64,000 bases of DNA, from contig PKWL01000011.1 in NCBI GenBank assembly GCA_003133225.1, forward strand, positions 1 to 64,000, written 5' to 3'. Shown one piece after another: positions 1-64,000 of the stretch (within the stretch, counting starts at the first letter, position 1; each line of letters opens with the position of its first letter). This DNA comes from Janthinobacterium sp. (GTDB lineage: Bacteria; Pseudomonadota; Gammaproteobacteria; Burkholderiales; Burkholderiaceae_D). A model generated the notes under the pieces. It made no database searches. It saw only the letters and a list, made by a program, of their open reading frames with translations, and had not been told where the DNA came from. The translations under genes and the position numbers were made by a program.

Positions 1-144
1 CTACTTGTGTATAACCAAATGCGCCTAAGGACACTTCTTCGTACACCCAAAAAATATCGGCGGCTTGGGCCTTGCAGCAGCTTGTCGCGTTCTTCCTGGA
101 AATTGAAATGCTCGGCCATGGACCCAAAAACAACGAAGGGCATC

Positions 145-711
145 ATGAAAAAAATCACCACCGCATTAAAATTGTTGGCCGTTGGCCTGTTTGCCCTGAA
201 CCTGAGCGCTTGTGGACTCATGCCACCAAGTGAGCGAAAAGACGTTTATGGGATGGTCTGGCGCGCCACCATAGTCAAGCAGTATGCTGATACTTCCAAA
301 GTGGGGACGTCTAAGGATGAGGGTACCGTCGAAGTACTAAAGTTACTACACTTCGTCCCCAGCCGGGATAGCGGTCTTCGGGCTGCCTTCGTTCAATATG
401 GGGAAGGGTGGGATACGCATACCCCATATGCCGTTGTTCCAGACCAAGTGGAGTTCTCTCAAATCAAGCGTGGGGCCCTGGTGGACGTGATGGAAGAGCA
501 ATGGGCCACTTCCAGTTATGAGACAGCGCACTTCCGCCGAATTTTGCGCGTCGTGTGTGAATCGGATGACGACAAGTGCATCGATGCCGAGAAAACCGCT
601 AAACGATACAAGGCTGTTGTCGACGAGCACCCCCCTGCGGACGTGTCTGCTAAGTATGGCGCGACTTACCTTCGACGTGTCACTCCTGAAGAAATCGCGA
701 AATACAAGTAA
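145..711 (+). CDS. Putative outer-membrane or periplasmic lipoprotein
   Basis: I chose the ATG at 145 rather than the upstream in-frame GTG at 7 because it gives a textbook lipoprotein signal: MKK, a hydrophobic run, then the lipobox LSAC with the lipidated cysteine at residue 23. The mature part is about 165 residues, polar, with a CESDDDKC segment that could form a disulfide near the middle. I do not recognise a family. It is a single gene ending in front of two hairpin terminators, next to the plasmid partition region. An entry-exclusion or surface role would be a guess. The secretion call is firm; the function is unknown. Confidence 0.75.
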   Translation: MKKITTALKLLAVGLFALNLSACGLMPPSERKDVYGMVWRATIVKQYADTSKVGTSKDEGTVEVLKLLHFVPSRDSGLRAAFVQYGEGWDTHTPYAVVPDQVEFSQIKRGALVDVMEEQWATSSYETAHFRRILRVVCESDDDKCIDAEKTAKRYKAVVDEHPPADVSAKYGATYLRRVTPEEIAKYK

Positions 712-771
712 TGAACTCGTCGTCGTTGATGCTATCTTTTGGGATTAATCGCGAATTTTGTAATGTGTTCT

Positions 772-803
772 AAAATGCAGACATCTTGGTGCCTGCATTT
801 TTT
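772..803 (+). terminator. Rho-independent terminator of the lipoprotein gene
   Basis: The arms AAAATGCAG (772-780) and CTGCATTTT (793-801) flank a 12-nt loop and run into a T tract. It lies about 60 bases after the lipoprotein stop codon. Confidence 0.7.
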
Positions 804-853
804 ATAGCAACGGGCTTCTTGCAATTAAGTGCTGGCACAAAATATGATAAAAG

Positions 854-878
854 GCGGAATCTAGAGGTTCCGCTTTTT
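854..878. terminator. Second, possibly bidirectional terminator
   Basis: The arms GCGGAA (854-859) and TTCCGC (868-873) are followed by five T residues on the plus strand and by an A/T-rich run on the other side. It sits between the convergent lipoprotein gene and the minus-strand gene ending at 903, so it may serve both. Confidence 0.55.
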
Positions 879-902
879 GCTGTCTTCTGATTACATATTC
901 TT

Positions 903-1838
903 TTAAGGGTTATTGAGAATGGGGTTGCCAACGACCATAGGACGGCCGTTGTCTTGCCAGAACTGGACGTTGTTCGTCACCGCGCCCGTGTCTGGCCGAG
1001 GCACCAAACCGGAACTTGCACAAGCGGATGAATCCTGGCTTGGCGCGCAATTCACCCCATACAGGGCTTGGGTAACGGCCTGAACCCCCAAGCCACTTGT
1101 GGCTGGCGTGTCAAAGTTATCAATCACCCCTTGATACACACTTCGGCCCGCATCAGAGTTGGGGGTGGTGGGCACGCTGTACCCTGCCGTTGCCCCCAAG
1201 AAGGGGCCGTTAATCGCGGAAGTCGGGTCCATGCCACCCAAAGTTGTCCCGGCCGCTAGGACTAGGCCCGCCTCAAGTGCTGCGGCCCCCACTACGGTGG
1301 ACGCCGTCAACGCTGCGCCTGCTGCCACTGCCGTTGCTGCTGTGGCAGCCGTCATCGTACCCGCTGCTACTGCTGCGGCGGCGGCCTCAGCTGTCATGCC
1401 AACTACGCCACCAAGGGCTGGCGCCCCTGCCACCAGTCCGGAAAGAAAAGTTGCGGGCCCCACAGTGGCAAAAGCGCCCGCTGTCGCACCCGCCGCAACT
1501 GCAAATGCGCCGGCGGTCACCACAACCAAGAAGACAACCGCAACTATTGCCAGCAAAGTCCAGCTGCTACTGCTTTGAGACCAGCTCGATGTCAGGGACT
1601 CAAAGGCTGGCAGGCTCCCGCCTACCCCCCCGAGTCCAGACAACACCGGACGGAACGACCAGTTGCGGAGGGCAAGAGGTTGGGTCAGGCGGGCTGAGGA
1701 GGTGTAAATGCACGAATTCACCGAACGGTCCCCCTTCAGCATGCGGCGCATGTGAGCACATGTATCCCGAGCAGATACAGGAGACGTAGCGCTAGAAAAA
1801 CTTTCAGGGCTTTTTCGCTGAGAATGGCATTCGAGCAC
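903..1838 (-). CDS. Ala/Gly-rich hydrophobic protein of unknown function
   Basis: The open frame encodes up to 311 residues. The middle third is very rich in Ala, Gly, Val and Thr, with a strongly hydrophobic segment (LLAIVAVVFLVVVTAGAF, around residues 95-112) followed by low-complexity alanine stretches. The C-terminal third is polar and contains two Cys residues. The start is uncertain: the far ATG at 1838 and the ATGs at 1751 and 1742 all lack a good ribosome binding site. The opposite strand is also open over the Ala-rich part, as expected from GCN-rich codons, so compositional bias could be keeping both strands open. The smooth polar C-terminus favours this strand. No family was recognised. 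Confidence 0.45.
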   Translation of the reverse strand: MLECHSQRKSPESFSSATSPVSARDTCAHMRRMLKGDRSVNSCIYTSSARLTQPLALRNWSFRPVLSGLGGVGGSLPAFESLTSSWSQSSSSWTLLAIVAVVFLVVVTAGAFAVAAGATAGAFATVGPATFLSGLVAGAPALGGVVGMTAEAAAAAVAAGTMTAATAATAVAAGAALTASTVVGAAALEAGLVLAAGTTLGGMDPTSAINGPFLGATAGYSVPTTPNSDAGRSVYQGVIDNFDTPATSGLGVQAVTQALYGVNCAPSQDSSACASSGLVPRPDTGAVTNNVQFWQDNGRPMVVGNPILNNP

Positions 1839-2061
1839 AATTAGCCGTCAATTGAACCGTTGGCATACTAGCGGTACGGTTTGAATAAGCGCTCGAAATA
1901 TATGATAAGCATCAGTCATACGACACGTACTAAGCGTATGAGGATTTCTAGGTGCGTGACGGTTAATATTTCCGCACAAGCCGGTACCGGATAACGCCAT
2001 CACAACTGCCAAAAAAATACCGTTATAGCGCAGTTATGCGTTTTAACGGTATTCGAATAAT

Positions 2062-2412
2062 TCAGCTTTTCCGCCCCGGTGTGACCTTCTCCAGCCGGTT
2101 AAGCGCAACAACCAATTCCTCTCCTTTGAGCATGTCCAACGCCTGTAAACCCGCGCGTATAACCTCGCTCTTTGTCGAAATATGACCTTCTTTCGCTGCC
2201 TTGGTCCTGATTTTTCCGATGCGGGCATAATCGTCATGGGGCATCGAGAATGTATCCCGTACAACGGGTGATTTTTTCGCCACCGGTTCGGGAGTTGCAG
2301 CCGACGGTTTCAATAGAATCGAGTCAGCTTTGTCAAATCGGTCCTGCAGAGCCTTATCCTGATTTGCAACCGTTGTCCGAAGTTTGTTGTTGTCAAACAT
2401 TTTTTTCGTCAT
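2062..2412 (-). CDS. Ribbon-helix-helix partition partner of ParA
   Basis: This 116-residue protein has a flexible charged N-terminus and, from about residue 50 (VVRDTFSMPHDDY), a ribbon-helix-helix domain with the pattern of a beta strand followed by helices ending in EVIRAGLQAL. Its ATG overlaps the parA stop codon by 4 bases (ATGA at 2409-2412), so the two are translationally coupled. By analogy with small centromere-binding proteins of type Ib partition systems (ParG or Omega class), it probably binds the dyad region upstream of parA, stimulates the ParA ATPase and represses the operon. The domain and context are clear; the exact family is inferred. Confidence 0.8.
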   Translation of the reverse strand: MTKKMFDNNKLRTTVANQDKALQDRFDKADSILLKPSAATPEPVAKKSPVVRDTFSMPHDDYARIGKIRTKAAKEGHISTKSEVIRAGLQALDMLKGEELVVALNRLEKVTPGRKS

Positions 2413-3074
2413 TTGGACTCTCCCAGTAATGCTAATACTTCGGCGCCCAACGCCCGGATTTCATCTGCTGCTGGTTTCGCATCTCGGCCCAAATCAGCTA
2501 CCGATACGCCTGCGATTACGGCTTCCTGGTATGCCGTGCGATTGAAAAGCCGTGAGGTCATCAACGGTATGCCAAAATCCTCCAACTCTCGCATAATTGT
2601 CTTTGATAGCGATGTACGCACCACTCTGTTTGGCAGGATGACCGCTTTAAGGTCTGGATTAATTATTTGTGCCATTGCAATCAATTTTTTTACGCCAAAC
2701 GTTGCCCAAAAATCGGCCGGCGAGGGCGCCAGTGGGATAATAACAAGGTGAGCGACCAAAAGTGCTGATTGAGACGCCAATGAAAAAAGTGAGCTAGGGC
2801 AATCCACAACTATGAAATCATAGTTATTTAGCTGTTTTTGAATCTCTCTATGGATTTTTTCTTCGTAAGATGAAAAATTTAAGACAGCCAATGGAAATTT
2901 GGTGTTACTTGGGGCGGCCTTTGACCACTCGGTTGATGTCCCTTGGCCGTCAGCGTCTGCGATGAGCACCCGATATCCCCGGCTTGCGAGGTTTGCTCCT
3001 AGCATGGTCGAGACTAAGCTTTTACCAGACCCGCCTTTTTGGTTTGTTACGCTGATTATTAGAGCTGGTTTCAT
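2409..3074 (-). CDS. parA: ParA-type partition ATPase
   Basis: The 221-residue protein begins with a beta strand and the deviant Walker A motif KGGSGKS (residues 13-19), then the Walker A' region DADGQGT (around 41-47) and Walker B FIVVDCPSS (around 86-94). The short length without an N-terminal helix-turn-helix fits type Ib ParA. These dynamic ATPases position plasmid copies on the nucleoid with their centromere-binding partner, encoded immediately downstream. The ATG at 3074 has a good AAGGA ribosome binding site 8 bases upstream. The promoter and operator must lie in the dyad-rich stretch at 3098-3157. Confidence 0.93.
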   Translation of the reverse strand: MKPALIISVTNQKGGSGKSLVSTMLGANLASRGYRVLIADADGQGTSTEWSKAAPSNTKFPLAVLNFSSYEEKIHREIQKQLNNYDFIVVDCPSSLFSLASQSALLVAHLVIIPLAPSPADFWATFGVKKLIAMAQIINPDLKAVILPNRVVRTSLSKTIMRELEDFGIPLMTSRLFNRTAYQEAVIAGVSVADLGRDAKPAADEIRALGAEVLALLGESK

Positions 3075-3097
3075 GCTGGTTTTCCTTTTAACGTTAC

Positions 3098-3157
3098 AAC
3101 AGTTAGAACGGTTCTAACTGTTCTACCTATATGTAGAAACAAGATTTATTTTCTACC
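3098..3157. promoter_or_regulatory. Putative centromere/operator (parS) of the par operon
   Basis: Just upstream of parA is a near-perfect palindrome with 12-base arms around a single base (3098-3122; ACAGTTAGAAC mirrored by GTTCTAACTGT). The half-site TTCTACC recurs at 3121-3127 and 3151-3157, and its inverse GTAGAAA lies at 3133-3139. Repeated short boxes in direct and inverted orientation beside a parA promoter are typical of ribbon-helix-helix centromeres. The binding function is inferred from position. Confidence 0.6.
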
Positions 3158-3203
3158 GGGGTTATTTCCATAGAAATTAATTTTATAGTGTCCTAAATCT
3201 TAC

Positions 3204-3470
3204 TTAGGTGACGAAGACAAGCACAGCACCGGAATCGGTACATGGGCTCTTACTTGTTAGCAGCAGTTTTAAATCGTGTTCAAGCTTGAGTACGGCCTTC
3301 GCGAGCTCGAGCGCAGCATGTATCGATGATGTTTCGATATTCCCTCTTTTTTTGACGTTTGCAAGCCAGCAAAGAGTCGTAAACGAAATTCTTGCAGGCT
3401 GCAGCAGTGGCAAAATTTCGTGCAACCGTTGTGCGGCAAGTTCCTGCTCTCTCGTAAAATAGATTTTCAT
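3204..3470 (-). CDS. Small helical protein next to rep, unknown function
   Basis: The frame encodes 88 residues from the ATG at 3470. It could extend further upstream, but that would run into the rep start at 3793. The protein looks like a compact helical domain with alternating charged and leucine-rich segments (LAAQRLHEILPLL, LELAKAVLKLEHDLKLLL). It lies between the par operator and rep and is transcribed away from rep, a position where copy-number or regulatory proteins are often found, but I recognise no family. There is no convincing ribosome binding site. Confidence 0.45.
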   Translation of the reverse strand: MKIYFTREQELAAQRLHEILPLLQPARISFTTLCWLANVKKRGNIETSSIHAALELAKAVLKLEHDLKLLLTSKSPCTDSGAVLVFVT

Positions 3471-3792
3471 AGTTGTATTCTTAACATTGATTTTCTTTCG
3501 AATTAACGAAATTTTTTTGTCCTGGACTTTGTATAGCGAACGATTGCCCATGAGTGGGGGCATCGCTAAAAATTGGCCGGAGCAAGTTGAAAAGGATGGG
3601 CGAAGCAGGTCAATATTGCTGGGGCAGTCATTCATATTGTGCGTATCGTATGATTTGGCATACGATATGTTCTTGAGTTTGACGAGGCAGAGCGGGATGT
3701 TGTGCCGAGAAACGAGTACCGGCAGCGACAACGGAGGATAAAAGTCATCCGCTATATAGTCTAAGAGGGCGACAGCGCCTAGAGGATTTTTA

Positions 3793-5175
3793 ATGCCAAA
3801 AAATATAGCCAAAAAAATGGCTCATAGGATGGAGGACCAGAATCTAAGCACGCTTGATTTTCGGTTCGCGTTCGAGCCGGAGTTCATATTCACATATACC
3901 CCGGACGCTCTGCGGGGCGCCTGCGAACAATCGAACATGGTCGCGCGCCTGTTTGTGCTGCGCATGGGCGAAATGTTGGCTTTGACACCCGATACCCCGA
4001 CGGTCGAACGTGCTGGTTTCTTGCGCCTGCTATCCGACCGGGACTGGTTGCAAAAAATGATTGGACTTGCTCGCGCTGAAGAGGCGTTTAACTATGACGC
4101 CGACGAGTCGTGCTACGCAGAGCTCAATGCCACTCGACTGGCCAAAATCGCGGCCTATGAGGCAGCAAGGCCAAGCCGACGAGTAGCAATAGTGGCCAAG
4201 GAAGGGGGCGGCCCGGATTCAGACAAGGCAACGGCGGATAAAAAGCCAGAACAAAAAGCCGAACGTAAAGAAGGGCAGGCCGAGCCTGAACATTTTCTGC
4301 ATGGCTTTCGCAAGGGGCAGCTACAAATCACGAACTTCATTACGCGCTGCCAGATACTTCGCGTGGGTGCGCGCAAGAAAGGTCGGCAGCAATGGACAGA
4401 CGACGCGCCGCTAATTGTTCGGGATGTATCGGGATTCAAGACTGGGGAGGTGGTCATCTCATATTCCGGCCAGGAACTGCGCCCCCAGGACATCGTAACC
4501 TGGTCCAAGGTCCTCCATATGGCGGTGACCAGCCCTCTCGGGACGAAGGTTAGTGTTTCAAAAGCGAAGCTTTTATCTGCGCGTGGCGGTGGCGATAGCA
4601 CCAATTCGGCTAACGCGGCGAGGGAAGAAATCGAACGCCTTCAAAAATCCTACTTTAAGGTGACTGTTCGATGTTCACGCACGATTGCCGCGATTGCGGC
4701 GGGGTCTCCCGACGACAATAGTATTCAAGACGCCAAAAAAACCGGAGTTCTTTCGATGTCGTTCCACCTGCTCGGGCAGACGACCACCAGCGGGAGGCTT
4801 TGGACAATCCATGTCGAGCCAGTGGTACGGCTATTGTTTGGTAAAGGCATATCGTCTTGGTTTGACGAGCGCGTCTACAAGACCATCAAGGGCGAGTTCG
4901 CCAAGCGTCTGTACCTCCTCTATTACTCCCATGTGGTGTGCTATCCGTTAACGCTTACCGAGCTTAGGAAATATCTGGGCTCGACAATGGCGGAGGATTC
5001 GAAGTTCAAGGGTGCGGTAGACGCGGCGCACCGTGAATTGGCAAAACGGGGAGCCATCTGTGAAGGTTGGAAATTAGAAAAAAGCGCGCGTCGATATAAT
5101 GCCGTCGCATATGTGGTTGCGCGTCCGGACCGCACAGACGCCGGAGAGTCCGAAGAAAATGCTGAGGCGGCCTAA
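3793..5175 (+). CDS. TrfA-like plasmid replication initiator
   Basis: This 460-residue protein carries a TrfA-type domain in its C-terminal half (about residues 215-445). The segment ISYSGQELRPQDIVTWSKVL corresponds to the conserved YTGEEL...W..VL region of RK2 TrfA, followed by a winged-helix region and FAKRLYLLYYSHVVCYPLTL near the end. TrfA proteins bind iterons in oriV, open the DNA and load the host helicase. The N-terminal 170 residues are extra relative to the domain and include a charged linker (about 140-168). The start has AGAGGA 7 bases upstream. Iterons begin 68 bases after the stop codon, which supports the call. Confidence 0.88.
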   Translation: MPKNIAKKMAHRMEDQNLSTLDFRFAFEPEFIFTYTPDALRGACEQSNMVARLFVLRMGEMLALTPDTPTVERAGFLRLLSDRDWLQKMIGLARAEEAFNYDADESCYAELNATRLAKIAAYEAARPSRRVAIVAKEGGGPDSDKATADKKPEQKAERKEGQAEPEHFLHGFRKGQLQITNFITRCQILRVGARKKGRQQWTDDAPLIVRDVSGFKTGEVVISYSGQELRPQDIVTWSKVLHMAVTSPLGTKVSVSKAKLLSARGGGDSTNSANAAREEIERLQKSYFKVTVRCSRTIAAIAAGSPDDNSIQDAKKTGVLSMSFHLLGQTTTSGRLWTIHVEPVVRLLFGKGISSWFDERVYKTIKGEFAKRLYLLYYSHVVCYPLTLTELRKYLGSTMAEDSKFKGAVDAAHRELAKRGAICEGWKLEKSARRYNAVAYVVARPDRTDAGESEENAEAA

Positions 5176-5242
5176 TCGTAAAACACGCCGAATTCGGTCT
5201 CATGGCCTCGAATTCACGGCGGTCGCAAGCTTGATTTTAAAA

Positions 5243-5349
5243 CCGCCGGACACTCCGGGTTTTCCGCCGGACACTACCGAAATATCCGCCCGGCACTGCG
5301 GATTTTCCGCCCGACACTCCGCCTTTTCCGACGGACACTTCACGATTTT
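5243..5349 (+). repeat. Five phased iterons, replication origin oriV
   Basis: Five copies of a sequence close to CCGCCGGACACT start at 5243, 5264, 5286, 5307 and 5328, that is every 21 or 22 bases (two helical turns). All share the GRCACT core (GACACT in four, GGCACT in the third) and are followed by an AT-rich stretch (5350-5430) with a small direct repeat AGCTTACTGT / AGCTTATTGT. The spacing, the core and the position right after a TrfA-like gene identify the initiator-binding array and the likely melting region. Confidence 0.85.
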
Positions 5350-5375
5350 GCGGAATTATCGTTATAAATACTGAA

Positions 5376-6199
5376 TAAAACCGGAGCGCTAGCTTACTGT
5401 AGCTTATTGTCGCTTTTTTTATAACTTCAAAACCATATCTTTGAAGCCTTTCAATTTAGGGGGCCGGCGTCCAAGTTGAAGTAAAACTGACGGTGACATT
5501 GGAAGTGTTGCGCCTAACGGCGCGTTGGCCAAGATTGTGCGGGAGAGCAGACGTGCCTGGCAGTCCAGCGTAGCGCTCTGGTCAACTGACGTTCGGGTTT
5601 GGAAAACGACACCACAATGAAGGTTGCAGGCGCGGCCAGCAATGCGGCTGTCCCGACATCCGATAATTCATGGGCCGGGGCGCGCTAGACCTGTCTTACG
5701 ACCTGCCAATTGGTGCTATCAGACCCTACGCTAGGAAGCCCAGTTTGGCATTCGACATGGGTGACGTAGTTGTCGACTTGCGGCGTGCCGTGCAGCATAA
5801 ACCGGGTGCCGCTGTACGAGCGCAGCACATGGCGATGGGATGATGTCTTACCAGCCAACTCCCTGCTAATTTTTACAAACAATGACATGCGCCTGCGATA
5901 AGACCAAGGCTGAAGGTTGTCCTTTGGCAAACGACTGCCAAAGTCGTGGGTTAGCTGAGTTGTTGGGGGCCGCAAACCAGAGTAAGTGTGGCGGGTGCTG
6001 CTTAGCCTAAGCAAGACAATTAAAAATCCCTTGACAATGTTGTTGCATTAGAGAAACATAAGCTGAACCCGAAAATATTCCAAAAAAACAACGACGAGCC
6101 CGCTGGGTTCGGTTTCTAGCATCAGTTTCAGGAATTAGTAGCTATACAAGATGAGGACAATGCACTCGCCAATTCAATCATGGAAAATAGGGACAAATT
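5376..6199. other. Stretch without a confident gene, downstream of oriV
   Basis: After the iterons comes an AT-rich segment and then mixed sequence with no gene I trust. A minus-strand frame of 109 codons (5685-6014) is open but has no ribosome binding site and no recognisable similarity, so I leave it as a possibility only. The last 100 bases before 6200 are AT-rich and probably hold the promoter of the next gene (GCTATACA at about 6141). Confidence 0.4.
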
Positions 6200-6652
6200 A
6201 TGGACAACACGCTCGTCTTGAGTTTATACAAAAATAGCCGCGGTGCCGTAATTGGCGATTTGTACCGTGGCGAGGAAAGACTGCTGGCTACGGCACATCC
6301 CGCGACAATTGCAGCAGCCATTTTTTCAATGGATAAATACAGTTTTATTTTCAAATCAAAGAAAGGTCAAGGGGAATTTTCATTCCCCATAGATATAGGA
6401 GAATTGGATGCACTAGGATGTTTGGTGGAGGACCAGGACGATGGAAAATTCTTAAGCGGATTTGCGACGTTTTCTCGATTTGACTTTGCAAATCCGGCAC
6501 CGTTCGATACTCAAGCGGATATCCACTTCCGAACGGCGGTTTTTCACCTTCCAAAGGCATTATTGAGGGTGCTTCCTTCTGAACCACAACCGAAAAGCTT
6601 TAAGAAGGACCTAAAAACCAGGAATAAGTACGTATACTTCCCGTACTGCTGA
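6200..6652 (+). CDS. Small unknown protein, founder of a local family (SFPI motif)
   Basis: The 150-residue protein is not a known family to me. It belongs to a local group: the gene at 19424-19741 shares the layout LSL......G..VGDLYR.GE.LL......AIAAAIF.M followed by F.FPI..G.L, and two broken copies occur at 7615 and 14713. The N-terminal ~85 residues form the conserved alpha/beta part; the C-terminus is unique and ends in YVYFPYC. A good hairpin terminator follows directly. The presence of two intact and two decayed copies on one plasmid suggests repeated duplication of a dispensable or diversifying gene. Confidence 0.7.
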   Translation: MDNTLVLSLYKNSRGAVIGDLYRGEERLLATAHPATIAAAIFSMDKYSFIFKSKKGQGEFSFPIDIGELDALGCLVEDQDDGKFLSGFATFSRFDFANPAPFDTQADIHFRTAVFHLPKALLRVLPSEPQPKSFKKDLKTRNKYVYFPYC

Positions 6653-6656
6653 GTGA

Positions 6657-6778
6657 TTCGAAGAGCCGCTGTGCGGCTCTTTTAGGCTTTGCTGAAGTAG
6701 TCGACCTATACTAAGAGCACTCCAAAAACAAGTAACAAAATTATTAAATTAATTATTCAGCCCCCGCAGAGCAATCTA
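6657..6778 (+). repeat. Direct repeat A, copy 1 (3' flank of SFPI gene)
   Basis: About 120 bases starting with TTCGAAGAGCCGC and running through CTGAAGTAGTCGACCTA and CACTCCAAAAACAAG to CCCCCGCAGAGCAATCT recur at 7694-7810 with roughly 90 percent identity by eye. Copy 1 ends inside the second hairpin of copy 2, so it lost the 3' arm of that terminator. Confidence 0.85.
6662..6684 (+). terminator. Terminator of the SFPI-family gene
   Basis: The arms AGAGCCGC and GCGGCTCT surround a TGT loop and run into TTTT. Confidence 0.75.
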
Positions 6779-6822
6779 GGCGTTAAGTTATCGTGTTGAA
6801 AATCTGACGTCGTATTAATTCA

Positions 6823-6860
6823 AGCCCACGCTGAGGCACTCTCCGCGTGGGCTCTTTCTT
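6823..6860 (+). terminator. Terminator-like hairpin
   Basis: The arms AGCCCACGC (6823-6831) and GCGTGGGCT (6845-6853) are followed by CTTTCTT. No gene ends directly upstream. It is probably left over from a lost gene; a 3' half of the same hairpin is seen near 15781. Confidence 0.55.
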
Positions 6861-7221
6861 GTAGCGCGGCTGGTGCCTCAGTACAGAGGACCATGCGATG
6901 TGGGTCGGTCTGTTTGGCAGCTACTGGGTGGAAAGACGGAGTCAAGGACCGATAATGCCCGAGCACGCGTGGGAAAAGCCAATGTTTAATAATGGCTGAA
7001 TTGACCTATGCGGCATCGGAAAGACGGTTAATTCATTTGATTTTATGAATAAAAGCGAAAAAATTGACGATGGAAAAAAAATCCAAAATGGCACCGACAT
7101 GCAGGTCTAGAACGCGTTGGTGCTCAGTGGCGTGTTTTTTTTAAATTGTTTTTGAAAAACCATCAATGCTGGCCAATCGTTCGCTATACTACATAGGAAA
7201 AAACAAACACAAGGATTAATC

Positions 7222-7599
7222 ATGACAACCCATATGGGCGGCGCAGCAATGAAAAACGGTATCGAACGCATTGAAAAGGTGGCGGGAGCAACGGCATTGG
7301 AGCAAATGATGCGATATAACTCCGGTGCCCTCAGATATGAAATCGAATGTGCATTTGGCGTTCTGAAACGCGCGGCGAAGGCGATGCCAGACGCGAACGA
7401 TGAAAAACTAAGGAGTTTAGTTGCAGCGACCATTGCTGCGAACGACGTCTTGACAGCGTATTTTGTTCACGGCGCCGCAATTTCCGAATGGTTGCCGACA
7501 ATCGCCGATGGCGTGGTGAGTGAATATCTTGAAGTGAAGTTGCTGAATGCGATAAACGATATCGACCATGCTGTCGCCGCTCTGAAACCTTATTTGTAA
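7222..7599 (+). CDS. Small all-helical protein of unknown function
   Basis: This gene encodes 125 residues, predicted mostly helical (for example GALRYEIECAFGVLKRAAKA and KLRSLVAATIAANDVL), without membrane segments or motifs I know. The ATG has AGGA 7 bases upstream and a GCTATACT promoter-like box at about 7190. It sits between the intact SFPI gene and the decayed copy of it, so the 6.6-7.8 kb segment can be read as a duplication into which, or next to which, this gene became established. Confidence 0.65.
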   Translation: MTTHMGGAAMKNGIERIEKVAGATALEQMMRYNSGALRYEIECAFGVLKRAAKAMPDANDEKLRSLVAATIAANDVLTAYFVHGAAISEWLPTIADGVVSEYLEVKLLNAINDIDHAVAALKPYL

Positions 7600-7614
7600 A
7601 GAGACCTTGAGTCG

Positions 7615-7767
7615 AAAAAAGGGATGGGACAATTCTCGTTTCCTATTGATGCCGGTGAGCTCGATGCGTTCGGGTTTCCGTATTGCTTATTCTTTCGAAG
7701 AGCCGCGACTCTTTTGGGCTTAGCTGAAGTAGTCGACCTACGCGAAGAGCACTCCAAAAACAAGTAA
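7615..7767 (+). pseudogene. Decayed copy of the SFPI-family gene
   Basis: Translation gives KKGMGQFSFPIDAGELDAFG, matching the centre of the gene at 6200 (KKGQGEFSFPIDIGELDALG). It then jumps straight to FPYC, which in the intact gene lies at the very C-terminus. The stop codon after FPYC is lost, so the frame reads on through the former terminator. There is no start codon. The copy therefore has a deleted 5' part and a large internal deletion, and it is followed by repeat A copy 2. Confidence 0.8.
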
Positions 7768-7810
7768 CAAAATTATTAAAGTAATTATTCAACCCCCGCA
7801 GAGCAATCTC
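7694..7810 (+). repeat. Direct repeat A, copy 2
   Basis: This is the second copy of the 3' flank of the SFPI gene (first copy 6657-6778). Here the first hairpin is shortened by a small deletion, while the second hairpin is complete. Confidence 0.85.
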
Positions 7811-7826
7811 CGGGGGTTTCCTTTTG
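7793..7826 (+). terminator. Terminator at the end of repeat A copy 2
   Basis: The arms CCCCCG (7793-7798) and CGGGGG (7811-7816) are followed by TTTCCTTTT. Confidence 0.6.
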
Positions 7827-7854
7827 TCCGTTCACTTATCGACGGACGACAAAC

Positions 7855-8077
7855 TTAGACTTTCAGCAAGTCCATCAATTTACCTTCACCTGTCCAGTCT
7901 TTGACCCAATTTGGCTGACGGCCGCGACCGGTCTATTGTTGCGACGAATTATTGGGGGTGCGGTAGCGTACGGCCACGGTACCGGTCTTCACCGCCCTGA
8001 GCAATGCCAAGAATCTGTTAACGAGCGGATGTCAGTTCAGCCTGCTCGCGCGTCTTCATCTGCTTTTTAATACATGG
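7855..8077 (-). pseudogene. H-NS family pseudogene
   Basis: Read on the minus strand, this segment is a damaged copy of the H-NS gene at 13657-13965. It retains the C-terminal DNA-binding part (KTGTVAVRYR then GRGRQPNWVK), but the conserved Trp codon is a TAG stop. About 40 bases between the oligomerisation and DNA-binding parts are deleted with a frame change, and the N-terminus is truncated. It lies 6 kb from its intact relative and probably arose by duplication. Confidence 0.85.
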
Positions 8078-8196
8078 CCGGTTCGTGGACCGGCATCGCG
8101 GTCCGACATATCGTGCCAGCACGAGACGCTGCACTTGATTCCCACTACCGGTCGACTGTCCCGTCGCGAGGTCTCTGCAGCATTTGCAGCTGCCCG

Positions 8197-8397
8197 CTAT
8201 TGCTGGCTTTTTGTTGCCTGTGCTCGGGCATTACTGCGTCGAATAAGCTCGCGAAACTCGTCCTCGAGCCCCGCGTCTGCCAAGGTCAGCCCCTCAAAGC
8301 TGCCTGTTTTTGTGCGCTGACGCACAATTTCGGCCATTCGCTCCGCTGAAACTGGGCGCAGCAATCGCCGCATTATTGCTAGAGTTTGTGGATTCAT
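8197..8397 (-). CDS. Small charged helical protein, unknown
   Basis: The chosen start gives 66 residues beginning MNPQTLAIMRRLL, rich in Arg and Glu and predicted fully helical (MAEIVRQRTKTGSFEG, EDEFRELIRRSNARAQ). A longer in-frame start at 8550 exists but overlaps the divergent microprotein gene at 8453. There is no strong ribosome binding site. I recognise no family; short helical basic proteins like this are common on plasmids. Confidence 0.5.
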   Translation of the reverse strand: MNPQTLAIMRRLLRPVSAERMAEIVRQRTKTGSFEGLTLADAGLEDEFRELIRRSNARAQATKSQQ

Positions 8398-8452
8398 GTT
8401 GAATATTCTAGCAGCGCTGTGGCGAAATAGGCGTATTAAAAACGAGGTGGCT

Positions 8453-8581
8453 ATGCACAAAATACACCTGAACTTTTTGCAGGACTCTGACCGCACGCTG
8501 ACCGTGCTCGTCGCCGTGCCAGTAGCGCTCATGCTAGTCGGTTTTGTCATAGCTGTCAGCGCGATACTGTTCAGTCACTGA
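8453..8581 (+). CDS. 42-residue single-pass membrane microprotein
   Basis: From the ATG at 8453, which has GAGG 5 bases upstream, the frame encodes 42 residues with a polar start (MHKIHLNFLQDSDRT) and one clear membrane helix (VLVAVPVALMLVGFVIAVSAIL) reaching almost to the C-terminus. A proper terminator starts 6 bases after the stop. The unit of ribosome binding site, short membrane peptide and terminator recurs several times in the next 3 kb with different sequences. Function unknown; toxin-like or regulatory membrane peptides have this shape. Confidence 0.6.
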   Translation: MHKIHLNFLQDSDRTLTVLVAVPVALMLVGFVIAVSAILFSH

Positions 8582-8586
8582 ACTCG

Positions 8587-8611
8587 CCCGCCAGCTATTG
8601 CGGGATTTTTT
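8587..8611 (+). terminator. Terminator of the 42-residue microprotein
   Basis: The arms CCCGC (8587-8591) and GCGGG (8600-8604) are followed by a run of T residues. Confidence 0.75.
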
Positions 8612-8764
8612 GCTGCCAGTTTTTTTTCGTATTAGGCACAGACTTGTACGAACGCTGCGCCGCAGATTTTGCGCGCAACAATAAGACCGCATCAACTCTG
8701 CCGCTCTCTTATTGGAAGCATCAAATACAACCATCGAAACGCGTTTTCAGCTAAAGTGGCGACA

Positions 8765-9184
8765 ATGAAATCTCACAATCGATTCGAAGCTCGTCGCGCT
8801 CAGGTGGAGCGCGAAATTCTGACACCACCTTTTCCGGAGGATGTCGAACATTATGAGGGCGGAACGTGGTCGTGTTCCGCAGCATCTTTTGCCCTAATGT
8901 CCCGGTCTTTCAAACGATTTGGCTTTGAGCTAGACCGCGCTTGGTCCTTCGATACGCTCTATGAACGCTTCAGTTTCATTATGCGGGCGGCGTGCTCGAT
9001 GCCCAGCTTGGGTTCAGTAGCCTTGGGCGAGCGACATACCATAGAAATGGTTGAATACCTGCGAGCAGTTCAGGCAAGAGACGACTCACGAATTGGTCCC
9101 GCGTTATCCGCCGTACTCGCGCAGAGTCTGGAGCAACCAGTTCAGCCTGCGGCGCAGCCAAATATCCGCCTTATCTCTGGATAA
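8765..9184 (+). CDS. Hypothetical protein, 139 residues
   Basis: I start at the ATG at 8765 (MKSHNRFEARRAQ), because the longer frame to 8669 runs into upstream non-coding sequence. The product is soluble, with a charged helical N-terminus, a central aromatic region (FKRFGFELDRAWSFDTLYERF) and a proline/glutamine-rich tail. I recognise no domain. The ribosome binding site is weak (AGTGG). It appears to be a free-standing gene. Confidence 0.5.
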   Translation: MKSHNRFEARRAQVEREILTPPFPEDVEHYEGGTWSCSAASFALMSRSFKRFGFELDRAWSFDTLYERFSFIMRAACSMPSLGSVALGERHTIEMVEYLRAVQARDDSRIGPALSAVLAQSLEQPVQPAAQPNIRLISG

Positions 9185-9635
9185 AAATCACGTGATACAG
9201 TTGCATCTGGTGGTGCGGGGGTCAACTGAACGACGCGAAAGCTGCCTGCCCGCATGTCGGTTCCTCGCCGAGCGTTGCGGCGTGAAACGTACAACTGCCA
9301 TCCGAAGCTGCCTACATCGTCACCATGCAGCTACGCAAAACCGCCGGTCTGTAAACAACGAACGTTTGGCTGTCCTATGATTAGGGTGAGCGCAGTCAAC
9401 GCCAAGGCTAGGTTCTAATTTTCAGCGCCGAAATCGGCCCGTTCCATTGCCACTTGCCTCCACCAGTCGGAGCTACTCTGTCAGGCTACCCCCCTTCGCC
9501 GTGGGCCAACTTCAATATGGAGCAGTGGGTCCCACGCGCGCTCCGCTTTCGTGAAAGGGTTATCGAGATGGGGGCGGAGGCTGACGACCTAATTTTTCAT
9601 GCAAACATTCTACAGCGCAATAGAGTTCTTTTGCC
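9185..9635. other. Gene-poor stretch with repeat B copy 1
   Basis: I see no convincing gene here. From about 9518 to 9664 the sequence resembles 14955-15095 (shared TTTTTCATGCAAA, TACAGCGCAATAGA and the CCCCGCAACTGGTGC hairpin). Both copies lie immediately downstream of a minus-strand small gene, so the repeat is the 3' flank and terminator of two different genes. Confidence 0.5.
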
Positions 9636-9663
9636 AAAAAAAAACCCCGCAACTGGTGCGGGG
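9636..9663 (-). terminator. Terminator of the 49-residue membrane protein gene
   Basis: On the minus strand CCCCGCA and TGCGGGG form a 7-bp stem with a 5-nt loop, followed by nine T residues. It lies 31 bases after the stop codon at 9694. Confidence 0.85.
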
Positions 9664-9693
9664 CAAATAAGAACGGTTCTTTTAGTTGTAGCG

Positions 9694-9843
9694 CTAGTGC
9701 CTATTGCCATTGCGTTCGCGCCTGCGTTTCAGTGCCGCGCGAAAAATCTGCACGCTGTTAACTATGTAATCAACGGCGCCGCCAATGGCGAAAATTAGTA
9801 GCACGAGCAGGGCGAGGCCTGAAATTGCTTGCAAGAAAGTCAT
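9694..9843 (-). CDS. 49-residue single-pass membrane microprotein
   Basis: The frame runs from the ATG at 9843 to the TAG at 9694. It has an excellent AAGGAG ribosome binding site 6 bases upstream, a promoter-like region with CACTATG around 9870, and a strong terminator. The product starts MTFLQAISGLALLVLLIFAI (one membrane helix) and ends in a very basic tail (LKRRRERNGNRH). This topology, a short hydrophobic stretch with a positive C-terminus, is seen in type I toxins and small regulators of membrane complexes, but no family was recognised. Confidence 0.7.
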   Translation of the reverse strand: MTFLQAISGLALLVLLIFAIGGAVDYIVNSVQIFRAALKRRRERNGNRH

Positions 9844-10142
9844 GAGTTGCTCCTTTGGGGGTCTACATAGTGTAGTGAGTGCGCCCGGTTTTGCTCCGCC
9901 AAGTTTCTAGTTGGCCAACGGTTTTTGTGGGGAATCGAGTACAGGGAAACGCTCAACAATCTGCAGCTCTATCGCTAGCACACGAGCTCGCGCAGTATCC
10001 CGGCAAGCAAGGCGTCTCGGCACTCGCAGATGGGGGCAGGTAACCGCCCTTTGATGCTTTGATACAAGCTTTCGTCGCGAAAGTGCAGCCGCAGGTCATA
10101 GCTCAGTTCGCCAATCAAATAGTACCGAAGGTCAATTAGCCG

Positions 10143-10325
10143 TCAGCCCGAATTTCTCGCGAACGTCTTGAGCCCACGCCTGCCGTCATCCGTCACGATT
10201 GCCGTGTCGCTTCCTTCATTGCGGTACACGTCGGTGTGAACCTCCGTCGCCACAGCCGCCCGTAGCGCCTCGACTGCTAACTGGCGCCGGCGCTCCTGGT
10301 GCTGGGCCAATTCGATTACCGCCAT
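10143..10325 (-). CDS. 60-residue hypothetical protein
   Basis: Starting at the ATG at 10325 the product begins MAVIELAQHQERRRQLAVEA, a helix, followed by a polar C-terminal part (YRNEGSDTAIVTDDGRRG). Its start overlaps the stop codon of the upstream minus-strand frame at 10316, an arrangement that allows translational coupling, but no ribosome binding site is visible. The family is unknown and the call is tentative. Confidence 0.4.
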   Translation of the reverse strand: MAVIELAQHQERRRQLAVEALRAAVATEVHTDVYRNEGSDTAIVTDDGRRGLKTFARNSG

Positions 10326-10564
10326 TTTTTTGTTTTCATGAGCCGCCGCCGATAGCGGTATCCCGCATTTTGCGATGTGCCCGTTGCTGGATAGACCGCC
10401 ATTTCGTAACGCTGTCGCTTTGCGATTACAAGGACAAAGCGGAACAGGCCCCCGGCTAATGGGGCGGCCACAGCCCCTGCAAATAGGATAAAAAATGGAT
10501 AACTTCTTTCTCGCAACGGTAGCAATTTTTTGCACGTTGGGTCTCGCGTCAGTATGCAGAGCAC
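10316..10564 (-). CDS. Possible small membrane protein, start uncertain
   Basis: This frame of up to 82 codons contains one hydrophobic segment (FFILFAGAVAAPLAGGLFRFVLVI) followed by a basic C-terminus (YRYRRRLMKTKKWR). The true start is unclear; the segment overlaps the plus-strand microprotein gene at 10495-10614, and one of the two may be spurious. The coupling of its stop with the ATG at 10325 argues for it. Low confidence. Confidence 0.3.
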   Translation of the reverse strand: MLCILTRDPTCKKLLPLRERSYPFFILFAGAVAAPLAGGLFRFVLVIAKRQRYEMAVYPATGTSQNAGYRYRRRLMKTKKWR

Positions 10565-10614
10565 TTATTTTCGTCCTCAAACAGCCCCCGGCGGAGCCAA
10601 AGCAAGACGAATAA
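10495..10614 (+). CDS. 39-residue membrane microprotein
   Basis: The ATG at 10495 has AGGA 6 bases upstream. The product, MDNFFLATVAIFCTLGLASV and onward, is one membrane helix followed by a short charged tail (PPAEPKQDE). A terminator begins 14 bases after the stop. The complete small transcription unit argues that it is real, although it conflicts with the minus-strand frame at 10316-10564. Confidence 0.55.
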   Translation: MDNFFLATVAIFCTLGLASVCRALIFVLKQPPAEPKQDE

Positions 10615-10627
10615 CCAGTCCCATTCG

Positions 10628-10656
10628 ACCCCGTGCGTAATTGCCGGGGTTTTTTC
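10628..10656 (+). terminator. Terminator of the 39-residue microprotein
   Basis: The arms ACCCCG (10628-10633) and CGGGGT (10645-10650) are followed by a T run. Confidence 0.7.
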
Positions 10657-10723
10657 TTGCCGGATGGCACTAGGTAGCGTGGGCACGCTATTCAATCAGG
10701 ACTCAACCACAAGGAGGCAAAAA

Positions 10724-10930
10724 ATGACAATTACCGCCAATCAGCTCTACAAGCCCTCCTGACCGATTGCCGCGATTTGACGAATTGCCGCGAGATACAG
10801 CTTATTGCGGAGGAGGCGGTGGAGATTGCCACAGTGGTGAGCCGAAGAGCAGGCCGCGCAGGGGGGTTCGGCCTGCAGGGAGTGTACCAACTGTGGAACT
10901 GCCTTACTCAGGCAGTGCGGGTAAACTCCG
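10724..10930 (+). pseudogene. Possibly frameshifted small gene
   Basis: An ATG at 10724 with an unusually strong AAGGAGG ribosome binding site opens an 11-codon frame (MTITANQLYKPS, then stop). One frame over, the sequence continues with a good helical pattern (LLTDCRDLTNCREIQLIAEE) up to a terminator at 10940. The simplest reading is a gene broken by a one-base deletion near codon 8. A true 11-residue leader peptide cannot be excluded. Confidence 0.35.
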
Positions 10931-10939
10931 CAGCAAGCA

Positions 10940-10963
10940 GCCCGCCAAGTGCGGGCTTTTTTT
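10940..10963. terminator. Bidirectional terminator
   Basis: GCCCGC (10940-10945) and GCGGGC (10951-10956) form the stem and a T run follows on the plus strand. It also lies 9 bases beyond the stop codon of the minus-strand gene at 10972. Confidence 0.7.
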
Positions 10964-10971
10964 ACGTCTGC

Positions 10972-11451
10972 TCAGCCAAACATGGCTTTAATGCAAAACG
11001 CGTCAAGGTTCTCAATGTCCAGCAATTTAGCCAAACGCTGCGTTGTGCCCCGGTCGTCTGCAATCACTGCCATTAAGTAGGCCTGCCAGTCAGGAGGCAT
11101 GCTTTTCAGCTCCAACGCAAACAGTTTCGGACTGTACCACGAACACTCGATATGCCCCCCAAGGCCGCTTACGAGCCGATACCAGAGCTCGGTCATGTAC
11201 GCAATGTCGTCGAACCGGTCGTCGGATGACCGAAACTGCAGGCCAAAGCGCTCAAACAGCGCGTCAAAAAACTGTACTTCGTCGGGTGTGTAGTAGTGCC
11301 CGCCACCGGGCATCAGCTCTGGCTGTGGGAAAACTGGCTGCAGCAGTCGAGCTAGCTCCGCACGCTCATCGCCTCCGAATTCTGCAGAGAGCTTGCCAAA
11401 TGCGTCTTGGATTTGCTTGAGTGTTTTCTCGGATATTGTTGGTTTTTTCAT
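10972..11451 (-). CDS. Hypothetical protein, 159 residues
   Basis: The protein starts MKKPTISEKTLKQIQDAFGK and reads as a soluble, acidic, helical protein (ELARLLQPVFPQPEL, VQFFDALFERFGLQF, WQAYLMAVIADDRGT). I recognise no family or catalytic motif. Codon use and length argue strongly for a real gene. The start at 11451 lacks a clear ribosome binding site but has an AT-rich promoter-like region upstream (TAGAATATAAACT on the coding strand). It is convergent with the units around 10.7 kb. Confidence 0.7.
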   Translation of the reverse strand: MKKPTISEKTLKQIQDAFGKLSAEFGGDERAELARLLQPVFPQPELMPGGGHYYTPDEVQFFDALFERFGLQFRSSDDRFDDIAYMTELWYRLVSGLGGHIECSWYSPKLFALELKSMPPDWQAYLMAVIADDRGTTQRLAKLLDIENLDAFCIKAMFG

Positions 11452-11556
11452 AGTTTATATTCTACACAGCAACAGCGGTGGCGGGGCTCCTGCTGCTCAA
11501 CTGATTCATAGAAGGATTTTTGAAAGGGTGCTTGAATCACTTGCGCAGCCGGCGTC

Positions 11557-11709
11557 ATGCTAATTTGCACCCTAGCCACCGCAATTTCAGAAGCTGATGC
11601 CGAGAGCCCCGCACCCACTATTGCACTATATACAGACCTTGTTGTTGTTGCGTCGCTTGCTATTGCGCTCTACGCAACAGGCGCTTTCCTTGTCCTCCCG
11701 GGCTTTTAG
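11557..11709 (+). CDS. 50-residue membrane microprotein
   Basis: The ATG at 11557 is the first start after an in-frame stop. The product starts MLICTLATAISEADA and has a hydrophobic C-terminal half (LVVVASLAIALYATGAFLVL), ending LPGF. There is no clear ribosome binding site and no terminator. It resembles the other very short membrane proteins of the 8.4-11.7 kb stretch in shape but not in sequence. Moderate to low confidence. Confidence 0.45.
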   Translation: MLICTLATAISEADAESPAPTIALYTDLVVVASLAIALYATGAFLVLPGF

Positions 11710-11715
11710 CTAGTG

Positions 11716-12000
11716 CTACGTATTTGGAATACCATAGTCATCGCGCGAAAACATTTCAGCGCTTAGGTTTTCGCCGAACGGACTGCCTCCGACGTCTATC
11801 CCACCCGGGCCGCTAATCATTGGCAAACTGCTACCTGGGTTAATCCACCGAATGGCATCATCGTCATCGCATCCCCACGAAATACAGGGCCTAGCAGGCA
11901 CCACACCAGCTCGCGTCAGGCGATTTATGTACCACGCTAGCGTCTTCGCAATTACATAAAACTCGACAATAAACCAAAAAATGGCATGTCCGGTAGTCAT
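11716..12000 (-). CDS. Small protein with an N-terminal membrane anchor
   Basis: The 94-residue product has one N-terminal hydrophobic segment (AIFWFIVEFYVIAKTLAWYI) and a soluble, Gly/Pro/Asp-rich C-terminal domain (PGGIDVGGSPFGENL). The stop codon lies 6 bases from the end of the opposite-strand microprotein gene, so the two are convergent. There is a weak AGAAAG ribosome binding site. Family unknown. Confidence 0.55.
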   Translation of the reverse strand: MTTGHAIFWFIVEFYVIAKTLAWYINRLTRAGVVPARPCISWGCDDDDAIRWINPGSSLPMISGPGGIDVGGSPFGENLSAEMFSRDDYGIPNT

Positions 12001-12142
12001 AGCGGCTTTCTGTAACCATGGATTATCTATTCAGATTAGCACCAACTACTGGCAATTGGTACCATTTTAATTACTTCGCTAAAAAACCTAACTTACCCTG
12101 CTGTCAACGTGAACATGCAAGAGTAACGTATAAACGATTTTG

Positions 12143-12405
12143 CGATTACAACCGATATGATGCATATAACCCATACGACGCGCGCAACCGATATGACGCA
12201 GGCAATTTATACGACACTGGAAATTTATACGACGTGGGCAATTTATACGACGTGGGCAATCGATAGGACATGTGCAACCCATATCCGCCGGCAAATTATA
12301 AAACCTGGCGACCATGGGTCGCATGCAATCAACTATATAACGCTGGCGACCCGTATAACTCCGGCAACCAATATGACGTTTGCAAACGATATGACATGCG
12401 TGAGT
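12143..12405. repeat. Degenerate 18-bp tandem repeat array
   Basis: About 14 imperfect units of 18 bases follow one another, with a unit near TATACGACGTGGGCAAT. The cleanest are two identical units around 12234-12269. Because 18 is a multiple of three, all frames read as hexapeptide repeats: on the plus strand NLYDVG units end at a stop at 12266, and the minus strand reads CPRRIN units. No frame spans the whole array with a good start. It may be a decayed repeat protein or a non-coding binding array. Flanking sequence from 12410 to 12745 holds no gene I trust. Confidence 0.7.
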
Positions 12406-12745
12406 GATGCCGCTCATCCAAACGGTATCGCTGGTATGTAGGACGTCAGTTCTCAGAAAGCAAATCGACCACTTCCTTGACGACTCTTTCCAGGCTTTTC
12501 CGTAAGACGGCGATTGGGCGGGGCGCTACCGCCGACGAGTAATTCTTTTGTCGGCGCTCCGAGCCGGCTTATCTTGGGCAACAGACCTTAGGTCAGCTTC
12601 TGCGACGTTCGCGTGCGCATGTGGTTCCGAGTTTGCCAGGCGCTCAACTGCACCCGCTCGAGCATCCGTTGAAGCCGCCAGGGGCTCAATGCGAGGCCCC
12701 CCGGCGTAACGACCTAATAAATTTGAGGGACAAGGAGCGGAAGGC

Positions 12746-12886
12746 ATGGCCCGGAACAGGGATGAGGAAGGCAGTAATCAAGGTTCAAACCCGCGGTTCG
12801 AACACGTTAGCCAACCTGCTCGGTTCGTTTTTCCGGATTTTTGTCGCTTGCGCGAGCCAAAATGCACCGGCATCGGACATCGCTGA
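12746..12886 (+). CDS. 46-residue basic protein, tentative
   Basis: The ATG at 12746 is preceded by AAGGAG and GGAAGG, a strong double ribosome binding site. The product is polar and basic (MARNRDEEGSNQGSNPRFEH, then VFPDFCRLREPKCTG) with two cysteines. No family is known. The main support is the initiation signal. Confidence 0.4.
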   Translation: MARNRDEEGSNQGSNPRFEHVSQPARFVFPDFCRLREPKCTGIGHR

Positions 12887-13089
12887 AATGCAGCGCCTAT
12901 CCATCCACCGAGGCAACCTCAAAAAATATAAAAATATATGATGGCCTTTGGCAATATGTGATACATTAAGCACACGAGTACTTCATTCCTCTTTTTCTAG
13001 AGCGTTCTCCGTCCCATGGCCTAGTTGGCCTAGTGTTTTTCATTCACATTGAATCGTTCAATCCCTAGAACCGTCTGGGGAACTGATTT

Positions 13090-13380
13090 ATGTCGGAGAA
13101 AAGCATGAAAAAGCAAGAAAACACCCCCGTCGCAGTTGTTTCCGAAGGTTATGTTTTCAGTGGTGTGCGCCTTGAACGCGCCTATACCTGGACGGAAATC
13201 TGCTCACATATTGAAGCGCCGCTGAAAGTGGTATCGCCGACAAACCGTGTGTTAGCAAAAATCTCTGCCACCGGAATTCCACAGGCAGAAAAATCAAAGT
13301 GTAGAGAAATCCTAAATTCACTCTCCCACGTCGGTGTGCGAAGGATACTGGTAGAGTTGCGCCGGGGTGGGTTCCGCTAA
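13090..13380 (+). CDS. Hypothetical protein, 96 residues
   Basis: The product has a polar N-terminus and a compact alpha/beta look (YVFSGVRLERAYTWTEICSH, then a basic C-terminal LSHVGVRRILVELRRGGFR). There are two possible starts. The ATG at 13105 has GGAG at ideal spacing inside the first codons of the longer form, so the shorter form may be the main product. I recognise no family. The basic C-terminus could bind nucleic acid. It is a single gene upstream of the IS66-type ghost at 13452. Confidence 0.6.
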   Translation: MSEKSMKKQENTPVAVVSEGYVFSGVRLERAYTWTEICSHIEAPLKVVSPTNRVLAKISATGIPQAEKSKCREILNSLSHVGVRRILVELRRGGFR

Positions 13381-13451
13381 AGCGACTGATAGTGGTCGGA
13401 AGCCGCCCGGCAAACAGTCCTGTTGAGTCTATTAAAGAGACCTGATTGCAA

Positions 13452-13492
13452 CATGTTCCGTAAGCGTGCAGGCTGCACGCTTACCATGTTCC
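13452..13492. mobile_element. Ghost of an IS66-type element (two terminal repeats, 8-bp target duplication)
   Basis: A perfect palindrome (12-base arms GTAAGCGTGCAG and CTGCACGCTTAC around one G, 13460-13484) is flanked on both sides by the same 8 bases CATGTTCC (13452-13459 and 13485-13492). IS66-family ends start with GTAA, commonly GTAAGCG, and generate 8-bp duplications. The structure is what remains if an element, or a very short derivative of it, loses everything between its ends. Direct repeat and palindrome are seen; the IS66 assignment rests on family knowledge. Confidence 0.75.
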
Positions 13493-13656
13493 TATTCGGC
13501 CGCTTGGCGCCGAACGGCCGAAAAAAGCGGCCAGCTCCAAGTCGTCTGGCGCGGCGGTACGTATATAAATTGAGATTGTTCTGGAGAGCTTGGTTCGCAT
13601 CTCGCCAGGAAGTGCAAGGAAAAATAATGGCTGAGTTTCGGCCAAGGCCGCTGAAC

Positions 13657-13965
13657 TTAGACTTTTAGCAAATCCATTGATTTGCCTGCGGCGGCCCATT
13701 CCTTGACCCAATTTGGCTGACGGCCGCGGCCAGTCCATTGTTGCGACGCATTATTGGGATTGCGGTAACGCACAGCCACTGTACCTGTCTTTGCACGAAT
13801 GCCGGTTCCTACCAGGTCTTTTACCGACACCCCGATGCTTTGGGCAATAGCAAGAATCTGTTCGCGGGCCGACGTTAGCTCGGCCTGCTCACGTGTTTTC
13901 ATCTGCTTTGAGATGTCGGCCTGCAGTTGACGGAGTTGAGCGAGAGATAAATTTGAAAGGTCCAT
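13657..13965 (-). CDS. H-NS family nucleoid protein
   Basis: This 102-residue protein has an N-terminal coiled-coil oligomerisation part (LSLAQLRQLQADISKQ and following helices, residues 6-45) and the C-terminal H-NS DNA-binding domain with YRNPNNASQQWTGRGRQPNW (about 70-89). It carries the GRGR hook that inserts into the minor groove of AT-rich DNA. The length fits the short H-NS proteins found in betaproteobacteria. The start has AGGAA upstream. Plasmid-borne H-NS proteins usually silence AT-rich plasmid genes to limit the cost to the host. A dead copy lies at 7855-8077. Confidence 0.93.
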   Translation of the reverse strand: MDLSNLSLAQLRQLQADISKQMKTREQAELTSAREQILAIAQSIGVSVKDLVGTGIRAKTGTVAVRYRNPNNASQQWTGRGRQPNWVKEWAAAGKSMDLLKV

Positions 13966-14353
13966 TGAGGTTCCTAATGTAATGTGATGGTGGAATTAAA
14001 TCCTGGAGAATTGGGCGATTGTACTCGCTTAATTTTTTATGGCACGTTTATTTATGGCACGTTTAATTTTTTGGCCTCTCACGGGAGAAAAATTAATTCT
14101 CGCGGACATTTGCTGGCGCGCGTTTGGAAAAGGGTGCCTCGCAGGCGGAGCGATTCTTGCCCGTTCTATGTTATGTTACCTCCCGAGCCCCCCAATTTTG
14201 TGAATGGCTGCATCGCGTTTTTTCCCCGCAAGGAAGCCCTTTCCATCTGCTTATCTTCCTGCCACAGTAGATGTCCCATTACCCGCGTCCTGGTCCGTGC
14301 TCAAAAATTGCCACGGCGTCTTTTCAAAACGAGCTGCAAGGAAGACCTGAAGC

Positions 14354-14698
14354 GTGAACAACTTTGTCGACAATTTGCAAGACGTCTTTCGGCTTTTCGG
14401 TCCCATTGATATCAAAAGGATGTTCGGTGGCCACGGGCTTTCCCGCGAAGGGCTGATGTTCGGTTTGGTATCAGACGACATCGTGTACCTGAAAGCAGAC
14501 GCTGTTAACAAAGGTTACTTCGAAGAATTGGGCCTCCCACGGTTCGAGTATATCCGCAAAGGGCAGGTCGCTACGCTGTCATACTTCCAGGCACCGGAAG
14601 AAATTATGGATGATAGTGCTGAGGCCGCAATTTGGGCGCGCCGTTCGTTTGACGCCGCTCTTCGCGGCGACGCAAGAGCTCGCAGCCGGAAGGAGTAG
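14354..14698 (+). CDS. TfoX/Sxy N-terminal domain protein
   Basis: The 114-residue protein, from a GTG start, matches the TfoX N-terminal domain: FGPIDIKRMFGGHGLSREG, then MFGLVSDDIVYLKADAVN, then ATLSYFQAPEEIMDD. It lacks the C-terminal TfoX domain of full-length competence regulators, as do many family members in proteobacteria. Members act in, or are related to, the control of natural competence; the role of the short form is not established. A truncated, frameshifted copy lies 21 kb away at 35611. Confidence 0.88.
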   Translation: MNNFVDNLQDVFRLFGPIDIKRMFGGHGLSREGLMFGLVSDDIVYLKADAVNKGYFEELGLPRFEYIRKGQVATLSYFQAPEEIMDDSAEAAIWARRSFDAALRGDARARSRKE

Positions 14699-14712
14699 GT
14701 TCTACCGCCATA

Positions 14713-14862
14713 TTCTCGTTTCCGGTTGATGCACCCTTGGCGGCGCCATTCGCGGATTTGTACGAAATAACCTTCGAATCGTTGCCGGTTGCTTGCCTAG
14801 GAATTCCCGGGCAGGCACGGCAGGCAAAAATGGTGCATGAACCGACGCACCTGCATTTCTGA
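14713..14862 (+). pseudogene. Third-generation remnant of the SFPI-family gene
   Basis: Translation from 14713 starts FSFPVDAPLAAPFADLY, aligned to FSFPIDIGELDALG of the gene at 6200. It continues for 50 codons without a start codon and with no further similarity I can see. It lies directly downstream of the TfoX gene stop. Only the central motif is recognisable, so the call is moderate. Confidence 0.5.
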
Positions 14863-14954
14863 TTGCGTGCCGTATACGATTGTGTCGTACACACGGCCGT
14901 CCCCGTGCGTGACCATTAGCCTGCCCGTGTCCTCGAAATTTATGTCAAGACGCC

Positions 14955-15095
14955 GATGGGGTCCCGCGCACGTTCCACCTTGGTAAGTGGGTTATCTAAG
15001 TGCGGGCGGAGGGAAACGACTTTATTTTTCATGCAAATATTTTACAGCGCAATAGAAGTCGCGGCCAAGAAAAACCCCGCAACTGGTGCAGGGCT
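14955..15095. repeat. Repeat B, copy 2, including terminator
   Basis: This segment resembles 9518-9664. Shared blocks are GGGTCCC, GGGCGGAGG, TTTTTCATGCAAA, TACAGCGCAATAGA and CCCCGCAACTGGTGC. On the minus strand 15066-15093 works as the terminator of the helix-turn-helix gene at 15146, with one mismatch in the stem. The 14863-14954 stretch before it holds no gene. Confidence 0.65.
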
Positions 15096-15145
15096 GAATG
15101 GAATAAAAAATTTAACCGCCAGAAGATGTCCTTTGTCCCTGAGAT

Positions 15146-15445
15146 TTACTTGATGCCTGCACGGAAGCGTGGCCCGTGGTCGCTCATGAGGCCCCTCAAC
15201 TCAGATATGCTCAATCCAGATAAATAATGCATACAAATCAGCATAGCTGCACTTACCGGCACTACTCTATGGCGCATCTTACTTATCGTCGGCGGCGCAA
15301 TTTCGAGCGCCCGAGCTAGCGCTGCGTCGCTTTTTAGGTCAAGCAGTTCGATAAGTGCGTTGAGCAGCCTACTAGGGTTGTATTGCTGCGGGGCCGCAAC
15401 AGCGGCTTCCCGGCATATTGGTACGCCGATAGGTTTTTTACTCAT
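15146..15445 (-). CDS. Small helix-turn-helix regulator
   Basis: Starting at the ATG at 15445, which has AAGGA 5 bases upstream, the gene encodes 99 residues. The central part, LKSDAALARALEIAPPTISK followed by MRHRVVPVSAAMLICMHYLS, reads as an XRE-like helix-turn-helix of the compact type in which a short repressor recognises a dyad. The C-terminus (SISELRGLMSD) continues the helical bundle. A strong 16-base inverted repeat lies 150 bases upstream (15598-15638) and is a candidate operator. The gene ends in the repeat B terminator. Confidence 0.7.
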   Translation of the reverse strand: MSKKPIGVPICREAAVAAPQQYNPSRLLNALIELLDLKSDAALARALEIAPPTISKMRHRVVPVSAAMLICMHYLSGLSISELRGLMSDHGPRFRAGIK

Positions 15446-15597
15446 GTTTGTCCTTAAAGTTACGTATAAATTCGGATGTTCTGTTAGGTATAGGTAACTT
15501 CGAAAAATCACACGTCGGCTCATTTGTCCCGCGCCCCTTTCCGACAGACTTCCCCATCGCTTCGTCGGAGCCGCAGGCCAGGTTTCACATTTGGACA

Positions 15598-15638
15598 AAG
15601 TGACCTAATAGGGGACTCAATGCCCTAATAGGTCACTT
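15598..15638. promoter_or_regulatory. Perfect 16-bp inverted repeat upstream of the HTH gene
   Basis: AAGTGACCTAATAGGG (15598-15613) and its exact reverse complement (15623-15638) flank a 9-nt loop. There is no T tract, so it is not an ordinary terminator. It could be the operator of the adjacent regulator or a structured RNA element. Confidence 0.6.
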
Positions 15639-16267
15639 GGCGAGATGACAAGCCAGCATGTCAAGCGCCCGTGGACCTAACTGTCACGACTTATGTGCGG
15701 TCCAACCTGCGCAACCGCGAACGCGCTCCGGTTGCATGGCTGACTGGGCAGCCCTTTGCGACGAAAGAATGCCGCTAAAAATTCACGTGGGCTCTTTATT
15801 CGTCACAGGCTAACTTGAACTCGCCTGGGAAAAGGACGAGTATTTAAGAGGCGACTAGCATCGCACTGCGTCATTTCCAACGCACTTACTGACGTTCTGT
15901 GAAGAGATGACGATAATTGGTCAATTACATCAAAAAAGAACGAGTATTTCAGAGCAAACGGGCGCTGTTGGTGTTCTAAGAAAATAAGAACTGCGCACCA
16001 AAACCGAAATTATTTAAAAATATAATGCAAAATTCATCAAAATAGTAGACACAATTACCAAAACAGTGCTATCATGCAACTTATGGACCGACGGAATTGA
16101 ATGCGAAAGCTTTTAATCACCGGCCGCTGCAAAGAGTTGCAACTCTTACGGTTAAAGAAATTTGTAGGTCCTGTTTCACTCGAACTACCGTCTTGGCAAC
16201 GCACGCTCCTTGACGTTATTACACTGTATTTAAAGTTAAATAACGTTTTGTATTTCAAGGAGCCATT
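15639..16267. other. Stretch without a confident gene
   Basis: No gene is supported. Small features: a 3' half of the 6823 terminator near 15781 (ACGTGGGCTCTTT), and a direct repeat of GGACGAGTATTTAAGAG / GAACGAGTATTTCAGAG around 15834 and 15939. A 68-codon plus frame (16101-16307) starts without a ribosome binding site and is not convincing. Confidence 0.4.
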
Positions 16268-16432
16268 GTGCATTCATTGTTGCCAACAAATTCTTATAAT
16301 GTCTTAATTTCATTACCTAATAGCGCAATAGTTGCGTCAATTTTCGCATCTGCCGCTATTCCTGGTTTTGTACATTCGCTCATTTTTTACCCTAAGTTGC
16401 GACCGCGTTTCGTTCGCGCTCATCCGCCTTAG
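16268..16432 (+). CDS. 54-residue protein inside a duplicated segment
   Basis: A GTG start at 16268 with AGGAG 6 bases upstream opens a 54-codon frame (MHSLLPTNSYNVLISLPNSA and onward, ending FVRAHPP). Its last 37 codons align with a second copy at 19750-19863 at the protein level (VASIF/VASIY, HSLI/HSFT, KLRPRF/KLRPHF, PP at the end). That conservation suggests coding. The second copy has lost its start. Function unknown; mildly hydrophobic middle, basic end. Confidence 0.5.
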   Translation: MHSLLPTNSYNVLISLPNSAIVASIFASAAIPGFVHSLIFYPKLRPRFVRAHPP

Positions 16433-16500
16433 TTAGTTTTAAATTGATTTTCACGTCCGGCATTCCAAGTGCCGTTGGAATCGTGTCGCCAAAAATTAGC
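16310..16500 (+). repeat. Direct repeat C, copy 1
   Basis: About 190 bases (from the middle of the 54-codon gene through GCCGTTGGAATCGTGTCGCC to the leader of the next gene) recur at 19748-19940 with about 65-70 percent identity by eye. The repeat defines the left edge of a segmental duplication. Confidence 0.75.
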
Positions 16501-16585
16501 TAAATCATCAAAGGCAAATGCATAGTTGGTGTTAAGTAACGGCACGATAAGTCAAAACAATAAATTTAAACACAGAAAGCAACAA

Positions 16586-17056
16586 ATGCGCGCAAATCAA
16601 GAAACCGTGGTGTGGAGTGATTTCATGTCGAAACGTGAGGTGGCACAGCACCTCCTGTCGGAAGTAACCAAATCTTTTCTTGAACCACGTGGAGTAGCAA
16701 AGAATGATTTCTTCGTTGACCTTTTGGCGGCTACGAACAATTATTTGTATCTACTCGATAGGACTCAGGAATTATTGAAAACCCGTTTCTCAAAAATTGA
16801 GTGGCTGGCAATCGAGATGGCGATTTCGGAGGCGAGCGAGGGAAATGCGGCTGGGCCAAGTCTTGTCGACGCGGTAGATGCTCAGTTTTCGAAGAATTTG
16901 GAGATAAAGCGGCTCGGCGCCGACCTCGCCAGAACCATAAAAAAGCTGAACACGCTAACGCGATTGGAAAGAGATGCCATCGTCGATGCCGGGCGCAAAT
17001 CTAGGAATTATCCGAAAGTCAGGCTGTTCGATTTATTGGGTACAAAAATTATGTAG
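16586..17056 (+). CDS. Hypothetical protein, 156 residues
   Basis: I start at the ATG at 16586 (MRANQETVVWSDFMSKREVA). The product is soluble and helical (REVAQHLLSEVTKSFLE, NNYLYLLDRTQELLKTRF, LEIKRLGADLARTIKK) with a basic C-terminus, and looks like a helical bundle. No family is known. The upstream leader belongs to repeat C; in the second copy of that repeat only a 9-codon remnant of a similar start survives at 19961. The ribosome binding site is weak (AGAAAG). Confidence 0.6.
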   Translation: MRANQETVVWSDFMSKREVAQHLLSEVTKSFLEPRGVAKNDFFVDLLAATNNYLYLLDRTQELLKTRFSKIEWLAIEMAISEASEGNAAGPSLVDAVDAQFSKNLEIKRLGADLARTIKKLNTLTRLERDAIVDAGRKSRNYPKVRLFDLLGTKIM

Positions 17057-17158
17057 GACTATTGATAGCTACTGAGCCGACAAAGGCGTTTCGTCGGCCA
17101 GTTCGGTTACCGATATTTATCGGAATTGAATTTAACTAATATACTTGTAAGGAATAAT

Positions 17159-17773
17159 ATGGAAAGCAATAACACTTTCGAATTTCGCGCTGAATGTTCA
17201 GCAGATGCACAAGCCATTCGTGCCGTTCTGCTTCCGTGGTTGATGGAATGGCGCGAGGTTCGCTCGAATCTCGATTACATGGGCGAGAGATATGCGACGT
17301 CTGACGTTAATGTTGTGTTTAGTGTCACCGACGAAGGTCCGTCGTTTTACGAAATTATTTGGCTTATCGACGCAATCGATAACTGTCATGTGGCCGCTGA
17401 AACTATTTCCATCGTTGAATATTTTACCGGTGAGCGTCATTCACGCGGAAGTTTCGGATTTCCGGCACAGCGTCCTAGTGAAGATATCCTGCAGCGAGTT
17501 AATGCGGCCGTGAAAGACCATCAACATCTCCTGAGGCTCGAATTACACCGCTGCAGTCACCTTGGCCGCACATATAGCACCGCGTGCCGATTGGGCGATA
17601 AATGGAGTCCGTTCCGATTGAACGGCGGCAGGCCTGGTTGGCTGGTAGTTGCAGAGCATCCGCTGACGGGATTGAAAGCGATTCGTAAAATCAGTGCACC
17701 AATAGGCCGCGAGAACCTTGAGACGTTAGGCAACACCGTTGTGAACTCGAGGATGTCCACTATCGCGGCGTGA
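17159..17773 (+). CDS. Paralogue pair member I (FRAEC family), 204 residues
   Basis: The ATG at 17159 has AAGGA 6 bases upstream and a small palindrome CCGATA/TATCGG at 17110-17123. The N-terminal 110 residues align with the protein at 20932-21537: FRAEC at the start, then DVNVVFSV against DIDVTFSI, LIDAIDNCHV against IACSIVDGHV, and YFTGERHSR against AYTGERDYE. The C-terminal 90 residues are unique. The shared part looks like an alpha/beta domain; I do not recognise it. A hairpin (17785-17808) follows the gene. Confidence 0.7.
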   Translation: MESNNTFEFRAECSADAQAIRAVLLPWLMEWREVRSNLDYMGERYATSDVNVVFSVTDEGPSFYEIIWLIDAIDNCHVAAETISIVEYFTGERHSRGSFGFPAQRPSEDILQRVNAAVKDHQHLLRLELHRCSHLGRTYSTACRLGDKWSPFRLNGGRPGWLVVAEHPLTGLKAIRKISAPIGRENLETLGNTVVNSRMSTIAA

Positions 17774-17784
17774 CCTGGACGTGG

Positions 17785-17808
17785 GGGCGTTAGATTCGAA
17801 CGACGCCC
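17785..17808 (+). terminator. Hairpin after the FRAEC gene
   Basis: GGGCGT (17785-17790) pairs with ACGCCC (17803-17808). No T tract follows, so termination is uncertain. Confidence 0.4.
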
Positions 17809-17866
17809 TCGCCAATTGAGCGAAATTCTGCACGCTCTGGTTCACCAAGAGCTCGGTTTGTACCGG

Positions 17867-17910
17867 ATATAAATTATTGACCTATACCGAGTAGCTGGCC
17901 GAATCTTCGG
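17867..17910 (+). promoter_or_regulatory. Shared promoter-like element and leader hairpin, copy 1
   Basis: ATATAAAT (17867-17874), 7 bases, then CTATACC (17882-17888). Ten bases on, CCGAA and TTCGG form a hairpin (17899-17910). The same layout with different hairpin bases precedes the genes at 18659 and 20160. If TATACC is the -10 box, transcription would start close to the hairpin, placing it at the 5' end of the message. Confidence 0.65.
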
Positions 17911-17941
17911 TTGGCGCTCATTTCCACCCAAAGGATATTTT

Positions 17942-18466
17942 ATGCAAAACACTGAACTGAATACAGTCGCGACCACCATCGATAAATTTTCTGACATCGC
18001 TCAGGAACTCCCTTTTGAGAGCGAACAGGCGTGGACCCTCTCGTCAGACTACATGGCAAGCTATCTTCGCCAACATGCGGACAACGGAGCCGGTTTCGGT
18101 GCTGAGGAGGTTTCGCTCTTTGCATCTGGCCGACTTGATTGGTTGCTGCGAGAAACGGGTCCGAGCCTCTGCGGGTTGTTCAGTGAGGGAGACATCATTG
18201 CCCTATTGGACTGCTACCAGGGCTCCATGTTCTTTCCGGACCAAATGAACAGTATCGCATCCGACCTCTGCGACCACCTGGGCGTCGAACTCGAGAATTA
18301 TCAGGGCAGCAATATTGCCTTGCTCGTCGGGACACTGCTCGACTTGAGCCCGGTGCAACGCGTCACGCTGGTCGATGCGTTGGAGCAGACCTGGCATCGC
18401 GGTATGAGGATGGAGAGCAAATCGCCCAGAGAATTTTTCGCGACTCTCGGAATTGATTTGAGCTAA
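17942..18466 (+). CDS. Tandem paralogue a, 174 residues, unknown family
   Basis: This gene and the one at 18659 encode 174-residue proteins that are roughly half identical. Shared blocks are HADNG, LFSEGDI.AL.DCY.G, F.P.QMN.IASDLCDHLG and ALEQ.W.RGM....SP..FFATLGIDL at the end. The protein is soluble, acidic and probably all-helical in the C-terminal half. Its first codons (MQNTELNT) match those of the unrelated gene at 20160. AAGGA lies 7 bases before the ATG. It is driven by the shared leader element and followed by a structured 3' hairpin, both of which are duplicated with the gene. Confidence 0.75.
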   Translation: MQNTELNTVATTIDKFSDIAQELPFESEQAWTLSSDYMASYLRQHADNGAGFGAEEVSLFASGRLDWLLRETGPSLCGLFSEGDIIALLDCYQGSMFFPDQMNSIASDLCDHLGVELENYQGSNIALLVGTLLDLSPVQRVTLVDALEQTWHRGMRMESKSPREFFATLGIDLS

Positions 18467-18477
18467 TTCAGTTTGTT

Positions 18478-18507
18478 CCGTGCGAGTGGTTCGCTTCCCT
18501 TGCACGG
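18478..18507 (+). terminator. 3' hairpin of paralogue a
   Basis: CCGTGC (18478-18483) pairs with GCACGG (18502-18507), enclosing a second small stem. The matching hairpin after paralogue b keeps its stem although its bases differ. Confidence 0.5.
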
Positions 18508-18584
18508 CATAGCGAGTCATAAAACTGACGATGTCCAAATGCCGTGGGGCATCTCGGCGTACGGGAATAAAATTTTTTCGATGA

Positions 18585-18633
18585 ATATAAATCTTTGAGC
18601 TACACCCTGTATCTCCTCGGATTTCCGATGAGA
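18585..18633 (+). promoter_or_regulatory. Shared promoter-like element and leader hairpin, copy 2
   Basis: ATATAAAT (18585-18592), 7 bases, CTACACC (18600-18606), then a hairpin built from TCGGA and TCCGA with an outer TCTC/GAGA extension (18612-18633). Confidence 0.65.
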
Positions 18634-18658
18634 ACATATTTTAAACAGAAAGAATCTT

Positions 18659-19183
18659 ATGCAAACTACTGAAAAACCTATCGCAATCACATTCATTGAC
18701 GGATTGCCTGTTATTACTGGCATCCTTCCCATGCAAAGCCAGCAAGCGTTGACATTTTCGCATGATTACACGGCTCGATACATGCTCGAACATGCGGACA
18801 ACGGCAGCGGCCTGAGCTGGCATAACGCGGCGTCTCTTGCTGCCGCACGATACGAGTGGGTGCTTTTGGAAACTCGGAAGAGCCTGAATAACCTCTTTAG
18901 CGAGGGCGACATATCCGCCTTAAATGATTGCTACCCAGGCGCCGTTTTCTACCCGCACCAGATGAACAGGATTGCATCTGACCTTTGCGACCATTTGGGC
19001 ATCGACGTCGATGCGTACGAGACTTCGGATATGGCCCCGCTCATTGACACTTTGCGTGGTCTGGATGCTGCTCAGTGCATGACATTGGCTGACGCGTTGG
19101 AACAGGCGTGGTATCGCGGCATGAAGCAGGAGAACCTGTCGCCAAAGGCATTTTTTGCCACGCTCGGCATTGATTTAACCTGA
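18659..19183 (+). CDS. Tandem paralogue b, 174 residues, unknown family
   Basis: This is the second member of the tandem pair. It starts MQTTEKPIAITFIDG and is then collinear with paralogue a to the last residue. Conserved positions cluster in HADNG, NLFSEGDI, IASDLCDHLG and LADALEQAW, whereas the N-terminal 40 residues and residues 80-90 have diverged. The conserved acidic and aromatic residues could form a binding site, but no function can be named. The ribosome binding site is weaker (AGAAAG). The leader and 3' hairpins are kept. Confidence 0.75.
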   Translation: MQTTEKPIAITFIDGLPVITGILPMQSQQALTFSHDYTARYMLEHADNGSGLSWHNAASLAAARYEWVLLETRKSLNNLFSEGDISALNDCYPGAVFYPHQMNRIASDLCDHLGIDVDAYETSDMAPLIDTLRGLDAAQCMTLADALEQAWYRGMKQENLSPKAFFATLGIDLT

Positions 19184-19192
19184 TTTGGCTTT

Positions 19193-19228
19193 GTGCCGTG
19201 TGAGCTTGTTCGTTCGCTCATACGGCAC
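19193..19228 (+). terminator. 3' hairpin of paralogue b
   Basis: GTGCCGTGTGAG (19193-19204) pairs with CTCATACGGCAC (19217-19228), 11 Watson-Crick pairs plus one G-U. It is at the position equivalent to the hairpin after paralogue a, with different bases. Confidence 0.55.
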
Positions 19229-19423
19229 AGCGCGTCATACTGCTGACGATGTCCTCGTGCAGGTCGGCACTCCCGAATCAGATAGGGCCATGGTGGCCAT
19301 GATTCAGATTCCATGGGCGCTGTATTCATAAAAATTGACGAAATGACGCTTCTGATTTGCAATAGTCCCCTGCGTTGTAGGTCATATACACACGCCACTT
19401 TGTCCACTAAATCAAAGAAAATT

Positions 19424-19741
19424 ATGGAAAACAAAAATATTTTATCGCTTTCTACAAATGCCGATGGCGTCGTCGTAGGAAACCTTTACCGGAGTGGAGA
19501 GCATTTGCTATCGATGACGCAGCCGGCAGCCATCGCGGCAGCGATATTTGCAATGGGGGAATGCAAAATCGCTCTCTTGGCGGAGTCGAAACTAGTAGAA
19601 TTTCCGTTCCCAATTTCAGCGGGTAATTTGGGCACACTGCTACCGTTTCTCGATAACAAAGACCAAGTTGATTTCATGGTTGAGTTTGCCAATTCTTCGT
19701 GGCTCGATTTCTTGAGTCCGCTGCCGCACTTGGTAACGTAG
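19424..19741 (+). CDS. Second intact SFPI-family protein, 105 residues
   Basis: Starting at the ATG at 19424 (MENKNILSLSTNADGVVVGN) the product aligns with the gene at 6200 over almost its whole length: LSL..NA.G.VVGNLYR.GE.LL, AIAAAIFAM, and EFPFPISAGNLGTL. It lacks the unique C-terminal 40 residues of that protein, so the conserved ~100 residues are probably the functional domain. No family is known. It lies between the tandem paralogues and the decayed copy of repeat C. Confidence 0.65.
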   Translation: MENKNILSLSTNADGVVVGNLYRSGEHLLSMTQPAAIAAAIFAMGECKIALLAESKLVEFPFPISAGNLGTLLPFLDNKDQVDFMVEFANSSWLDFLSPLPHLVT

Positions 19742-19747
19742 GAGTAT

Positions 19748-19940
19748 CCAATGGCGTATTAGTTGCGTCAATTTACGCGGCTATCGCTTTTCGTGGCCCT
19801 CTACATTCGTTCACTATTATTCTCAAGTTACGGCCACATTTTCGTCGTGTTCGTCCACCCTAGCTAGTTCTTAATTTATTTTTCAATCGGAGTTTCATAT
19901 GCCGTTGGATTAGTGTCGCCAAAATTTAGTAATTTTAGCT
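19748..19940 (+). repeat. Direct repeat C, copy 2
   Basis: This is the second copy of the 16310-16500 segment. Shared blocks include TTAGTTGCGTCAATTT / ATAGTTGCGTCAATTT and GTGTCGCCAAAA. Confidence 0.75.
19750..19863 (+). pseudogene. 5'-truncated copy of the 54-residue gene
   Basis: The frame beginning NGVLVASIYAAIAF and ending RRVRPP aligns with codons 18-54 of the gene at 16268. There is no start codon; upstream it abuts the SFPI gene stop. A nearby AGGAG-ATG opens only three codons in another frame. Confidence 0.6.
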
Positions 19941-19960
19941 AAAAAACAGAGGAAAGAAAC

Positions 19961-19990
19961 GTGAGGAATTGTCAACCCAAGGGTAGCTAA
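19961..19990 (+). pseudogene. Nine-codon remnant of a gene start
   Basis: A strong AGGAAAG ribosome binding site precedes a GTG that opens a 9-codon frame (VRNCQPKGS). It occupies the position of the 16586 gene relative to repeat C and shows faint similarity to MRANQ. It is probably the stump of a second copy of that gene. Confidence 0.35.
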
Positions 19991-20085
19991 CATTCATGTT
20001 TGACGAGGGAGTAAGGCAGGGCGGCCGTTTATGTTGACTCAGCTAAGACCGATGAGGGGCACCTCAGAGGCTAATTTTTGGTGAA

Positions 20086-20131
20086 ATATAAATTGCGGGG
20101 CTATACCAAATGGTTCGTCGAATCCTCGACG
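20086..20131 (+). promoter_or_regulatory. Shared promoter-like element and leader hairpin, copy 3
   Basis: ATATAAAT (20086-20093), 7 bases, CTATACC (20101-20107), then CGTCGA and TCGACG form a hairpin with an ATCC loop (20116-20131). Confidence 0.65.
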
Positions 20132-20159
20132 GAGATTTGTCACTACAACAGGAAATAAT

Positions 20160-20732
20160 ATGCAAAACGCTGAACTGAACACGTTAGATACGAAGCAATA
20201 TAGAACAGCATGTGGCGGCACAATTAATATTCCACAGCAAACCCAACATCATTTGAACGCTCATCCTAACGTTGTCGAACATTTGCATGCTGCTATCGGA
20301 AAAATACATTTGCCTGTTGTTCGGAAAAAAATAGAGGAGGAGATTGACACGGGACGACCCATTGGAAGGTCTGGCGTAGTAAAAACCGCGCCAATTCAAA
20401 TTGGAGACCAGGCACTATTTTCTCTTCGGGCGAATCGTAAGCTGCCGTCGCGCGTTGCCAATATTGGTGAATTTGGAGAGGAAACGTCAAGGATTGTAGT
20501 GGTCGCCCGACCAAACCTTGTTGAGAATCAGTATGACCTCATCACAGCGTGGATTGGAACGCTGGCAAGAAAGGAACCTTGGGACGGAAGTATCGCCGAG
20601 CGGAGGGAATTCCAAGAATGCTTGAGGTTTTGGAGTTCTACGGCGTTGGTATATGACCCTACCGTCATGGGACCTGTGTTTGAAAGTAGCTGGAAGGACA
20701 TCCTTACTCAAGGCAAATCTAGATTTCTATGA
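20160..20732 (+). CDS. Possible BECR-fold ribonuclease-like protein
   Basis: The 190-residue protein begins with the same codons as paralogue a (MQNAELNT) but is otherwise unrelated to it. Its C-terminal half reads RIVVVARPNLVENQYDLITA, then KEPWD, then ECLRFWSSTALVYD. This order of a strand pair, LITA, a K/R-E-P-W-D motif and FW..(H/T)AL resembles, from memory, the C-terminal RNase-type domains of the barnase-EndoU-ColicinE5-RelE class found in polymorphic toxins. The N-terminal half contains HLNAHPNVVEHLHAAIGKI, a possible helix. There is no obvious immunity gene. AGGAA precedes the ATG. The fold call is inference and needs a profile search. Confidence 0.5.
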   Translation: MQNAELNTLDTKQYRTACGGTINIPQQTQHHLNAHPNVVEHLHAAIGKIHLPVVRKKIEEEIDTGRPIGRSGVVKTAPIQIGDQALFSLRANRKLPSRVANIGEFGEETSRIVVVARPNLVENQYDLITAWIGTLARKEPWDGSIAERREFQECLRFWSSTALVYDPTVMGPVFESSWKDILTQGKSRFL

Positions 20733-20794
20733 GTTTGGCGAACTAATCGGGGGTAATGCTACCGGCCGACTTTGGTCGAAGGTGGACTAGGGAG

Positions 20795-20822
20795 CAGCCT
20801 CGTTTCGCGCGAGACGAGGCTG
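20795..20822 (+). terminator. Hairpin after the 20160 gene
   Basis: CAGCCTCGT (20795-20803) pairs with ACGAGGCTG (20814-20822). There is no long T tract. Confidence 0.5.
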
Positions 20823-20931
20823 TATTGGCCTCCAACTGTCGTAGGTCGCACACCTCGGGTTCCTATAGTGTAAGCCAATTATCATCGTCACTTTAACCAC
20901 TTCACTTTAACTGTCTAACAAGGAATCACAT

Positions 20932-21537
20932 ATGTCCGCAATCGAACTCATCTTATGCGCTTCAGACTCTATTTCACAGCCTGAGCTTCACTTACCACCT
21001 GAAAATGGAGCGTTGCAATCTCCTTCGAGTGCGCCACCTACATCGCTTTATGTCATGTCTTTACAAAATGAAATTGATGAACAAAATCGGTTGTTGAAAG
21101 AATTTCCTTCAGATGCAGAAGGGACCATCGGTACCCGATATCGCTTCCGCGCCGAATGCCAGAGAGATGCCGACCTATTTCTTCACGCAATACTTTTTTT
21201 TATCGAACCATCATGGAAAATGTCACCAATTTCATATTACCCAGACATTGATGTCACGTTTTCCATAAGCCGAGAAATTTCCCCCCGCGACCTGTTATGG
21301 ATTGCGTGTTCTATTGTGGACGGCCATGTCCTTGTCCAGACGCTAGAAAAAGAGGGCGCTTACACAGGTGAACGAGATTACGAACGAGATATCGACGTCC
21401 ACGCGTCGGAATTTAAGCCTTCGGCTGCAGTACTTGCAGACATGAAAAAAGGAGCGTCCCTCTACGTAAAAAGGCTCAAATTTCTCCTTACCGACGCCAA
21501 GGAATTTGCAGCAAATCTAAAAGTAATCACAAACTAA
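20932..21537 (+). CDS. Paralogue pair member II (FRAEC family), 201 residues
   Basis: Residues 65-165 align with the N-terminal part of the protein at 17159 (FRAEC, DIDVTFSI, VDGHV, YTGERD). It has a distinct 60-residue polar N-terminal extension and a different C-terminus. The ATG has AAGGA 7 bases upstream. Two copies of TCACTTTAAC (20888-20897 and 20902-20911) precede it and may be regulatory. The gene at 21552 follows after 14 bases, so the two probably form an operon. Confidence 0.65.
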   Translation: MSAIELILCASDSISQPELHLPPENGALQSPSSAPPTSLYVMSLQNEIDEQNRLLKEFPSDAEGTIGTRYRFRAECQRDADLFLHAILFFIEPSWKMSPISYYPDIDVTFSISREISPRDLLWIACSIVDGHVLVQTLEKEGAYTGERDYERDIDVHASEFKPSAAVLADMKKGASLYVKRLKFLLTDAKEFAANLKVITN

Positions 21538-21551
21538 CCCGGAGGAATAAT

Positions 21552-21887
21552 ATGCGTACGACAAGTATTTGTAACGCAGCCATTGGCTCTATTGCTTTTC
21601 AGCAGCAACCCGTTGACAGTGAATTCATCGAACGATGGATTGACAGAGCAATCGAATTATTCGATGCCGACAAACGTACCGCCAGTGCGAGCTGGGAGCC
21701 GAAAAGGTCTGAAATCGTGGTCTCAATTGAGGATGAAGACTACGCCGAAGACGGCATGGACGAAGGTGATGATATGGACGGGGGTGACGATGTCGATGAA
21801 TGCCACTATAGGGGAGAATTTGGGTTCGTTGCAATCGCGCTCGAATGTATGGACCGGGCATTCGAGCAACTCTGCAATGAATCCTAA
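21552..21887 (+). CDS. Strongly acidic 111-residue protein
   Basis: The ATG follows a GGAGG ribosome binding site. The product has a helical N-terminus (EFIERWIDRAIELFDADK), then a dense acidic stretch (EDEDYAEDGMDEGDDMDGG) and a hydrophobic-acidic C-terminus ending EQLCNES. The net charge is very negative. Acidic proteins of this size on plasmids include DNA-mimic anti-restriction proteins, but no specific match was recognised, so that role is speculative. It probably shares a transcript with the upstream gene. Confidence 0.65.
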   Translation: MRTTSICNAAIGSIAFQQQPVDSEFIERWIDRAIELFDADKRTASASWEPKRSEIVVSIEDEDYAEDGMDEGDDMDGGDDVDECHYRGEFGFVAIALECMDRAFEQLCNES

Positions 21888-21967
21888 AATTATTTGATGG
21901 CAACAGGACCACGCCGGCGTTTGAAACAAGGGTTACCGGGATGTAGTGAGGAATTCGCCATCGAGAT

Positions 21968-21991
21968 GCAACGAGCGGGACGGCTCGTTGC
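21968..21991 (+). terminator. Hairpin between 21.9 and 22.0 kb
   Basis: GCAACGAGC (21968-21976) pairs with GCTCGTTGC (21983-21991). A second hairpin, CCGGTC/GACCGG, lies just before the next gene at about 22022-22038. Confidence 0.5.
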
Positions 21992-22067
21992 GTAGCAAGT
22001 TGGAAACAATACATTGATGGGCCGGTCACTAAGACCGGTCTAACGCAACAACAAACTGGAGCATCAA

Positions 22068-22301
22068 ATGAGCATAATTGCACCCCCACGCCGCGCGACC
22101 CTCAAATCCGTCAACGAATACTTGGCAGCAACCCGCGCCGGGTTTTACATAGAGTTCGACTGCTACAACAGTCACCAAGTCTCAAAGTTTTATGAAGAAG
22201 ATGGCACCCGGTTTTCAGCGGGCCAGACACGGCACGAAACTGCGCGTCAATTTCTTGACGAATATCTGCGCTACCCAGACCGGCATTCTCTTGACTATTA
22301 A
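22068..22301 (+). CDS. Small hypothetical protein, 77 residues
   Basis: The ATG has GGAG 6 bases upstream and a leader hairpin (CCGGTC, ACTAA, GACCGG) about 30 bases before it. The product (MSIIAPPRRATLKSVNEYLA, then TRHETARQFLDEYLRYPD) is polar with two helical stretches. No family is known. It sits alone between the acidic-protein operon and the DUF4116-like gene. Confidence 0.55.
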   Translation: MSIIAPPRRATLKSVNEYLAATRAGFYIEFDCYNSHQVSKFYEEDGTRFSAGQTRHETARQFLDEYLRYPDRHSLDY

Positions 22302-22438
22302 CCTTGGCCAAGACTCTCCTATCCTCCTGTGTTGGTCAACTTGAATTTGCAGAGTATGCCGGGCACAATGTTGACTCGCATCAAAATCGGGTCGGGGGAA
22401 CAATCCTTGCCTTGGTCGACACGCTCGAAGATTAATCA

Positions 22439-22460
22439 ATATAAATACCGAAGCTATACC
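22439..22460 (+). promoter_or_regulatory. Shared promoter-like element, copy 4
   Basis: ATATAAAT (22439-22446), 7 bases, CTATACC (22454-22460), 77 bases before the gene at 22538. The leader is longer here and its hairpin (TGCC/GGCA at 22486-22497) is weaker and further downstream than in the other three copies. Confidence 0.6.
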
Positions 22461-22537
22461 GAACAGAGACTATCAAAAGGCGAAGTGCCAAACGGCATGC
22501 CGCAAAAATCAACATCACGGAAATTTAGGAGCTCTCA

Positions 22538-23551
22538 ATGCCTGCAACACCAGCTATGGCTATCGCCAACAACGTACCCCACAAAGAAGATTTACTCGAC
22601 CCTCGAATTTTCGCCGTGCTTGATGAAATAAGCGATGATGAAACGTACAAGCGCATCCTATACAACATACCGTTTGGTCTCGACACGCAAGATGTCCTGC
22701 TTATCGCTAGCATGTTGAATTTTAAATATCCACCAACGAACCCGCAGGACGTCGCCGAATGTCTCGGCGACGGGAAATTCACGGTGATTTTGAACGCGCT
22801 CACGCACGAGCTCGAATGGGAATCGGATTCAACCCGGTACTACGCAGCCGTGGAATGGTTTGAGGGCGATAACGCGTTTGGATACACGCCACCAGACAGG
22901 ATACTTGTGATGGCCATGACGTTCGACGGTACTCATATTCGGCACGTGGAAAATCCCACTGAGGAAATGAAACTCGCTGCCGTGCGACGTACAAGCTCTG
23001 CAATTGAATACATCGAGAATCCAAGTGATGCGGTGAGACAAGCGGCAGCTACTACAGCTATTGCTGAACGTGCCCAAGCCCGCTCCGCGTTTTTAAGTAA
23101 GTATGGAACGGGCGTCGCGCAAGATAAGGCGTTGGACCAGAACGCGGCACCTTTCCCGGTAACTCAGGATTCTTCGGCCAATGCCGTTCAAAGCGAACCG
23201 ACGTACTTTGTTCAAGGCATCGGCTCACTGAACTATTTTTCCGGCATATTGTTGTCTTTGGTAATTAAGCTGAACCACTGCGCCGGAAACGACGAACGGC
23301 ATTCTGGTTTCATGGCTGTGACAGAGATGGATGGGGGTCTTGTACTCTCGTTTGGCGTCATTCAGCAGTTATTCCTTATGCGGGACATGTTCTTGGAAGC
23401 GCTTGAGATGGAAGGCCTTAATGGCGGAGTGGGGTTGGATTTCGACGATTTGGCCGTCATTGCATACCCAAGTGCCGTCGGGCCCGGATTCGTTACGTGG
23501 GGGCCAAATGCTGCTGTTGCGCAAATAGGAAAGAGCCGGTCGCTGCATTAA
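22538..23551 (+). CDS. Protein with DUF4116-like repeats, 337 residues
   Basis: AGGAG lies 7 bases before the ATG. Residues 134-170 contain two consecutive helical units, HVENPTEEMKLAAVRR and YIENPSDAVRQAAATT, that match the I..I.NPSEE.QLAAV repeat of DUF4116, usually found in many copies in large proteins. The N-terminal 120 residues and the C-terminal 130 residues (with a hydrophobic FSGILLSLVIKLNHCAG segment) are not recognised. It is driven by the fourth copy of the shared promoter-like element and closes the cassette array. Function unknown. Confidence 0.7.
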   Translation: MPATPAMAIANNVPHKEDLLDPRIFAVLDEISDDETYKRILYNIPFGLDTQDVLLIASMLNFKYPPTNPQDVAECLGDGKFTVILNALTHELEWESDSTRYYAAVEWFEGDNAFGYTPPDRILVMAMTFDGTHIRHVENPTEEMKLAAVRRTSSAIEYIENPSDAVRQAAATTAIAERAQARSAFLSKYGTGVAQDKALDQNAAPFPVTQDSSANAVQSEPTYFVQGIGSLNYFSGILLSLVIKLNHCAGNDERHSGFMAVTEMDGGLVLSFGVIQQLFLMRDMFLEALEMEGLNGGVGLDFDDLAVIAYPSAVGPGFVTWGPNAAVAQIGKSRSLH

Positions 23552-23665
23552 AAGCCTTGGGCTGGCCTGCGATAAACACCTGGCATTTCCTGTTGCGGCC
23601 ACGCACCTGTCGCTACCGACGGCGATATGGCTCGGATGACCACCCTCGAGCCGATGGCGTTTGTC

Positions 23666-23760
23666 CGCTTCAAGCGTTCGATGAGCACGCTGTCCCAGCG
23701 AGGCCCGCTCAAGCGTTGGATGAGCACGCTGTCCCAGCGAGACCCGCTCAAGCGTCGACG
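23666..23760. repeat. 39-bp tandem repeat, about 2.4 copies
   Basis: The block GATGAGCACGCTGTCCCAGCG starts at 23680 and again at 23719, a period of 39 bases, and a third partial unit follows. All frames are open; the plus-strand reading gives 13-residue repeats around MSTLSQRGPLKRW, without a good start. The unit length and coding-like look suggest a relic of a repeat protein or a minisatellite. Confidence 0.7.
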
Positions 23761-24451
23761 AGATGCCCCGCAAGCGACGGCGGTCGAGGAGGTTGTTCGA
23801 GAGTACCTGCCGCAGTAGGCTAAGGACTGAACTGCCGGCGGGGGGGGAGGCGTTACTTTTGGAATAGGGCCGAGTTCGGCGCGGATTGCCTGGCGAGATG
23901 GACGACTGAACTCAATGCGACCCGACCCGAACCGACCCATCTCAAGCGCTGCGCCGTTCGAACCCGCCTGCTACCTCAGTTACCTCCGTTACCGAAAGTT
24001 TGGGATACATATAGGCCTTGCAGAGTCGCGCCGATAGCCGGATTATTCACTGGTCCGCCGCGGTTCTGGTGTCAAACCGTTGCCCACGGCTATAAGCGAA
24101 GTCGCCCAGGACCATGAATTTGGGCCGGTATCCACAGGCACGTCCACGTCGACTGCAGGCAACTTCCCCGACGTCAGTAGCGCGTCGAGGTTGCGCGCCG
24201 GCTGGACGGGGCTACGCTCAGCCGCCTGCAATTCCTAAAAGAGCCGGCCGCTGTAATGACGCGCCTGATGTCGCAGATACGTGCATCCTAGCGTGTCCTG
24301 GGCTCGACTGAGCCGGGCCGCTTCTCCGGGCAAAACAGGTAATTTCCAAGCCAAACAGCATCAAATTCAAATTATGCATTCCTCTAAGGTATGCTCTCTG
24401 AAAGCAAGAAGTTTGATTTATCGGTTACCAAGGGTCCGCGAAGGAAAAGAC
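23761..24451. other. Stretch without a confident gene before the STAND operon
   Basis: The stretch is GC-rich with several short open frames but no ribosome binding sites. The last 150 bases turn AT-rich and must contain the promoter of the STAND gene. The ATGs at 24281 and 24374 are in frame with it but poorly placed. Confidence 0.4.
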
Positions 24452-27400
24452 GTGTCAAAGAGCGAAGATGTGCGATTCACCCGTGATGGCGACCAGTTCC
24501 ATTATCTATGGGCAGCAAGGCGTTGCCTGAAACTGCTGGCGCCGGCTACTACCTTGACCTCAATTACCATTGAAGGCGCTTCGCAAGCAGAGCTCCCCAT
24601 TGGTGAAGGGATTGCAGCCGGCGAGGAGGTAATTGACGTAGGGGAGTATTACGGTAGCACGTCTCTCGCGGAGGCAACACGTGTGCGCTATGTTCAACTG
24701 AAGCACTCAACGGTTAACTCGACTGAAGAGTGGACAATGAGCGGACTCTCGGTCACATTGGTGGGCTTCGCCAAACGCTTTCAAGAACTTGTTGTGAAGC
24801 TCGGCCTCGTCGCGACAGCTGAGAAACTTGCCTTTGTTTTCGCGACAAATCGCCCTATCAGCATAGACGTCTATAACGCCATCGATGACACACGTGACGG
24901 ACGTACGCCAAGGAATGCACAGGCGTCGCGAGGATTAGCAAGTTACACTGGTCTAGCCGGCAGCGAGCTGGAATCCTTTTGTTCTCTGCTGTCTCTCGAG
25001 TCAGAGCACGATGGTTTTTTGGCCCAACGGAAAGCACTGGAAAGCGACTTACGAGGCTATCTACCCGACGGCGATAGCGAGGCGTTTTTGGAGGTCAAGG
25101 AACTGGTAACTCGCAAAGCGACCTCCGAGTTTTCAGACAACCCATCTATCACAAAGCTCGATATCCTGAGGGCACTCGGAACGGACGAAGACTATTTGTT
25201 CCCCGCTCAAAACCAGATATCGTTGCCCGATTTAGTCATTCCGCGAGAGGGTGAGGGACCGCTGGTTCAGGAGATTATTAATGCTGGAACTTCCCCTGTT
25301 ATCGTTCATTCGGAGGGCGGGGTCGGGAAGTCGGTCTTTGCTTCGCGCATCGGTGGTCACCTTCCGCCTGGTTCAATTTCAGTGGTCTACGATTGCTTCG
25401 GAAATGGGGAGTATCGTGCGCCAAGTCATCCTCGACACGGTGCACGCCAAGCGCTTGTGCAAATCGCGAATGAACTAGCCTCCGGTACGCATTGCCGCCC
25501 GATTGTTCCATCAGGACGGGCCGACGATACCGCATATTTCAGAGCATTTTCCACTCGTATTGGACAGGCGGTCAATAGTATTCAACAGTTAGAAAAGACC
25601 GCATTGCTCTGCATCGTCATTGATGCAGCAGACAATGCCGAGATGGCTGCGACAGAATCGGGCGACACAGCCTCGTTTGCCCGAAAATTGATTCGGGAGT
25701 CCTTCCCGGTTGGAGTTCGCCTTGTTATGCTATGCCGTACTCATCGCCGCCACTTACTAAAACCTCCATCATCGACTATCGAGTTGGCGCTACCTACATT
25801 TAGCTGGGATGAGACTGCTTCGAAGTTGCGAGGTGTCTTCCCAGATGCGAGTAATCAGGACGTAAACGAATTTCACCGTCTGAGTTCGGAAAATCCGCGT
25901 GTGCAAGCGACCGCCCTGGCGCAATCAAGCGAGCTTCACGAAATGCTCCAAAATCTGGGCCCTGAGCCCAAGACGGTAGATGACATGATTGGTCGCCTAC
26001 TCGAACAAGCAGTGAGACGAGCAAAAGAGGAAGTACCGAACGAACTACATCCAAAATTCGACCGCATCTGCACGGCGCTGGCAGTGCTGCGCCCAATGAT
26101 TCCGTTATCCGTTGTCGCGTCGCTAGTCCAGATGGACCAGACCAATCTGCGCAGCTTCTTGGCTGATTTGGGACAGTCTGTCCTCATCAAAGGAGCGCTG
26201 CTGCAATTTCGCGACGAGCCTACGGAAACATGGTTTCAGGAACACTTCAAGCCCGATGCTGAAGCGTTCAGTGAGTTCATAGAGGTACTAAGGCCGCAGG
26301 CTCGTAAGAGCGCTTATGTTGCAGCGACATTACCTCACCTGATGCTTAAGGCCGGGCAAATGGATGAGCTGATAAAAATTGCACTTAATTCGAGCGACTT
26401 GCCCGACTCGAATACCCTTGAAAGCCGAGATGTCGAAGCACAGCGGCTGCATTTTGCACTTAGGGCCAGCCTTCGAAGCCACCGCGACTTGGACGCCGCT
26501 AAACTCGCACTTGCGGCCGCAACCTTGGCAGCGGCAGAAGACCGGCAGTGGAAAACTTTGCAGGCCAACACCGATTTGGCGGGCCGCTTCCTCGAGCCCG
26601 AACAGATACTTGGTGTGGTTACGAGAAAGGAATTCACAGCCGGATGGAGGGGCTCACACCATGTGTACGACGCGAGCATGCTTTCATTCACCCCAGGATT
26701 CCATGGCGATGCTCAGAGTCACATCCGAATGGCTGGAGAGTGGCTTAGAAACATGCGGACGTTGCCCGCTGACCAAAGGGAGAAGGAGCACTTAGAAGCA
26801 AGCGACATTGCAGCCCTAGTCATAGCCAACCTGAATATCTACGGCCCGGCAAAAGCCGCCTCAACAATTCGGGGATGCACTACATCGAAATTCCGGCATA
26901 ACGTCGCGAGTCTGGTGGCCAGGCGCCTGACTGATGGGGCAAAACTCTCTGAGCTGGATGCGATATCCATTGCCGGAGCCTGCGATACGGCCCTTGTCGC
27001 GGCAATAGTTCTTGAAGCTGCGCGAGTTGGTCATTTGCTGCCGAAGGAAGGAGTACTTAGAGCGTGGACAAACGTAATTAGAATTGCGGCACAGGACGAA
27101 GTGCGCCATCATGACATGGAAGCACATGTCCCTTCGTTGCTCACCGCGTTTGCATGGACCGCAGTCAAACTCAATATTTGTACACATGAATCCGCAGCTG
27201 CGGTGATGACTCGCCATCTCGGCGCCGATAGGCTAAGGTCACTGGGATATCAGCACGACCGCAGTGGTCCGACATTAGTAAAAGCATACCTCCTGAAAGC
27301 CACGCTCTCCGGTCATACATCAGCATTGATTGAATTGGCACATCCTGATTGGAGTGAGGCCTTGACAAAAGGTGGACACCAGGCTGACCAGAGAGAGATT

Positions 27401-30400
27401 CGAGAGTTTCGAGCAAGGGCGGGGGCACTTATGCCTTGGTATCAGCTTTGGGCCGACTTGGTATGTGGTGAGGTGTCGGACGATGAGGTCAAGGTCCGGT
27501 TACATCAAGCAGAGAAAGCGTCAAGCAATGCATTGCAAATCAACTACTGGGACACGCATCAACTGAAAAACGACATCGCGATTGCCCACACGGAGATACT
27601 CATCGAGCTCGGCGCGAACGCGGCGGCTCACGTCGAGTCATTGCGGGAGCGACTGTCAAAAAATATCTATTTCTCGAACACCCTCATCGCTATTGTTTGG
27701 AGTGCTGCAAGAAGCTCATCGCTTACGCGTTTTGCTCTCGATGTTTCCAATAAGGTAGCTGTACAACTCGATGCAGCACGTGAGCAGGCGGAGTCACGCG
27801 CGGACTCGTGGGTGGCGCTAGCAAGGGCATTGATGTCATGCCACGAGAGCGAATCCAAGTATTTCTTCCAAAAGTCGATTGAAGTCGCGGCAAAGATTGG
27901 AGATGAAAATCTATGGCGATGGGGTGCAGTACTTCATCTCGCCGATGCCGCATCTTCGCCAAATCAAGCAGACTCCCAACTTGCTTATCGAGTTGCGCGT
28001 TCGGCCGAGCTCACATACGATTTCGTCTATCGCGATAAACATTTTGATTGGCAAGGGACGGTTGAAGCAATATCCAATCTCTGTCCGTCATCTGCGTTTG
28101 CGATATTCAGCCGATGGCGTGACCGAGGTTTCGGTTCTTGCCAGCGCTTGTTAGCAAAATTGGTGGAGCATCTAGCTTCGCAAAAGCGTCTAGACCCGGC
28201 GCTAACTGCTGCGCTCTACGGGTTCCAAGCCAAATGGTCTGCATCGGATATATTTTCGCTAGTGATGGATAATTCAACAGAGCAGAATGAACGTCAACAG
28301 CGCGCGGATTTCCTGTTTCAATATATCCAGCTAGACCAAGATAGCGAAAGTACGTGGAGAGAAATCCAGGAAACGGCCAACAAATTCCAGGTCATGATGC
28401 CGAATATTGAGTCATATGTTCTGCATGCCAAACATCGAAGTACGATTGCGGAAGGCCTCAAAGACAGAAATAGGCACTCTTCCACGCCATCCGAACCGAT
28501 GGATTGGGAGAGCGTGTTCGTCGGGTTAGAAATCGCATCGTTATCATCGCTAACGGAGGCAAACCAACGATACAAGCGAACGCGAACGTACGACGCAGGC
28601 ACCAATTTCTACGGACAAGCAGCGCTCCGTGTTCCTTTAGGGAAGGAAGCTAATTTCCTGCAATCATTGCAAGAATTTCCGGAATTCGAGTTATATGAAC
28701 TACGGTATCTCTTAGAAGGACTTCCCGTCGCCTGGCGTCAGCAATTTTCGACGATGTCTGAAGTGCAGTTGCTGGTAAAGGCGCTAGTCGCGCGCCACAG
28801 TCTGGGTATTTCCGTGTCTCGCTATTATCAAACTTTGCCCCTGGACATGGTAGAACGCGAGACGATGCTCCCAATGGCAGACCTGATTTTTGTGGCATTG
28901 GAAGCCACTGCAGAGACTCCTTTTCAACTGAGTGCGGAGAGTCTTTTCCAACTGGTCGGTCTGCTCGCGAGACGACTGAGTAAGAAAGAGGCAAGCGAGG
29001 CGTTAGACTTCGAGTTGACGAGACTAGAAGGCTCAATGGAGGACAGCCTTGGTGACGGACCAATGACCGATGCTTTGCTTCCGCCAGCGGATATCAATTC
29101 AGCAGTAGCCGGTTATGTTTGGGGAGCACTTGCTGCACCCGAAGCGGAGTATCGGTGGCAGGCTGCTCACGTCGTGCGTGCGATGTGTCAGCTTGGTTGC
29201 GGAGCGGTTATCGATTACCTGGTGCTGTGGCTACGTACCACTCCGCCGCCAAAGTTTGTCGACCAAAACCTTGTTCACTACAAACTGCATGCGAACTTGT
29301 GGCTGTTGATTGGATTTGCCCGTGCTGCGCTTAACTATCCGGACATCCTGAAAAAACATATTCAATCTTTTGTGGAGCTCACAGTCGACGGCGAGCCACA
29401 CGTGCTAATTCGGGGCTTCGCAGCTCAAGCCGCCATTGCAATCGCGGCTTCGAGCCCGACAGAGCTGAGCTCAGAAACGTTGGCGCGGCTTCGCTCCATC
29501 AACGAGCCTATTTTGAGCCCGGATGCACCAAACCGCAAAAAGCGCTTGGAAGGCCATCGTAGACAAGGCGGCTCGGCAGAAGAATTGAAGCTGCATTTTG
29601 GGATAGATATGCCATCCTATTGGTTTGAGCCGCTTGCGACACGTTTCGGGCTCTCGACTCGTGAAATTTGTGCCCGTATCCAAGATGTCATACTAAATCG
29701 TTGGATGATATCTACTCTACAATGGGACGATGACCAACGCTATCGCCGAAACTATTATTCGCATGAGGTTACTGGGCACTCGCATGGCTCCTATCCGAAA
29801 TCGGAGGACCTGCATTTTTACCTAAGCTTTCATTCGATGATGCTTGTAGCTGGTCAACTGCTTACAACGGTACCGATGGTGCCGCCGGAAGATGACGGCG
29901 ACGATTACGACACATTCCAATATTGGCTGCGCGGATATGAGCTGACGCGACTGGATGGTCGATGGCTCGCTGACCGGCGCGACCCGGAACCGCTTGACTA
30001 CTCGGACTGGTCTAGCGAAAGCGATGATAAAACATGGCGCTGGTGCGTAACTAAAGAAGACTTCTCAACGATTCTGTTTTCCGAAACCGGGATGGTTGCT
30101 GTATCAGGCCGCTGGCTTCAGAAGAATGGCTCGAGACGTCAAGAGGTGTCAGTTGGAAGCGCGCTTGTCTCCACTGAATCTGCGCGCGCGCTGCTTGTAG
30201 CATGTCAAACTGCGTCTGACCTCAATTGGAACGCTCCGCTTCCTTGCGCCGGCGACGACGATGATGTACCGATAGCTGGCTTCGAACTTATGGGGTGGGT
30301 ACTGAGGAAGGACAGAAACGACGGGCTTGACCTACATGACCCATGGTGCGCTGATATTCACTTCCCAGCGCCGGCGCCTTCTGAGCTAGCATGCCAATTA

Positions 30401-30724
30401 CTTGGACTCTTTGCCGATGAAGATAATCGAAATTGGTATCAGGGTGAAGACAACGAATTGGCATTGAAATCGCGAACCTGGGGGAGTCCGCCCACCGATG
30501 ACAGAACAGACCAGGAATCTAACCACGGACTGCTGCTGGAGGCATCTTTAAGCGTTCTCAATGAGCTGGTTTCTAAGACCGGTAAGAGCTTAATCTTCAA
30601 GGTAAGCATAGCTCGCAACTTGGCTTCCGCCTACCAAAAAGATGAAGACCAATCAGTCAAGTACCCAGCGCCATATGTCCTATATTTTCTCTTAAACGAT
30701 GATGAAAAATTCACCTCCCTTTGA
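24452..30724 (+). CDS. Giant nuclease-STAND ATPase, Avs-like anti-phage protein
   Basis: I start at the GTG at 24452, which has AAGGA 7 bases upstream and gives 2090 residues. The N-terminal 200 residues look like a Cap4/DUF4297-type PD-(D/E)XK nuclease: GDQFHYLW (13-20), an early Glu (about 41), VIDVGE with Asp 62, and the QLK motif (82-84). Then follows a STAND-type ATPase with Walker A GGVGKS (289-294) and Walker B IVIDAAD (388-394). About 1200 residues of helical repeats come next, followed by a distinct C-terminal module of about 350 residues rich in Trp and acidic residues. In Avs proteins such repeats recognise a phage protein, the ATPase oligomerises and the nuclease destroys DNA. The 3' end overlaps the next gene by 26 bases. 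Its length and C-terminal module are unusual, so the subtype is left open. Confidence 0.85.
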   Translation: MSKSEDVRFTRDGDQFHYLWAARRCLKLLAPATTLTSITIEGASQAELPIGEGIAAGEEVIDVGEYYGSTSLAEATRVRYVQLKHSTVNSTEEWTMSGLSVTLVGFAKRFQELVVKLGLVATAEKLAFVFATNRPISIDVYNAIDDTRDGRTPRNAQASRGLASYTGLAGSELESFCSLLSLESEHDGFLAQRKALESDLRGYLPDGDSEAFLEVKELVTRKATSEFSDNPSITKLDILRALGTDEDYLFPAQNQISLPDLVIPREGEGPLVQEIINAGTSPVIVHSEGGVGKSVFASRIGGHLPPGSISVVYDCFGNGEYRAPSHPRHGARQALVQIANELASGTHCRPIVPSGRADDTAYFRAFSTRIGQAVNSIQQLEKTALLCIVIDAADNAEMAATESGDTASFARKLIRESFPVGVRLVMLCRTHRRHLLKPPSSTIELALPTFSWDETASKLRGVFPDASNQDVNEFHRLSSENPRVQATALAQSSELHEMLQNLGPEPKTVDDMIGRLLEQAVRRAKEEVPNELHPKFDRICTALAVLRPMIPLSVVASLVQMDQTNLRSFLADLGQSVLIKGALLQFRDEPTETWFQEHFKPDAEAFSEFIEVLRPQARKSAYVAATLPHLMLKAGQMDELIKIALNSSDLPDSNTLESRDVEAQRLHFALRASLRSHRDLDAAKLALAAATLAAAEDRQWKTLQANTDLAGRFLEPEQILGVVTRKEFTAGWRGSHHVYDASMLSFTPGFHGDAQSHIRMAGEWLRNMRTLPADQREKEHLEASDIAALVIANLNIYGPAKAASTIRGCTTSKFRHNVASLVARRLTDGAKLSELDAISIAGACDTALVAAIVLEAARVGHLLPKEGVLRAWTNVIRIAAQDEVRHHDMEAHVPSLLTAFAWTAVKLNICTHESAAAVMTRHLGADRLRSLGYQHDRSGPTLVKAYLLKATLSGHTSALIELAHPDWSEALTKGGHQADQREIREFRARAGALMPWYQLWADLVCGEVSDDEVKVRLHQAEKASSNALQINYWDTHQLKNDIAIAHTEILIELGANAAAHVESLRERLSKNIYFSNTLIAIVWSAARSSSLTRFALDVSNKVAVQLDAAREQAESRADSWVALARALMSCHESESKYFFQKSIEVAAKIGDENLWRWGAVLHLADAASSPNQADSQLAYRVARSAELTYDFVYRDKHFDWQGTVEAISNLCPSSAFAIFSRWRDRGFGSCQRLLAKLVEHLASQKRLDPALTAALYGFQAKWSASDIFSLVMDNSTEQNERQQRADFLFQYIQLDQDSESTWREIQETANKFQVMMPNIESYVLHAKHRSTIAEGLKDRNRHSSTPSEPMDWESVFVGLEIASLSSLTEANQRYKRTRTYDAGTNFYGQAALRVPLGKEANFLQSLQEFPEFELYELRYLLEGLPVAWRQQFSTMSEVQLLVKALVARHSLGISVSRYYQTLPLDMVERETMLPMADLIFVALEATAETPFQLSAESLFQLVGLLARRLSKKEASEALDFELTRLEGSMEDSLGDGPMTDALLPPADINSAVAGYVWGALAAPEAEYRWQAAHVVRAMCQLGCGAVIDYLVLWLRTTPPPKFVDQNLVHYKLHANLWLLIGFARAALNYPDILKKHIQSFVELTVDGEPHVLIRGFAAQAAIAIAASSPTELSSETLARLRSINEPILSPDAPNRKKRLEGHRRQGGSAEELKLHFGIDMPSYWFEPLATRFGLSTREICARIQDVILNRWMISTLQWDDDQRYRRNYYSHEVTGHSHGSYPKSEDLHFYLSFHSMMLVAGQLLTTVPMVPPEDDGDDYDTFQYWLRGYELTRLDGRWLADRRDPEPLDYSDWSSESDDKTWRWCVTKEDFSTILFSETGMVAVSGRWLQKNGSRRQEVSVGSALVSTESARALLVACQTASDLNWNAPLPCAGDDDDVPIAGFELMGWVLRKDRNDGLDLHDPWCADIHFPAPAPSELACQLLGLFADEDNRNWYQGEDNELALKSRTWGSPPTDDRTDQESNHGLLLEASLSVLNELVSKTGKSLIFKVSIARNLASAYQKDEDQSVKYPAPYVLYFLLNDDEKFTSL

Positions 30725-31412
30725 CGCCGCTGCAATTGAACTCGGTAAGAAAATCCTTGCTCAGTTCGGAAAAAACGAAGACCGAGGAATCCTGACTAGC
30801 TGGATGTCGCACCACGTCGCGGAACTTATCACGCGAGCAGAAAATGAAAAGGGCCCGCCCGCTGAGCAGGAGATTCGGCATGCATGTGTCGAAACGATAC
30901 TCAGGCTCTGGGCTCACCGAAATAGTTTGCCCAACGGTTCCCGCCCATTTGAGAGCGCCGAGCGGGCCGCTCAGACCCTCGCAAGGCTTGCCCCTGACTC
31001 TAACCAGAACTTTTACTCTATGAGGCATGCGCCTGCCGAAAAGGGCAACGATGATAGCTCAGTCCACGCTGGAGTTTGGCTGGATTTCGCTGATGCCTTC
31101 GACAAGGCGGCGAGGGAGCTAATTCGCATTTGCATGAGTCAAAGCCTAGGAACATCGGCTGCTGGGCTTCGCGATTGGCTACAGGCAGCGTACGGGCTCG
31201 AGGATGAGCCTGCCGTAGACATTCAAGTGGTTAAAGGACTGATTGAAAACGCGTCCGACCAGGAACTCGATGAAATTGCAAATTCTGATACGAGCAAGAG
31301 TACGAGGGTCGTTGCTCAGCTGGATAAAATTATCGAGAATCTCAGCTCTATTCGCGCTTCAGTCGCCCTTCGGGCAAACAATGACACAACTTCCGAGGCG
31401 CCAACTGAGTGA
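30699..31412 (+). CDS. Small partner of the STAND protein
   Basis: The 237-residue gene starts within the last codons of the STAND gene (26-base overlap, ATGATG at 30699), so the two are surely co-translated. The product is helical, with AELITRAENEKGPPAEQEIR and a RLWAHRNSLPNGSRPFES segment that I recall from small proteins beside other large STAND or ATP-binding proteins, and a coiled-coil-like end (VVAQLDKIIENLSSIRAS). Some Avs systems carry a small accessory subunit; this is a plausible equivalent, acting as regulator or co-sensor. No enzymatic motif is visible. Confidence 0.75.
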   Translation: MMKNSPPFDAAAIELGKKILAQFGKNEDRGILTSWMSHHVAELITRAENEKGPPAEQEIRHACVETILRLWAHRNSLPNGSRPFESAERAAQTLARLAPDSNQNFYSMRHAPAEKGNDDSSVHAGVWLDFADAFDKAARELIRICMSQSLGTSAAGLRDWLQAAYGLEDEPAVDIQVVKGLIENASDQELDEIANSDTSKSTRVVAQLDKIIENLSSIRASVALRANNDTTSEAPTE

Positions 31413-31570
31413 TAGCGAAGGCGTAAAGGTCAGGAGGCGTTTACGCGATGTACGGGGTTATCTCGCGCTGTCCGAGCATTGAGAGAGGTACTACTTTCTA
31501 CTTGGCAGCAGTCTGGAACGACAGTTATGCTTTGTTCGTATTTATATGAAACCTGACTAGCGAGGCTTAG

Positions 31571-32248
31571 ATGTCCAGATACGCAGCATTAACGGCAGAA
31601 CTCCTCAAGCATGATGAGTCATTTGTTACCTTTTCCTTTGACGAGTTGGATGCCATCGTTGGAGGCCTACCGCAATCTGCACACGCTTGGGGAGCGTGGT
31701 GGACCAACAGCATCCGAAGTCGACCACACTCTCGTTTTTGGCTTGACGCAGGGCGCCGCGTCTCAGCTGACCTATTCAAGAAAGTGGCCGTGTTTGCGCT
31801 GGATGCATCAATCGAAGCCGAAGAGATAGCGGAAGCTTTGGTGGATGGCGTGACGCCAGAGGCGCTTACTGAGTATGTGAGCAACAGCTTGAGCCTGGAG
31901 CGCGACCTTGAGGACCAGATAGTTAATCACCTAGATGTGCTGGAGCCAGGGCTGACATTGATATCGCGACAGGAAACCATCGAGGTGGGACGACTGGACC
32001 TGCTAGCGAAGGACCGCGAAGGTCGGGTTGTAATTATTGAATTGAAGGCCGGCGAGGCAAAGGACGCGGCAATTGGCCAAATCGCGCGATACATAGGGTG
32101 GTACGCCCATCGTGACGGCAAAACCCCTCGTGCAATGCTGGTCGCCGGTGCGTTTTCCGAACAGCTGCGTTATTCCGCTAAAGCGATTCCGGGCCTGCGC
32201 CTGGTGACCTATCGGGTCCAGTTCAAATTTGAGGACGCAGCTATCTAG
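31571..32248 (+). CDS. DUF7662-like plus NucS-type nuclease
   Basis: The 225-residue protein has two parts. Residues 1-75 (VTFSFDELDAIVGGLPQSAH, then WWTN and WLDAGRRV) match the small DUF7662-like domain found fused to many nucleases. Residues 108-215 form a PD-(D/E)XK fold close to endonuclease NucS: Glu 114 in LEDQIV, GRLDLL with Asp 143, IIELKAG with Glu 157 and Lys 159, and GQIARYIGWY. All catalytic positions are present. It lies 158 bases after the STAND operon, same strand, and may be a separate restriction-like factor or a third component. Function against foreign DNA is inferred. Confidence 0.8.
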   Translation: MSRYAALTAELLKHDESFVTFSFDELDAIVGGLPQSAHAWGAWWTNSIRSRPHSRFWLDAGRRVSADLFKKVAVFALDASIEAEEIAEALVDGVTPEALTEYVSNSLSLERDLEDQIVNHLDVLEPGLTLISRQETIEVGRLDLLAKDREGRVVIIELKAGEAKDAAIGQIARYIGWYAHRDGKTPRAMLVAGAFSEQLRYSAKAIPGLRLVTYRVQFKFEDAAI

Positions 32249-32788
<540 letters not shown>

Positions 32789-33022
32789 TCAGCGTTGAAA
32801 ATCGGCGACGGAATCTGCAGTATATCCAGCGAGGGTGCACTGCAAATGATGATAATTTCCTAACATCGCCTGCGCAACTGTTTCGTCAACTTGTGTATCG
32901 CTCCAGTCGGCAGCGCGGGCGGCGCGTTTGAAGTCGGCGATAAGGGTAAATGCGTTCGCGTCAGTGACGGTAAAGGCAATTGGGGCGCGGGGAGTTGTAG
33001 GGTTAATTTGGATGATTTCCAT
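32789..33022 (-). CDS. Small phage-like protein, 77 residues
   Basis: The product starts MEIIQINPTTPRAPIAFTVT and continues with a helical FTLIADFKRAARAADWSDTQ region and QAMLGNYHHLQCTLAGYT. It has the look of short proteins next to AlpA regulators in phage or genomic-island early regions. It lies 46 bases downstream of the AlpA-like gene on the same strand. There is no strong ribosome binding site. The function is not known to me. Confidence 0.6.
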   Translation of the reverse strand: MEIIQINPTTPRAPIAFTVTDANAFTLIADFKRAARAADWSDTQVDETVAQAMLGNYHHLQCTLAGYTADSVADFQR

Positions 33023-33068
33023 GGCGAGGCAGTATGTGTTGGGATGGGGGTGGAGTTGCCGCCCGGGG

Positions 33069-33281
33069 CTACTTGCTTTCTTCCGTTACTGGACGGGACT
33101 CGACATAGCTGGCGAGCCACGCCTCGACGTCGACGCGGCGCCAGCGCAGCAGTCTGGTTCCAGGGATATGCAGTCGGGGCGGTACAGCCAGACGATTGCG
33201 CTTGATGTCTTTTTTAATTGTTTCCGGGCTGCGTCCGAGCAGGGCGGCCAAGTCGGCTAGGTCCAAAATTGAATTTTCCAT
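33069..33281 (-). CDS. AlpA/excisionase-like DNA-binding protein
   Basis: Starting at the ATG at 33281, which has GGAG 5 bases upstream, the gene encodes 70 residues with a winged-helix MerR/AlpA-type fold: ILDLADLAALLGRSPETIKK (helix-turn-helix), then RLHIPGTRLLRWRRVDVEAW (wing and last helix). Such proteins act as excisionases or activators for integrated elements. No integrase gene is near. A perfect 8-base palindrome (33355-33371) upstream is a candidate operator. It is probably the leftover control region of a mobile element. Confidence 0.75.
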   Translation of the reverse strand: MENSILDLADLAALLGRSPETIKKDIKRNRLAVPPRLHIPGTRLLRWRRVDVEAWLASYVESRPVTEESK

Positions 33282-33354
33282 CGATACTCCGTTAGGTTGC
33301 GTGGAGCACGAGTGGCGCCGAACGGAGGAGTTGGGCGCCGGCACGTGCCGGTAA

Positions 33355-33371
33355 ATGTCATCAGATGACAT
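33355..33371. promoter_or_regulatory. Palindromic candidate operator of the AlpA-like gene
   Basis: ATGTCATC (33355-33362) and GATGACAT (33364-33371) form a perfect dyad around one A, about 75 bases upstream of the AlpA-like start. Confidence 0.5.
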
Positions 33372-34737
33372 ACGGTGTAGCGGATGGAATTTATATTCCT
33401 GCGCGCACTCACGCAGGCTGAAAATTTCGGCGAGGCGTGTTGGGAAGGGCGGTGGGAACTGCCGGCATTAACGAATCGGGCGATAAAAAGGTGGAAGTAG
33501 TAGGGGCGCGATGAACGTTCGACACGCTACCGTAGAGTGACCTTTGGGGCTATCGCAGCAAGAACCTGGGCGGAAGCACAGTGGGGCGCGGTGTCGCTGT
33601 CTGTTATCTCGAGATTGCATTTCGCCGTCGGTAGTATTCTCCGGAGAATATTTGAAGACAATTTAAAGCCAAAAATCATGTGGCTATTGGGCGACCCGAT
33701 GGCTTGGCGGGGGCAATCCGGGCTAAATTGCGCGTGTTCCCCCCGTCAACTGTTACCTGTTACCTGTTGTTACCCCGAAACCGCTCACAGAAAAGGCGAT
33801 GCCGAAATGCCTCACACCAGTCGGGTCGCGAAAGAGGGTTTGGAGCAGAGGCGCTTGGCTAAGGGGGTAGTGGGCCGGGCTCTCTGTGCAGTCATCGGGG
33901 TGGCTGTGGTCACCCATGCATGCGGACTGCCAGTAGGTCGTTGGCCAACGGTTCGAAGTGGTATTTTCTCGCGAGGGGCGGGCGGAGATGGCTCGGCGGC
34001 GTCAAAAGTTGGAAGTAGTGCTATGGAGCGCTGGTTGACCGCAGTGGACGAGCCGCCCAACTAGGCAGCGGCAGCAGGCCCTTTAACTGATTTGTGCAAC
34101 AGGTTGTTGCACAAATGGCTCTTGGGCGGTGTAGCAGTGTGCGGCTGAACTAATGATAAATTGTCTAATAAGTAATTGTCCAACACTTTGTTGGACAATT
34201 GGTGCTGGGAAACCTACATCATGGTTTGCCTGGTCTCAGTCGCCCGCCGACGTTCATGCTCTCGCAGCTTTATACCGCCGTCGCGCTAAATCGGCAAACC
34301 TCTCCGTCGTGACGTTTGTCGACAAAACAAACTGCTTACTATTTACGCTTGCGTGCCGCGCTCCCGCAGGTGTTGTTGTGCTTTTCGTGCCAAACTCCCT
34401 ATTGCCGAATCGGCCCTCCAGCGCGGCAGCCCGATAGAGCAGTGCGCCGAAATGTCAAACACGCAACATGCGTCCAAGAAACTTGGCAGCAAACTTCGCT
34501 GAAACCGCCGCAACTACACCGAACAGCCGAATTTATGACCCTGTTTTTGGTCGCAATGACGCATATCGGTGCCCGTTATCACCCGTTACTGCTTTTTTTT
34601 TCCAGTTCAGCTTGCTCAACCCGCCACTGTTCAACCTCCTGCAACCGCCAACGAAACAACTTGGCGCCCACGCCGGTACTCGTGATAATTTTCCGTCCAG
34701 TGATATATTGCAATTCCTCATGAGCTAAGGTTGAACC
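33372..34737. other. Gene-poor, palindrome-rich stretch
   Basis: No confident gene is present in these 1.4 kb. Several frames are open but lack initiation signals. Features are a perfect 16-base palindrome TATTCTCCGGAGAATA (33635-33650), a triplet of GTTACC repeats near 33747, and the two covarying palindromes at 34090-34200. A minus-strand stretch ending at 34579 reads LAHEELQYITGRKI and KLFRWRLQEVEQWRVE, reminiscent of a DUF4224-like or excisionase fragment, but has no credible start. Confidence 0.5.
34090..34200. repeat. Two related palindromes with compensatory changes
   Basis: ATTTGTGCAACA (34090-34101) mirrors 34105-34116 around a 3-base loop, and AATTGTCCAACA (34174-34185) mirrors 34189-34200, also around 3 bases. 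Where the arms differ, both arms of each palindrome differ in step. They are 84 bases apart. Confidence 0.75.
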
Positions 34738-34763
34738 CCAGTATTTCCTAGAGGGAATACTGG
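34738..34763. promoter_or_regulatory. Inverted repeat before the membrane coiled-coil gene
   Basis: CCAGTATTTCC and GGAATACTGG form an almost perfect inverted repeat (one bulged base) 41 bases upstream of the GTG start at 34804. It could be an operator or leader hairpin. Confidence 0.5.
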
Positions 34764-34803
34764 TGGTAGAATGAAAATTTGGCAACTTCGGCTAGGGGGA
34801 AAT

Positions 34804-35391
34804 GTGAAACGCATCACCATTGCGCTTTTCGTGGTTGTCGGGGTTTTTTCCGTGCTCGTTGCAGTGTCGGTCGTCGACCACATCCGTGAGCCGGACCCAT
34901 CCCCACAGCTTTCGACCTTACCAGAGGGGTGGTCGTCGTCTGTACTGGGCGCCGCCGCCGGCGTTCCCGAAAACATCCAAACCCCATTAAAACAGGGCCC
35001 CTTGGCGGCGTCCGAGCTGCGCGCCCAAGAAGCAGCTCAGGAGCGGGTGCTTCGGGATGAGCGGGAGCGAATGCTCCAAGATGGTTACCGACAGACGGAA
35101 AAAACACGGCGGGACAATATAGCGCGGCGGGCGGTTCAGGAGGCTGCTTTGCAAATGGAACAGGAAAACCGGCGGGTTATGCTCGCAAGTCAACTAGCCG
35201 CGCAAGAAGCAGCGTACAGAAGCGGAGTGGCGCAGCAAACGTCGCAGGGCATTACGAACACGACCACGGGCGAACACCTGGCACCAGCCGGGGCAGGGTA
35301 CACCAGTACCCTGGATGGGCGCTATTACGCCCCCGCTGGGCCGAATGGGTTGATTGATACCCAAACAGGCCAGTTCATAACTACCTACTGA
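34804..35391 (+). CDS. Membrane-anchored coiled-coil protein
   Basis: I prefer the GTG at 34804 (AGGGGGA just upstream) over the ATG at 34771. The product is about 195 residues. It has an N-terminal membrane helix (ITIALFVVVGVFSVLVAVSV), a proline-rich linker, a long charged coiled coil (ELRAQEAAQERVLRDERERM through NRRVMLASQLAAQEAAY), and a C-terminal pair of beta-like units, LAPAGAGYTSTLDGRYYAPA and GLIDTQTGQF. The layout suggests a periplasmic stalk with a terminal repeat domain. No family was recognised. The next base pairs contain no clear terminator. Confidence 0.65.
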   Translation: MKRITIALFVVVGVFSVLVAVSVVDHIREPDPSPQLSTLPEGWSSSVLGAAAGVPENIQTPLKQGPLAASELRAQEAAQERVLRDERERMLQDGYRQTEKTRRDNIARRAVQEAALQMEQENRRVMLASQLAAQEAAYRSGVAQQTSQGITNTTTGEHLAPAGAGYTSTLDGRYYAPAGPNGLIDTQTGQFITTY

Positions 35392-35505
35392 CACCTGGGG
35401 CGGCCCTCGCGCTGCCCTTTTCTTCGTCCTTTAGTTGTATGGTATGCGTTTTTGGTAGTTTTGTTCCTTGCGAAAAGTTTTTTGCATTCAATCTGTTAGG
35501 GGAAA

Positions 35506-35595
35506 AGGTTACCCCGCATGAGCGGGGATAGCGGGGACTGTAGCCGCCAAGTGGTGGGTCCTTTTGCGGTTACCCTGCGGGAGCGGTGATAGACC
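35506..35595. CRISPR. Two-repeat relic resembling a type I-E CRISPR array
   Basis: Two 29-base repeats (35506-35534 and 35567-35595) are separated by exactly 32 bases, the type I-E geometry. Both have the stem pattern of I-E repeats: CCCCGC and GCGGGG in the first, a degenerate stem in the second. On the minus strand the second repeat begins GGTCTATC and ends GGGTAACCG, as I-E repeats can. Identity between them is 21 of 29. No cas gene is present in the window. It could be a dying minimal array or a coincidental repeat. Confidence 0.45.
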
Positions 35596-35610
35596 GGCGA
35601 AAAAGGCCAT

Positions 35611-35770
35611 TTGACTGTACCTAACCAAGGCTTGTTTCGCGAAGGACAGATGTTTGGTTTGGTATCAGACGACACCGTGTATCTGAAAGCGGATGCCGTG
35701 AACAAGAGGTACTTCGAGAAGTTGGGCCTGCCCCTCGTTCGAATATGTTCGCAAGGGATTGGTCGCAAAA
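35611..35770 (+). pseudogene. Truncated, frameshifted TfoX-like copy
   Basis: The translation QGLFREGQMFGLVSDDTVYL and KADAVNKRYFEKLGLP follows residues 27-62 of the intact TfoX-like gene at 14354. After LP one extra base shifts the frame (SFEYVRKG in the other frame), and similarity stops soon after. Both ends are missing. Confidence 0.85.
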
Positions 35771-35884
35771 TTGTCAGGTGGAGTCGACGGTGATTGAACC
35801 TTGTTTCGTATTGTTGCCGCGGCTGGCCACCGCGAACCGTTCAGCGCAGAACGATACAAGCAACTCAATTTGGAGTGATTAAGC

Positions 35885-36139
35885 ATGACTGCAATAGACC
35901 CTAAAAAATATGTGTTTTTTCCAAGCTCCCTTGAATACGCTGAAGCCAGGGCCGAATTGCTGAGGACGGTTTCACCCGCCAAGCTTAGCTCAGCCAAGGC
36001 CCGTCGACTCACAGCGCGAGCACTTGGCCACCAGGACTGGGAGGCGCTTAGAGTTGCAATTAATGCAGGCGACGCCAAGCCCAGTTTGCTAAATCAGTCT
36101 TGTCGAGCTCGCAAACGCCGCATTCTATGCGCTAATTAA
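35885..36139 (+). CDS. Small hypothetical protein, 84 residues
   Basis: GGAG lies 9 bases before the ATG. The product (MTAIDPKKYVFFPSSLEYAE, then KLSSAKARRLTARALGHQDW) is basic and helical. The GHQDWEALR signature recalls short plasmid proteins in which a conserved Gly-x-x-x-Trp ends a helix, but I cannot name a family. It ends with a basic tail containing two cysteines. Confidence 0.55.
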   Translation: MTAIDPKKYVFFPSSLEYAEARAELLRTVSPAKLSSAKARRLTARALGHQDWEALRVAINAGDAKPSLLNQSCRARKRRILCAN

Positions 36140-36293
36140 CTCTAAAGGCGTATGCCTGATGTCGTAAGGCTGGTGCACTAAGGTTACGGTTCAAATAGAC
36201 CAACGAAAGGATTGCCCGAGGTCTACCTATAATGCTATTGTTAGGCAGCGGCCAACTTTTTAGCTGAGTTGAAACACCTTTTTGGAGTAAAAA

Positions 36294-36599
36294 ATGCTTC
36301 TACCAATAGTGTCAAACGCTGCACCTCTGCTGGAATTGACGCCAGAATCCGCGCTTAATCATGAATATGAGTGGGAGGCGCTCTTGAAAAAAGCAAATGC
36401 AGGCGAAATAACTCGGGATGAAGCCAGGGGTGAATTTTCGCGGCTTATTAAACAGGGCAATCGTTCTGCTATTGAGGCGCAGCATGCACTTATTGCGGAT
36501 GACAAATCTTTGGGAAAAATTCCCGCTTCCGCTGCATATGACGCGGGAAAAGTTTTATATAATCCAATGTCTGGTGATTCAAGTTTCATGAGAGGATGA
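36294..36599 (+). CDS. Small hypothetical protein, 101 residues
   Basis: GGAG lies 6 bases upstream of the ATG. The product starts MLLPIVSNAAPLLELTPESA and continues with helical segments (EWEALLKKANAGEITRDEAR, SAIEAQHALIADDKSLGK). It is probably soluble. The N-terminus is slightly hydrophobic but too short for a clear signal peptide. A terminator follows 80 bases after the stop. Family unknown. Confidence 0.6.
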   Translation: MLLPIVSNAAPLLELTPESALNHEYEWEALLKKANAGEITRDEARGEFSRLIKQGNRSAIEAQHALIADDKSLGKIPASAAYDAGKVLYNPMSGDSSFMRG

Positions 36600-36678
36600 G
36601 TTAGAGTGCAATTTGCAAAATATGCGGCGGCGCAGCATAATTCATTTGTCTCCTCCAACTCCTCCAAGAATTGGATTT

Positions 36679-36708
36679 AGCCCGCTTTTATCAGCGGGCT
36701 CTTTTTTG
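36679..36708 (+). terminator. Terminator after the 36294 gene
   Basis: AGCCCGC (36679-36685) pairs with GCGGGCT (36694-36700), followed by CTTTTTT. Confidence 0.8.
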
Positions 36709-36758
36709 GCCAAATTTTAGCAACCTATGAGGCGGGAAGGGCTTTCTGGGCGGTGTTT

Positions 36759-36810
36759 GCGGCGCAAATGCGCGCTTATCTGGCGTCAAAAAGGGCGTGT
36801 TGATGCGCTG
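36759..36810 (+). repeat. Direct repeat D, copy 1 (left of the Mrr-TIR block)
   Basis: GCGGCGCAAATGCGCG and TTGATGCGCTG, with partly conserved sequence between, recur at 40734-40783. Copy 1 reads as a protein end, AFWAVFAAQMRAYLASKRAC then stop. Confidence 0.6.
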
Positions 36811-36959
36811 ACGTTGCCCATCTCAGACGCCCGTACCCTGCACCGCCATGGGCTACGGCTGCCTCCCAGACTAGGGCAAGCAGCCGCCACCTTGATAAAA
36901 AAAGCGCGCCAGGGTGGTGCGGTGTCATTGAGGTCAAACCAAAATGGCTAGTGATGGCT

Positions 36960-37823
36960 TCAGTCCGTCTTCAAGATGCCCCGGCATCCCGGAAATTTCG
37001 AGCATCCCCAAAACTCATTGCCAGCCGCGCCGACCTTTTTTGAGCTCCGCAGAACCATGCGGGACCCGCACTTTGGACAGAAGTGAGTCATTACCGTTGC
37101 TGCAGCCTCAGCCTGATTTGGCTTCACCGCTGGCGTCAGCCCCGAGGTTACTTTCTTTCTGGTCTCGGCCACCATTTTAAGCAACTCCGCCGTGTGCACT
37201 AGCTTGATGGCGCGCCCCTCGGCGAAGCTGCGGGCATCGCTGGTGAAATCTCCGGACGCAACAACGAATCCGCCGACGGCACCTTCGGCCGCCATTACTC
37301 CGTAGAGCTCCCGGACAGTAGCGACGCCCACTTTCAGCGACTTCCATTGCTTGCATTGAACGAGGTATTTGTCGGCCCCCATCCGCAGCTCGACGTCAAC
37401 ACCACCATCCGGCCCGGCTCCACCTCGCTCGATGACCTGGAAACCCTTTCGCCGGAAAACTTCTGCGGTTAGACCCTCGAATTCACTCCAGGATATCTTC
37501 TCCAACGCCCCACGGTGGGGTGTTGCGGCCACTCTGTCGTGAAGTTCGGATTGCTTACGCCGATTGAATACCGACACCAAGGCACCTAAGGCTAATGCAA
37601 GCGGCGCCAGGTACTGCATGACACTTCCAACAGTTCGAATTAGACCGCCGGTCACTACGGCTCCGATGTGACCGGCCCCAGTCTGGAATGGCGTCGGCGG
37701 CATGGCGGCGAAGTGATGGAAACCAAAGTAAGCGACGCCAGCGAGAATTAGGGAAACCTGCCACGGCAGCTTGGAAGCAATATGGGCGATGTCTTCAAAC
37801 AGGGACAATTTTTTCTTGGCCAT
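36960..37823 (-). CDS. Membrane-anchored Mrr-type restriction endonuclease
   Basis: The 287-residue protein has two N-terminal hydrophobic segments (about 22-40 and 64-86). An Mrr-family PD-(D/E)XK nuclease domain (about 105-225) follows, with WSEFEGLTAEVFRRKGF, DGGVDVE (Asp 143) and QCKQW (Gln 156, Lys 158). A C-terminal topoisomerase-type zinc ribbon is built from Cys 249, 252, 274 and 280. All catalytic and zinc positions are intact. This architecture is common in proteobacteria and is thought to cut modified or foreign DNA, here near the membrane. The ribosome binding site is weak. It is the first gene of a defence block bounded by direct repeats D. Confidence 0.9.
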   Translation of the reverse strand: MAKKKLSLFEDIAHIASKLPWQVSLILAGVAYFGFHHFAAMPPTPFQTGAGHIGAVVTGGLIRTVGSVMQYLAPLALALGALVSVFNRRKQSELHDRVAATPHRGALEKISWSEFEGLTAEVFRRKGFQVIERGGAGPDGGVDVELRMGADKYLVQCKQWKSLKVGVATVRELYGVMAAEGAVGGFVVASGDFTSDARSFAEGRAIKLVHTAELLKMVAETRKKVTSGLTPAVKPNQAEAAATVMTHFCPKCGSRMVLRSSKKVGAAGNEFWGCSKFPGCRGILKTD

Positions 37824-38564
37824 GGATTCTTATTGGATGACGTTACGGTTAGATGAGTGATTGTAACGGTTGAACAGTGCGGAGCGATACCAGTGATTTT
37901 AGAATGCCGGTCTCTTCCGGTGGGAAACCCAGGTTGTTGGAAAGATTATCCATTTTTCGCTCACGCACGCAAATATCTCGCAGGTCGTTGGGCAACGGTT
38001 CAAGTGGCGTTCACATTGGGAGTTGCGGAAGGGCAGGGCGCACGTAGGTTCTTTTGACGTCAAACAGCGCGCCATATCAAAAACGGTTTTCCACGCTTCT
38101 GCCTACAATTTCAGCATGCGCCCGCAGCCCGCGGTGGCGCTCGCTATCCCGACTGTCAGGGTCAGTTATCCACAGCGCTATGCACACAAAACGTGAATAA
38201 TTTCAGCTAAGATGATGTGCTGTATTGCGTTGCACCATATTTAAAAATGGAGCGTGATTTTCTCCTAATATCGAGTATTTTATCTATGGGCGCAGAGAAT
38301 TATTCACACATTGTATAGCCATCATTCGAAATAAAAATTGGAGAGATTTGCGGCGATGCAGTAATAAGGCCGGGGGGCTAACTGCCTATCCGAGCATTCT
38401 CCCGTCTGGTGAAAAACCGATAACAATGCAAACCAAAATCGAACGGAATAAGGGTGAGGAGGTAGTGACGAGCTAGTTGAGTTCGCGCAAGATGTGCATA
38501 CAGCCGGCAGGCGCGCCAAGGTCGGGCCCGGAACCCGGGCGCCACCCGTTTTGCGTGGATACAG
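37824..38564. other. Intergenic stretch with two DnaA-box-like sites
   Basis: I see no gene in these 740 bases. The stretch contains TTATCCACA (38166-38174), a perfect DnaA box, and TTATTCACA (38300-38308), which fits the relaxed consensus, with AT-rich sequence between and around them. A short motif GTTGGGCAACGGTTCAAGTGG at 37987 resembles 33940. Confidence 0.45.
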
Positions 38565-39596
38565 TTATCGCTGCAGATTAGCCAGGAGCAATCTCCATAG
38601 GTATTCTGCAGCGCCTTCGGCGTTCAAGCGCGCATTCCCATCACGCCCAAAAGAAGCCATGCCGAGCGGCTTGTAGTACAGTTCGTGCCCATCATGCTCA
38701 ATGTGCAACATCTCATTGAAGCTGCCGTCGGCGACATTGGCGTTGTTCGAATAGGCCAGGCTCGGAGTACGACCACCCATACTGTCGATTCGTATCGTGC
38801 ACTCAGCCACGGACTTACCGTCGTTGTACACAATCGCAGTGAACCTGCGCGCGTCGATTCTCTGGAAGCGCTCCTTGATGCCCTCATTGGATAGCACCAG
38901 CTCACGTAAGGAAGTTTGGAAATAGCTGGCAATGTGTTCGAACGAGGTATGAACGAATTCATCATGGTCGAAGTCCGAAAACTCCTTAGTTATGCGCAGC
39001 TTGTTTGTACCCTGTGTCCCCGCCGCAGCAGAACCCGGGGCGAACCAGGCATGTTGTTGTGCTGGCACCGCCGCTTCTCGTGTTGTGGGCTTCGCTGTGA
39101 CCGTGGTCGCCGGCACGGCGGCAGGTTGATTCGGCGCGGCGCTGTGTTTCGTGCAGGAGTTCATTTCCTCGACGGCTTTACGAACCTGTTTGGCGACATC
39201 GGTGAACGCTTCATCGGAATTAGTCCAACTTGTCACCGGCTTGCCGTCCTTTGGCGTCACCAAGACCGTCGAAATTGGAGGGTGCTGCCAGTCGCAGGGG
39301 CGCAAAATTACTGGGATTACGCGCGCTTCGCCGGCCACATGCCGTTCGAACGCACGGGTCATCTCCGTGCTGTAGCAGTAGTCCGAATTGATGAAGTCGG
39401 CACTTACGAGCAGAAGGATAACGTCCGCACGGTCCAGGTTGGTCGAAATGACTGGGTCAAGCTCGTCCCCAGCCAAAATCTGGCCGTCATACCAACCTTC
39501 GGCAAGGCCTTGCCGGCGCAGCGGCGCCAAGTGCTTGTCCAACTGGAGCCTTAGGTCAGCATCGGCGTGGCTATAGGAGAAGAATACGACTGCCAT
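38565..39596 (-). CDS. TIR-domain protein with a novel C-terminal domain
   Basis: The start is the ATG at 39596, with AAGGA 6 bases upstream. Residues 1-145 form a bacterial TIR domain: VVFFSYSHAD at the N-terminus, DVILLLVSADFINSDYC, and the candidate catalytic glutamate at about position 78 in YSTEM. Such domains hydrolyse NAD+ in anti-phage systems. After a Thr/Ala/Pro-rich linker (about 160-190) comes a C-terminal domain (ITKEFSDFDHDEFVHTSFEH, then FTAIVYNDGKSVAECTIRID, then LHIEHDGHELYYKP) that I do not recognise; it looks like an alpha/beta sensor domain. It shares the block with a second TIR-like gene 165 bases upstream. Confidence 0.85.
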   Translation of the reverse strand: MAVVFFSYSHADADLRLQLDKHLAPLRRQGLAEGWYDGQILAGDELDPVISTNLDRADVILLLVSADFINSDYCYSTEMTRAFERHVAGEARVIPVILRPCDWQHPPISTVLVTPKDGKPVTSWTNSDEAFTDVAKQVRKAVEEMNSCTKHSAAPNQPAAVPATTVTAKPTTREAAVPAQQHAWFAPGSAAAGTQGTNKLRITKEFSDFDHDEFVHTSFEHIASYFQTSLRELVLSNEGIKERFQRIDARRFTAIVYNDGKSVAECTIRIDSMGGRTPSLAYSNNANVADGSFNEMLHIEHDGHELYYKPLGMASFGRDGNARLNAEGAAEYLWRLLLANLQR

Positions 39597-39760
39597 CAAG
39601 AATCCTTAGTATCTATATGCGTGCTGAGCAGCACAGTGCGGCTCAGTATCTGACGCCAAAACATGCCAACAAAATAGCTTGATGTCAATAGGTTAGCTGA
39701 ACTACTCTATGAGCCTCTCGGCGGCTCGGAAAACGACAGAATTTTGTTGTGATGGAGAGG

Positions 39761-40558
39761 TTAGCCAACAGGGCCAAATTCGCGCCGTATGGTCGCGAGG
39801 ACCTCACCGAAAGACTCTTTGATATTGTCCTTGGAGAAGCGGATGTATTGAATGCCCTGAACGTTTGAAAACTCCTCAACCTCGGCTTCAAGGACAAGAA
39901 TTGCCCTAGCGAAGCCCAGCCTTCCCTGGAAGAGGCCGGCTTCGTGAATAACGTTCTGCCTCGCCCTAAGGATGCCATCAGCCTGCTCGTCCTCGCCAGT
40001 AAGAACGAGCAGGGCAAAGCTGCTTTTGGAAACCATATCTTCGAGGACGTCTCGAATGGTGTGGCCTGCCCGGGCTCCCGCTTCGAAGGCCTCAATGCGG
40101 AAGCCGTGCTTATCCTGAAGGTGGTCCTTCAGTTCCCGCCATTGAGCACTTCGACCATGGCCAACGAAAATGATTGGCTTTAAAGCGGTGGCCGGCGTCG
40201 ATGGCAGAGTTGATACGCTACGCCAACGCTCAAAAACTTCGAATATGGATTCCACGTCTTTGCGTGATGGCGCCTCCGTTATCACGGTCATTAGCGCCTC
40301 TTCTGGCCTATACCATGCAGTCATTAGCAGATTATCGGCGCGAAGAGTGATACATGCGAAGCCTTGGAATTTACGATAGTCAGCTAGGAACTCATCAAGG
40401 GAATCGTAATCCCAAGTTGCATCGTCATGTTTCACTGTGAGTTGGCCGAAACGCACCGACAATTTCTCCCTCGCGGCAATCGCGCGAAACAACTCATCCG
40501 CTTCGGCCAGTACCTCCGGGCCGAAGCGCGTGTTATGGTAATCTTTTTCTTTCTTCAT
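39761..40558 (-). CDS. Cap12-like TIR effector with an unknown N-terminal domain
   Basis: From the ATG at 40558 the gene encodes 265 residues. The C-terminal half is the TIR-like nucleotide-binding domain seen in Cap12 and Pycsar TIR proteins: IIFVGHGRSAQWRELKDHLQ, FEAGARAGHTIRDVLEDM, FALLVLTGEDE, and RARQNVIHEAGLFQG with the likely catalytic Glu 206. The N-terminal 120 residues (FGQLTVKHDDATWDYDSLDE, CITLRADNLLMTAWY) are probably a sensing domain. In CBASS and Pycsar, such TIRs are triggered by cyclic nucleotides, but no cyclase gene lies nearby, so activation must differ or come from elsewhere. No ribosome binding site is visible. Confidence 0.82.
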   Translation of the reverse strand: MKKEKDYHNTRFGPEVLAEADELFRAIAAREKLSVRFGQLTVKHDDATWDYDSLDEFLADYRKFQGFACITLRADNLLMTAWYRPEEALMTVITEAPSRKDVESIFEVFERWRSVSTLPSTPATALKPIIFVGHGRSAQWRELKDHLQDKHGFRIEAFEAGARAGHTIRDVLEDMVSKSSFALLVLTGEDEQADGILRARQNVIHEAGLFQGRLGFARAILVLEAEVEEFSNVQGIQYIRFSKDNIKESFGEVLATIRREFGPVG

Positions 40559-40733
40559 GATAATTAGTGCCGGCGCGTTTGATGAAGGTAAACTGCGATA
40601 AGTTGAAGTATGCCAATTTAACACAAAGGCCTACCGTAAAACGCTGAATAGATGTAATCCTGCTTAAAAACTGCGGCGGCGATGTGGCTGGCCCGGGTCA
40701 GGTGCTGATGGGCCAGCTGAAACGCTCTTAGCG

Positions 40734-40783
40734 GCGGCGCAAATGTGCGTTTATTAGCGGCAAAAATGTACCTTGATGCGCTG
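40734..40783 (+). repeat. Direct repeat D, copy 2 (right of the Mrr-TIR block)
   Basis: This is the second copy of the 36759-36810 segment. Its coding phase is broken by an early stop, so it is the more decayed copy. Confidence 0.6.
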
Positions 40784-40838
40784 GTGGCGGGCACCTAGCC
40801 TTCGCCCTAAAACGTAATTGGTGTTGCCGGTTAACTGG

Positions 40839-41372
40839 CTACTTGTTGCACGTGCCAAGTTGTTTATGCAATTCCATAAGTCGATTTTCCAAGCTAATAC
40901 GGTCAGTATTCTCCTCTTGTCTTTTGGCTTTTCCGTTTGCGTCAAAGTTTTCGGCAAGAAGTCCAAAGTGGGGGATAGTTTGAATTTCCTTTTTTGTTTC
41001 TTCGATTTGACCGTGAACATAAAGGCAGTTGTCTTCCCGCCCGAGTTCTTTTGAAAGCTGAGATGTCTCTTGATTCCGCTGTGCAAGGAGCCGTTTGGTT
41101 TGAGCATAGGCCGCAGTCAATTGCGTGTATGACGAGTTCGCAAATTCAAGTTTCGACATCGCATTGTCTGTCTTTGTTTGCAATTGCGAAATTGTTGATT
41201 TGAGTTCAAGCGCCTGATTCAATGCGTTGTTATCAGCAAGCGTCTTTCCGACCCAAAACCCACCACCAGCAACAATAGAAATGCCTGCTAGGATGGAAGT
41301 AGCTATTGCTTTTACCTGCGTTGGTGTGAGAGCCCCAATGATTTGTGATGCGGTAAGCGATTCTGGCTTCAT
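40839..41372 (-). CDS. Membrane-anchored coiled-coil protein, 177 residues
   Basis: The product begins MKPESLTASQIIGALTPTQV, has one membrane segment (AIATSILAGISIVAGGGFWV) and then a long helical coiled-coil region (ALELKSTISQLQTKTDNAMS through TKRLLAQRNQETSQLSKELG), ending with a polar tail. It resembles small anchored coiled-coil proteins whose partners are unknown. It is the last gene before the type I restriction operon, on the same strand, but 590 bases separate them. No ribosome binding site is obvious. Confidence 0.65.
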   Translation of the reverse strand: MKPESLTASQIIGALTPTQVKAIATSILAGISIVAGGGFWVGKTLADNNALNQALELKSTISQLQTKTDNAMSKLEFANSSYTQLTAAYAQTKRLLAQRNQETSQLSKELGREDNCLYVHGQIEETKKEIQTIPHFGLLAENFDANGKAKRQEENTDRISLENRLMELHKQLGTCNK

Positions 41373-41965
41373 ATGGATATTTTCGGCGTGTGACGTTGCG
41401 ATTACTGGTATTTATAGGAGGTACTTGGGATGAAGATTATATCTTGGCGAAATCATCTGCCGGCGGGTAACTGTACAAAACGGACGTGGTTTTTGGGTAT
41501 CCTTGATTGTCATGCGGGGAGTTCTCCTTGAAGGCAAAGTAGTACTTCCACCTCGCTATTTGGCGTGCGGTACCTCTGCTTGCCTTTTTCGCCAAACACT
41601 CTGCGCTTTAACTCCGCCTTGTTCATCCAAAGGAACGGATTTCATAAGAGCTGATTTAACGCATCGAGAGCGTAACGGCCGGAGCTTTTGTCCTCAGATT
41701 CTGGGCAACAACCGAGAGCCACTCCTGTGACATGCCCAAAATGACAGAGTACCGAGAAGGCCCATTTTTGGCACGAATGTTTTTTCTGATTTTTAGCTTA
41801 TCCGCCGGGCATATGTTTGCCAGAGTCTTCAATCACGCATCATTAGGATTTCCTCCTGCCCTGACCAAGCGAAGTGCATGTGAAGTGATTTTTCCGTACT
41901 GGGTTTCCGCCCTATGGCCACCTTATTGAAAATTTAATTTTAGTTCGCGCTGGGCAGCAGAGAGC
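41373..41965. other. Stretch without a recognised gene
   Basis: Two short plus-strand frames (41503-41730 and 41732-41929) are open but have no initiation signals or recognisable products. Nothing else was noticed. Confidence 0.4.
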
Positions 41966-44900
41966 TCAGGCCGCCGCCCGCAGCCGAACTTCCGCCAGCA
42001 CTTTCACCAGTTGGTCAACTTTTGCCGAGGTAAATACGCCTTCCGGCCCCTGTGGATTAATGTCGGTGAACGGGGATTCGTAGAGCCTGTCTGGTTCCAT
42101 GACCCCGTTCTCGGTCAGGTACTCCACCACCAGTTTAACGAATTCAATCTGGTTCGCGTTTGGCGAAGTGCCTATAACAAACTGACTGAGCGCTTCTGTT
42201 GCGGCCGTCCGGTCCAACCCGACAAGCGAACGAATAAATATGCCCAAGCCATGACTTTGTTCGCTAGCTTGGTCGATGAGTTCCTGAGAGCCTCCAGCAT
42301 CGACCAGCATTCGCTCCAACTCAGCAAGGTCAAATGCCGTAAGGGGTTGATTCCGTCGAAGACGTTGTAGCGAAACGTGGCTTTCGTGTGCCTTGAGAAA
42401 TTGCCTTGCCTTCACCTTGAACTTCGCCAAATCCATGCCGGTCCCAACTTCTGGCAGCGCAATCGTTGTTTCATCACCGAGTTCATCTACGAAATCTGTG
42501 TATACAATTTTCCGCTTGGCTCTCTCTATCAGCTTCACCAGCGCACGTAGGCGTTTGCGGGCTGTTTCCAACATGCCGAGCGTGACGTCCTCCCACCATT
42601 CCTCGCCCGCGACAGCCTGAATCAACACCATCTGTGCTTTAATTGCCGGGACGCTTTCCTGTTCTTCCAATGCACTGGCGATGGCGCGAATCTGGTCGCG
42701 CAGGCCGGCGAAATCCGGCCTGGCTTCAAGGATGGATAGCTGGGTGCGCAACACCAATAAATCGAAGCGCTTGGCATCCTCGTCCTCGTCCGTCAGTTCA
42801 GTGGGCAGCCCCGCGACGTTCTGTGCAAGTTCAGCAAACTGGTCTGGTCCAAGCGCATCCCAGGCCTCCGCTTTGGCGTATTTTTCCACCAGCCGGCGCT
42901 TGGGCCGAACAACAAAATTATCGATATTCATGGCGACAACCTGAGACCAAAGAAAATCATGCGTTTCCTTGTTTAGGCCGGCCTCATCTTTATCGGCGAA
43001 CTCCTTGCGCTGGTCCAATCCGGCAATCAGCTGCAGTCTGGCTTTGAACAATCGAGTGCCCAACGGCTCGCTTGCGGCACCGTCTGAGGCGGCCATCTTT
43101 TGGCTGAAAAACTCAAGATTCTGGCAGTAGTCGAACAAATAGAAGAACGCCTTGTTCATGCCAGGGGCGAAGAGGTTCGGGCACAAGCGCGTGCCGCGGC
43201 CAAGCATCTGCCAGAATTTGGTCTTGGAACGTACCGCCTTGAAGAAGACCAAATTCAACACTTCCGGTACGTCAATGCCGGTATCGAGCATGTCGACTGA
43301 GATGGCGATATGCGGTGACTTGTCTTTGCTGGAGAAGCTGTCAATTAGGGTCTGCGCATAGACTGTCTTGTGGGTGATGACTCGCGCAAACTCACCTTTG
43401 TAGTTGGGGTAGTTGATATTGAATCGCTCGGCGATAAACTCAGCGTGGGCGTTGTTCTTGGCGAAAACGATGGTCTTGCCGAGCCGGTCACCACCGGCGA
43501 CTTTCTGTCCGCGCGTCATGACGTGCGCCAGCACCTTATCCACGGTGTCCGTATTGAACAACCATTTGTTCATCGCAGCAGGGTCGACCTGGTCGGGAAT
43601 TATGCCCTCCTCATCCCACTCCAATGCATCCCATTGCTCTTGTTCATCATCCGACAGGTCGTCGTACTTGATGCCTTCTCGTTGAAATTTTAGCGGTACC
43701 GAGACCGCTTTGGGTGGCACCAAGTAGCCATCGGCCACTGCGTCATCAAGTGAGAAAGCGTCGGTTGGTACGCCGCTTTCAAGGTCGAAGAGTCCATACG
43801 TATTGCGGTCAATCTCATCCTTTGGAGTGGCGGTAAGCCCCACTAGCAGGGAATCGAAATACTCGAAGATGGCACGATATTTTTGATAAATCGAGCGGTG
43901 CGCCTCATCAATGACGATGAGGTCGAAATGTCCCACACCAAACCGGCGCTGCCCGTTGCTCGCTTCATCAATCAGACCCATCATTGTCGGATAGGTTGAG
44001 AGAAATACCCGCCCTTCGGCGCTCTTGTCTGTGACCAGATTGACCGGCGAGGAATCAGGCAAGTGTTTCTTAAATGCCTTCACCGCCTGATTAACCAGTG
44101 CCACGCGGTCCGCGAGGAAGAGCACCCGCTTGGCCCAGTTGCAACGTATGAGCAGGTCCGCCAGCGCAATCACCGTGCGCGTCTTGCCAGCGCCGGTCGC
44201 CATCACCACCAGTGCTTTACGCTGGATATCGACCTCGAAGGTTTCACCAATCCGGCGCACGGCTCGGGTCTGGTAATAGCGTTCAATGATGGCGGCATTT
44301 ATCGCCGCGTCAGCCAGTTTCTTTCGAGTGGCGCGACGCTGAATCATCAGTTCCAGCTCTTGCTTTTTGAAGAACCCCTGGACTGCGCGCGGTGGATAAC
44401 TTGCATCGTCCCACAGCCAATGCTCATAGCCGTTGGAACAGAAAATCACGGGACGCTGACCGTACTGCGCCTCAAGACAATCAGCATAGAGTTTGGCTTG
44501 CTGCTGTCCGACCTTGGCGTCCTTCTTGGTGCGCTTGGCCTCGACAAGACCGAGCGGCTTGCCGTCGTCGCCCCAAAGCACGTAATCGACAAAGCCCTTG
44601 CCCTCATTGTTGGGCATGCCTGTGACTTCGATTTCGAAATTTTTCTTTGCCTCCAGCTCCCACCCAGCTTCTTTCAAGAGCAAGTCGATGAAATAGTCGC
44701 GTGTTTCGGCTTCGGAGTAGTCGTGGGTATCGGGCTGGGCGGAATTGGCTTTCTTGGCAGCAGCGAATTCCTCCCGTACTTTCCGCAGCTCTTCATTGAG
44801 CGCTGCCTTATCGGAAAGCAAGGCGGAAAGCTTCTCATCGCGCTCGTGCAGTTCGCCTTCCAATTTTTTTAATTGGTCCAGTGTCTGCGGCGGAACCGTA

Positions 44901-45343
44901 GGCTGACCGAGAGAGAACTTTGGCAATAGGTCGGATGAGAACCGTAGACTCGGGTCCGGGCGATTTTTTTGGCCGTAGGTGCGTGTCACCCAAAAGCAGA
45001 TATGGAACAATTCTCGCGTTGCCACCAGTGCGTCTGCGGGCATGACCTTGCGAGTGCTATGAACCGCCAGATTGCCAAGGTCCTTGATGAGCTTGGCTTT
45101 GGCGAACAAGGCGTCGCCGACGACTTGCCGAAAACTTGGCTCGTGGATGAGGGCGCTCAGGTTGTCTTGATACGGCAAATGAAGCGACTTGTCGTGCTTG
45201 TAGAGCCACGCCACCGTAAGTTCCAGGGTGCGTCGGGCGTAAAAGCAAGATGTCCGCGCATCGATATTCGCCATCCCTTCCGCCCTTATTGCGGCCTCAT
45301 AGAAAAGAGACCACTCGGACTGAAGGAATGCGAAATTGCTCAT
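41966..45343 (-). CDS. hsdR: Type I restriction endonuclease, R subunit
   Basis: The 1125-residue protein is the translocating and cutting subunit of a type I system. The N-terminus (1-130) resembles DUF4145 and is followed by a coiled coil. The nuclease domain has GFVDYVLWGDDGKPLGLVEAKRT spread over 250-272, with Asp 253, Glu 268 and Lys 270. The motor has Walker A MATGAGKT (381-388), DEAH (479-482) and a helicase C-domain with GRGTRLCP. All key residues are intact. Its ATG abuts the hsdS stop codon (TAA then ATG at 45343). The DUF4145 start is typical of EcoEI-like R subunits. Confidence 0.95.
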   Translation of the reverse strand: MSNFAFLQSEWSLFYEAAIRAEGMANIDARTSCFYARRTLELTVAWLYKHDKSLHLPYQDNLSALIHEPSFRQVVGDALFAKAKLIKDLGNLAVHSTRKVMPADALVATRELFHICFWVTRTYGQKNRPDPSLRFSSDLLPKFSLGQPTVPPQTLDQLKKLEGELHERDEKLSALLSDKAALNEELRKVREEFAAAKKANSAQPDTHDYSEAETRDYFIDLLLKEAGWELEAKKNFEIEVTGMPNNEGKGFVDYVLWGDDGKPLGLVEAKRTKKDAKVGQQQAKLYADCLEAQYGQRPVIFCSNGYEHWLWDDASYPPRAVQGFFKKQELELMIQRRATRKKLADAAINAAIIERYYQTRAVRRIGETFEVDIQRKALVVMATGAGKTRTVIALADLLIRCNWAKRVLFLADRVALVNQAVKAFKKHLPDSSPVNLVTDKSAEGRVFLSTYPTMMGLIDEASNGQRRFGVGHFDLIVIDEAHRSIYQKYRAIFEYFDSLLVGLTATPKDEIDRNTYGLFDLESGVPTDAFSLDDAVADGYLVPPKAVSVPLKFQREGIKYDDLSDDEQEQWDALEWDEEGIIPDQVDPAAMNKWLFNTDTVDKVLAHVMTRGQKVAGGDRLGKTIVFAKNNAHAEFIAERFNINYPNYKGEFARVITHKTVYAQTLIDSFSSKDKSPHIAISVDMLDTGIDVPEVLNLVFFKAVRSKTKFWQMLGRGTRLCPNLFAPGMNKAFFYLFDYCQNLEFFSQKMAASDGAASEPLGTRLFKARLQLIAGLDQRKEFADKDEAGLNKETHDFLWSQVVAMNIDNFVVRPKRRLVEKYAKAEAWDALGPDQFAELAQNVAGLPTELTDEDEDAKRFDLLVLRTQLSILEARPDFAGLRDQIRAIASALEEQESVPAIKAQMVLIQAVAGEEWWEDVTLGMLETARKRLRALVKLIERAKRKIVYTDFVDELGDETTIALPEVGTGMDLAKFKVKARQFLKAHESHVSLQRLRRNQPLTAFDLAELERMLVDAGGSQELIDQASEQSHGLGIFIRSLVGLDRTAATEALSQFVIGTSPNANQIEFVKLVVEYLTENGVMEPDRLYESPFTDINPQGPEGVFTSAKVDQLVKVLAEVRLRAAA

Positions 45344-46540
45344 TTAGAGTTTTCCATTGAAAGCCTGGTGTTGGAGAGAGGCGAAGAGAGTGTCAAGTTC
45401 GGTGGCAGCGGCAATGTTGGCAGATTTTGTTTTTTGCAACGACTTTAGTCGAACTTCAAATTTACGTTGCAAATCCATCGGCACCAAAGGCACGGGCATC
45501 GCTTTAATGATTCCCATATTGAGCCCGTCCATGATGGCACCCTTTGCCGTCTGGGCCAGATATTTTCGTGCAATTGGATGCATTAAGAAATATGCGTGCA
45601 AAAAACCAGGTAAGCATTTTTTCGTGTCGAGCGTAATACAGCAAATATGCTTGGTGTTGATGGCTGCAGGAATATCAGCAGGAACAACGGCACATCTACC
45701 GCAGGTCCCCATGATGGTTATTAACACGTCACCAGGCTGGACCGTGTAGCGTTTCAATTCTCGATATTTTTCTGGCGATATGAATCGGCGCCCCCGCCAG
45801 CGAAATTCATTGTGAACAGCGTTGTCAATCCCCAAGACCACCACACCTTCTTTTACGAATTCGCTATGTAAGAGTTGGCTTCCAAAGGGGCCTGTTCGGA
45901 TACTCCCTTTGCTTGCGTCAGCTATGTCCGCAACACTGGAGATGGCCCAGTCGTTACCCTCAACATCCCCAAACATCTCAACAAAAATCGACAGCGTGAG
46001 GCTATCCAGTTGCGCCAAGGCTTCCCGCCGCTTGGCTCTGAGCGCATCGGCTTGGTCCAGAATGGCGGCAATGCGGCGTTGTTCTTGAATCGGTTGGATG
46101 CGAATAACTAAGTCTTTAACAATTCCTTGATTAATGTTAGGTTGAGCTCCACCAACCCCCATGGCAATAATCGAAGGGACTTGATTCGCAATCGCGTAAT
46201 ATAGGTAGCGTGTATCAGCGATTTTTGGGTCAGGGACAATGTGACAAACTGCTTGGTTTGTAGTGGCCTCCACCCCTAGAATTGCAAGACGACCAACGGT
46301 AGCTCCATACATCGCAAGCAATATTGCCCCGGACGGCACCAACTTGACGCTTGTTTCTTTTAGGGCAGTTGTTGTGACGTGCTCTTCTGTGCTCGTGATT
46401 ATACCTTCCCGAAGTTCACCAGATTTTACCCAAGGAATACTGCCACTCTCGTAATAACGGTCCATTTGGCTCCGCGAGGGGGTGCTCCCGCTCCCAGTTT
46501 TACAAAAATCTGCTAGGCGCATCGTCTGAAATCCGGTCAT
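45344..46540 (-). CDS. hsdS: Type I restriction specificity subunit
   Basis: The 398-residue protein has two target recognition domains separated by conserved helices: PSRSQMDRYYESGSIPWVKS and GAILLAMYGATVGRLAILG in the first, SIRTGPFGSQLLHSEFVKEG in the second. The spacer helices are IQEQRRIAAILDQADALRAK (middle) and ELDTLFASLQHQAFNGKL (end). It defines the DNA sequence recognised by the methylase and nuclease. The start overlaps the hsdM stop by 4 bases (46537-46540), and the gene is complete. The recognition sequence cannot be read from this. Confidence 0.94.
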   Translation of the reverse strand: MTGFQTMRLADFCKTGSGSTPSRSQMDRYYESGSIPWVKSGELREGIITSTEEHVTTTALKETSVKLVPSGAILLAMYGATVGRLAILGVEATTNQAVCHIVPDPKIADTRYLYYAIANQVPSIIAMGVGGAQPNINQGIVKDLVIRIQPIQEQRRIAAILDQADALRAKRREALAQLDSLTLSIFVEMFGDVEGNDWAISSVADIADASKGSIRTGPFGSQLLHSEFVKEGVVVLGIDNAVHNEFRWRGRRFISPEKYRELKRYTVQPGDVLITIMGTCGRCAVVPADIPAAINTKHICCITLDTKKCLPGFLHAYFLMHPIARKYLAQTAKGAIMDGLNMGIIKAMPVPLVPMDLQRKFEVRLKSLQKTKSANIAAATELDTLFASLQHQAFNGKL

Positions 46541-48075
46541 CCAAGTATTCCCTCAAGCTCTTCCATCCCCGCTTGAATCTCAGCCTCCAATTTGGCAAGC
46601 TTCGCAAGAATTTTCTTCGGCGGCAAATGCTCCACCACATCGTGTATAACCTCCTTGTAGCGGTTGATTGAAAGGTCGTAGCCATTGGTGGCAATGTCAG
46701 CCTTAGGCACACAGAAGCTCTGCTCGGTGCGCGGGCGTTTCAATTCGGCAGAGTCACGCTGTCCCCAACGCAAGAGTACGTCAGGCAGGTTGTTTTTGGT
46801 ATGGTTGGCTTCATTGAGCACTTGAGTTGGCGTCACTCCCAGCTTTTCTTCTGGCAGCAGCGGTTGGCGTTTGTCGTCAAGGCTCCATCCGTCGGCCAAC
46901 ATATCGTAGAACCAAACGTGGTCGGTGCCACCGGAGTTGGTCTTTGTGAACAGCAAAATTGCGGTAGAGACCCCCGCATAGGGTTTGAACGCTCCGGCGG
47001 GTAACGAAATAACTGCATCAAGCTTTTGGTCCTCGACAATCATTTGGCGCAGCGCCTTGTGCGCATTGGAGGAGCCAAATAGCACTCCGTCCGGCACAAT
47101 AACGGCAGCCCGGCCACCCGGCTTCAGAAGGCGTAAGAACAAGGCTAGGAACAACAGCTCAGTCTTTTTCGTTTTGACGATTTCCAGCAGGTCTTTGGCG
47201 GTATTTTCATAATCAAGTGAGCCGGCGAACGGCGGATTGGCGAGGATAAGGGAATACCTTTCCTCGTCGCCGGCGTGGTCCTGCGCCAGAGAATCCTTGT
47301 AGCTGATGTCTGGATTGTCGACGCCGTGCAGAGCCATGTTCATGCTGCCAATTCGAAGCATGGTATTGTCGAAATCGTATCCGTGGAACATGCCATGGTG
47401 GAAGTGCTCACGCGACTCAGGGTTGCGCAGAATTTCCGGGTACTGCTCACGTAAGTACTCGCCGGCAGCTACCAGGAAGCCGCAGGTCCCGCTCGCCGGG
47501 TCACAGATGACGTCCTTGGCGGTTGGGGCCGTCAACTCCACCATGAGCCGGATAATGTGGCGTGGGGTCCGGAACTGTCCGTTCGCCCCCGCGCTCGCAA
47601 TCTTGCCCAGCATGTATTCGTAGAGGTCGCCCTTTGTATCACGGTCCTCCATCGGCACATGGTCGAGCATGTCCACGACTTTAGCCAGCAACGCTGGCGT
47701 AGGGATGGTAAAACGGGCATCCTTCATGTGATGCGCGTAGGTCGAGCCATCGTCATTCATTGTGCGCAGGAAAGGGAAAACGTGCTCGGCAACCACTGTG
47801 TACATTTCGGATGCCGCCAGGTTCTTGAAGCGCGACCAGCGCAAAGTCTCGAAATCCTGACCTTTGGCGTCTTGACCAACAGGGAAGATGCGGCGCTCCA
47901 TCGGTTTTCCGAGGCGCACGGACTTGTTCTCTTCCAGCGTATGCAGGTCGTCCAGGCGGCGCAGGAACAGTAGGTAGGTGATTTGCTCCATCACCTCCAT
48001 TGGGTTTGAGATGCCACCGGTCCAGAAGGCGTTCCAGATGGAGTCGATTTGGCTACGTAATTCGCCAGTCAGCAT
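46537..48075 (-). CDS. hsdM: Type I restriction DNA methyltransferase, M subunit
   Basis: This 512-residue N6-adenine methyltransferase has the HsdM N-terminal helical domain (LRSQIDSIWNAFWTGGISNP), motif I CDPASGTCGF (191-200) and the catalytic NPPF (280-283). With HsdS it forms the host-protecting methylase, and with HsdR the restriction complex. It is the first gene of the hsdM-hsdS-hsdR operon. The upstream 480 bases are free of genes and contain the promoter. Length and motifs are normal for the family. Confidence 0.96.
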   Translation of the reverse strand: MLTGELRSQIDSIWNAFWTGGISNPMEVMEQITYLLFLRRLDDLHTLEENKSVRLGKPMERRIFPVGQDAKGQDFETLRWSRFKNLAASEMYTVVAEHVFPFLRTMNDDGSTYAHHMKDARFTIPTPALLAKVVDMLDHVPMEDRDTKGDLYEYMLGKIASAGANGQFRTPRHIIRLMVELTAPTAKDVICDPASGTCGFLVAAGEYLREQYPEILRNPESREHFHHGMFHGYDFDNTMLRIGSMNMALHGVDNPDISYKDSLAQDHAGDEERYSLILANPPFAGSLDYENTAKDLLEIVKTKKTELLFLALFLRLLKPGGRAAVIVPDGVLFGSSNAHKALRQMIVEDQKLDAVISLPAGAFKPYAGVSTAILLFTKTNSGGTDHVWFYDMLADGWSLDDKRQPLLPEEKLGVTPTQVLNEANHTKNNLPDVLLRWGQRDSAELKRPRTEQSFCVPKADIATNGYDLSINRYKEVIHDVVEHLPPKKILAKLAKLEAEIQAGMEELEGILG

Positions 48076-48544
48076 GTTCAGTTCCTAGTTCTGTTCGTTT
48101 AACGCAAAAAGTGCGAGAGGCAGCTCGCGACTATAGCGCCGTACTGGCATGTGCTGCAATGCAATCGGGAGTTTGACGCGAGATTTGCTGGACAGTGGAG
48201 CGTCTCAGCTGCAAAGTGAACCCGATGTCTAGTGAAATGCGAAATTGCGCGCCCTAAATAGTTATTTTACTGCAACATAAAGTACAATCGGAATTTATAA
48301 AAATAACGGCCAAAATTACAACGCTCATTCATGACGGGCACGTTTTTGAATGTGCGTTGCTGACGTGAAAGACATGCACTAGGTGGTTGGTCCAGCCAAG
48401 TACGAGAACGTCCGTGAGTACCTCTAAGTTGATTTTGCGGGCAGTCACCGGGTCGAAAAGCTGAAGCCGGCTGAAACCGGCCAGCGAGACCGGCAGCGGC
48501 CAGAGCGGCGAAGATGAGGAAAAGCGGCTACGAGATTTTGTTGA
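48076..48544. other. Promoter region of the hsd operon and spacer
   Basis: No gene is visible. The region around 48240-48330 is AT-rich. The segment 48440-48540 (GGCTGAAACCGGCC and similar) may be decayed upstream sequence of the old hsdR copy that follows. Confidence 0.35.
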
Positions 48545-48844
48545 CAGGATGACCTGTTCGCCGGCGAGCTGACGGAGGCCGACTTTATTGGCTACGTAAA
48601 GACGATGGAGAGCAAGCTTCTGGAAAACGAGCAGTTGGCCGAACAGGCTGCCAATAACTCGGAGGAGCAATTCTCTCTTGGCGATTTTAAGGACATCTTC
48701 TCGAACACTGTGATTGATGGCATGGAAGCGCATAACAGCATCGCCAAACAGTTGTTGTCGGATGAGCGGATATTTGCAGCGATACAGGGAATGATGGCGG
48801 CGGCTGTTTATAAGGCGTTTAATGAACAACGCCCTGCAACCTAA
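48545..48844 (+). pseudogene. hsdR: 3' remnant of a second, unrelated hsdR
   Basis: The frame begins directly after a TGA and has no start. It reads ELTEADFIGYVKTMESKLLE, then NEQLAEQAANNSEEQFSLGD and DERIFAAIQGMMAAAVYKAF. The AANNSEEQF....F element is the conserved C-terminal end of EcoR124I-like R subunits, where it joins the methylase. It is on the opposite strand to the intact operon, and the intact HsdR ends differently, so this is a relic of another type I system. Confidence 0.8.
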
Positions 48845-49113
48845 CAAAGAGTGGCTTTCGAGAAAAGCCGAACACACCAGGAGCCTCCCGGTAGTTAAAG
48901 CTCAGACTTCGCCGACTGAAAAGTCGGCGAAACATGGGTTCTGCGCTAAATCACATTCATCGCAAAGTTAAAAGCGGCCCGGCGAAATGCAACACCAACC
49001 TCAACCAGCGTGTCAAAGCCGACCGCCTAAAACCAGGTTATTTTAACATTGTGATAGAGACTAAAATCGCATATAAATTATGCTAGAGAAAATTTTGTCT
49101 GACTAAAACTTAT

Positions 49114-52100
49114 ATGACAAACAACGAAACGAATTCTGCGGATGTAGATAAAACCGCTTGCAAGGTAATTGACAGAATTCCGAATGGTGTTCATTTGTAC
49201 CGCATTCGCGACGCGCTCCGCAACGGCCATGCCGCCGTCATGGTTGGGTCCGGGTTTAGTTTCAATGCGGAACACGGAAACCGGCTCTTGACCTGGGCCG
49301 GGCTGATGGGTGAGTTGTTGACGGACCTATATCCGGATAGCAGCGGACGCGAACTGGCGTTGCAGCGATTTGGAGGAACAAGTGGCATGCTGCGTTTGGC
49401 GGAGGAGTACTCAGTCGTCCTTGGTCGCGCCCATCTCGACGCACGAATTCATCAACTACTGCCCGATGTTGGTATTACTGCCCCTGGGGAGTTACATACC
49501 CAGCTTCTATCTCTGCCGTGGGTAGACGTTTACACGACAAACTACGACACGCTACTTGAGCGCGCCTTGGAAGTAGACCGAAAAAAACTGAAGCCGAAAA
49601 TTGTCCGCCGATATCAAATCGTCTTAGCTGCCAATCACGTACCGTTCTCTAGAAGCAACGGGCGGCCGCGAGTGGTAAAGCTTCATGGAAGTCTGCGTAC
49701 TGGTTCGCCACTAATCCTTACGGAAGAGGATTATCGACGCTATCCAACCCGATTCGCCCCATTCGTGAGCATGGTGCAACAGTCGATGTTGGAGAATGTT
49801 TTTTGCGTAATTGGTTTTTCCGGCGACGACCCAAATTTCCTGCAATGGACAGGATGGGTTCGTGACCGGCTTGGCGACCAAACTCCGCCTATCTATCTAG
49901 TAACACTAGAGCCAGTTTCTGAAGGACAGCGACTCATTCTAGAGCGAAGAAGTATTTTCCCAATACCAATTGCTGAGTTGGGACGGGTTGAAAATAAAAT
50001 CGACTATGCCGTAGCGCTAAACAAGCTGTTTGCCTTTTGGAAAGGTGAACCACGCGTGCGAGAAGGATTGTGGCCTTATCAAGGCCTACCCGCTGCCTAT
50101 CGCGAAAAAGCCGCGGTTGAAGAACTTACTGAATGGATGCGCTTTGCCAAAAAAAATCGCCTGGAATATCCTGGCTGGCTGGTTGCACCAGAAGCCAATC
50201 GAGAGCTAGCGAAATATAAATGCGGTAACGTGTTTGTGAACATAAAGTATCGACAAAATTTCGAGCAATTGTCGCCAACTCTTCGGGTCGCATACCTCTA
50301 CGAGGTTAATTGGATAAGCGAAACCATACTCGAGCTGATTGACCCCACACAAGCACTCGACTATGAAGCAGCGCTATTGGCAAGCAGCACAAATTTTTCG
50401 TTTCCTTCAGGCCCAACGAAGGGCACGTCCGATATAGAGCCCACAAACAGTGAGTTCCAGCATATGTGGGGACGTCTCGCGTTAGCGGTCTTGCGAAACG
50501 CACGGGAACGACAAGACGTAAAGAAATTCGATGTTTGGAAGAAAAAATTGGCCGACATCTCGACCGGAACGCATGACTCAGAAATAATCTGTTCGAGTCT
50601 CTACGAGGAAACACTTAGGCAGTTAGAGGAACTCAATCGACCTGCTGCTTTTAAATTGCTCAAACATTGGTCCACAATAGACGTAGCGGCGGACCCCTAT
50701 TGGTTAGTGCGAGCGGGAGCATTATATGGAGAATTCGGTGCTGTTCGCAAAGGACTGGAACTGGTCCGAAGGGGGCTCCACAAGATTCGTGAAGTGATAC
50801 AAGCTGAAGGGGAAACAACGTTTTTTGTTTCTCGTGAGCATTGGGCGGAACGTATCATGGACGCGATGTCATCTGCCAGCCCGGAGAATGCAACTTGGCC
50901 CAGGGCACTCCCCAAACAAATTCAAACGGGTAAAGACGATTTCAACGGGAGTGTGCCGTCTCCTGAAGTTTCTTTAACAACATTGGTGCTTAGAGAGGAA
51001 TCCGCATCAACATTAGCACCTACCGAAACTACTGAAGTCTATCGTGACGGCAGCGCCCAGGACGTCGTGGGACATCCCAATCATCAAATTGGACTACTTG
51101 TTCGAGAGATATCGCGGGCCACTGCTAACTTGAATCTCAATGAAGTAGATTTTGACGACGTCGAACCGATAAACAGGGGCACAATGTCAGAGCCGTTGCC
51201 CGAGGCTTTGCACGCGGCTAGCGCATTTTGTCGGTTGGTTGAGACGGTCGCATATGTGCCTGCCTTAGGGGCACTCGGGTTGTCGGGCAACACCATGGTG
51301 AAGTGTTTTCGCATTCTTTGCATTAGCGAGCCGTTGAATAAATGCTTGCGACATTTGCTCCGCGCAAATAGTGGAGAAGCATTATCCTCGATGAAACCAC
51401 TAAGCCCCGCGAACGTTGCGCGCTTGTCAGTTGAAGATTCGCGGCAACTTTTCGAGAAGTCAATTTTATCTATTAATCAAACCCTCGGCAGGGCGTCGTC
51501 CAACTTTGACCACTCCGCCAAAACGTCAATTAAATTTTCGTTAGAGCTCGCCTCTCGCGTGCTTTTTAGGCTCATGCCTCAAGAGGCGGACAATGCAATC
51601 AAAAGCGCTATTCAATGGCATGAGAACAAGGCATTACAAAATGAGTTTAGCTTGTATGAACCATTTGCGCTATTCTTTCGACGAGCTATACGCGCTGCGT
51701 CGATTTCAATGCTTGCACTACAAATCCCACGACTGCTTACGTTAAATCCTAACCCAAGCGTTTTTTCACGTTTCCGAGAATGGCCAATAATAGTCGAGAG
51801 CTTGCCGATAGAAGCTAACTTTTTGCTTCGTGGAGTGAAATGGAGCGAAATCGTCGAGACCATTTTTTTGCAAGGCCGCGAACCATCTGAATCTACCGAC
51901 GAATCAAAAGCGTTTCATGTTGCACGTTTAGACTGGTTGTATCGAAATGGAGCGATGTCTCGTCTGCAGCAAGAGAAATTTGCGACGTTTATCTGGAGCG
52001 GAACGTCATCAGGAGCTCTCCCAAAAATTTCTGGATTCTACGTAGGAGCGGCTATGCTTTGGCCAGCGCCGTCTAAAGGCAGAACGGCGAGTATATTTAA

Positions 52101-53034
52101 GAAATGGTTACTAGATGAACCGCTCCCTAATTTGGTCCAGGTGAGTGAGTTGAATGGGAAACAACAACGTTCCATGAGTAGTGTTAGAGAAACTTTATTG
52201 CTCAACATTCTAATTACTGGTAATAATAATATCCATTTTAGTTGGTCTACCGACGATATGGTAATATTAGTTGGGAAGCTGGAAAAATGGTGGGTCGTCG
52301 AGGGGCGCGATTTATCCACTAGAGTATCCGAGAAACCGGAAGATACTTTCGCGCGACAGTTGTTAATGAACAGATTGCGGCTAATAGCCCACATTGCACA
52401 ACGTATCATAGCTCCGCAGCTTCCTAAAGAGAGAGCCGTCTTAGGAAATGTTTCCGACTGGCTTTGCGAGATGTGGCAGGCAAGTTCTCAGTTGGGGCAC
52501 CCCTTGGTTCAGCTATTGTTTGCAGGCCTCATCTGGTGGCCAGAGCGAGATAATATCGCTGTCGACATCGCGCTTGAGAGCATAACGTCTTGCAGCGACG
52601 CGAACGATTTTGCTACGGCTCTTAATGCCGTCGGCTATTGGTTGGTTCGACTTCGTGAAAGTTCGGAGGCTTCGAGTCACTATGTTACCTTCTTGATGAG
52701 CGCAGTTAGGTGGCGTGCACGGGGGCGTCTAGGATTTGTAATTGAAAATATTACAGAGTTGCTAAAGCTTGGAGATTGGATACACTTTGAGAAACATGGT
52801 CGGTTGCTTTGTTCTATGTTGTTAGCAATACTCACGGAGCTTCAGGGTAATGAGCCTGTGAACGGCGTTTTCGATTTCGAGGTCCGGCCGGCGTTGAGAG
52901 TCGCCGTGGTCCAAAACCTGATTGCACTCGGAAACGAAGATGCTAGCATTCGAAGCAGTGATGACTGGAAGAATGCGATTGAACTTGCGAGAGCAGACCC
53001 ATTACTCGATGTGCGTAATTTGCTGCATCCTTGA
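49114..53034 (+). CDS. Large SIR2 NADase-like defence protein (DSR-like)
   Basis: The 1306-residue protein starts with a SIR2 domain (about 25-330). It holds the NAD-binding GSGFSFNA (45-52), TTNYD (141-145), KLHGSL (189-194) and GFSGDDPNF (234-242). The remaining ~950 residues are helical with no enzymatic motif and probably form a scaffold and phage-sensing part. Defence-associated sirtuins such as DSR1 and DSR2 share this layout and deplete NAD+ after sensing a phage protein. Base composition is more AT-rich than in neighbouring genes. It is a single gene without an obvious partner; the ribosome binding site is not clear. Confidence 0.85.
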   Translation: MTNNETNSADVDKTACKVIDRIPNGVHLYRIRDALRNGHAAVMVGSGFSFNAEHGNRLLTWAGLMGELLTDLYPDSSGRELALQRFGGTSGMLRLAEEYSVVLGRAHLDARIHQLLPDVGITAPGELHTQLLSLPWVDVYTTNYDTLLERALEVDRKKLKPKIVRRYQIVLAANHVPFSRSNGRPRVVKLHGSLRTGSPLILTEEDYRRYPTRFAPFVSMVQQSMLENVFCVIGFSGDDPNFLQWTGWVRDRLGDQTPPIYLVTLEPVSEGQRLILERRSIFPIPIAELGRVENKIDYAVALNKLFAFWKGEPRVREGLWPYQGLPAAYREKAAVEELTEWMRFAKKNRLEYPGWLVAPEANRELAKYKCGNVFVNIKYRQNFEQLSPTLRVAYLYEVNWISETILELIDPTQALDYEAALLASSTNFSFPSGPTKGTSDIEPTNSEFQHMWGRLALAVLRNARERQDVKKFDVWKKKLADISTGTHDSEIICSSLYEETLRQLEELNRPAAFKLLKHWSTIDVAADPYWLVRAGALYGEFGAVRKGLELVRRGLHKIREVIQAEGETTFFVSREHWAERIMDAMSSASPENATWPRALPKQIQTGKDDFNGSVPSPEVSLTTLVLREESASTLAPTETTEVYRDGSAQDVVGHPNHQIGLLVREISRATANLNLNEVDFDDVEPINRGTMSEPLPEALHAASAFCRLVETVAYVPALGALGLSGNTMVKCFRILCISEPLNKCLRHLLRANSGEALSSMKPLSPANVARLSVEDSRQLFEKSILSINQTLGRASSNFDHSAKTSIKFSLELASRVLFRLMPQEADNAIKSAIQWHENKALQNEFSLYEPFALFFRRAIRAASISMLALQIPRLLTLNPNPSVFSRFREWPIIVESLPIEANFLLRGVKWSEIVETIFLQGREPSESTDESKAFHVARLDWLYRNGAMSRLQQEKFATFIWSGTSSGALPKISGFYVGAAMLWPAPSKGRTASIFKKWLLDEPLPNLVQVSELNGKQQRSMSSVRETLLLNILITGNNNIHFSWSTDDMVILVGKLEKWWVVEGRDLSTRVSEKPEDTFARQLLMNRLRLIAHIAQRIIAPQLPKERAVLGNVSDWLCEMWQASSQLGHPLVQLLFAGLIWWPERDNIAVDIALESITSCSDANDFATALNAVGYWLVRLRESSEASSHYVTFLMSAVRWRARGRLGFVIENITELLKLGDWIHFEKHGRLLCSMLLAILTELQGNEPVNGVFDFEVRPALRVAVVQNLIALGNEDASIRSSDDWKNAIELARADPLLDVRNLLHP

Positions 53035-53085
53035 CTCTATTTTTATGTGGCGTAGATGTAGAGCATTGAAATCCGATACGAACCC

Positions 53086-53319
53086 ATGGCGGCGGTGCCG
53101 CAGCGCTCGTTGGCCTATAAAATTTCAGCCCTAAGACTGTTTGGTGATACCGCAAATGAAAGACGCCCAGCGGCGATTGCGTTTTACATCGGCGCCGGCA
53201 TGAACCTTAAAACGGGCAAGGAAGTTGCCGAAGGCCCGACTGGTCAAATCCGCGCGGTAGTCATATTTGACCCTGTCTTGGGATATCGGGTTGAGCCTAT
53301 TAAGCGTCAAACATTCTAG
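53086..53319 (+). CDS. Possible 77-residue protein, tentative
   Basis: The frame has no ribosome binding site, but the translation (LRLFGDTANERRPAAIAFYI, then RAVVIFDPVLGYRVEPIKR) has the composition and strand pattern of a real small domain. It ends 20 bases before the P63C gene end. It may also be the remnant of a larger gene. Confidence 0.3.
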   Translation: MAAVPQRSLAYKISALRLFGDTANERRPAAIAFYIGAGMNLKTGKEVAEGPTGQIRAVVIFDPVLGYRVEPIKRQTF

Positions 53320-53338
53320 GCTGCGCGGGGCCGAGTGC

Positions 53339-54367
53339 CTAGCCCCGGTCGGCTTCTTCTAAATTAAGGTGCATTGTGTCGCCGAACCGCTGATGAATCC
53401 GGTTTAATTTGCCAATGAAATCTGGATAGTTTTCCGACAGTTTCATTATTGTCACGACAGAAGCAAGATGTTCGCGTAGTTTTGGATGCCCCACTTCCTG
53501 CGTAAGACGACGATGCAGATGTGCCTTTTTCTCGTCCTTGAGAGCTTGTTTTTTCAGCCCATCCAGAAGGCCAGGCGCGATACGCTCGTAGACAATATCA
53601 TTGGTTAGAAGACCGAAATATTGCGGACGAAACTTCGGGTTTTCGGGCGGGTACTTCAAGCCGCGCAAGCGGAATAGATTTTGATAATAATCGACAGGGA
53701 ATGTGCGCATGTATGGCTGAAGTTCTCGCGCAACGAATGCCTCAAGCACTTTAGCAAGCGCATCCTTCTCACGGTCTTTTTGGTATCCAGTCGCCTCGTC
53801 GACAAGAGCAATAATGCCGACCTCGGCTAATCCGCGGATGAGGGTGTCCGCGGCTTTTACGATGTGCAATTGCGACGCAAGTACTGCGCCCGCGTCACGC
53901 GCTTGCAAGTACACGTTACAAACCTTCGGCAGCAAATCGGCACGATACCCAAATGCTTTTTGGCCCAATGGAGTGCGAAAAGCGATAGGGGTCGTCGCCT
54001 CTTGTAATTCGTCGGAAATAAAAGGCTTTAAGTTATTTGCGGCCAAAAAACTAGGGGTTTTGTCGACCGAAGTTTCCACAATGGTGGCACCCTTGCCGCC
54101 CTTAGCTTTGTTTGCTCTACCAAGGGCGCTTAGAAAGCCGCCCTGAGTAATTAGCCTTGTTCCATCTTCAAGCACGTAGCAAACAAGCTCCGCTCCGCCG
54201 ACAAGCAAAGGACTGTCGGTCGAGCCATGTGTAGCCCTCGGTAGCTTCGCTATTTCCCGCTTAGCGTCAACCATTTTCTTTGACGCCGCCTTACGTTCGG
54301 ACGCCGTCATGTTACTTGCACGTGCCACGCCACCGATTGCCTTACCCACTGGTTTCTGAGTTGCCAT
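53339..54367 (-). CDS. P63C-domain protein
   Basis: The 342-residue protein carries the P63C domain in its C-terminal half, with YQNLFRLRGLKYPP, then YFGLLTNDIVYERIAPGLLD, a signature of this phage-associated family. The N-terminal part (about 60-110: LVCYVLEDGTRLITQGGFLS) resembles the small domain often preceding it. The biochemical role is not established; members occur in prophages and defence islands. Three AACGTGCA boxes upstream (54390-54427) suggest tight regulation. It is a single minus-strand gene. Confidence 0.85.
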   Translation of the reverse strand: MATQKPVGKAIGGVARASNMTASERKAASKKMVDAKREIAKLPRATHGSTDSPLLVGGAELVCYVLEDGTRLITQGGFLSALGRANKAKGGKGATIVETSVDKTPSFLAANNLKPFISDELQEATTPIAFRTPLGQKAFGYRADLLPKVCNVYLQARDAGAVLASQLHIVKAADTLIRGLAEVGIIALVDEATGYQKDREKDALAKVLEAFVARELQPYMRTFPVDYYQNLFRLRGLKYPPENPKFRPQYFGLLTNDIVYERIAPGLLDGLKKQALKDEKKAHLHRRLTQEVGHPKLREHLASVVTIMKLSENYPDFIGKLNRIHQRFGDTMHLNLEEADRG

Positions 54368-54389
54368 TTAGCCACCTATTGTTGTAGTG

Positions 54390-54427
54390 AACGTGCACTA
54401 TACCATAATGCACGTTACTAACGTGCA
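54390..54427. promoter_or_regulatory. Triple-box operator of the P63C gene
   Basis: The 8-mer AACGTGCA occurs at 54390-54397 and 54420-54427, and inverted (TGCACGTT) at 54409-54416, 23 to 60 bases upstream of the start. A TATACC sequence lies between the first two boxes. It is a likely repressor site. Confidence 0.6.
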
Positions 54428-54870
54428 AAAATTGAGTCGGCTGACGGTTTCTACGCGAGCGCGTTTGTCATGCTAAAGTGCTTTACGCTTGGAGGGATGT
54501 GCTTCCTGGGAACCATTTCGTAAGTCGCTATGAGTGCTTCACGATGGGTGGCGGCGCCGCTGGCGCCGGTGCGTATTATGGGAGCCAAGTAGTCCTGGTA
54601 CGCTTCATCGCGCCAATCATAGACGCCGGACTAAATTTTGGCATCGGCTGGCCTGGTTTCGCCGCGCATGTATCGGCTAAACCAATTACTGGACCTTGGT
54701 TTTGCGCCGAAGCTCACGGAAAATGCCTTCACTTTTTTTGCTCTAAGGTACTCCCACATCGTCTCTTGGTGTCACAATTGTCCATCTTGATTTCTAATGT
54801 GGACTTCACCTCGAGTAGGCCCAGTTAAGGACAGGACCATCTGCTGTCTGTGGGGGACACTAAGAAAAAG
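54428..54870. other. Stretch without a recognised gene
   Basis: A plus-strand frame (54478-54828) is open and includes a Gly/Ala-rich hydrophobic part, but it has no ribosome binding site and no recognisable product. I do not call it a gene. Confidence 0.4.
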
Positions 54871-55737
54871 CTATTCAACACTATAAACTGTTGAATTTTC
54901 TCCACTAAATATTTTTTCTTCACAAAGTTTTAGTAATTCAATTAGCCTGCCCGTGGGTGAAGCATATGCCACCTGACTTTTCCAATCCCAACCTATAAAC
55001 ACGCCTGCTAGTTTAACTGGAAAATGAGGAACAGTATGCCCAAATCCATCCATCACAGAGCCTAATTCGGGCGGCAACAATTCGAACACTGGGCCGCCGC
55101 TTATGCCATCGGTATCAGGTGCCGTTATAATCTGGCCTTCTGAGTTTGGTACATATTTTTTCTTGAGTTTGAATCCAATCGGGCTACGTAATTTTGTTGA
55201 AAACGGAATGTCTGTCACCCGCTCGCATGCCGCGTAAATTGCAATTTTCCGTTCAAAATTATCAAATTTTCCGTGAAGTTTATTTTGTGATGCTGGATGG
55301 CCTAACACGCTATACACGCCAGTTTCACCCAATCTTGAGAAATGTTCCATCACGGGAATTTCACTGGTCTTTTTGACTCCCCAAGATTGAATCTCATGAG
55401 GTCTCAATGGAGAGGCCGCGAGGTCGTCATGCCGCGATATTATCCATGGCCTATAGTATTTGCTAATCAAGGGAATTTTTCTTTTAAGTAGAATTAGCCC
55501 CAGGTCAACGCCAGAGCGCTGTAATTCAAGGCTGGCTTCAATTACATGCAGCGCCGTTACGAGGTACAAGCGGCCACCAAATTGAGCGACGAATCCACTG
55601 CCGAACCCTGAAATTTTGTCGGGATTTTCAGGATGTGGAACAGAAAAAAATAAAATAACTGTGTCTGCCCAAGGGGCGGCAACCTCGTGAAAAATTTGAA
55701 AAGGTCTATTATTTGAAACTAAGTCGATAATTGGCAT
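54871..55737 (-). CDS. Trypsin-like serine protease
   Basis: The 288-residue protein has the S1/chymotrypsin-like triad in order: GSGFVAQFGGRLYLVTALHV with His 64, HDDLAASP with the likely Asp 105, and DGISGGPVFE with Ser 213. There is no signal peptide, so it acts in the cytoplasm. Stand-alone cytosolic trypsin-like proteins with this fold occur in bacterial defence islands, often as proteolytic effectors or switches. The start has AAGGG upstream. No partner gene is adjacent, so its substrate is unknown. Confidence 0.82.
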   Translation of the reverse strand: MPIIDLVSNNRPFQIFHEVAAPWADTVILFFSVPHPENPDKISGFGSGFVAQFGGRLYLVTALHVIEASLELQRSGVDLGLILLKRKIPLISKYYRPWIISRHDDLAASPLRPHEIQSWGVKKTSEIPVMEHFSRLGETGVYSVLGHPASQNKLHGKFDNFERKIAIYAACERVTDIPFSTKLRSPIGFKLKKKYVPNSEGQIITAPDTDGISGGPVFELLPPELGSVMDGFGHTVPHFPVKLAGVFIGWDWKSQVAYASPTGRLIELLKLCEEKIFSGENSTVYSVE

Positions 55738-56149
55738 TTAACCCTTGGTATATTTAATTTTGTTCGGTGGCAACAATGAGGAATTTTAAGAATTTTATGG
55801 GTTTCACCTTTAGGGTTATCGTTCTGCAAAGTCAGCCCTGCAATCAAAACATCAGTGAACGTCCATTCGGCGGAGCTGGCCCCGGTCGCAAGTGCCCTTG
55901 AAACAGTCGCCACCAGAAAAGCTCTCGATGGCGACTAGCTACCCACCGGTTAACGACCGAGGGCTGGCACTCGACCGGTCAAGCGGCTCATCTTCTGTAA
56001 TCAGTTCCTTGCGCTCAATGCTCACCCGCAAAGCAACCACCTCGCTTTGGCGCAATCGCGCTGACCGCCACTGTAAACTTGCTGATTGGTACCAAGTTAG
56101 TTATAAATCAGTCTATACTAAAGTTCACCATCAACTGAGCTCAACTATC
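55738..56149. other. Intergenic stretch
   Basis: No gene was recognised. A promoter-like TATACT (about 56114-56119) lies 30 bases before the small gene at 56150. Confidence 0.4.
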
Positions 56150-56353
56150 ATGAAATTCGGAATCCGCACCCCGTCTCTCAAAAAAATGATTGCAGCACGC
56201 ACCTCGACAGCTCGGTTCGTCCGACACAAGCTCGGGGTCAAAGCGCCACGAGGCTGGGGTTGGCTGACCAATCCAAAGCGCGCGGCGTACAACAGGGTAT
56301 ATACCCGAACGACTTTCAGCATCTGGTCTATTCTCGCCAAGCTTTTTAAGTAA
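56150..56353 (+). CDS. Small conserved basic protein, 67 residues
   Basis: The product MKFGIRTPSLKKMIAARTST, then VRHKLGVKAPRGWGWLTNPK and AAYNRVYTRTTF, is very basic. I recall it as a small conserved protein of phages and mobile elements in many proteobacteria; its function is unknown. A TATACT box lies about 30 bases upstream. There is no clear ribosome binding site, but the conservation from memory makes the start secure. Confidence 0.75.
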   Translation: MKFGIRTPSLKKMIAARTSTARFVRHKLGVKAPRGWGWLTNPKRAAYNRVYTRTTFSIWSILAKLFK

Positions 56354-56603
56354 GCTGGCGTTCGCTGCCCGCACCATTTGAGTGGCGGATACCCCGAAGG
56401 ACGCGCCCGTCACCTGCCATGATTGTTCCATTTTGAATGGATAAAAATGCAATTAAATGCAAAAAAATCTGCGGATGGGTGGGAGATGATACTTACGCCG
56501 GCGCGACTGACTGTTGCTCGCCTGATTTCGCATAAATCGGCACTTGCCAGGGCTTTGCCGCACCGGCGCTTGAAGATTGACCACCCATTTAGGAGAACAT
56601 CGT

Positions 56604-57131
56604 TTGACGATACCTGATTTCCAGACGTTGATGTTGCCGGTCCTACGGATTGCAGCCGAGGACGAAGTTAAAATTTCCGAGGTAGTGGAACAACTGGCCG
56701 ACAACTTCAATCTATCATCCGAAGAGCGTTCGCAGCTTCTGCCGTCAGGAAGGCAAATCACCTTTGCCAACCGTGTTCACTGGGCGAAGAGTTATCTGGG
56801 CAAGGCAGGAATGGTGGAGTTGACCAAGCGGGCTCATTTCTGCATAACCGACCGGGGGCGTGAAGCACTGGCTGCGCCGCCCGAACGCATTGACATCAAG
56901 TACCTAAACCGTTTCCCGGGCTTTCAGAAGTTCCGGGATGCCGACGCGGAGGAAGAGACTGGCGATATGACCGCGCCGTTTCCAGTCGATAATACGACGA
57001 CCTTGACCCCTGACGAGGTCATGCGCAGCGCTCATCGCGAGTTGGAAGTTGCTTTGGCCGACGAAATGCTTCAACGCATCCGGTCTGGCACCCCAGCCGC
57101 GGTTTGCGGGCCGCAGACGTGGGTCACTTAA
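56604..57131 (+). pseudogene. mrr: Mrr restriction protein truncated after its N-terminal domain
   Basis: From a TTG at 56604 with AGGAG upstream, the frame encodes the winged-helix N-terminal domain of Mrr: LTIPDFQTLMLPVLRIAAED, then LLPSGRQITFANRVHWAKSY and YLGKAGMVELTKRAHF, and the linker up to HRELEVALADEMLQRIRS. Normal Mrr continues with the nuclease domain (a FEALVVDLL-type start). Here the sequence goes over to GTPAAVCGPQTWVT and a stop, so the catalytic domain is gone. It is probably a deletion relic; a free-standing DNA-binding domain is less likely. Confidence 0.85.
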
Positions 57132-57190
57132 AATCGGCGCCCTGGGTCAAAAACTCGTCGGCGCCAACACCTGTCCCTCGGCGGCGAGGG

Positions 57191-57246
57191 TATAATCGGA
57201 AAGCAAACATTGAAAGAAAAAGGCCTCAACGCTGGTTGGGGCCTTT
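57191..57246 (+). promoter_or_regulatory. Promoter box and leader hairpin of the DUF4917 gene
   Basis: A consensus -10 box TATAAT (57191-57196) is followed by a hairpin with 12-base arms, AAAGGCCTCAAC (57219-57230) and GTTGGGGCCTTT (57235-57246, one G-U pair), 36 bases before the start codon. The hairpin could also terminate the truncated mrr transcript. Confidence 0.5.
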
Positions 57247-57282
57247 GCACTTAGATACCCCTGAAAACTCGAAGGAATCGCG

Positions 57283-58272
57283 ATGCCAATTCACCAGTGG
57301 GCGGAAATCAGCGAAGACTTTTCGGACGCCTTGCTCCTCGGGAACGGCGCGAGCATGGCGATTCATCAAGGATTCGGATATGCCGGTTTGTTCCAGGCGG
57401 CGCAGGACCACGGACATATTACGCCAGAGGTTGCCGGAGTATTTGCGGCGTTTGGCGTCAATGATTTCGAACTGGTACTCCGCCGCCTCTGGCAAGCAAA
57501 AATCGTCAACGAAACCCTCGGAATTGCAGCTGGAAGGGTCGAGGAGGCGTACACGCAGGTCCGCACAGCCCTCATCGAAACCGTTCGCCAGGTCCATATT
57601 AGTCGTGACGACGCAGCTATACACTTGAAGCCGATTTATACGTTTATGCAAGGCTTCCAGACAGTCATTTCATTGAACTATGACCTCATCGTCTACTGGG
57701 CAGCCATGCACAGCCGGGACGAACTAGGAAGCTGGTTCAAGGACTGCTTCGGGAGAGGCGGAACATTTGCTGACGACTGGAAGGAGAAGCGGGAGCCTTA
57801 CGGACGAGCGACCGGGGCCACTCTATTTTTCTACCCGCATGGTAATCTCGCACTTGCGCGCGCCGTTGACGACGTGGAGGGCAAAATCTCAGCAGGCGGA
57901 CAGGACCTGCTCAGCCGCGTGCTGGAGGTCTGGGAATCGGGCGGGGCCGTTCCGTTGTTTGTCTGCGAAGGCACGTCCGAACACAAAGTAAAGTCAATCA
58001 AGAGTTCGTCATATTTGCAGCGAGTCAACCGCGAAGTCATCCCAGATATCGAACAGTCCCTGGTCATCTATGGCTGGGGCCTTGCCGAGCAAGAACAGCA
58101 CATCCTCAACGCGCTCCGGCAATCACACTGCAAGCGAGTAGCGGTCTCGGTTTATAACGGGAACGAAGAATACATGCGCCATGCAGAACAAACCCTACGC
58201 GACATCGGAATCACGGAGGTTGTGTTCTTCGATTCCACCAGCCCTGGCTGCTGGCACAACCCAATACCTTAG
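57283..58272 (+). CDS. DUF4917 SIR2-like protein
   Basis: The 329-residue protein shows the SIR2-type nucleotide-binding pattern of DUF4917: LLLGNGASMAI (17-27), VISLNYDLIVYW in the middle, FFYPHGNLALA, and VIYGWGLAEQEQHILNAL near the end. The GNGAS, LNYD and HGNL elements correspond to the NAD-site residues of defence SIR2 proteins. The ATG has AAGGA 8 bases upstream. Members are found near defence genes; NAD hydrolysis is inferred. It is a single gene with its own promoter and leader hairpin. Confidence 0.85.
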   Translation: MPIHQWAEISEDFSDALLLGNGASMAIHQGFGYAGLFQAAQDHGHITPEVAGVFAAFGVNDFELVLRRLWQAKIVNETLGIAAGRVEEAYTQVRTALIETVRQVHISRDDAAIHLKPIYTFMQGFQTVISLNYDLIVYWAAMHSRDELGSWFKDCFGRGGTFADDWKEKREPYGRATGATLFFYPHGNLALARAVDDVEGKISAGGQDLLSRVLEVWESGGAVPLFVCEGTSEHKVKSIKSSSYLQRVNREVIPDIEQSLVIYGWGLAEQEQHILNALRQSHCKRVAVSVYNGNEEYMRHAEQTLRDIGITEVVFFDSTSPGCWHNPIP

Positions 58273-58394
58273 GGCAGGCCCAGCCTGCTCTCGTTGGCCA
58301 CCACAACCCGAATCATGTCACGCTCGAACTGCGGCGTCCGTCCGATTTCGGATGCGATGTGCACGGGGTCCAGGTACAGGCAGGAATGCAGCAT
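58269..58394 (-). CDS. Possible 41-residue protein or remnant
   Basis: On the minus strand the frame MLHSCLYLDPVHIASEIGRT, then FERDMIRVVVANESR, looks coding and ends tail-to-tail with the DUF4917 gene (stop codons overlap). There is no ribosome binding site. A different upstream frame (MEKRIRKRLFEAIHR) may belong to the same broken gene. Confidence 0.3.
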   Translation of the reverse strand: MLHSCLYLDPVHIASEIGRTPQFERDMIRVVVANESRLGLP

Positions 58395-58504
58395 GGCACA
58401 ATACGGTGAATAGCCTCAAAAAGGCGCTTGCGAATACGTTTTTCCATCGTCGTCAGCAATCGGCCACAAGCAGTCGTTTGAAGTCATGAAATGATATTCG
58501 ATAC

Positions 58505-59056
58505 ATGAGCACAGAAGATAACCTCAACTTCAATCCTAAACCGATTTCGGCGGTGGGGATGCGCATGGGCGAGGGCACAGACATTCACATAGCGATAGGC
58601 ATAGTTCAGCGAACAACTGCGCTTCGTGCGTACAATAGCTTTAGGAATGGGTGCGACTGGATGGAAAAGCTATCTACGGCATACGTAGTTGCACTGGCCA
58701 CCCGCTCGGCAGACACTCTCTTGATGCAGCACATTCAAAATAGCATCGTCGTAGACCCGCCAATCGGTTGTGCCAAGTGCAAAGAGGCTACGATTGGTAC
58801 ACATGTCATACGCAAGCGTGTTTTTCCAAACCTCGGCATATTCAGAACGCACGCGAATAAGCTTATCCACCATTTGGACAAGCCGGAAAATCGCGGCATT
58901 GCCGAGCTGAATATTCAAGGCGTTTTCGATTATTGCTACCACCTCTTCCAAGACAATGCTGAAGCACTTTTGGGAACGACACCTTTAGCGATATTCGAAT
59001 TTACTAAGTGCAAGGATTGCAGGCGGGATGAAAGTAATCGCTCGGGCGTCGTCTAG
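58505..59056 (+). CDS. Hypothetical protein with two Cys-x-x-Cys pairs
   Basis: The 183-residue protein has two zinc-site-like pairs, CAKC (about 104-107) and CKDC (near the C-terminus). Between them lies a helical region with IFRTHANKLIHHLDKPENRG, where the R....H pattern is only loosely HEPN-like. I recognise no family. No ribosome binding site is visible. The next gene starts inside its last codons in another frame. Confidence 0.6.
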   Translation: MSTEDNLNFNPKPISAVGMRMGEGTDIHIAIGIVQRTTALRAYNSFRNGCDWMEKLSTAYVVALATRSADTLLMQHIQNSIVVDPPIGCAKCKEATIGTHVIRKRVFPNLGIFRTHANKLIHHLDKPENRGIAELNIQGVFDYCYHLFQDNAEALLGTTPLAIFEFTKCKDCRRDESNRSGVV

Positions 59057-59225
59057 CATTTTGCGCCAGCCCGGGCTGCCGCGAACACTTAAAACCCTCA
59101 CGAGCGGTGTCGCCTCGATGTTTCCAAAAAGCGTAACGGAGGGCGAACTCGCAGCCCTCATTCAGGAATTACAATCGACGGGTAAGGTTTCCGTCGATGG
59201 GGAAAAAGTCTCGTATGCACTTTAA
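59028..59225 (+). CDS. Small basic DNA-binding-like protein, 65 residues
   Basis: The start at 59028 overlaps the upstream gene by 29 bases. The product reads LPRTLKTLTSGVASMFPKSV, then LAALIQELQSTGKVSVDGEK and VSYAL. The helix-helix-helix-wing pattern ending in a beta hairpin (G.V..DG.KVSY) is that of a small winged-helix domain with conserved relatives in proteobacteria, as I recall. It is probably co-translated with the gene before it. Confidence 0.6.
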   Translation: MKVIARASSSILRQPGLPRTLKTLTSGVASMFPKSVTEGELAALIQELQSTGKVSVDGEKVSYAL

Positions 59226-59313
59226 TGGGGGCGGTTTGCCTAGGCGAGCGATTCGTACCGTGCAAATCGCCCATCGGCCAATAAAAGACCGGGCAGCGCA
59301 CACATTGTGTTTG

Positions 59314-59541
59314 CTAATTTGGCTGGCAGTTGAGTAGAGCTTCGATATTTTCGAGCAATAGCATCATCATATTCGGGTACTCGAATTTTAGTTTGTGCAT
59401 CCGCGCGACCAATCGCCGAGCTTGGCCAATTGTTACGAAGTCGGGTACGTCTTCGTCCAGCATTGATTCGAAAAAAACTTGGTGCGATTCGCCAAGCGAG
59501 ACGATATTTCCTGTGCGAATAACGGTATCGGCAATTGCCAT
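59314..59541 (-). CDS. Small hypothetical protein, 75 residues
   Basis: The product MAIADTVIRTGNIVSLGESH, then RRLVARMHKLKFEYPNMMML, is acidic at the start and helical at the end (LLLENIEALLNC). No ribosome binding site and no family were recognised. Frame and composition favour a real gene. Confidence 0.5.
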   Translation of the reverse strand: MAIADTVIRTGNIVSLGESHQVFFESMLDEDVPDFVTIGQARRLVARMHKLKFEYPNMMMLLLENIEALLNCQPN

Positions 59542-59653
59542 AGAAGTTTTTGGTTAAACGATATTGTTGTTGTTAAATGTAAAAAGTGCGCTTACTGCAC
59601 CTGGTATTGCCGTAGCCAGATACATATTAAGTAGAATAGTTCCTAATGACGTA

Positions 59654-59974
59654 CTAAAGCGAAGCAACGCGGTAAATGAATTGAAGCTTTTCGTCACCTA
59701 ATCCATCAATATCGTTGTCTTCAATCCATTTTTCCCTCAATAGCCTGCCAAATAGAATGATGAGTTGAGAATAGCGATAGTCGTATTTTCCGTCAATTTC
59801 TCTCCGCCGCTCAGTAAGGTAGTCATGAGTGGCCCATATGTCCTCTGGGGTTTTCGCAGCCACAGCCAGAGCTTTGAGCTCCCGAATGACAGCAGCGCAC
59901 TTTTTATGAAATGCGGCGTCAAAGGCTCGTCTGGCAATTTTCTTTTCAGCGTCCGACCACTTAAATTCTTGCAT
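59654..59974 (-). CDS. Fluorescence recovery protein (FRP)-like
   Basis: The 106-residue protein aligns with cyanobacterial FRP over its whole length: W..AE...A..AF..A, then EDIWATHDYLTERRREIDGK, YDYRYSQLIILFGRLLREKW and L..LG.EKL.FI. FRP binds the orange carotenoid protein and restores light harvesting. FRP-like proteins are known in some non-photosynthetic proteobacteria, where their role is unclear. No carotenoid protein gene is in the window. The assignment is by remembered sequence, but the KYDYR and LHDFL-like signatures are distinctive. Confidence 0.75.
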   Translation of the reverse strand: MQEFKWSDAEKKIARRAFDAAFHKKCAAVIRELKALAVAAKTPEDIWATHDYLTERRREIDGKYDYRYSQLIILFGRLLREKWIEDNDIDGLGDEKLQFIYRVASL

Positions 59975-60029
59975 CGCATTGCTTTTCCTTTTTTTGCGAC
60001 TGTTTTTTTCACCACGCTCAACACGGCGC

Positions 60030-60527
60030 CTATGTCCTAGTTTTTTTGGCCAACGGTTTCGTTGCCTTATCCATTCCTACCCCTCTAGCTTTTGCAGCCG
60101 CAACCTTCTCCTTCTCCCCTAAGGTGTACGCCTCACGCGCCAGCTGGGCCTTGGTTTTCACGTCCTTGCCGGCCGATTTCGATTTGAACTCTGCAGCACT
60201 CGCCTCAAACGCATATAACTCAGCCAGTAGCTCTTGGTCGTCTTGCCGAATGGCGTCATAGCAGCGCTTCTGTTCGTCAGCGCTCTTATTTGCTTCGTTC
60301 GAATGAAGGGAGAAAAAATCGGTCTGCTCCATGCGCGTCGCCATATGCGTTGCGAACGTCGCCAAATGCTTTAGCAGCACCCAGGCCCGGCGACGGTTCT
60401 CGCGAGAATTCACTGTTTCGACTTCTTTGTTGCCAAGCAGGCCGTATTTCCGGACCAGTTTCGCCATTTCAACTAATTGCGCAGTGTTGTTGTCATTAAT
60501 CACGTGTATCCCGTTGTGTTTAGACAT
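60030..60527 (-). CDS. Hypothetical lysine-rich helical protein, 165 residues
   Basis: I start at the ATG at 60527 (MSKHNGIHVINDNNTAQLVE). The product is helical and ends in a long Lys/Ala-rich tail (LAREAYTLGEKEKVAAAKAR, then TKPLAKKTRT), reminiscent of histone-like tails. The central part (RRRAWVLLKHLATFATHMAT) is a possible helical bundle. No family was recognised. It lies 55 bases upstream of the FRP-like gene on the same strand, so they may be co-transcribed. Confidence 0.65.
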   Translation of the reverse strand: MSKHNGIHVINDNNTAQLVEMAKLVRKYGLLGNKEVETVNSRENRRRAWVLLKHLATFATHMATRMEQTDFFSLHSNEANKSADEQKRCYDAIRQDDQELLAELYAFEASAAEFKSKSAGKDVKTKAQLAREAYTLGEKEKVAAAKARGVGMDKATKPLAKKTRT

Positions 60528-60827
60528 AGCGCCTGGCTGTAATTTTAGCAGCAAGTGTGCTGACTAAATATTAACAACGCCAAAAATGGCCCCGAATACT
60601 ACAAACGGGATGAAAACGGAAAGCAAGATGCTGATAATCCCTTGTAGGGCATGATTTGCAGACCCCGGTCTGCGACTTTCGGCGGCAGAACTCAAGGATG
60701 CGGTTCACAGGCCAATGACATTCTTGACGATTTTGTGGACATCATGTGCCTCAGGCGCTGTAAAGCCCGACTCATCAAAGTAAATTTTCTGTGCCATCGC
60801 AAGTGTCTCTATTAAAATTATTATCCA

Positions 60828-61907
60828 TTATTCGTAAGGTAGCTCACCGAACAGACCAATCATGATATCACCATCAAGCACCTCAAAAGGCAACTCCAGG
60901 TAATAGTCTGGGTGACGAGGCAATGCTTTACCGTCTTTGGATGAGTTCTTTGTATGGCCTTGAACCAACTCCCCGCTCTCTTTTATGTAAGGCAGGATAA
61001 CAATACGTCCGTGGTTCTTAGAGACGATTTTACCCTCTTTCCACAAGGTTTCTCCGTCTCTGCCACTGGACTCACCGCCAAGACTTTTTACTGTCCAACC
61101 AACCTCTTTGCCTTGCTCATACCAGAATACAAAGCTACCAATGACAATGACATGCTGACCTCTTGCCAATGCCTCATCGAGCATTCTTTGAACACTTGAT
61201 ATTTGCAGTAATTTATTGGCACGCGGTAAAAGCAATTCTCTGATTTTGGCTTTCGTTTCGCCCCAATGCTCAACACCTGACATACCAAAGCCGCTTGCAA
61301 TCCTCTCGCGGAAACAATACATGCCTGTCTTGGAATTTGTATTGATAGACGTAGACCAATCAAACTCGCCTTTGCGCTTCAACGACACGCGATGCCCTGT
61401 AAGTTGAACTATTTGTATTTTTGGCAACTCACATAAGCATTGATAGAGGTCATCCCTATACTTTTCGCCGTCTTTATTAGGTAAGACCAAACTTTCAATA
61501 TTTGGCCTTGGAAAACCTACACTGCGCTTAATTGCTTCACTGAGCATAAGCTGTTCCTCTTGTGCAAGTCTTTCCTCAGCAATGATATTTTTCTCTGCTT
61601 TAAGAGAAATGGAAAGCTTTAGTTCGTCATCCAAGCTTAATGAATTGACTCTTTCACGGATTGATTTATTGAATTCAGTGGCGACAGCACTGGCCTCTTT
61701 AAAGGTGTGATAAGCCGCCGCCCTTGCATGGCCGCCTCCATTATCAATGTAATGGTGCGTCCATTTTAATGCACCGTCTGATTGCAGTTTAAGCGCCCAC
61801 ATTTTCCATAGACCACCGTTTTCATACCAAGCAAAAGGAAAGATGGCGATAGGAGGATTGGAAAACCCCATCATTTTTGTAATCAGCATTTTATCTTTGA
61901 CGGTCAA
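60828..61907 (-). CDS. AT-rich hypothetical protein, 359 residues
   Basis: The protein is soluble with a mixed fold. Its N-terminus has IAIFPFAWYENGGLWKMWAL, then a coiled-coil-like helix (LSLDDELKLSISLKAEKNII, AEERLAQEEQLMLSEAIKR). The C-terminal half contains HVIVIGSFVFWYEQGKEVGW and GRIVILPYIKESGELVQGHT. I recognise no family. The base composition is clearly more AT-rich than most of the plasmid, as in the next gene upstream, which points to recent acquisition of the 60.8-62.9 kb segment. Confidence 0.7.
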   Translation of the reverse strand: MTVKDKMLITKMMGFSNPPIAIFPFAWYENGGLWKMWALKLQSDGALKWTHHYIDNGGGHARAAAYHTFKEASAVATEFNKSIRERVNSLSLDDELKLSISLKAEKNIIAEERLAQEEQLMLSEAIKRSVGFPRPNIESLVLPNKDGEKYRDDLYQCLCELPKIQIVQLTGHRVSLKRKGEFDWSTSINTNSKTGMYCFRERIASGFGMSGVEHWGETKAKIRELLLPRANKLLQISSVQRMLDEALARGQHVIVIGSFVFWYEQGKEVGWTVKSLGGESSGRDGETLWKEGKIVSKNHGRIVILPYIKESGELVQGHTKNSSKDGKALPRHPDYYLELPFEVLDGDIMIGLFGELPYE

Positions 61908-62249
61908 TGATATGGTTGCAACTGCTTAAATAACAGCGGATAGGTGGGATAGGTGGGTCAGTTTTTGGCGCAACTCAACATTCTGAAGTTTATATGCTCA
62001 CTATTGTTGTCGGAGCGTCCGCGATAACCGAGTTCTGGAGCTTGGCCGCAACGGCTGCTCTCGGTCGTTGACGGACGGACTTGAGCACTGAAGACAACAG
62101 CTGCACTCTTAGGCATATGCACATCGGCTTCAACTGGATAGACGTCTCGGTTCGAGAGTCGTATTTTTCCGCAGCCATCAGTGAATAACGCAGGTGTGGC
62201 TTCGTCGAATGAGTTCAATGCGAGAACTAGATTTTTTTTCGTATTGCAG
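61908..62249. other. Stretch without a recognised gene
   Basis: A minus-strand frame (61958-62275) is open but overlaps the DUF2971 end and has no initiation signal. Nothing else was noticed. Confidence 0.4.
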
Positions 62250-62897
62250 TTACTCCTGTCCTTGCAACGTTTCAATTAGCTCAAAGCTATCGTTGCTCAT
62301 TGCCATCTCAATAAATTGAATGGGTAAATCTTTTAGAATTTTCCGTATTGTAGCCATATTTTTTCTTGGCATTTTACATCCAAAATTAACTGAATTAACG
62401 AAATCACTTGGAATTTTTAAAAGTTTACCGTAAATTGTTTCATTTTGACAAGTTCCATGATTGAGTTCCAGAATTAGGCGCCATTCACGTTCATATTGCC
62501 AGTCAATATATTTCGTTGTGAGCAACCTCACTCGCTCAGGCGGCCTAACATTTTTCGAATCGTTAGACACTAAGCTTTCTATTGAAAACTCAGGAAAATC
62601 GTCGACATAATTCACTTCCTCTAAAAGGCCTGTGGCGTTTAGTTTCTGCTTGGAATAGCCTACACAAAATCCAGTGTGATTATTTGCATAGTGAGCCCAC
62701 ATTAAAATATTTTTTTTAGTTTCACTGAGGCAACAAATGGCTTTCTGCTGTAAATATTTTCGAACTGCTTCGCTACCGTTAACCGAAAATGATGAATCGA
62801 ATGGGTCGTTAAATTTTTCTGGCTGCGACGCCCACAACTCCATGTTCACCAGCAGTGACAAAGAATTTTCATTGTAAGAAAAATATTTGTATAGCAT
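62250..62897 (-). CDS. DUF2971 protein
   Basis: Starting at the ATG at 62897 (MLYKYFSYNENSLSLLVNME) the gene encodes 215 residues with the DUF2971 signatures: LWASQPEKFNDPFD, ICCLSETKKNILMWAHYANN, HTGFCVGY and YEREWRLILE. The biochemical role of DUF2971 is not settled, but the family is frequent in genomic islands and next to toxin- or defence-like genes. The gene is AT-rich like its downstream neighbour. A longer frame reaching 62993 exists but is less likely. Confidence 0.85.
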   Translation of the reverse strand: MLYKYFSYNENSLSLLVNMELWASQPEKFNDPFDSSFSVNGSEAVRKYLQQKAICCLSETKKNILMWAHYANNHTGFCVGYSKQKLNATGLLEEVNYVDDFPEFSIESLVSNDSKNVRPPERVRLLTTKYIDWQYEREWRLILELNHGTCQNETIYGKLLKIPSDFVNSVNFGCKMPRKNMATIRKILKDLPIQFIEMAMSNDSFELIETLQGQE

Positions 62898-63128
62898 ATC
62901 ATTTAAATTTAAAATATCGGCCTTATTGTCTTCAAGGCGTTTCGTTCGCGCACGAAGTTGGCCGCCCAACGGGGGCGGGGTCAGTACCATCATTACGACA
63001 CACGCTCTGGCGGAGCTGGCTCAGGTGCCGGGGGCCGATACCTACACCGCATCGACTGGCCGCTTTTGGCCGCGTGCAGTCGTTCACGCCGCTTTAAACG
63101 CATCAATTTAGATAGAATTCACCAAATT

Positions 63129-63407
63129 CTAATCTTTCTTACCCGTCATCTTACGTGCGCCGTCACGGAATGCATGCCCAACCTCCCGGGTAATTTTCTT
63201 TGCTCCATGTCCGACAGCGCGCGCACCATCACGAAAGCCGTGGCCAACTGCCTTAGCAGCCTTCTTGGTCTCGTCGACCGGATGCACTTTGCTTGAGCCT
63301 TTATTACTATGCTCGTCGCTAGCGGAAGCCGATATGGTAAATAAGGACATCGCGATTGCAATTAAAATGGTCGCGAATGCGTTCTGATGTAAATGTCTTG
63401 AGGTCAT
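63129..63407 (-). CDS. Small secreted protein with repeated amphipathic helices
   Basis: I start at the ATG at 63407 (AGGA 7 bases upstream), giving 92 residues. An N-terminal signal peptide (FATILIAIAMSLFTISASA) is followed by a basic mature part in which GHGFRDGARAVGHG and GHAFRDGARKM repeat the same motif. The repeat predicts amphipathic helices rich in His, Arg and Lys, as in membrane-active or metal-binding peptides. No family was recognised. Confidence 0.7.
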   Translation of the reverse strand: MTSRHLHQNAFATILIAIAMSLFTISASASDEHSNKGSSKVHPVDETKKAAKAVGHGFRDGARAVGHGAKKITREVGHAFRDGARKMTGKKD

Positions 63408-63543
63408 ATTCATTCCTGTCGGTCTCAAAAATAAGGTGCAAAGTGAGGTATTTCCGCGCCCGCTGTGGTGCATGCCGTCAAAAAAATAATTACATTAGCC
63501 TATCTAGACCCAAGTGACCGGTCATGGCCGGTTTCAGTCAACA

Positions 63544-63774
63544 TTATGAGAGTAATTCCAGCTCGATATCCTCGGACCGAAAAGCCATCATCCATTGCGT
63601 AATGCCATCGCTGTCGCTGCACTCCAGCTCGTAGCCGGGCGGGTTTGAATAAATCTCAATAATCGTTGCAACGTCACCTGAGGCTGGTCGTCGCAAATTA
63701 AATTCATCACATGACTCGGGTATGGGTACAAGCACCCCATTCAGCCGCACTATATCGTATTGCTTAAATTTCAT
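63544..63774 (-). CDS. DUF4926 domain protein
   Basis: From the ATG at 63774 (AGGA upstream), the 76-residue product reads KFKQYDIVRLNGVLVPIPES, then GDVATIIEIYSNPPGYELEC and a closing strand (FRSEDIELEL). That is the small beta-barrel of DUF4926. Such proteins are common in loci with toxin-like or restriction genes, without a proven role. Confidence 0.75.
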   Translation of the reverse strand: MKFKQYDIVRLNGVLVPIPESCDEFNLRRPASGDVATIIEIYSNPPGYELECSDSDGITQWMMAFRSEDIELELLS

Positions 63775-63871
63775 AACCGATATCCTAGTGTTGAGTGGCA
63801 ACTCCTGGCCGACCTACGACCTCGCTGCAGCTACTCCTCCGCCAGTTGCGCTTCGAGGTTGGTGAAACTCC

Positions 63872-64000
63872 TTATTTTGCACCAAACTTGGCGTAGTACT
63901 GCAACACGGCCGGCATATTGGCTATGCGCCGCATGTGTGCGTTGAGCGCGGGGGCTACTCTTTCTACCAGGTCGGCCGGCACATGGTCCAAGCGTCCAGA
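63872..64000 (-). CDS. Glutathione S-transferase-like protein, C-terminal end (cut by window)
   Basis: The last 42 codons of a minus-strand gene are present. The translation ADLVERVAPALNAHMRRIAN, then MPAVLQYYAKFGAK and stop, is typical of the last helices of the GST fold (H..RI...PAV..YYAKFG). The start lies beyond the window, so completeness is unknown. It may mark the return to ordinary metabolic cargo. Confidence 0.65.
   Translation of the reverse strand, partial: SGRLDHVPADLVERVAPALNAHMRRIANMPAVLQYYAKFGAK

Follow-up and report, generated by a model that had tools for sequence, protein, structure and literature searches.

The two-box element and the genes behind it

The window, i.e., the whole 64,000-nt stretch of the Janthinobacterium sp. 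contig analyzed here, carries four plus-strand genes preceded by copies of one two-box element. Gene 1 (17942..18466) and gene 2 (18659..19183) are adjoining paralogues of 174 aa each with 53% identity, and gene 2 was the only relative of gene 1 found. Gene 3 (20160..20732; 190 aa, phrog_23674) has relatives both in large phages and in the genomes G018 and G029, while gene 4 (22538..23551; 337 aa) is the ORF behind site 4. On the minus strand, a 70-aa regulator of the HTH_17 (AlpA-like) type is encoded at 33069..33281, with a Pfam HTH_17 match (E 4.7e-7) above the curated cut-off and on the same replicon as sites 1-5. The contig contains TrfA-like and ParA-type genes, i.e., plasmid-type replication and partition, and is rich in defence genes; a megablast of window positions 1-25000 against PLSDB gave no match.

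No further relatives of genes 1 and 2 were found in PLSDB, the viral contigs, 39 other genomes of the genus and 368 other genomes of the class, nor by a peptide scan of the genome contigs. Four phage records matched them at E 0.06-0.2 and were taken as chance. In the Ep032 record the match lies inside a 72-aa program-made ORF overlapping a 317-aa ORF on the opposite strand, and in the PhiXhv-15 record it falls almost wholly outside annotated genes. Gene 3 was met only in its own genome among 399 sampled genomes of the order, its relatives in G018 and G029 having come from the genus search. Genes 1 and 3 are alike over 33 bases spanning the start codon (85% identity). The region also contains other diverged duplications.

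The first-pass annotation had reported four copies of ATATAAAT-N7-CTAYACC, and all of them were confirmed in place and with 0 mismatches: site 1 (17867..17888, with CTATACC), site 2 (18585..18606), site 3 (20086..20107) and site 4 (22439..22460), all on the plus strand. In the whole assembly (5.74 Mb, 158 contigs) this exact form has these four copies, all in the window. The distance of 52-53 bases from CTAYACC to the ATG also held at sites 1, 2 and 3 (53, 52 and 52 bases, respectively), and site 4 has 77. The looser form ATATAAAT-N6-9-CTAYAC has five matches in the window, compared with a mean of 0.01 and a maximum of 1 in 100 dinucleotide shuffles. The element had been described before four genes of one plasmid, a set that proved too narrow: a fifth copy with a spacer of 8 (site 5, 33375..33396, minus strand; ATATAAAT-TCCATCCG-CTACAC) stands upstream of the HTH_17 gene, a sixth lies on a different contig near an integrase-like ORF, and more are present in other genomes of the same genus and family.

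The general form is box 1, nATAAnn (ATATAAAT when full), 7-8 bases, and box 2, (G)CTAYAC. In a table of 23 sites, the base before CTAYA is G in 17 sites, C in 4, and T and A in one each, and C follows CTAYA in 20/23. Regulator genes carry variants of box 1, GAATAACT and AAATAACT. At 21 sites the element is oriented with the gene, and the end of CTAYAC lies 30-96 bases before the start codon. One tabled site, that of G017, was counted as doubtful; it has a spacer of 6 and lies in a genome whose HTH_17 belongs to another subfamily.

A reversed control pattern matched in 29/40 genus genomes, and a single pattern match thus proves nothing. Of 29 listed places in the genus scan, 10 were accepted by context, i.e., six in G000, one each in G016, G018 and G021, and G079 281171. 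The G016 C7 place and the remaining ones were left out; several were inspected and none was convincing. In the pattern scans of viral_contigs and genome_contigs there was one match per locus among the matches listed, and these were taken as chance. The expectation that the element should recur in related loci was borne out in that relatives do have it, although some homologous genes are without it. These include two gene-3 homologues of G029, a genome in which the regulator is nevertheless present behind a near-exact site. Similarly, ORFs 6200 and 19424 of the window lack the element, while their G021 homologue has it, the only one of the four genes examined in this family.

Structure of the leaders

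The leaders of genes 1-3 fold into hairpins directly behind the element, at 17889..17919 (site 1; GAGU-A-GCUGGCCGA-AUCU-UCGGUUGGC-GCUC), 18607..18637 (site 2) and 20108..20138 (site 3), all on the plus strand. They have a common architecture of a lower stem, a 1-2-nt 5' bulge, an upper stem of 8-9 columns and an AUYY loop. It had been proposed that pairing is kept at these sites while the sequence changes, and this was upheld when one homologous leader from G018 was added: 8/13 pairs are changed on both sides, 92.3% of cells are paired, and none of 500 shuffles reaches that covariation. The annotation spoke of a structured leader before four genes and described hairpins at three; at site 4 no comparable hairpin was found (fold z -1.01, -0.78 and -1.14 in three foldings). 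Behind site 5 a different hairpin is present (33355..33371, minus strand; AUGUCAU-CUG-AUGACAU).

Across 21 of the 23 tabled sites (G940 and G870 were left out), the mean fold z of the leaders was -1.55 vs. -0.36 for 76 control stretches. Folding was weak at some of them (G021 +0.39, G933 +0.30, G973 +0.32, and G018a -0.15 over the whole leader), and the covariation of the regulator-type leader was not significant (71/500 shuffles). When covariance model R1 was run on 295 relatives, high scores (62-73 bits) were obtained for its four training sequences only, the next being 24 bits, so this hairpin type is narrow. The hairpin does not accompany the element everywhere. At gathering score, no Rfam leader family matched at the element leaders, the only match in the window being RF02278 at 36647-36707.

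These data bear on whether the similarity reflects shared descent only, i.e., a 5' module of promoter, leader and first codons that was duplicated within a plasmid family and hitch-hikes with no common regulator. The paralogy of genes 1 and 2, the likeness of genes 1 and 3 over the start codon, the other duplications of the region and a spacer common to G016, G029, G021 and site 5 of the window would all agree with such a history. Nevertheless, at sites 1-3 and in G018 the spacers and flanks have diverged, yet both boxes are exact and the stems have changed in pairs; moreover, the genes that follow the module differ, it occurs on either strand and on a second contig, and other genera have it too. 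We regard descent alone as decidedly unlikely. The comparison with other genomes supports a putative signal common to these genes and followed by structured leaders.

Promoter class and the link to HTH_17 genes

The absence of a conserved -35 box, as indicated by the first-pass annotation, was corroborated. For either candidate -10, the best TTGACA matches at 10 sites (2-5 of 6 positions, at 15-19 bases) resemble those at 3,000 random positions. The accompanying suggestion of an activator in place of a -35 box fits this absence and the link to the HTH_17 gene. Box 2 could instead serve as the -10 element of a promoter of the sigmaS type (or sigma70) that lacks a -35, with box 1 as an AT-rich helper at about -28 to -21; a host sigma factor would then place the genes under shared growth-phase control. 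As described in PMC5650638, sigmaS promoters are without a -35 consensus and have the -10 consensus KCTAYRCTTAA, whose first seven positions are matched by (G)CTAYAC, and box 2 is indeed less variable than box 1 across the 23 sites. However, the TTAA expected after the C is missing, with T at its first position in 0/23 sites (C 11, G 9, A 3), and there is a second box at a nearly fixed distance. GCTAYAC occurs before five ORFs of the contig vs. 1.31 expected, but three of the five are the element, and outside the element sites boxes of this type are little enriched. Furthermore, with transcription starting 7 bases past box 2 the C151 hairpin would be truncated, and this reading leaves the association with HTH_17 genes unexplained. 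A sigmaS-type promoter thus appears unlikely.

Box 1 has also been considered as a captured late promoter of the T4 type, by which the genes would be fired on infection by a large phage that has a gp55-like sigma factor, as a defence or satellite response. Its core TATAAAT is similar to the T4 late promoter TATAAATA, the contig has many defence genes, and for the large phage CBB, which carries a gene-3 relative, a late motif ATAAATA and a sigma factor resembling gp55 are described (PMC5259590). The final, eighth base A of TATAAATA is found, however, at site 4 alone among the four reported, and the conserved second box and the deviating box-1 variants at regulator genes would be unaccounted for. 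We consider this origin very improbable.

The best clue to the function of the element is the regulator gene behind site 5. Among 33 HTH_17 loci sampled, 30 could be scored, the criterion being both boxes within 140 bases upstream with at most three mismatches, at most one of them in box 2; 15/30 have the boxes and the other 15/30 do not score. After removal of the four seed regulators, which had been first met via the element itself, boxes are present at 11/26 HTH_17 loci vs. 1/106 distinct control ORFs from these loci (Fisher 2e-8), and the lone positive control is the G021 cargo site itself. The scoring loci belong to five genera, and one of these loci (L339) looks like chance. In two genomes, G016 and G021, the next site is immediately preceded by an HTH_17 gene that has a site of its own. 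The looser pattern is present in 5/40 genus genomes, each of them also one of the 10 in which HTH_17 was matched (P 4e-4); this co-occurrence is partly circular, as one of the sites belongs to a regulator gene itself. On the regulator tree, the element requires 3 changes against a shuffled mean of 7.9 with the seeds included (0/500 as low), a strong clustering that becomes weak when they are removed (6 changes vs. a mean of 8.6; 25/500 as low). Box 1 starts with AT at 6/6 sites of KKD-type regulators vs. 0/8 of other regulators, and at 2/2 vs. 0/8 without the seeds (P 0.02). As cargo sites were found via the exact ATATAAAT pattern, their box-1 form is uninformative on regulator class.

The same element is found before several genes and before the HTH_17 gene in related mobile elements, suggesting that this regulator may switch them on together. 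We tentatively favor the explanation, to which we would give somewhat less than an even chance, that the element is the bipartite promoter/operator of a clade of small HTH_17 (AlpA-like) mobile-element regulators. The regulator gene would be under its own site, and copies before cargo genes would place these under the same control. The putative regulon, small and mostly with structured leaders, would comprise the regulator itself and genes 1-4, all on the plasmid-like contig, as well as a single gene located on a different contig. The HTH_17 protein is predicted to bind the two-box site and would activate from it, as AlpA, a positive autoregulator, does for itself in Gram-negative PICIs (PMC11773190). 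Most leaders fold soon after box 2 and, if the hairpin is transcribed, would provide the mRNA with a structured 5' end. In PICMI satellites, satellite gene expression was unchanged by alpA expression (PMC10803314), which counts against the model. Also weighing against it are the gene-3 homologues of G029 and the members of the 6200/19424 family without the element, the G017 site, the 15 HTH_17 loci that do not score, the weak tree clustering once the seeds are removed, and the weakly folding leaders.

The AlpA family includes excisionases according to the same two sources (PMC11773190, PMC10803314), and the element might accordingly be the binding site of an HTH_17 protein of the excisionase type (recombination directionality) and no promoter at all. 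We find this quite improbable, given the gene-oriented position of the 21 sites at 30-96 bases from the start codon and the several different genes that they precede. Returning to a promoter/operator under HTH_17 control, a bolder version would have the plasmid regulator govern a cross-replicon regulon via the two-box site, i.e., plasmid genes of unknown function by a large defence cluster together with the gene on another contig. Regulator type and box 1 would have co-diverged across genera, and the structured target leaders would add a second, RNA-level control. This version appears to us rather unlikely.

Relation to known mobile-element systems

If HTH_17 control is correct, this AlpA-like clade would gain a predicted binding site that can be recognized in the sequence itself. 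Cargo genes co-activated by mobile elements could then be listed, including genes without known relatives. It would also be an added case of one 5' leader structure common to different genes of a mobile element.

As in PICI and PICMI satellites, which are among the closest known systems, a small AlpA/HTH_17 regulator would have its own controlled promoter, and in G018 the HTH_17 gene is followed by a VapE-domain gene. Here, however, the site also precedes other cargo genes on a plasmid-like contig with plasmid-type replication and partition genes, and there is no known helper phage. In ICEclc, alpA-bisDC is described as one regulatory node of the transfer-competence regulon, and one motif is common to 8/9 promoters of that mobile element (PMC9286271). 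Its activator BisDC is another protein, and its motif is 27 bp long. With respect to SGI1 and IncC plasmids, the plasmid master regulator AcaCD is reported to act also on promoters of a chromosomal island (PMC5058578, PMC4605294). The present genome is similar in that the plasmid-like contig has five sites and a second contig has one, close to the integrase-like ORF, although action of the plasmid regulator on the latter is a supposition here. AcaCD is an activator of a different type.

Copies of the two-box element and their surroundings

The two-box element, ATATAAAT (box 1), seven bases and CTAYACC (box 2), occurs in four exact plus-strand copies in the window (sites 1-4; 17867, 18585, 20086 and 22439), upstream of genes 1 (17942..18466), 2 (18659..19183), 3 (20160..20732) and 4 (22538..23551). 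The distance from CTAYACC to the start codon is 53, 52 and 52 bases at sites 1-3, as the first-pass annotation had reported, and 77 bases at site 4. No further exact match with the 7-base spacer was found elsewhere in the 5.74-Mb, 158-contig assembly. Using a looser pattern (spacer 6-9, final C of box 2 dropped), a fifth copy was detected in the window on the minus strand (site 5; 33396-33375, expected 0.01), and a sixth on another contig of the genome (C151) at 7239, 34 bases ahead of an ORF of 361 aa; about 2 kb away lies an ORF that looks integrase-like by eye. The initially proposed four-gene set thus holds for its exact copies, but the full set is wider. The window's own contig, of 98,963 bases (the window being its bases 1-64000), encodes a ParA-type protein and a TrfA-like replication protein, so that calling it a plasmid is a fair reading.

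No relatives of genes 1 and 2 were found except each other. Gene 3 shows 34-36% likeness over ~140 aa to a protein of the large Mimasvirus-type phages CBB, XbC2 and Kaldavass, where the relative sits just after a tRNA-Trp gene, and weaker likeness to a protein of two Pseudomonas phages. A 33-base stretch spanning the start codon is 85% identical between genes 1 and 3 (17932-17964 and 20150-20182), with first codons MQNxELNT, a peptide with which the gene-3 homologue of the congeneric genome G018 does not start. A diverged duplication of ~185 bases (16314-16499 and 19745-19929; 71-81% identity), together with the paralogous ORF pairs 6200/19424 and 17162/20932, suggests that the region grew by duplication.

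The same contig harbors a dense anti-phage cluster (24401-30724 and 36960-58272), with PADLOC and Pfam matches to a full-length Avs3a (24401-30724), an Mrr-type nuclease (36960-37823), a ThsB-type TIR protein (38565-39599), type I restriction (41966-45343) and methylase (46537-48075) genes, a Dsr2-like SIR2 protein (49114-53034) and a PDC-S21 protein (57283-58272). A Betaproteobacteria toxic small RNA (RF02278; 36647-36707, plus) scored above the gathering score.

Over a table of 23 sites, which takes in a doubtful G017 site and weak sites, box 2 has an invariant CTA followed by Y, A and C (the latter in 20/23), the preceding base is G in 17/23, and box 1 is conserved at ATAA; this conservation is partly by construction, since sites were picked for likeness to both boxes. 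Farther upstream no examined position reached the 0.3-bit mark, and no -35 box is present, which upholds the earlier statement that none is conserved. Box 2 agrees with positions 1-7 of the sigmaS -10 consensus quoted in PMC5650638, but the next letter of that consensus, T, never follows it. Box 1 is similar to the T4 late promoter, and an ATAAATA late motif is described (PMC5259590) for the large phage CBB, in which a gene-3 relative occurs; neither box 2 nor the variants of box 1 agree with such a promoter.

Association with HTH_17 regulators

Site 5 precedes a gene (33281-33069, minus) for a 70-aa protein with an HTH_17 domain. The element led to homologues in G016, G018 and G079 that also carry it. 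The simplest reading covering both regulator and cargo genes is that the element is a predicted promoter/operator of this HTH_17 clade, a proposal that we make tentatively, with doubt slightly outweighing confidence. Protein scans of 215 family and 40 genus genomes gave 33 HTH_17 loci, 30 of them scorable. Both boxes were present within 140 bases upstream (<=3 mismatches, <=1 of them in box 2) at 15/30; that half lack the element counts against the proposal. Excluding the four seeds, i.e., the regulators met through the element, the proportions were 11/26 versus 1/106 distinct other ORFs of the same loci (Fisher 2e-8), the sole control match being the cargo site of G021. Among the 11, L339 appears to be a chance match.

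On the regulator tree the element was clustered with seeds included (3 changes versus a shuffled mean of 7.9, 0/500; 24 rows) and weakly so without them (6 versus 8.6, 25/500; 26 rows). A subfamily with ...RSD in place of ...KKD had the element in 0/6 rows of the 24-row tree. Box 1 reads ATATAAAn in 6/6 loci of ...ETIKKD...RN regulators, four being seeds, and starts differently in 8/8 other element-bearing regulators; without seeds the comparison is 2/2 versus 0/8 (P 0.02), which hints that regulator and box 1 have changed together.

Two site classes occur in tandem in G021 (L260 694-71, minus) and G016 (L292 9324-8797, minus), where an HTH_17 gene has a CGATAAAT-type site of its own and, immediately behind this gene, come a ATATAAAT-type site and the gene after it. 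A second, partial HTH_17 match in the window, perhaps a remnant, lies at 14705-14803 (minus, E 1e-5). On Polaromonas naphthalenivorans plasmid pPNAP03 (L344 3800-4153), an HTH_17-like homologue precedes a RepA-type helicase gene; upstream of it ATATAAAC is present, with no CTAYAC at the right distance.

The looser pattern also matched in G016, G018 and G021 (same genus) and G079 (another genus), 35/40 genus genomes having no match. The reversed control pattern matched in 29/40, and single matches were therefore accepted only with context. The 22-mer of site 5 recurs letter for letter in G021, 30 bases before a homologue of ORFs 6200 and 19424, which themselves lack the element. In G029 two gene-3 homologues lack it despite a regulator with a near-exact site, which counts against the HTH_17 operator reading. 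Regarding absence in related loci, on which the first-pass annotation had staked its proposal, the outcome is divided: the element is present in relatives and missing at the G029 homologues and ORFs 6200/19424.

Leader hairpins

Sites 1-3 share a fold from CTAYAC onward, beginning ~2 bases or less from CTAYACC: a lower stem, a 5'-side bulge of 1-2 bases and an 8-9-column upper stem closed by an AUYY loop. In G018, the leader L293, which precedes a gene-3 homologue (58% identity), folds alike in the upper stem, with loop CUCC. Aligning these four leaders confirmed that pairing is kept while sequence changes, as 8/13 pairs changed on both sides. Paired cells amounted to 92.3%, reached in 0/500 shuffles, and sliding the partners abolished pairing, a contrast partly expected because the structure was derived from the same four sequences. 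Site 4 has no comparable hairpin (fold z -0.78). Leaders were more structured than other upstream stretches (mean z -1.55, 21 leaders, versus -0.36, 76 controls), with controls of 60 bases, leaders of differing length and some leaders close relatives. Covariation was weak in the regulator-type leader, which counts against the operator reading. The leaders may serve, for example, 5' stability or translational control.

Predicted control and comparison with known systems

Under the HTH_17 operator reading, the regulator would use the element for autocontrol, and copies would have been placed before other genes of the mobile element. With box 1 as the -10, transcripts would start near GCUAYACC and include the complete hairpin. 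With box 2 in that role, transcription would take in only the upper stem at sites 1-3 and would truncate the C151 hairpin.

The bipartite site with structured leaders matched none of the systems compared. Neither ATATAAAT nor CTATAC was found among the literature matches listed in a non-exhaustive search, and we do not claim an unpublished site. AlpA of PICMI is reported to have left satellite gene expression unchanged (PMC10803314), which counts against the operator reading. AlpA of PICI is described as a positive autoregulator (PMC11773190), one motif is reported as common to 8/9 promoters of ICEclc (PMC9286271), and SGI1 is described as using a plasmid master regulator. The regulon predicted here from sequence, run by an AlpA-like regulator on a mobile element, would be of a known kind.
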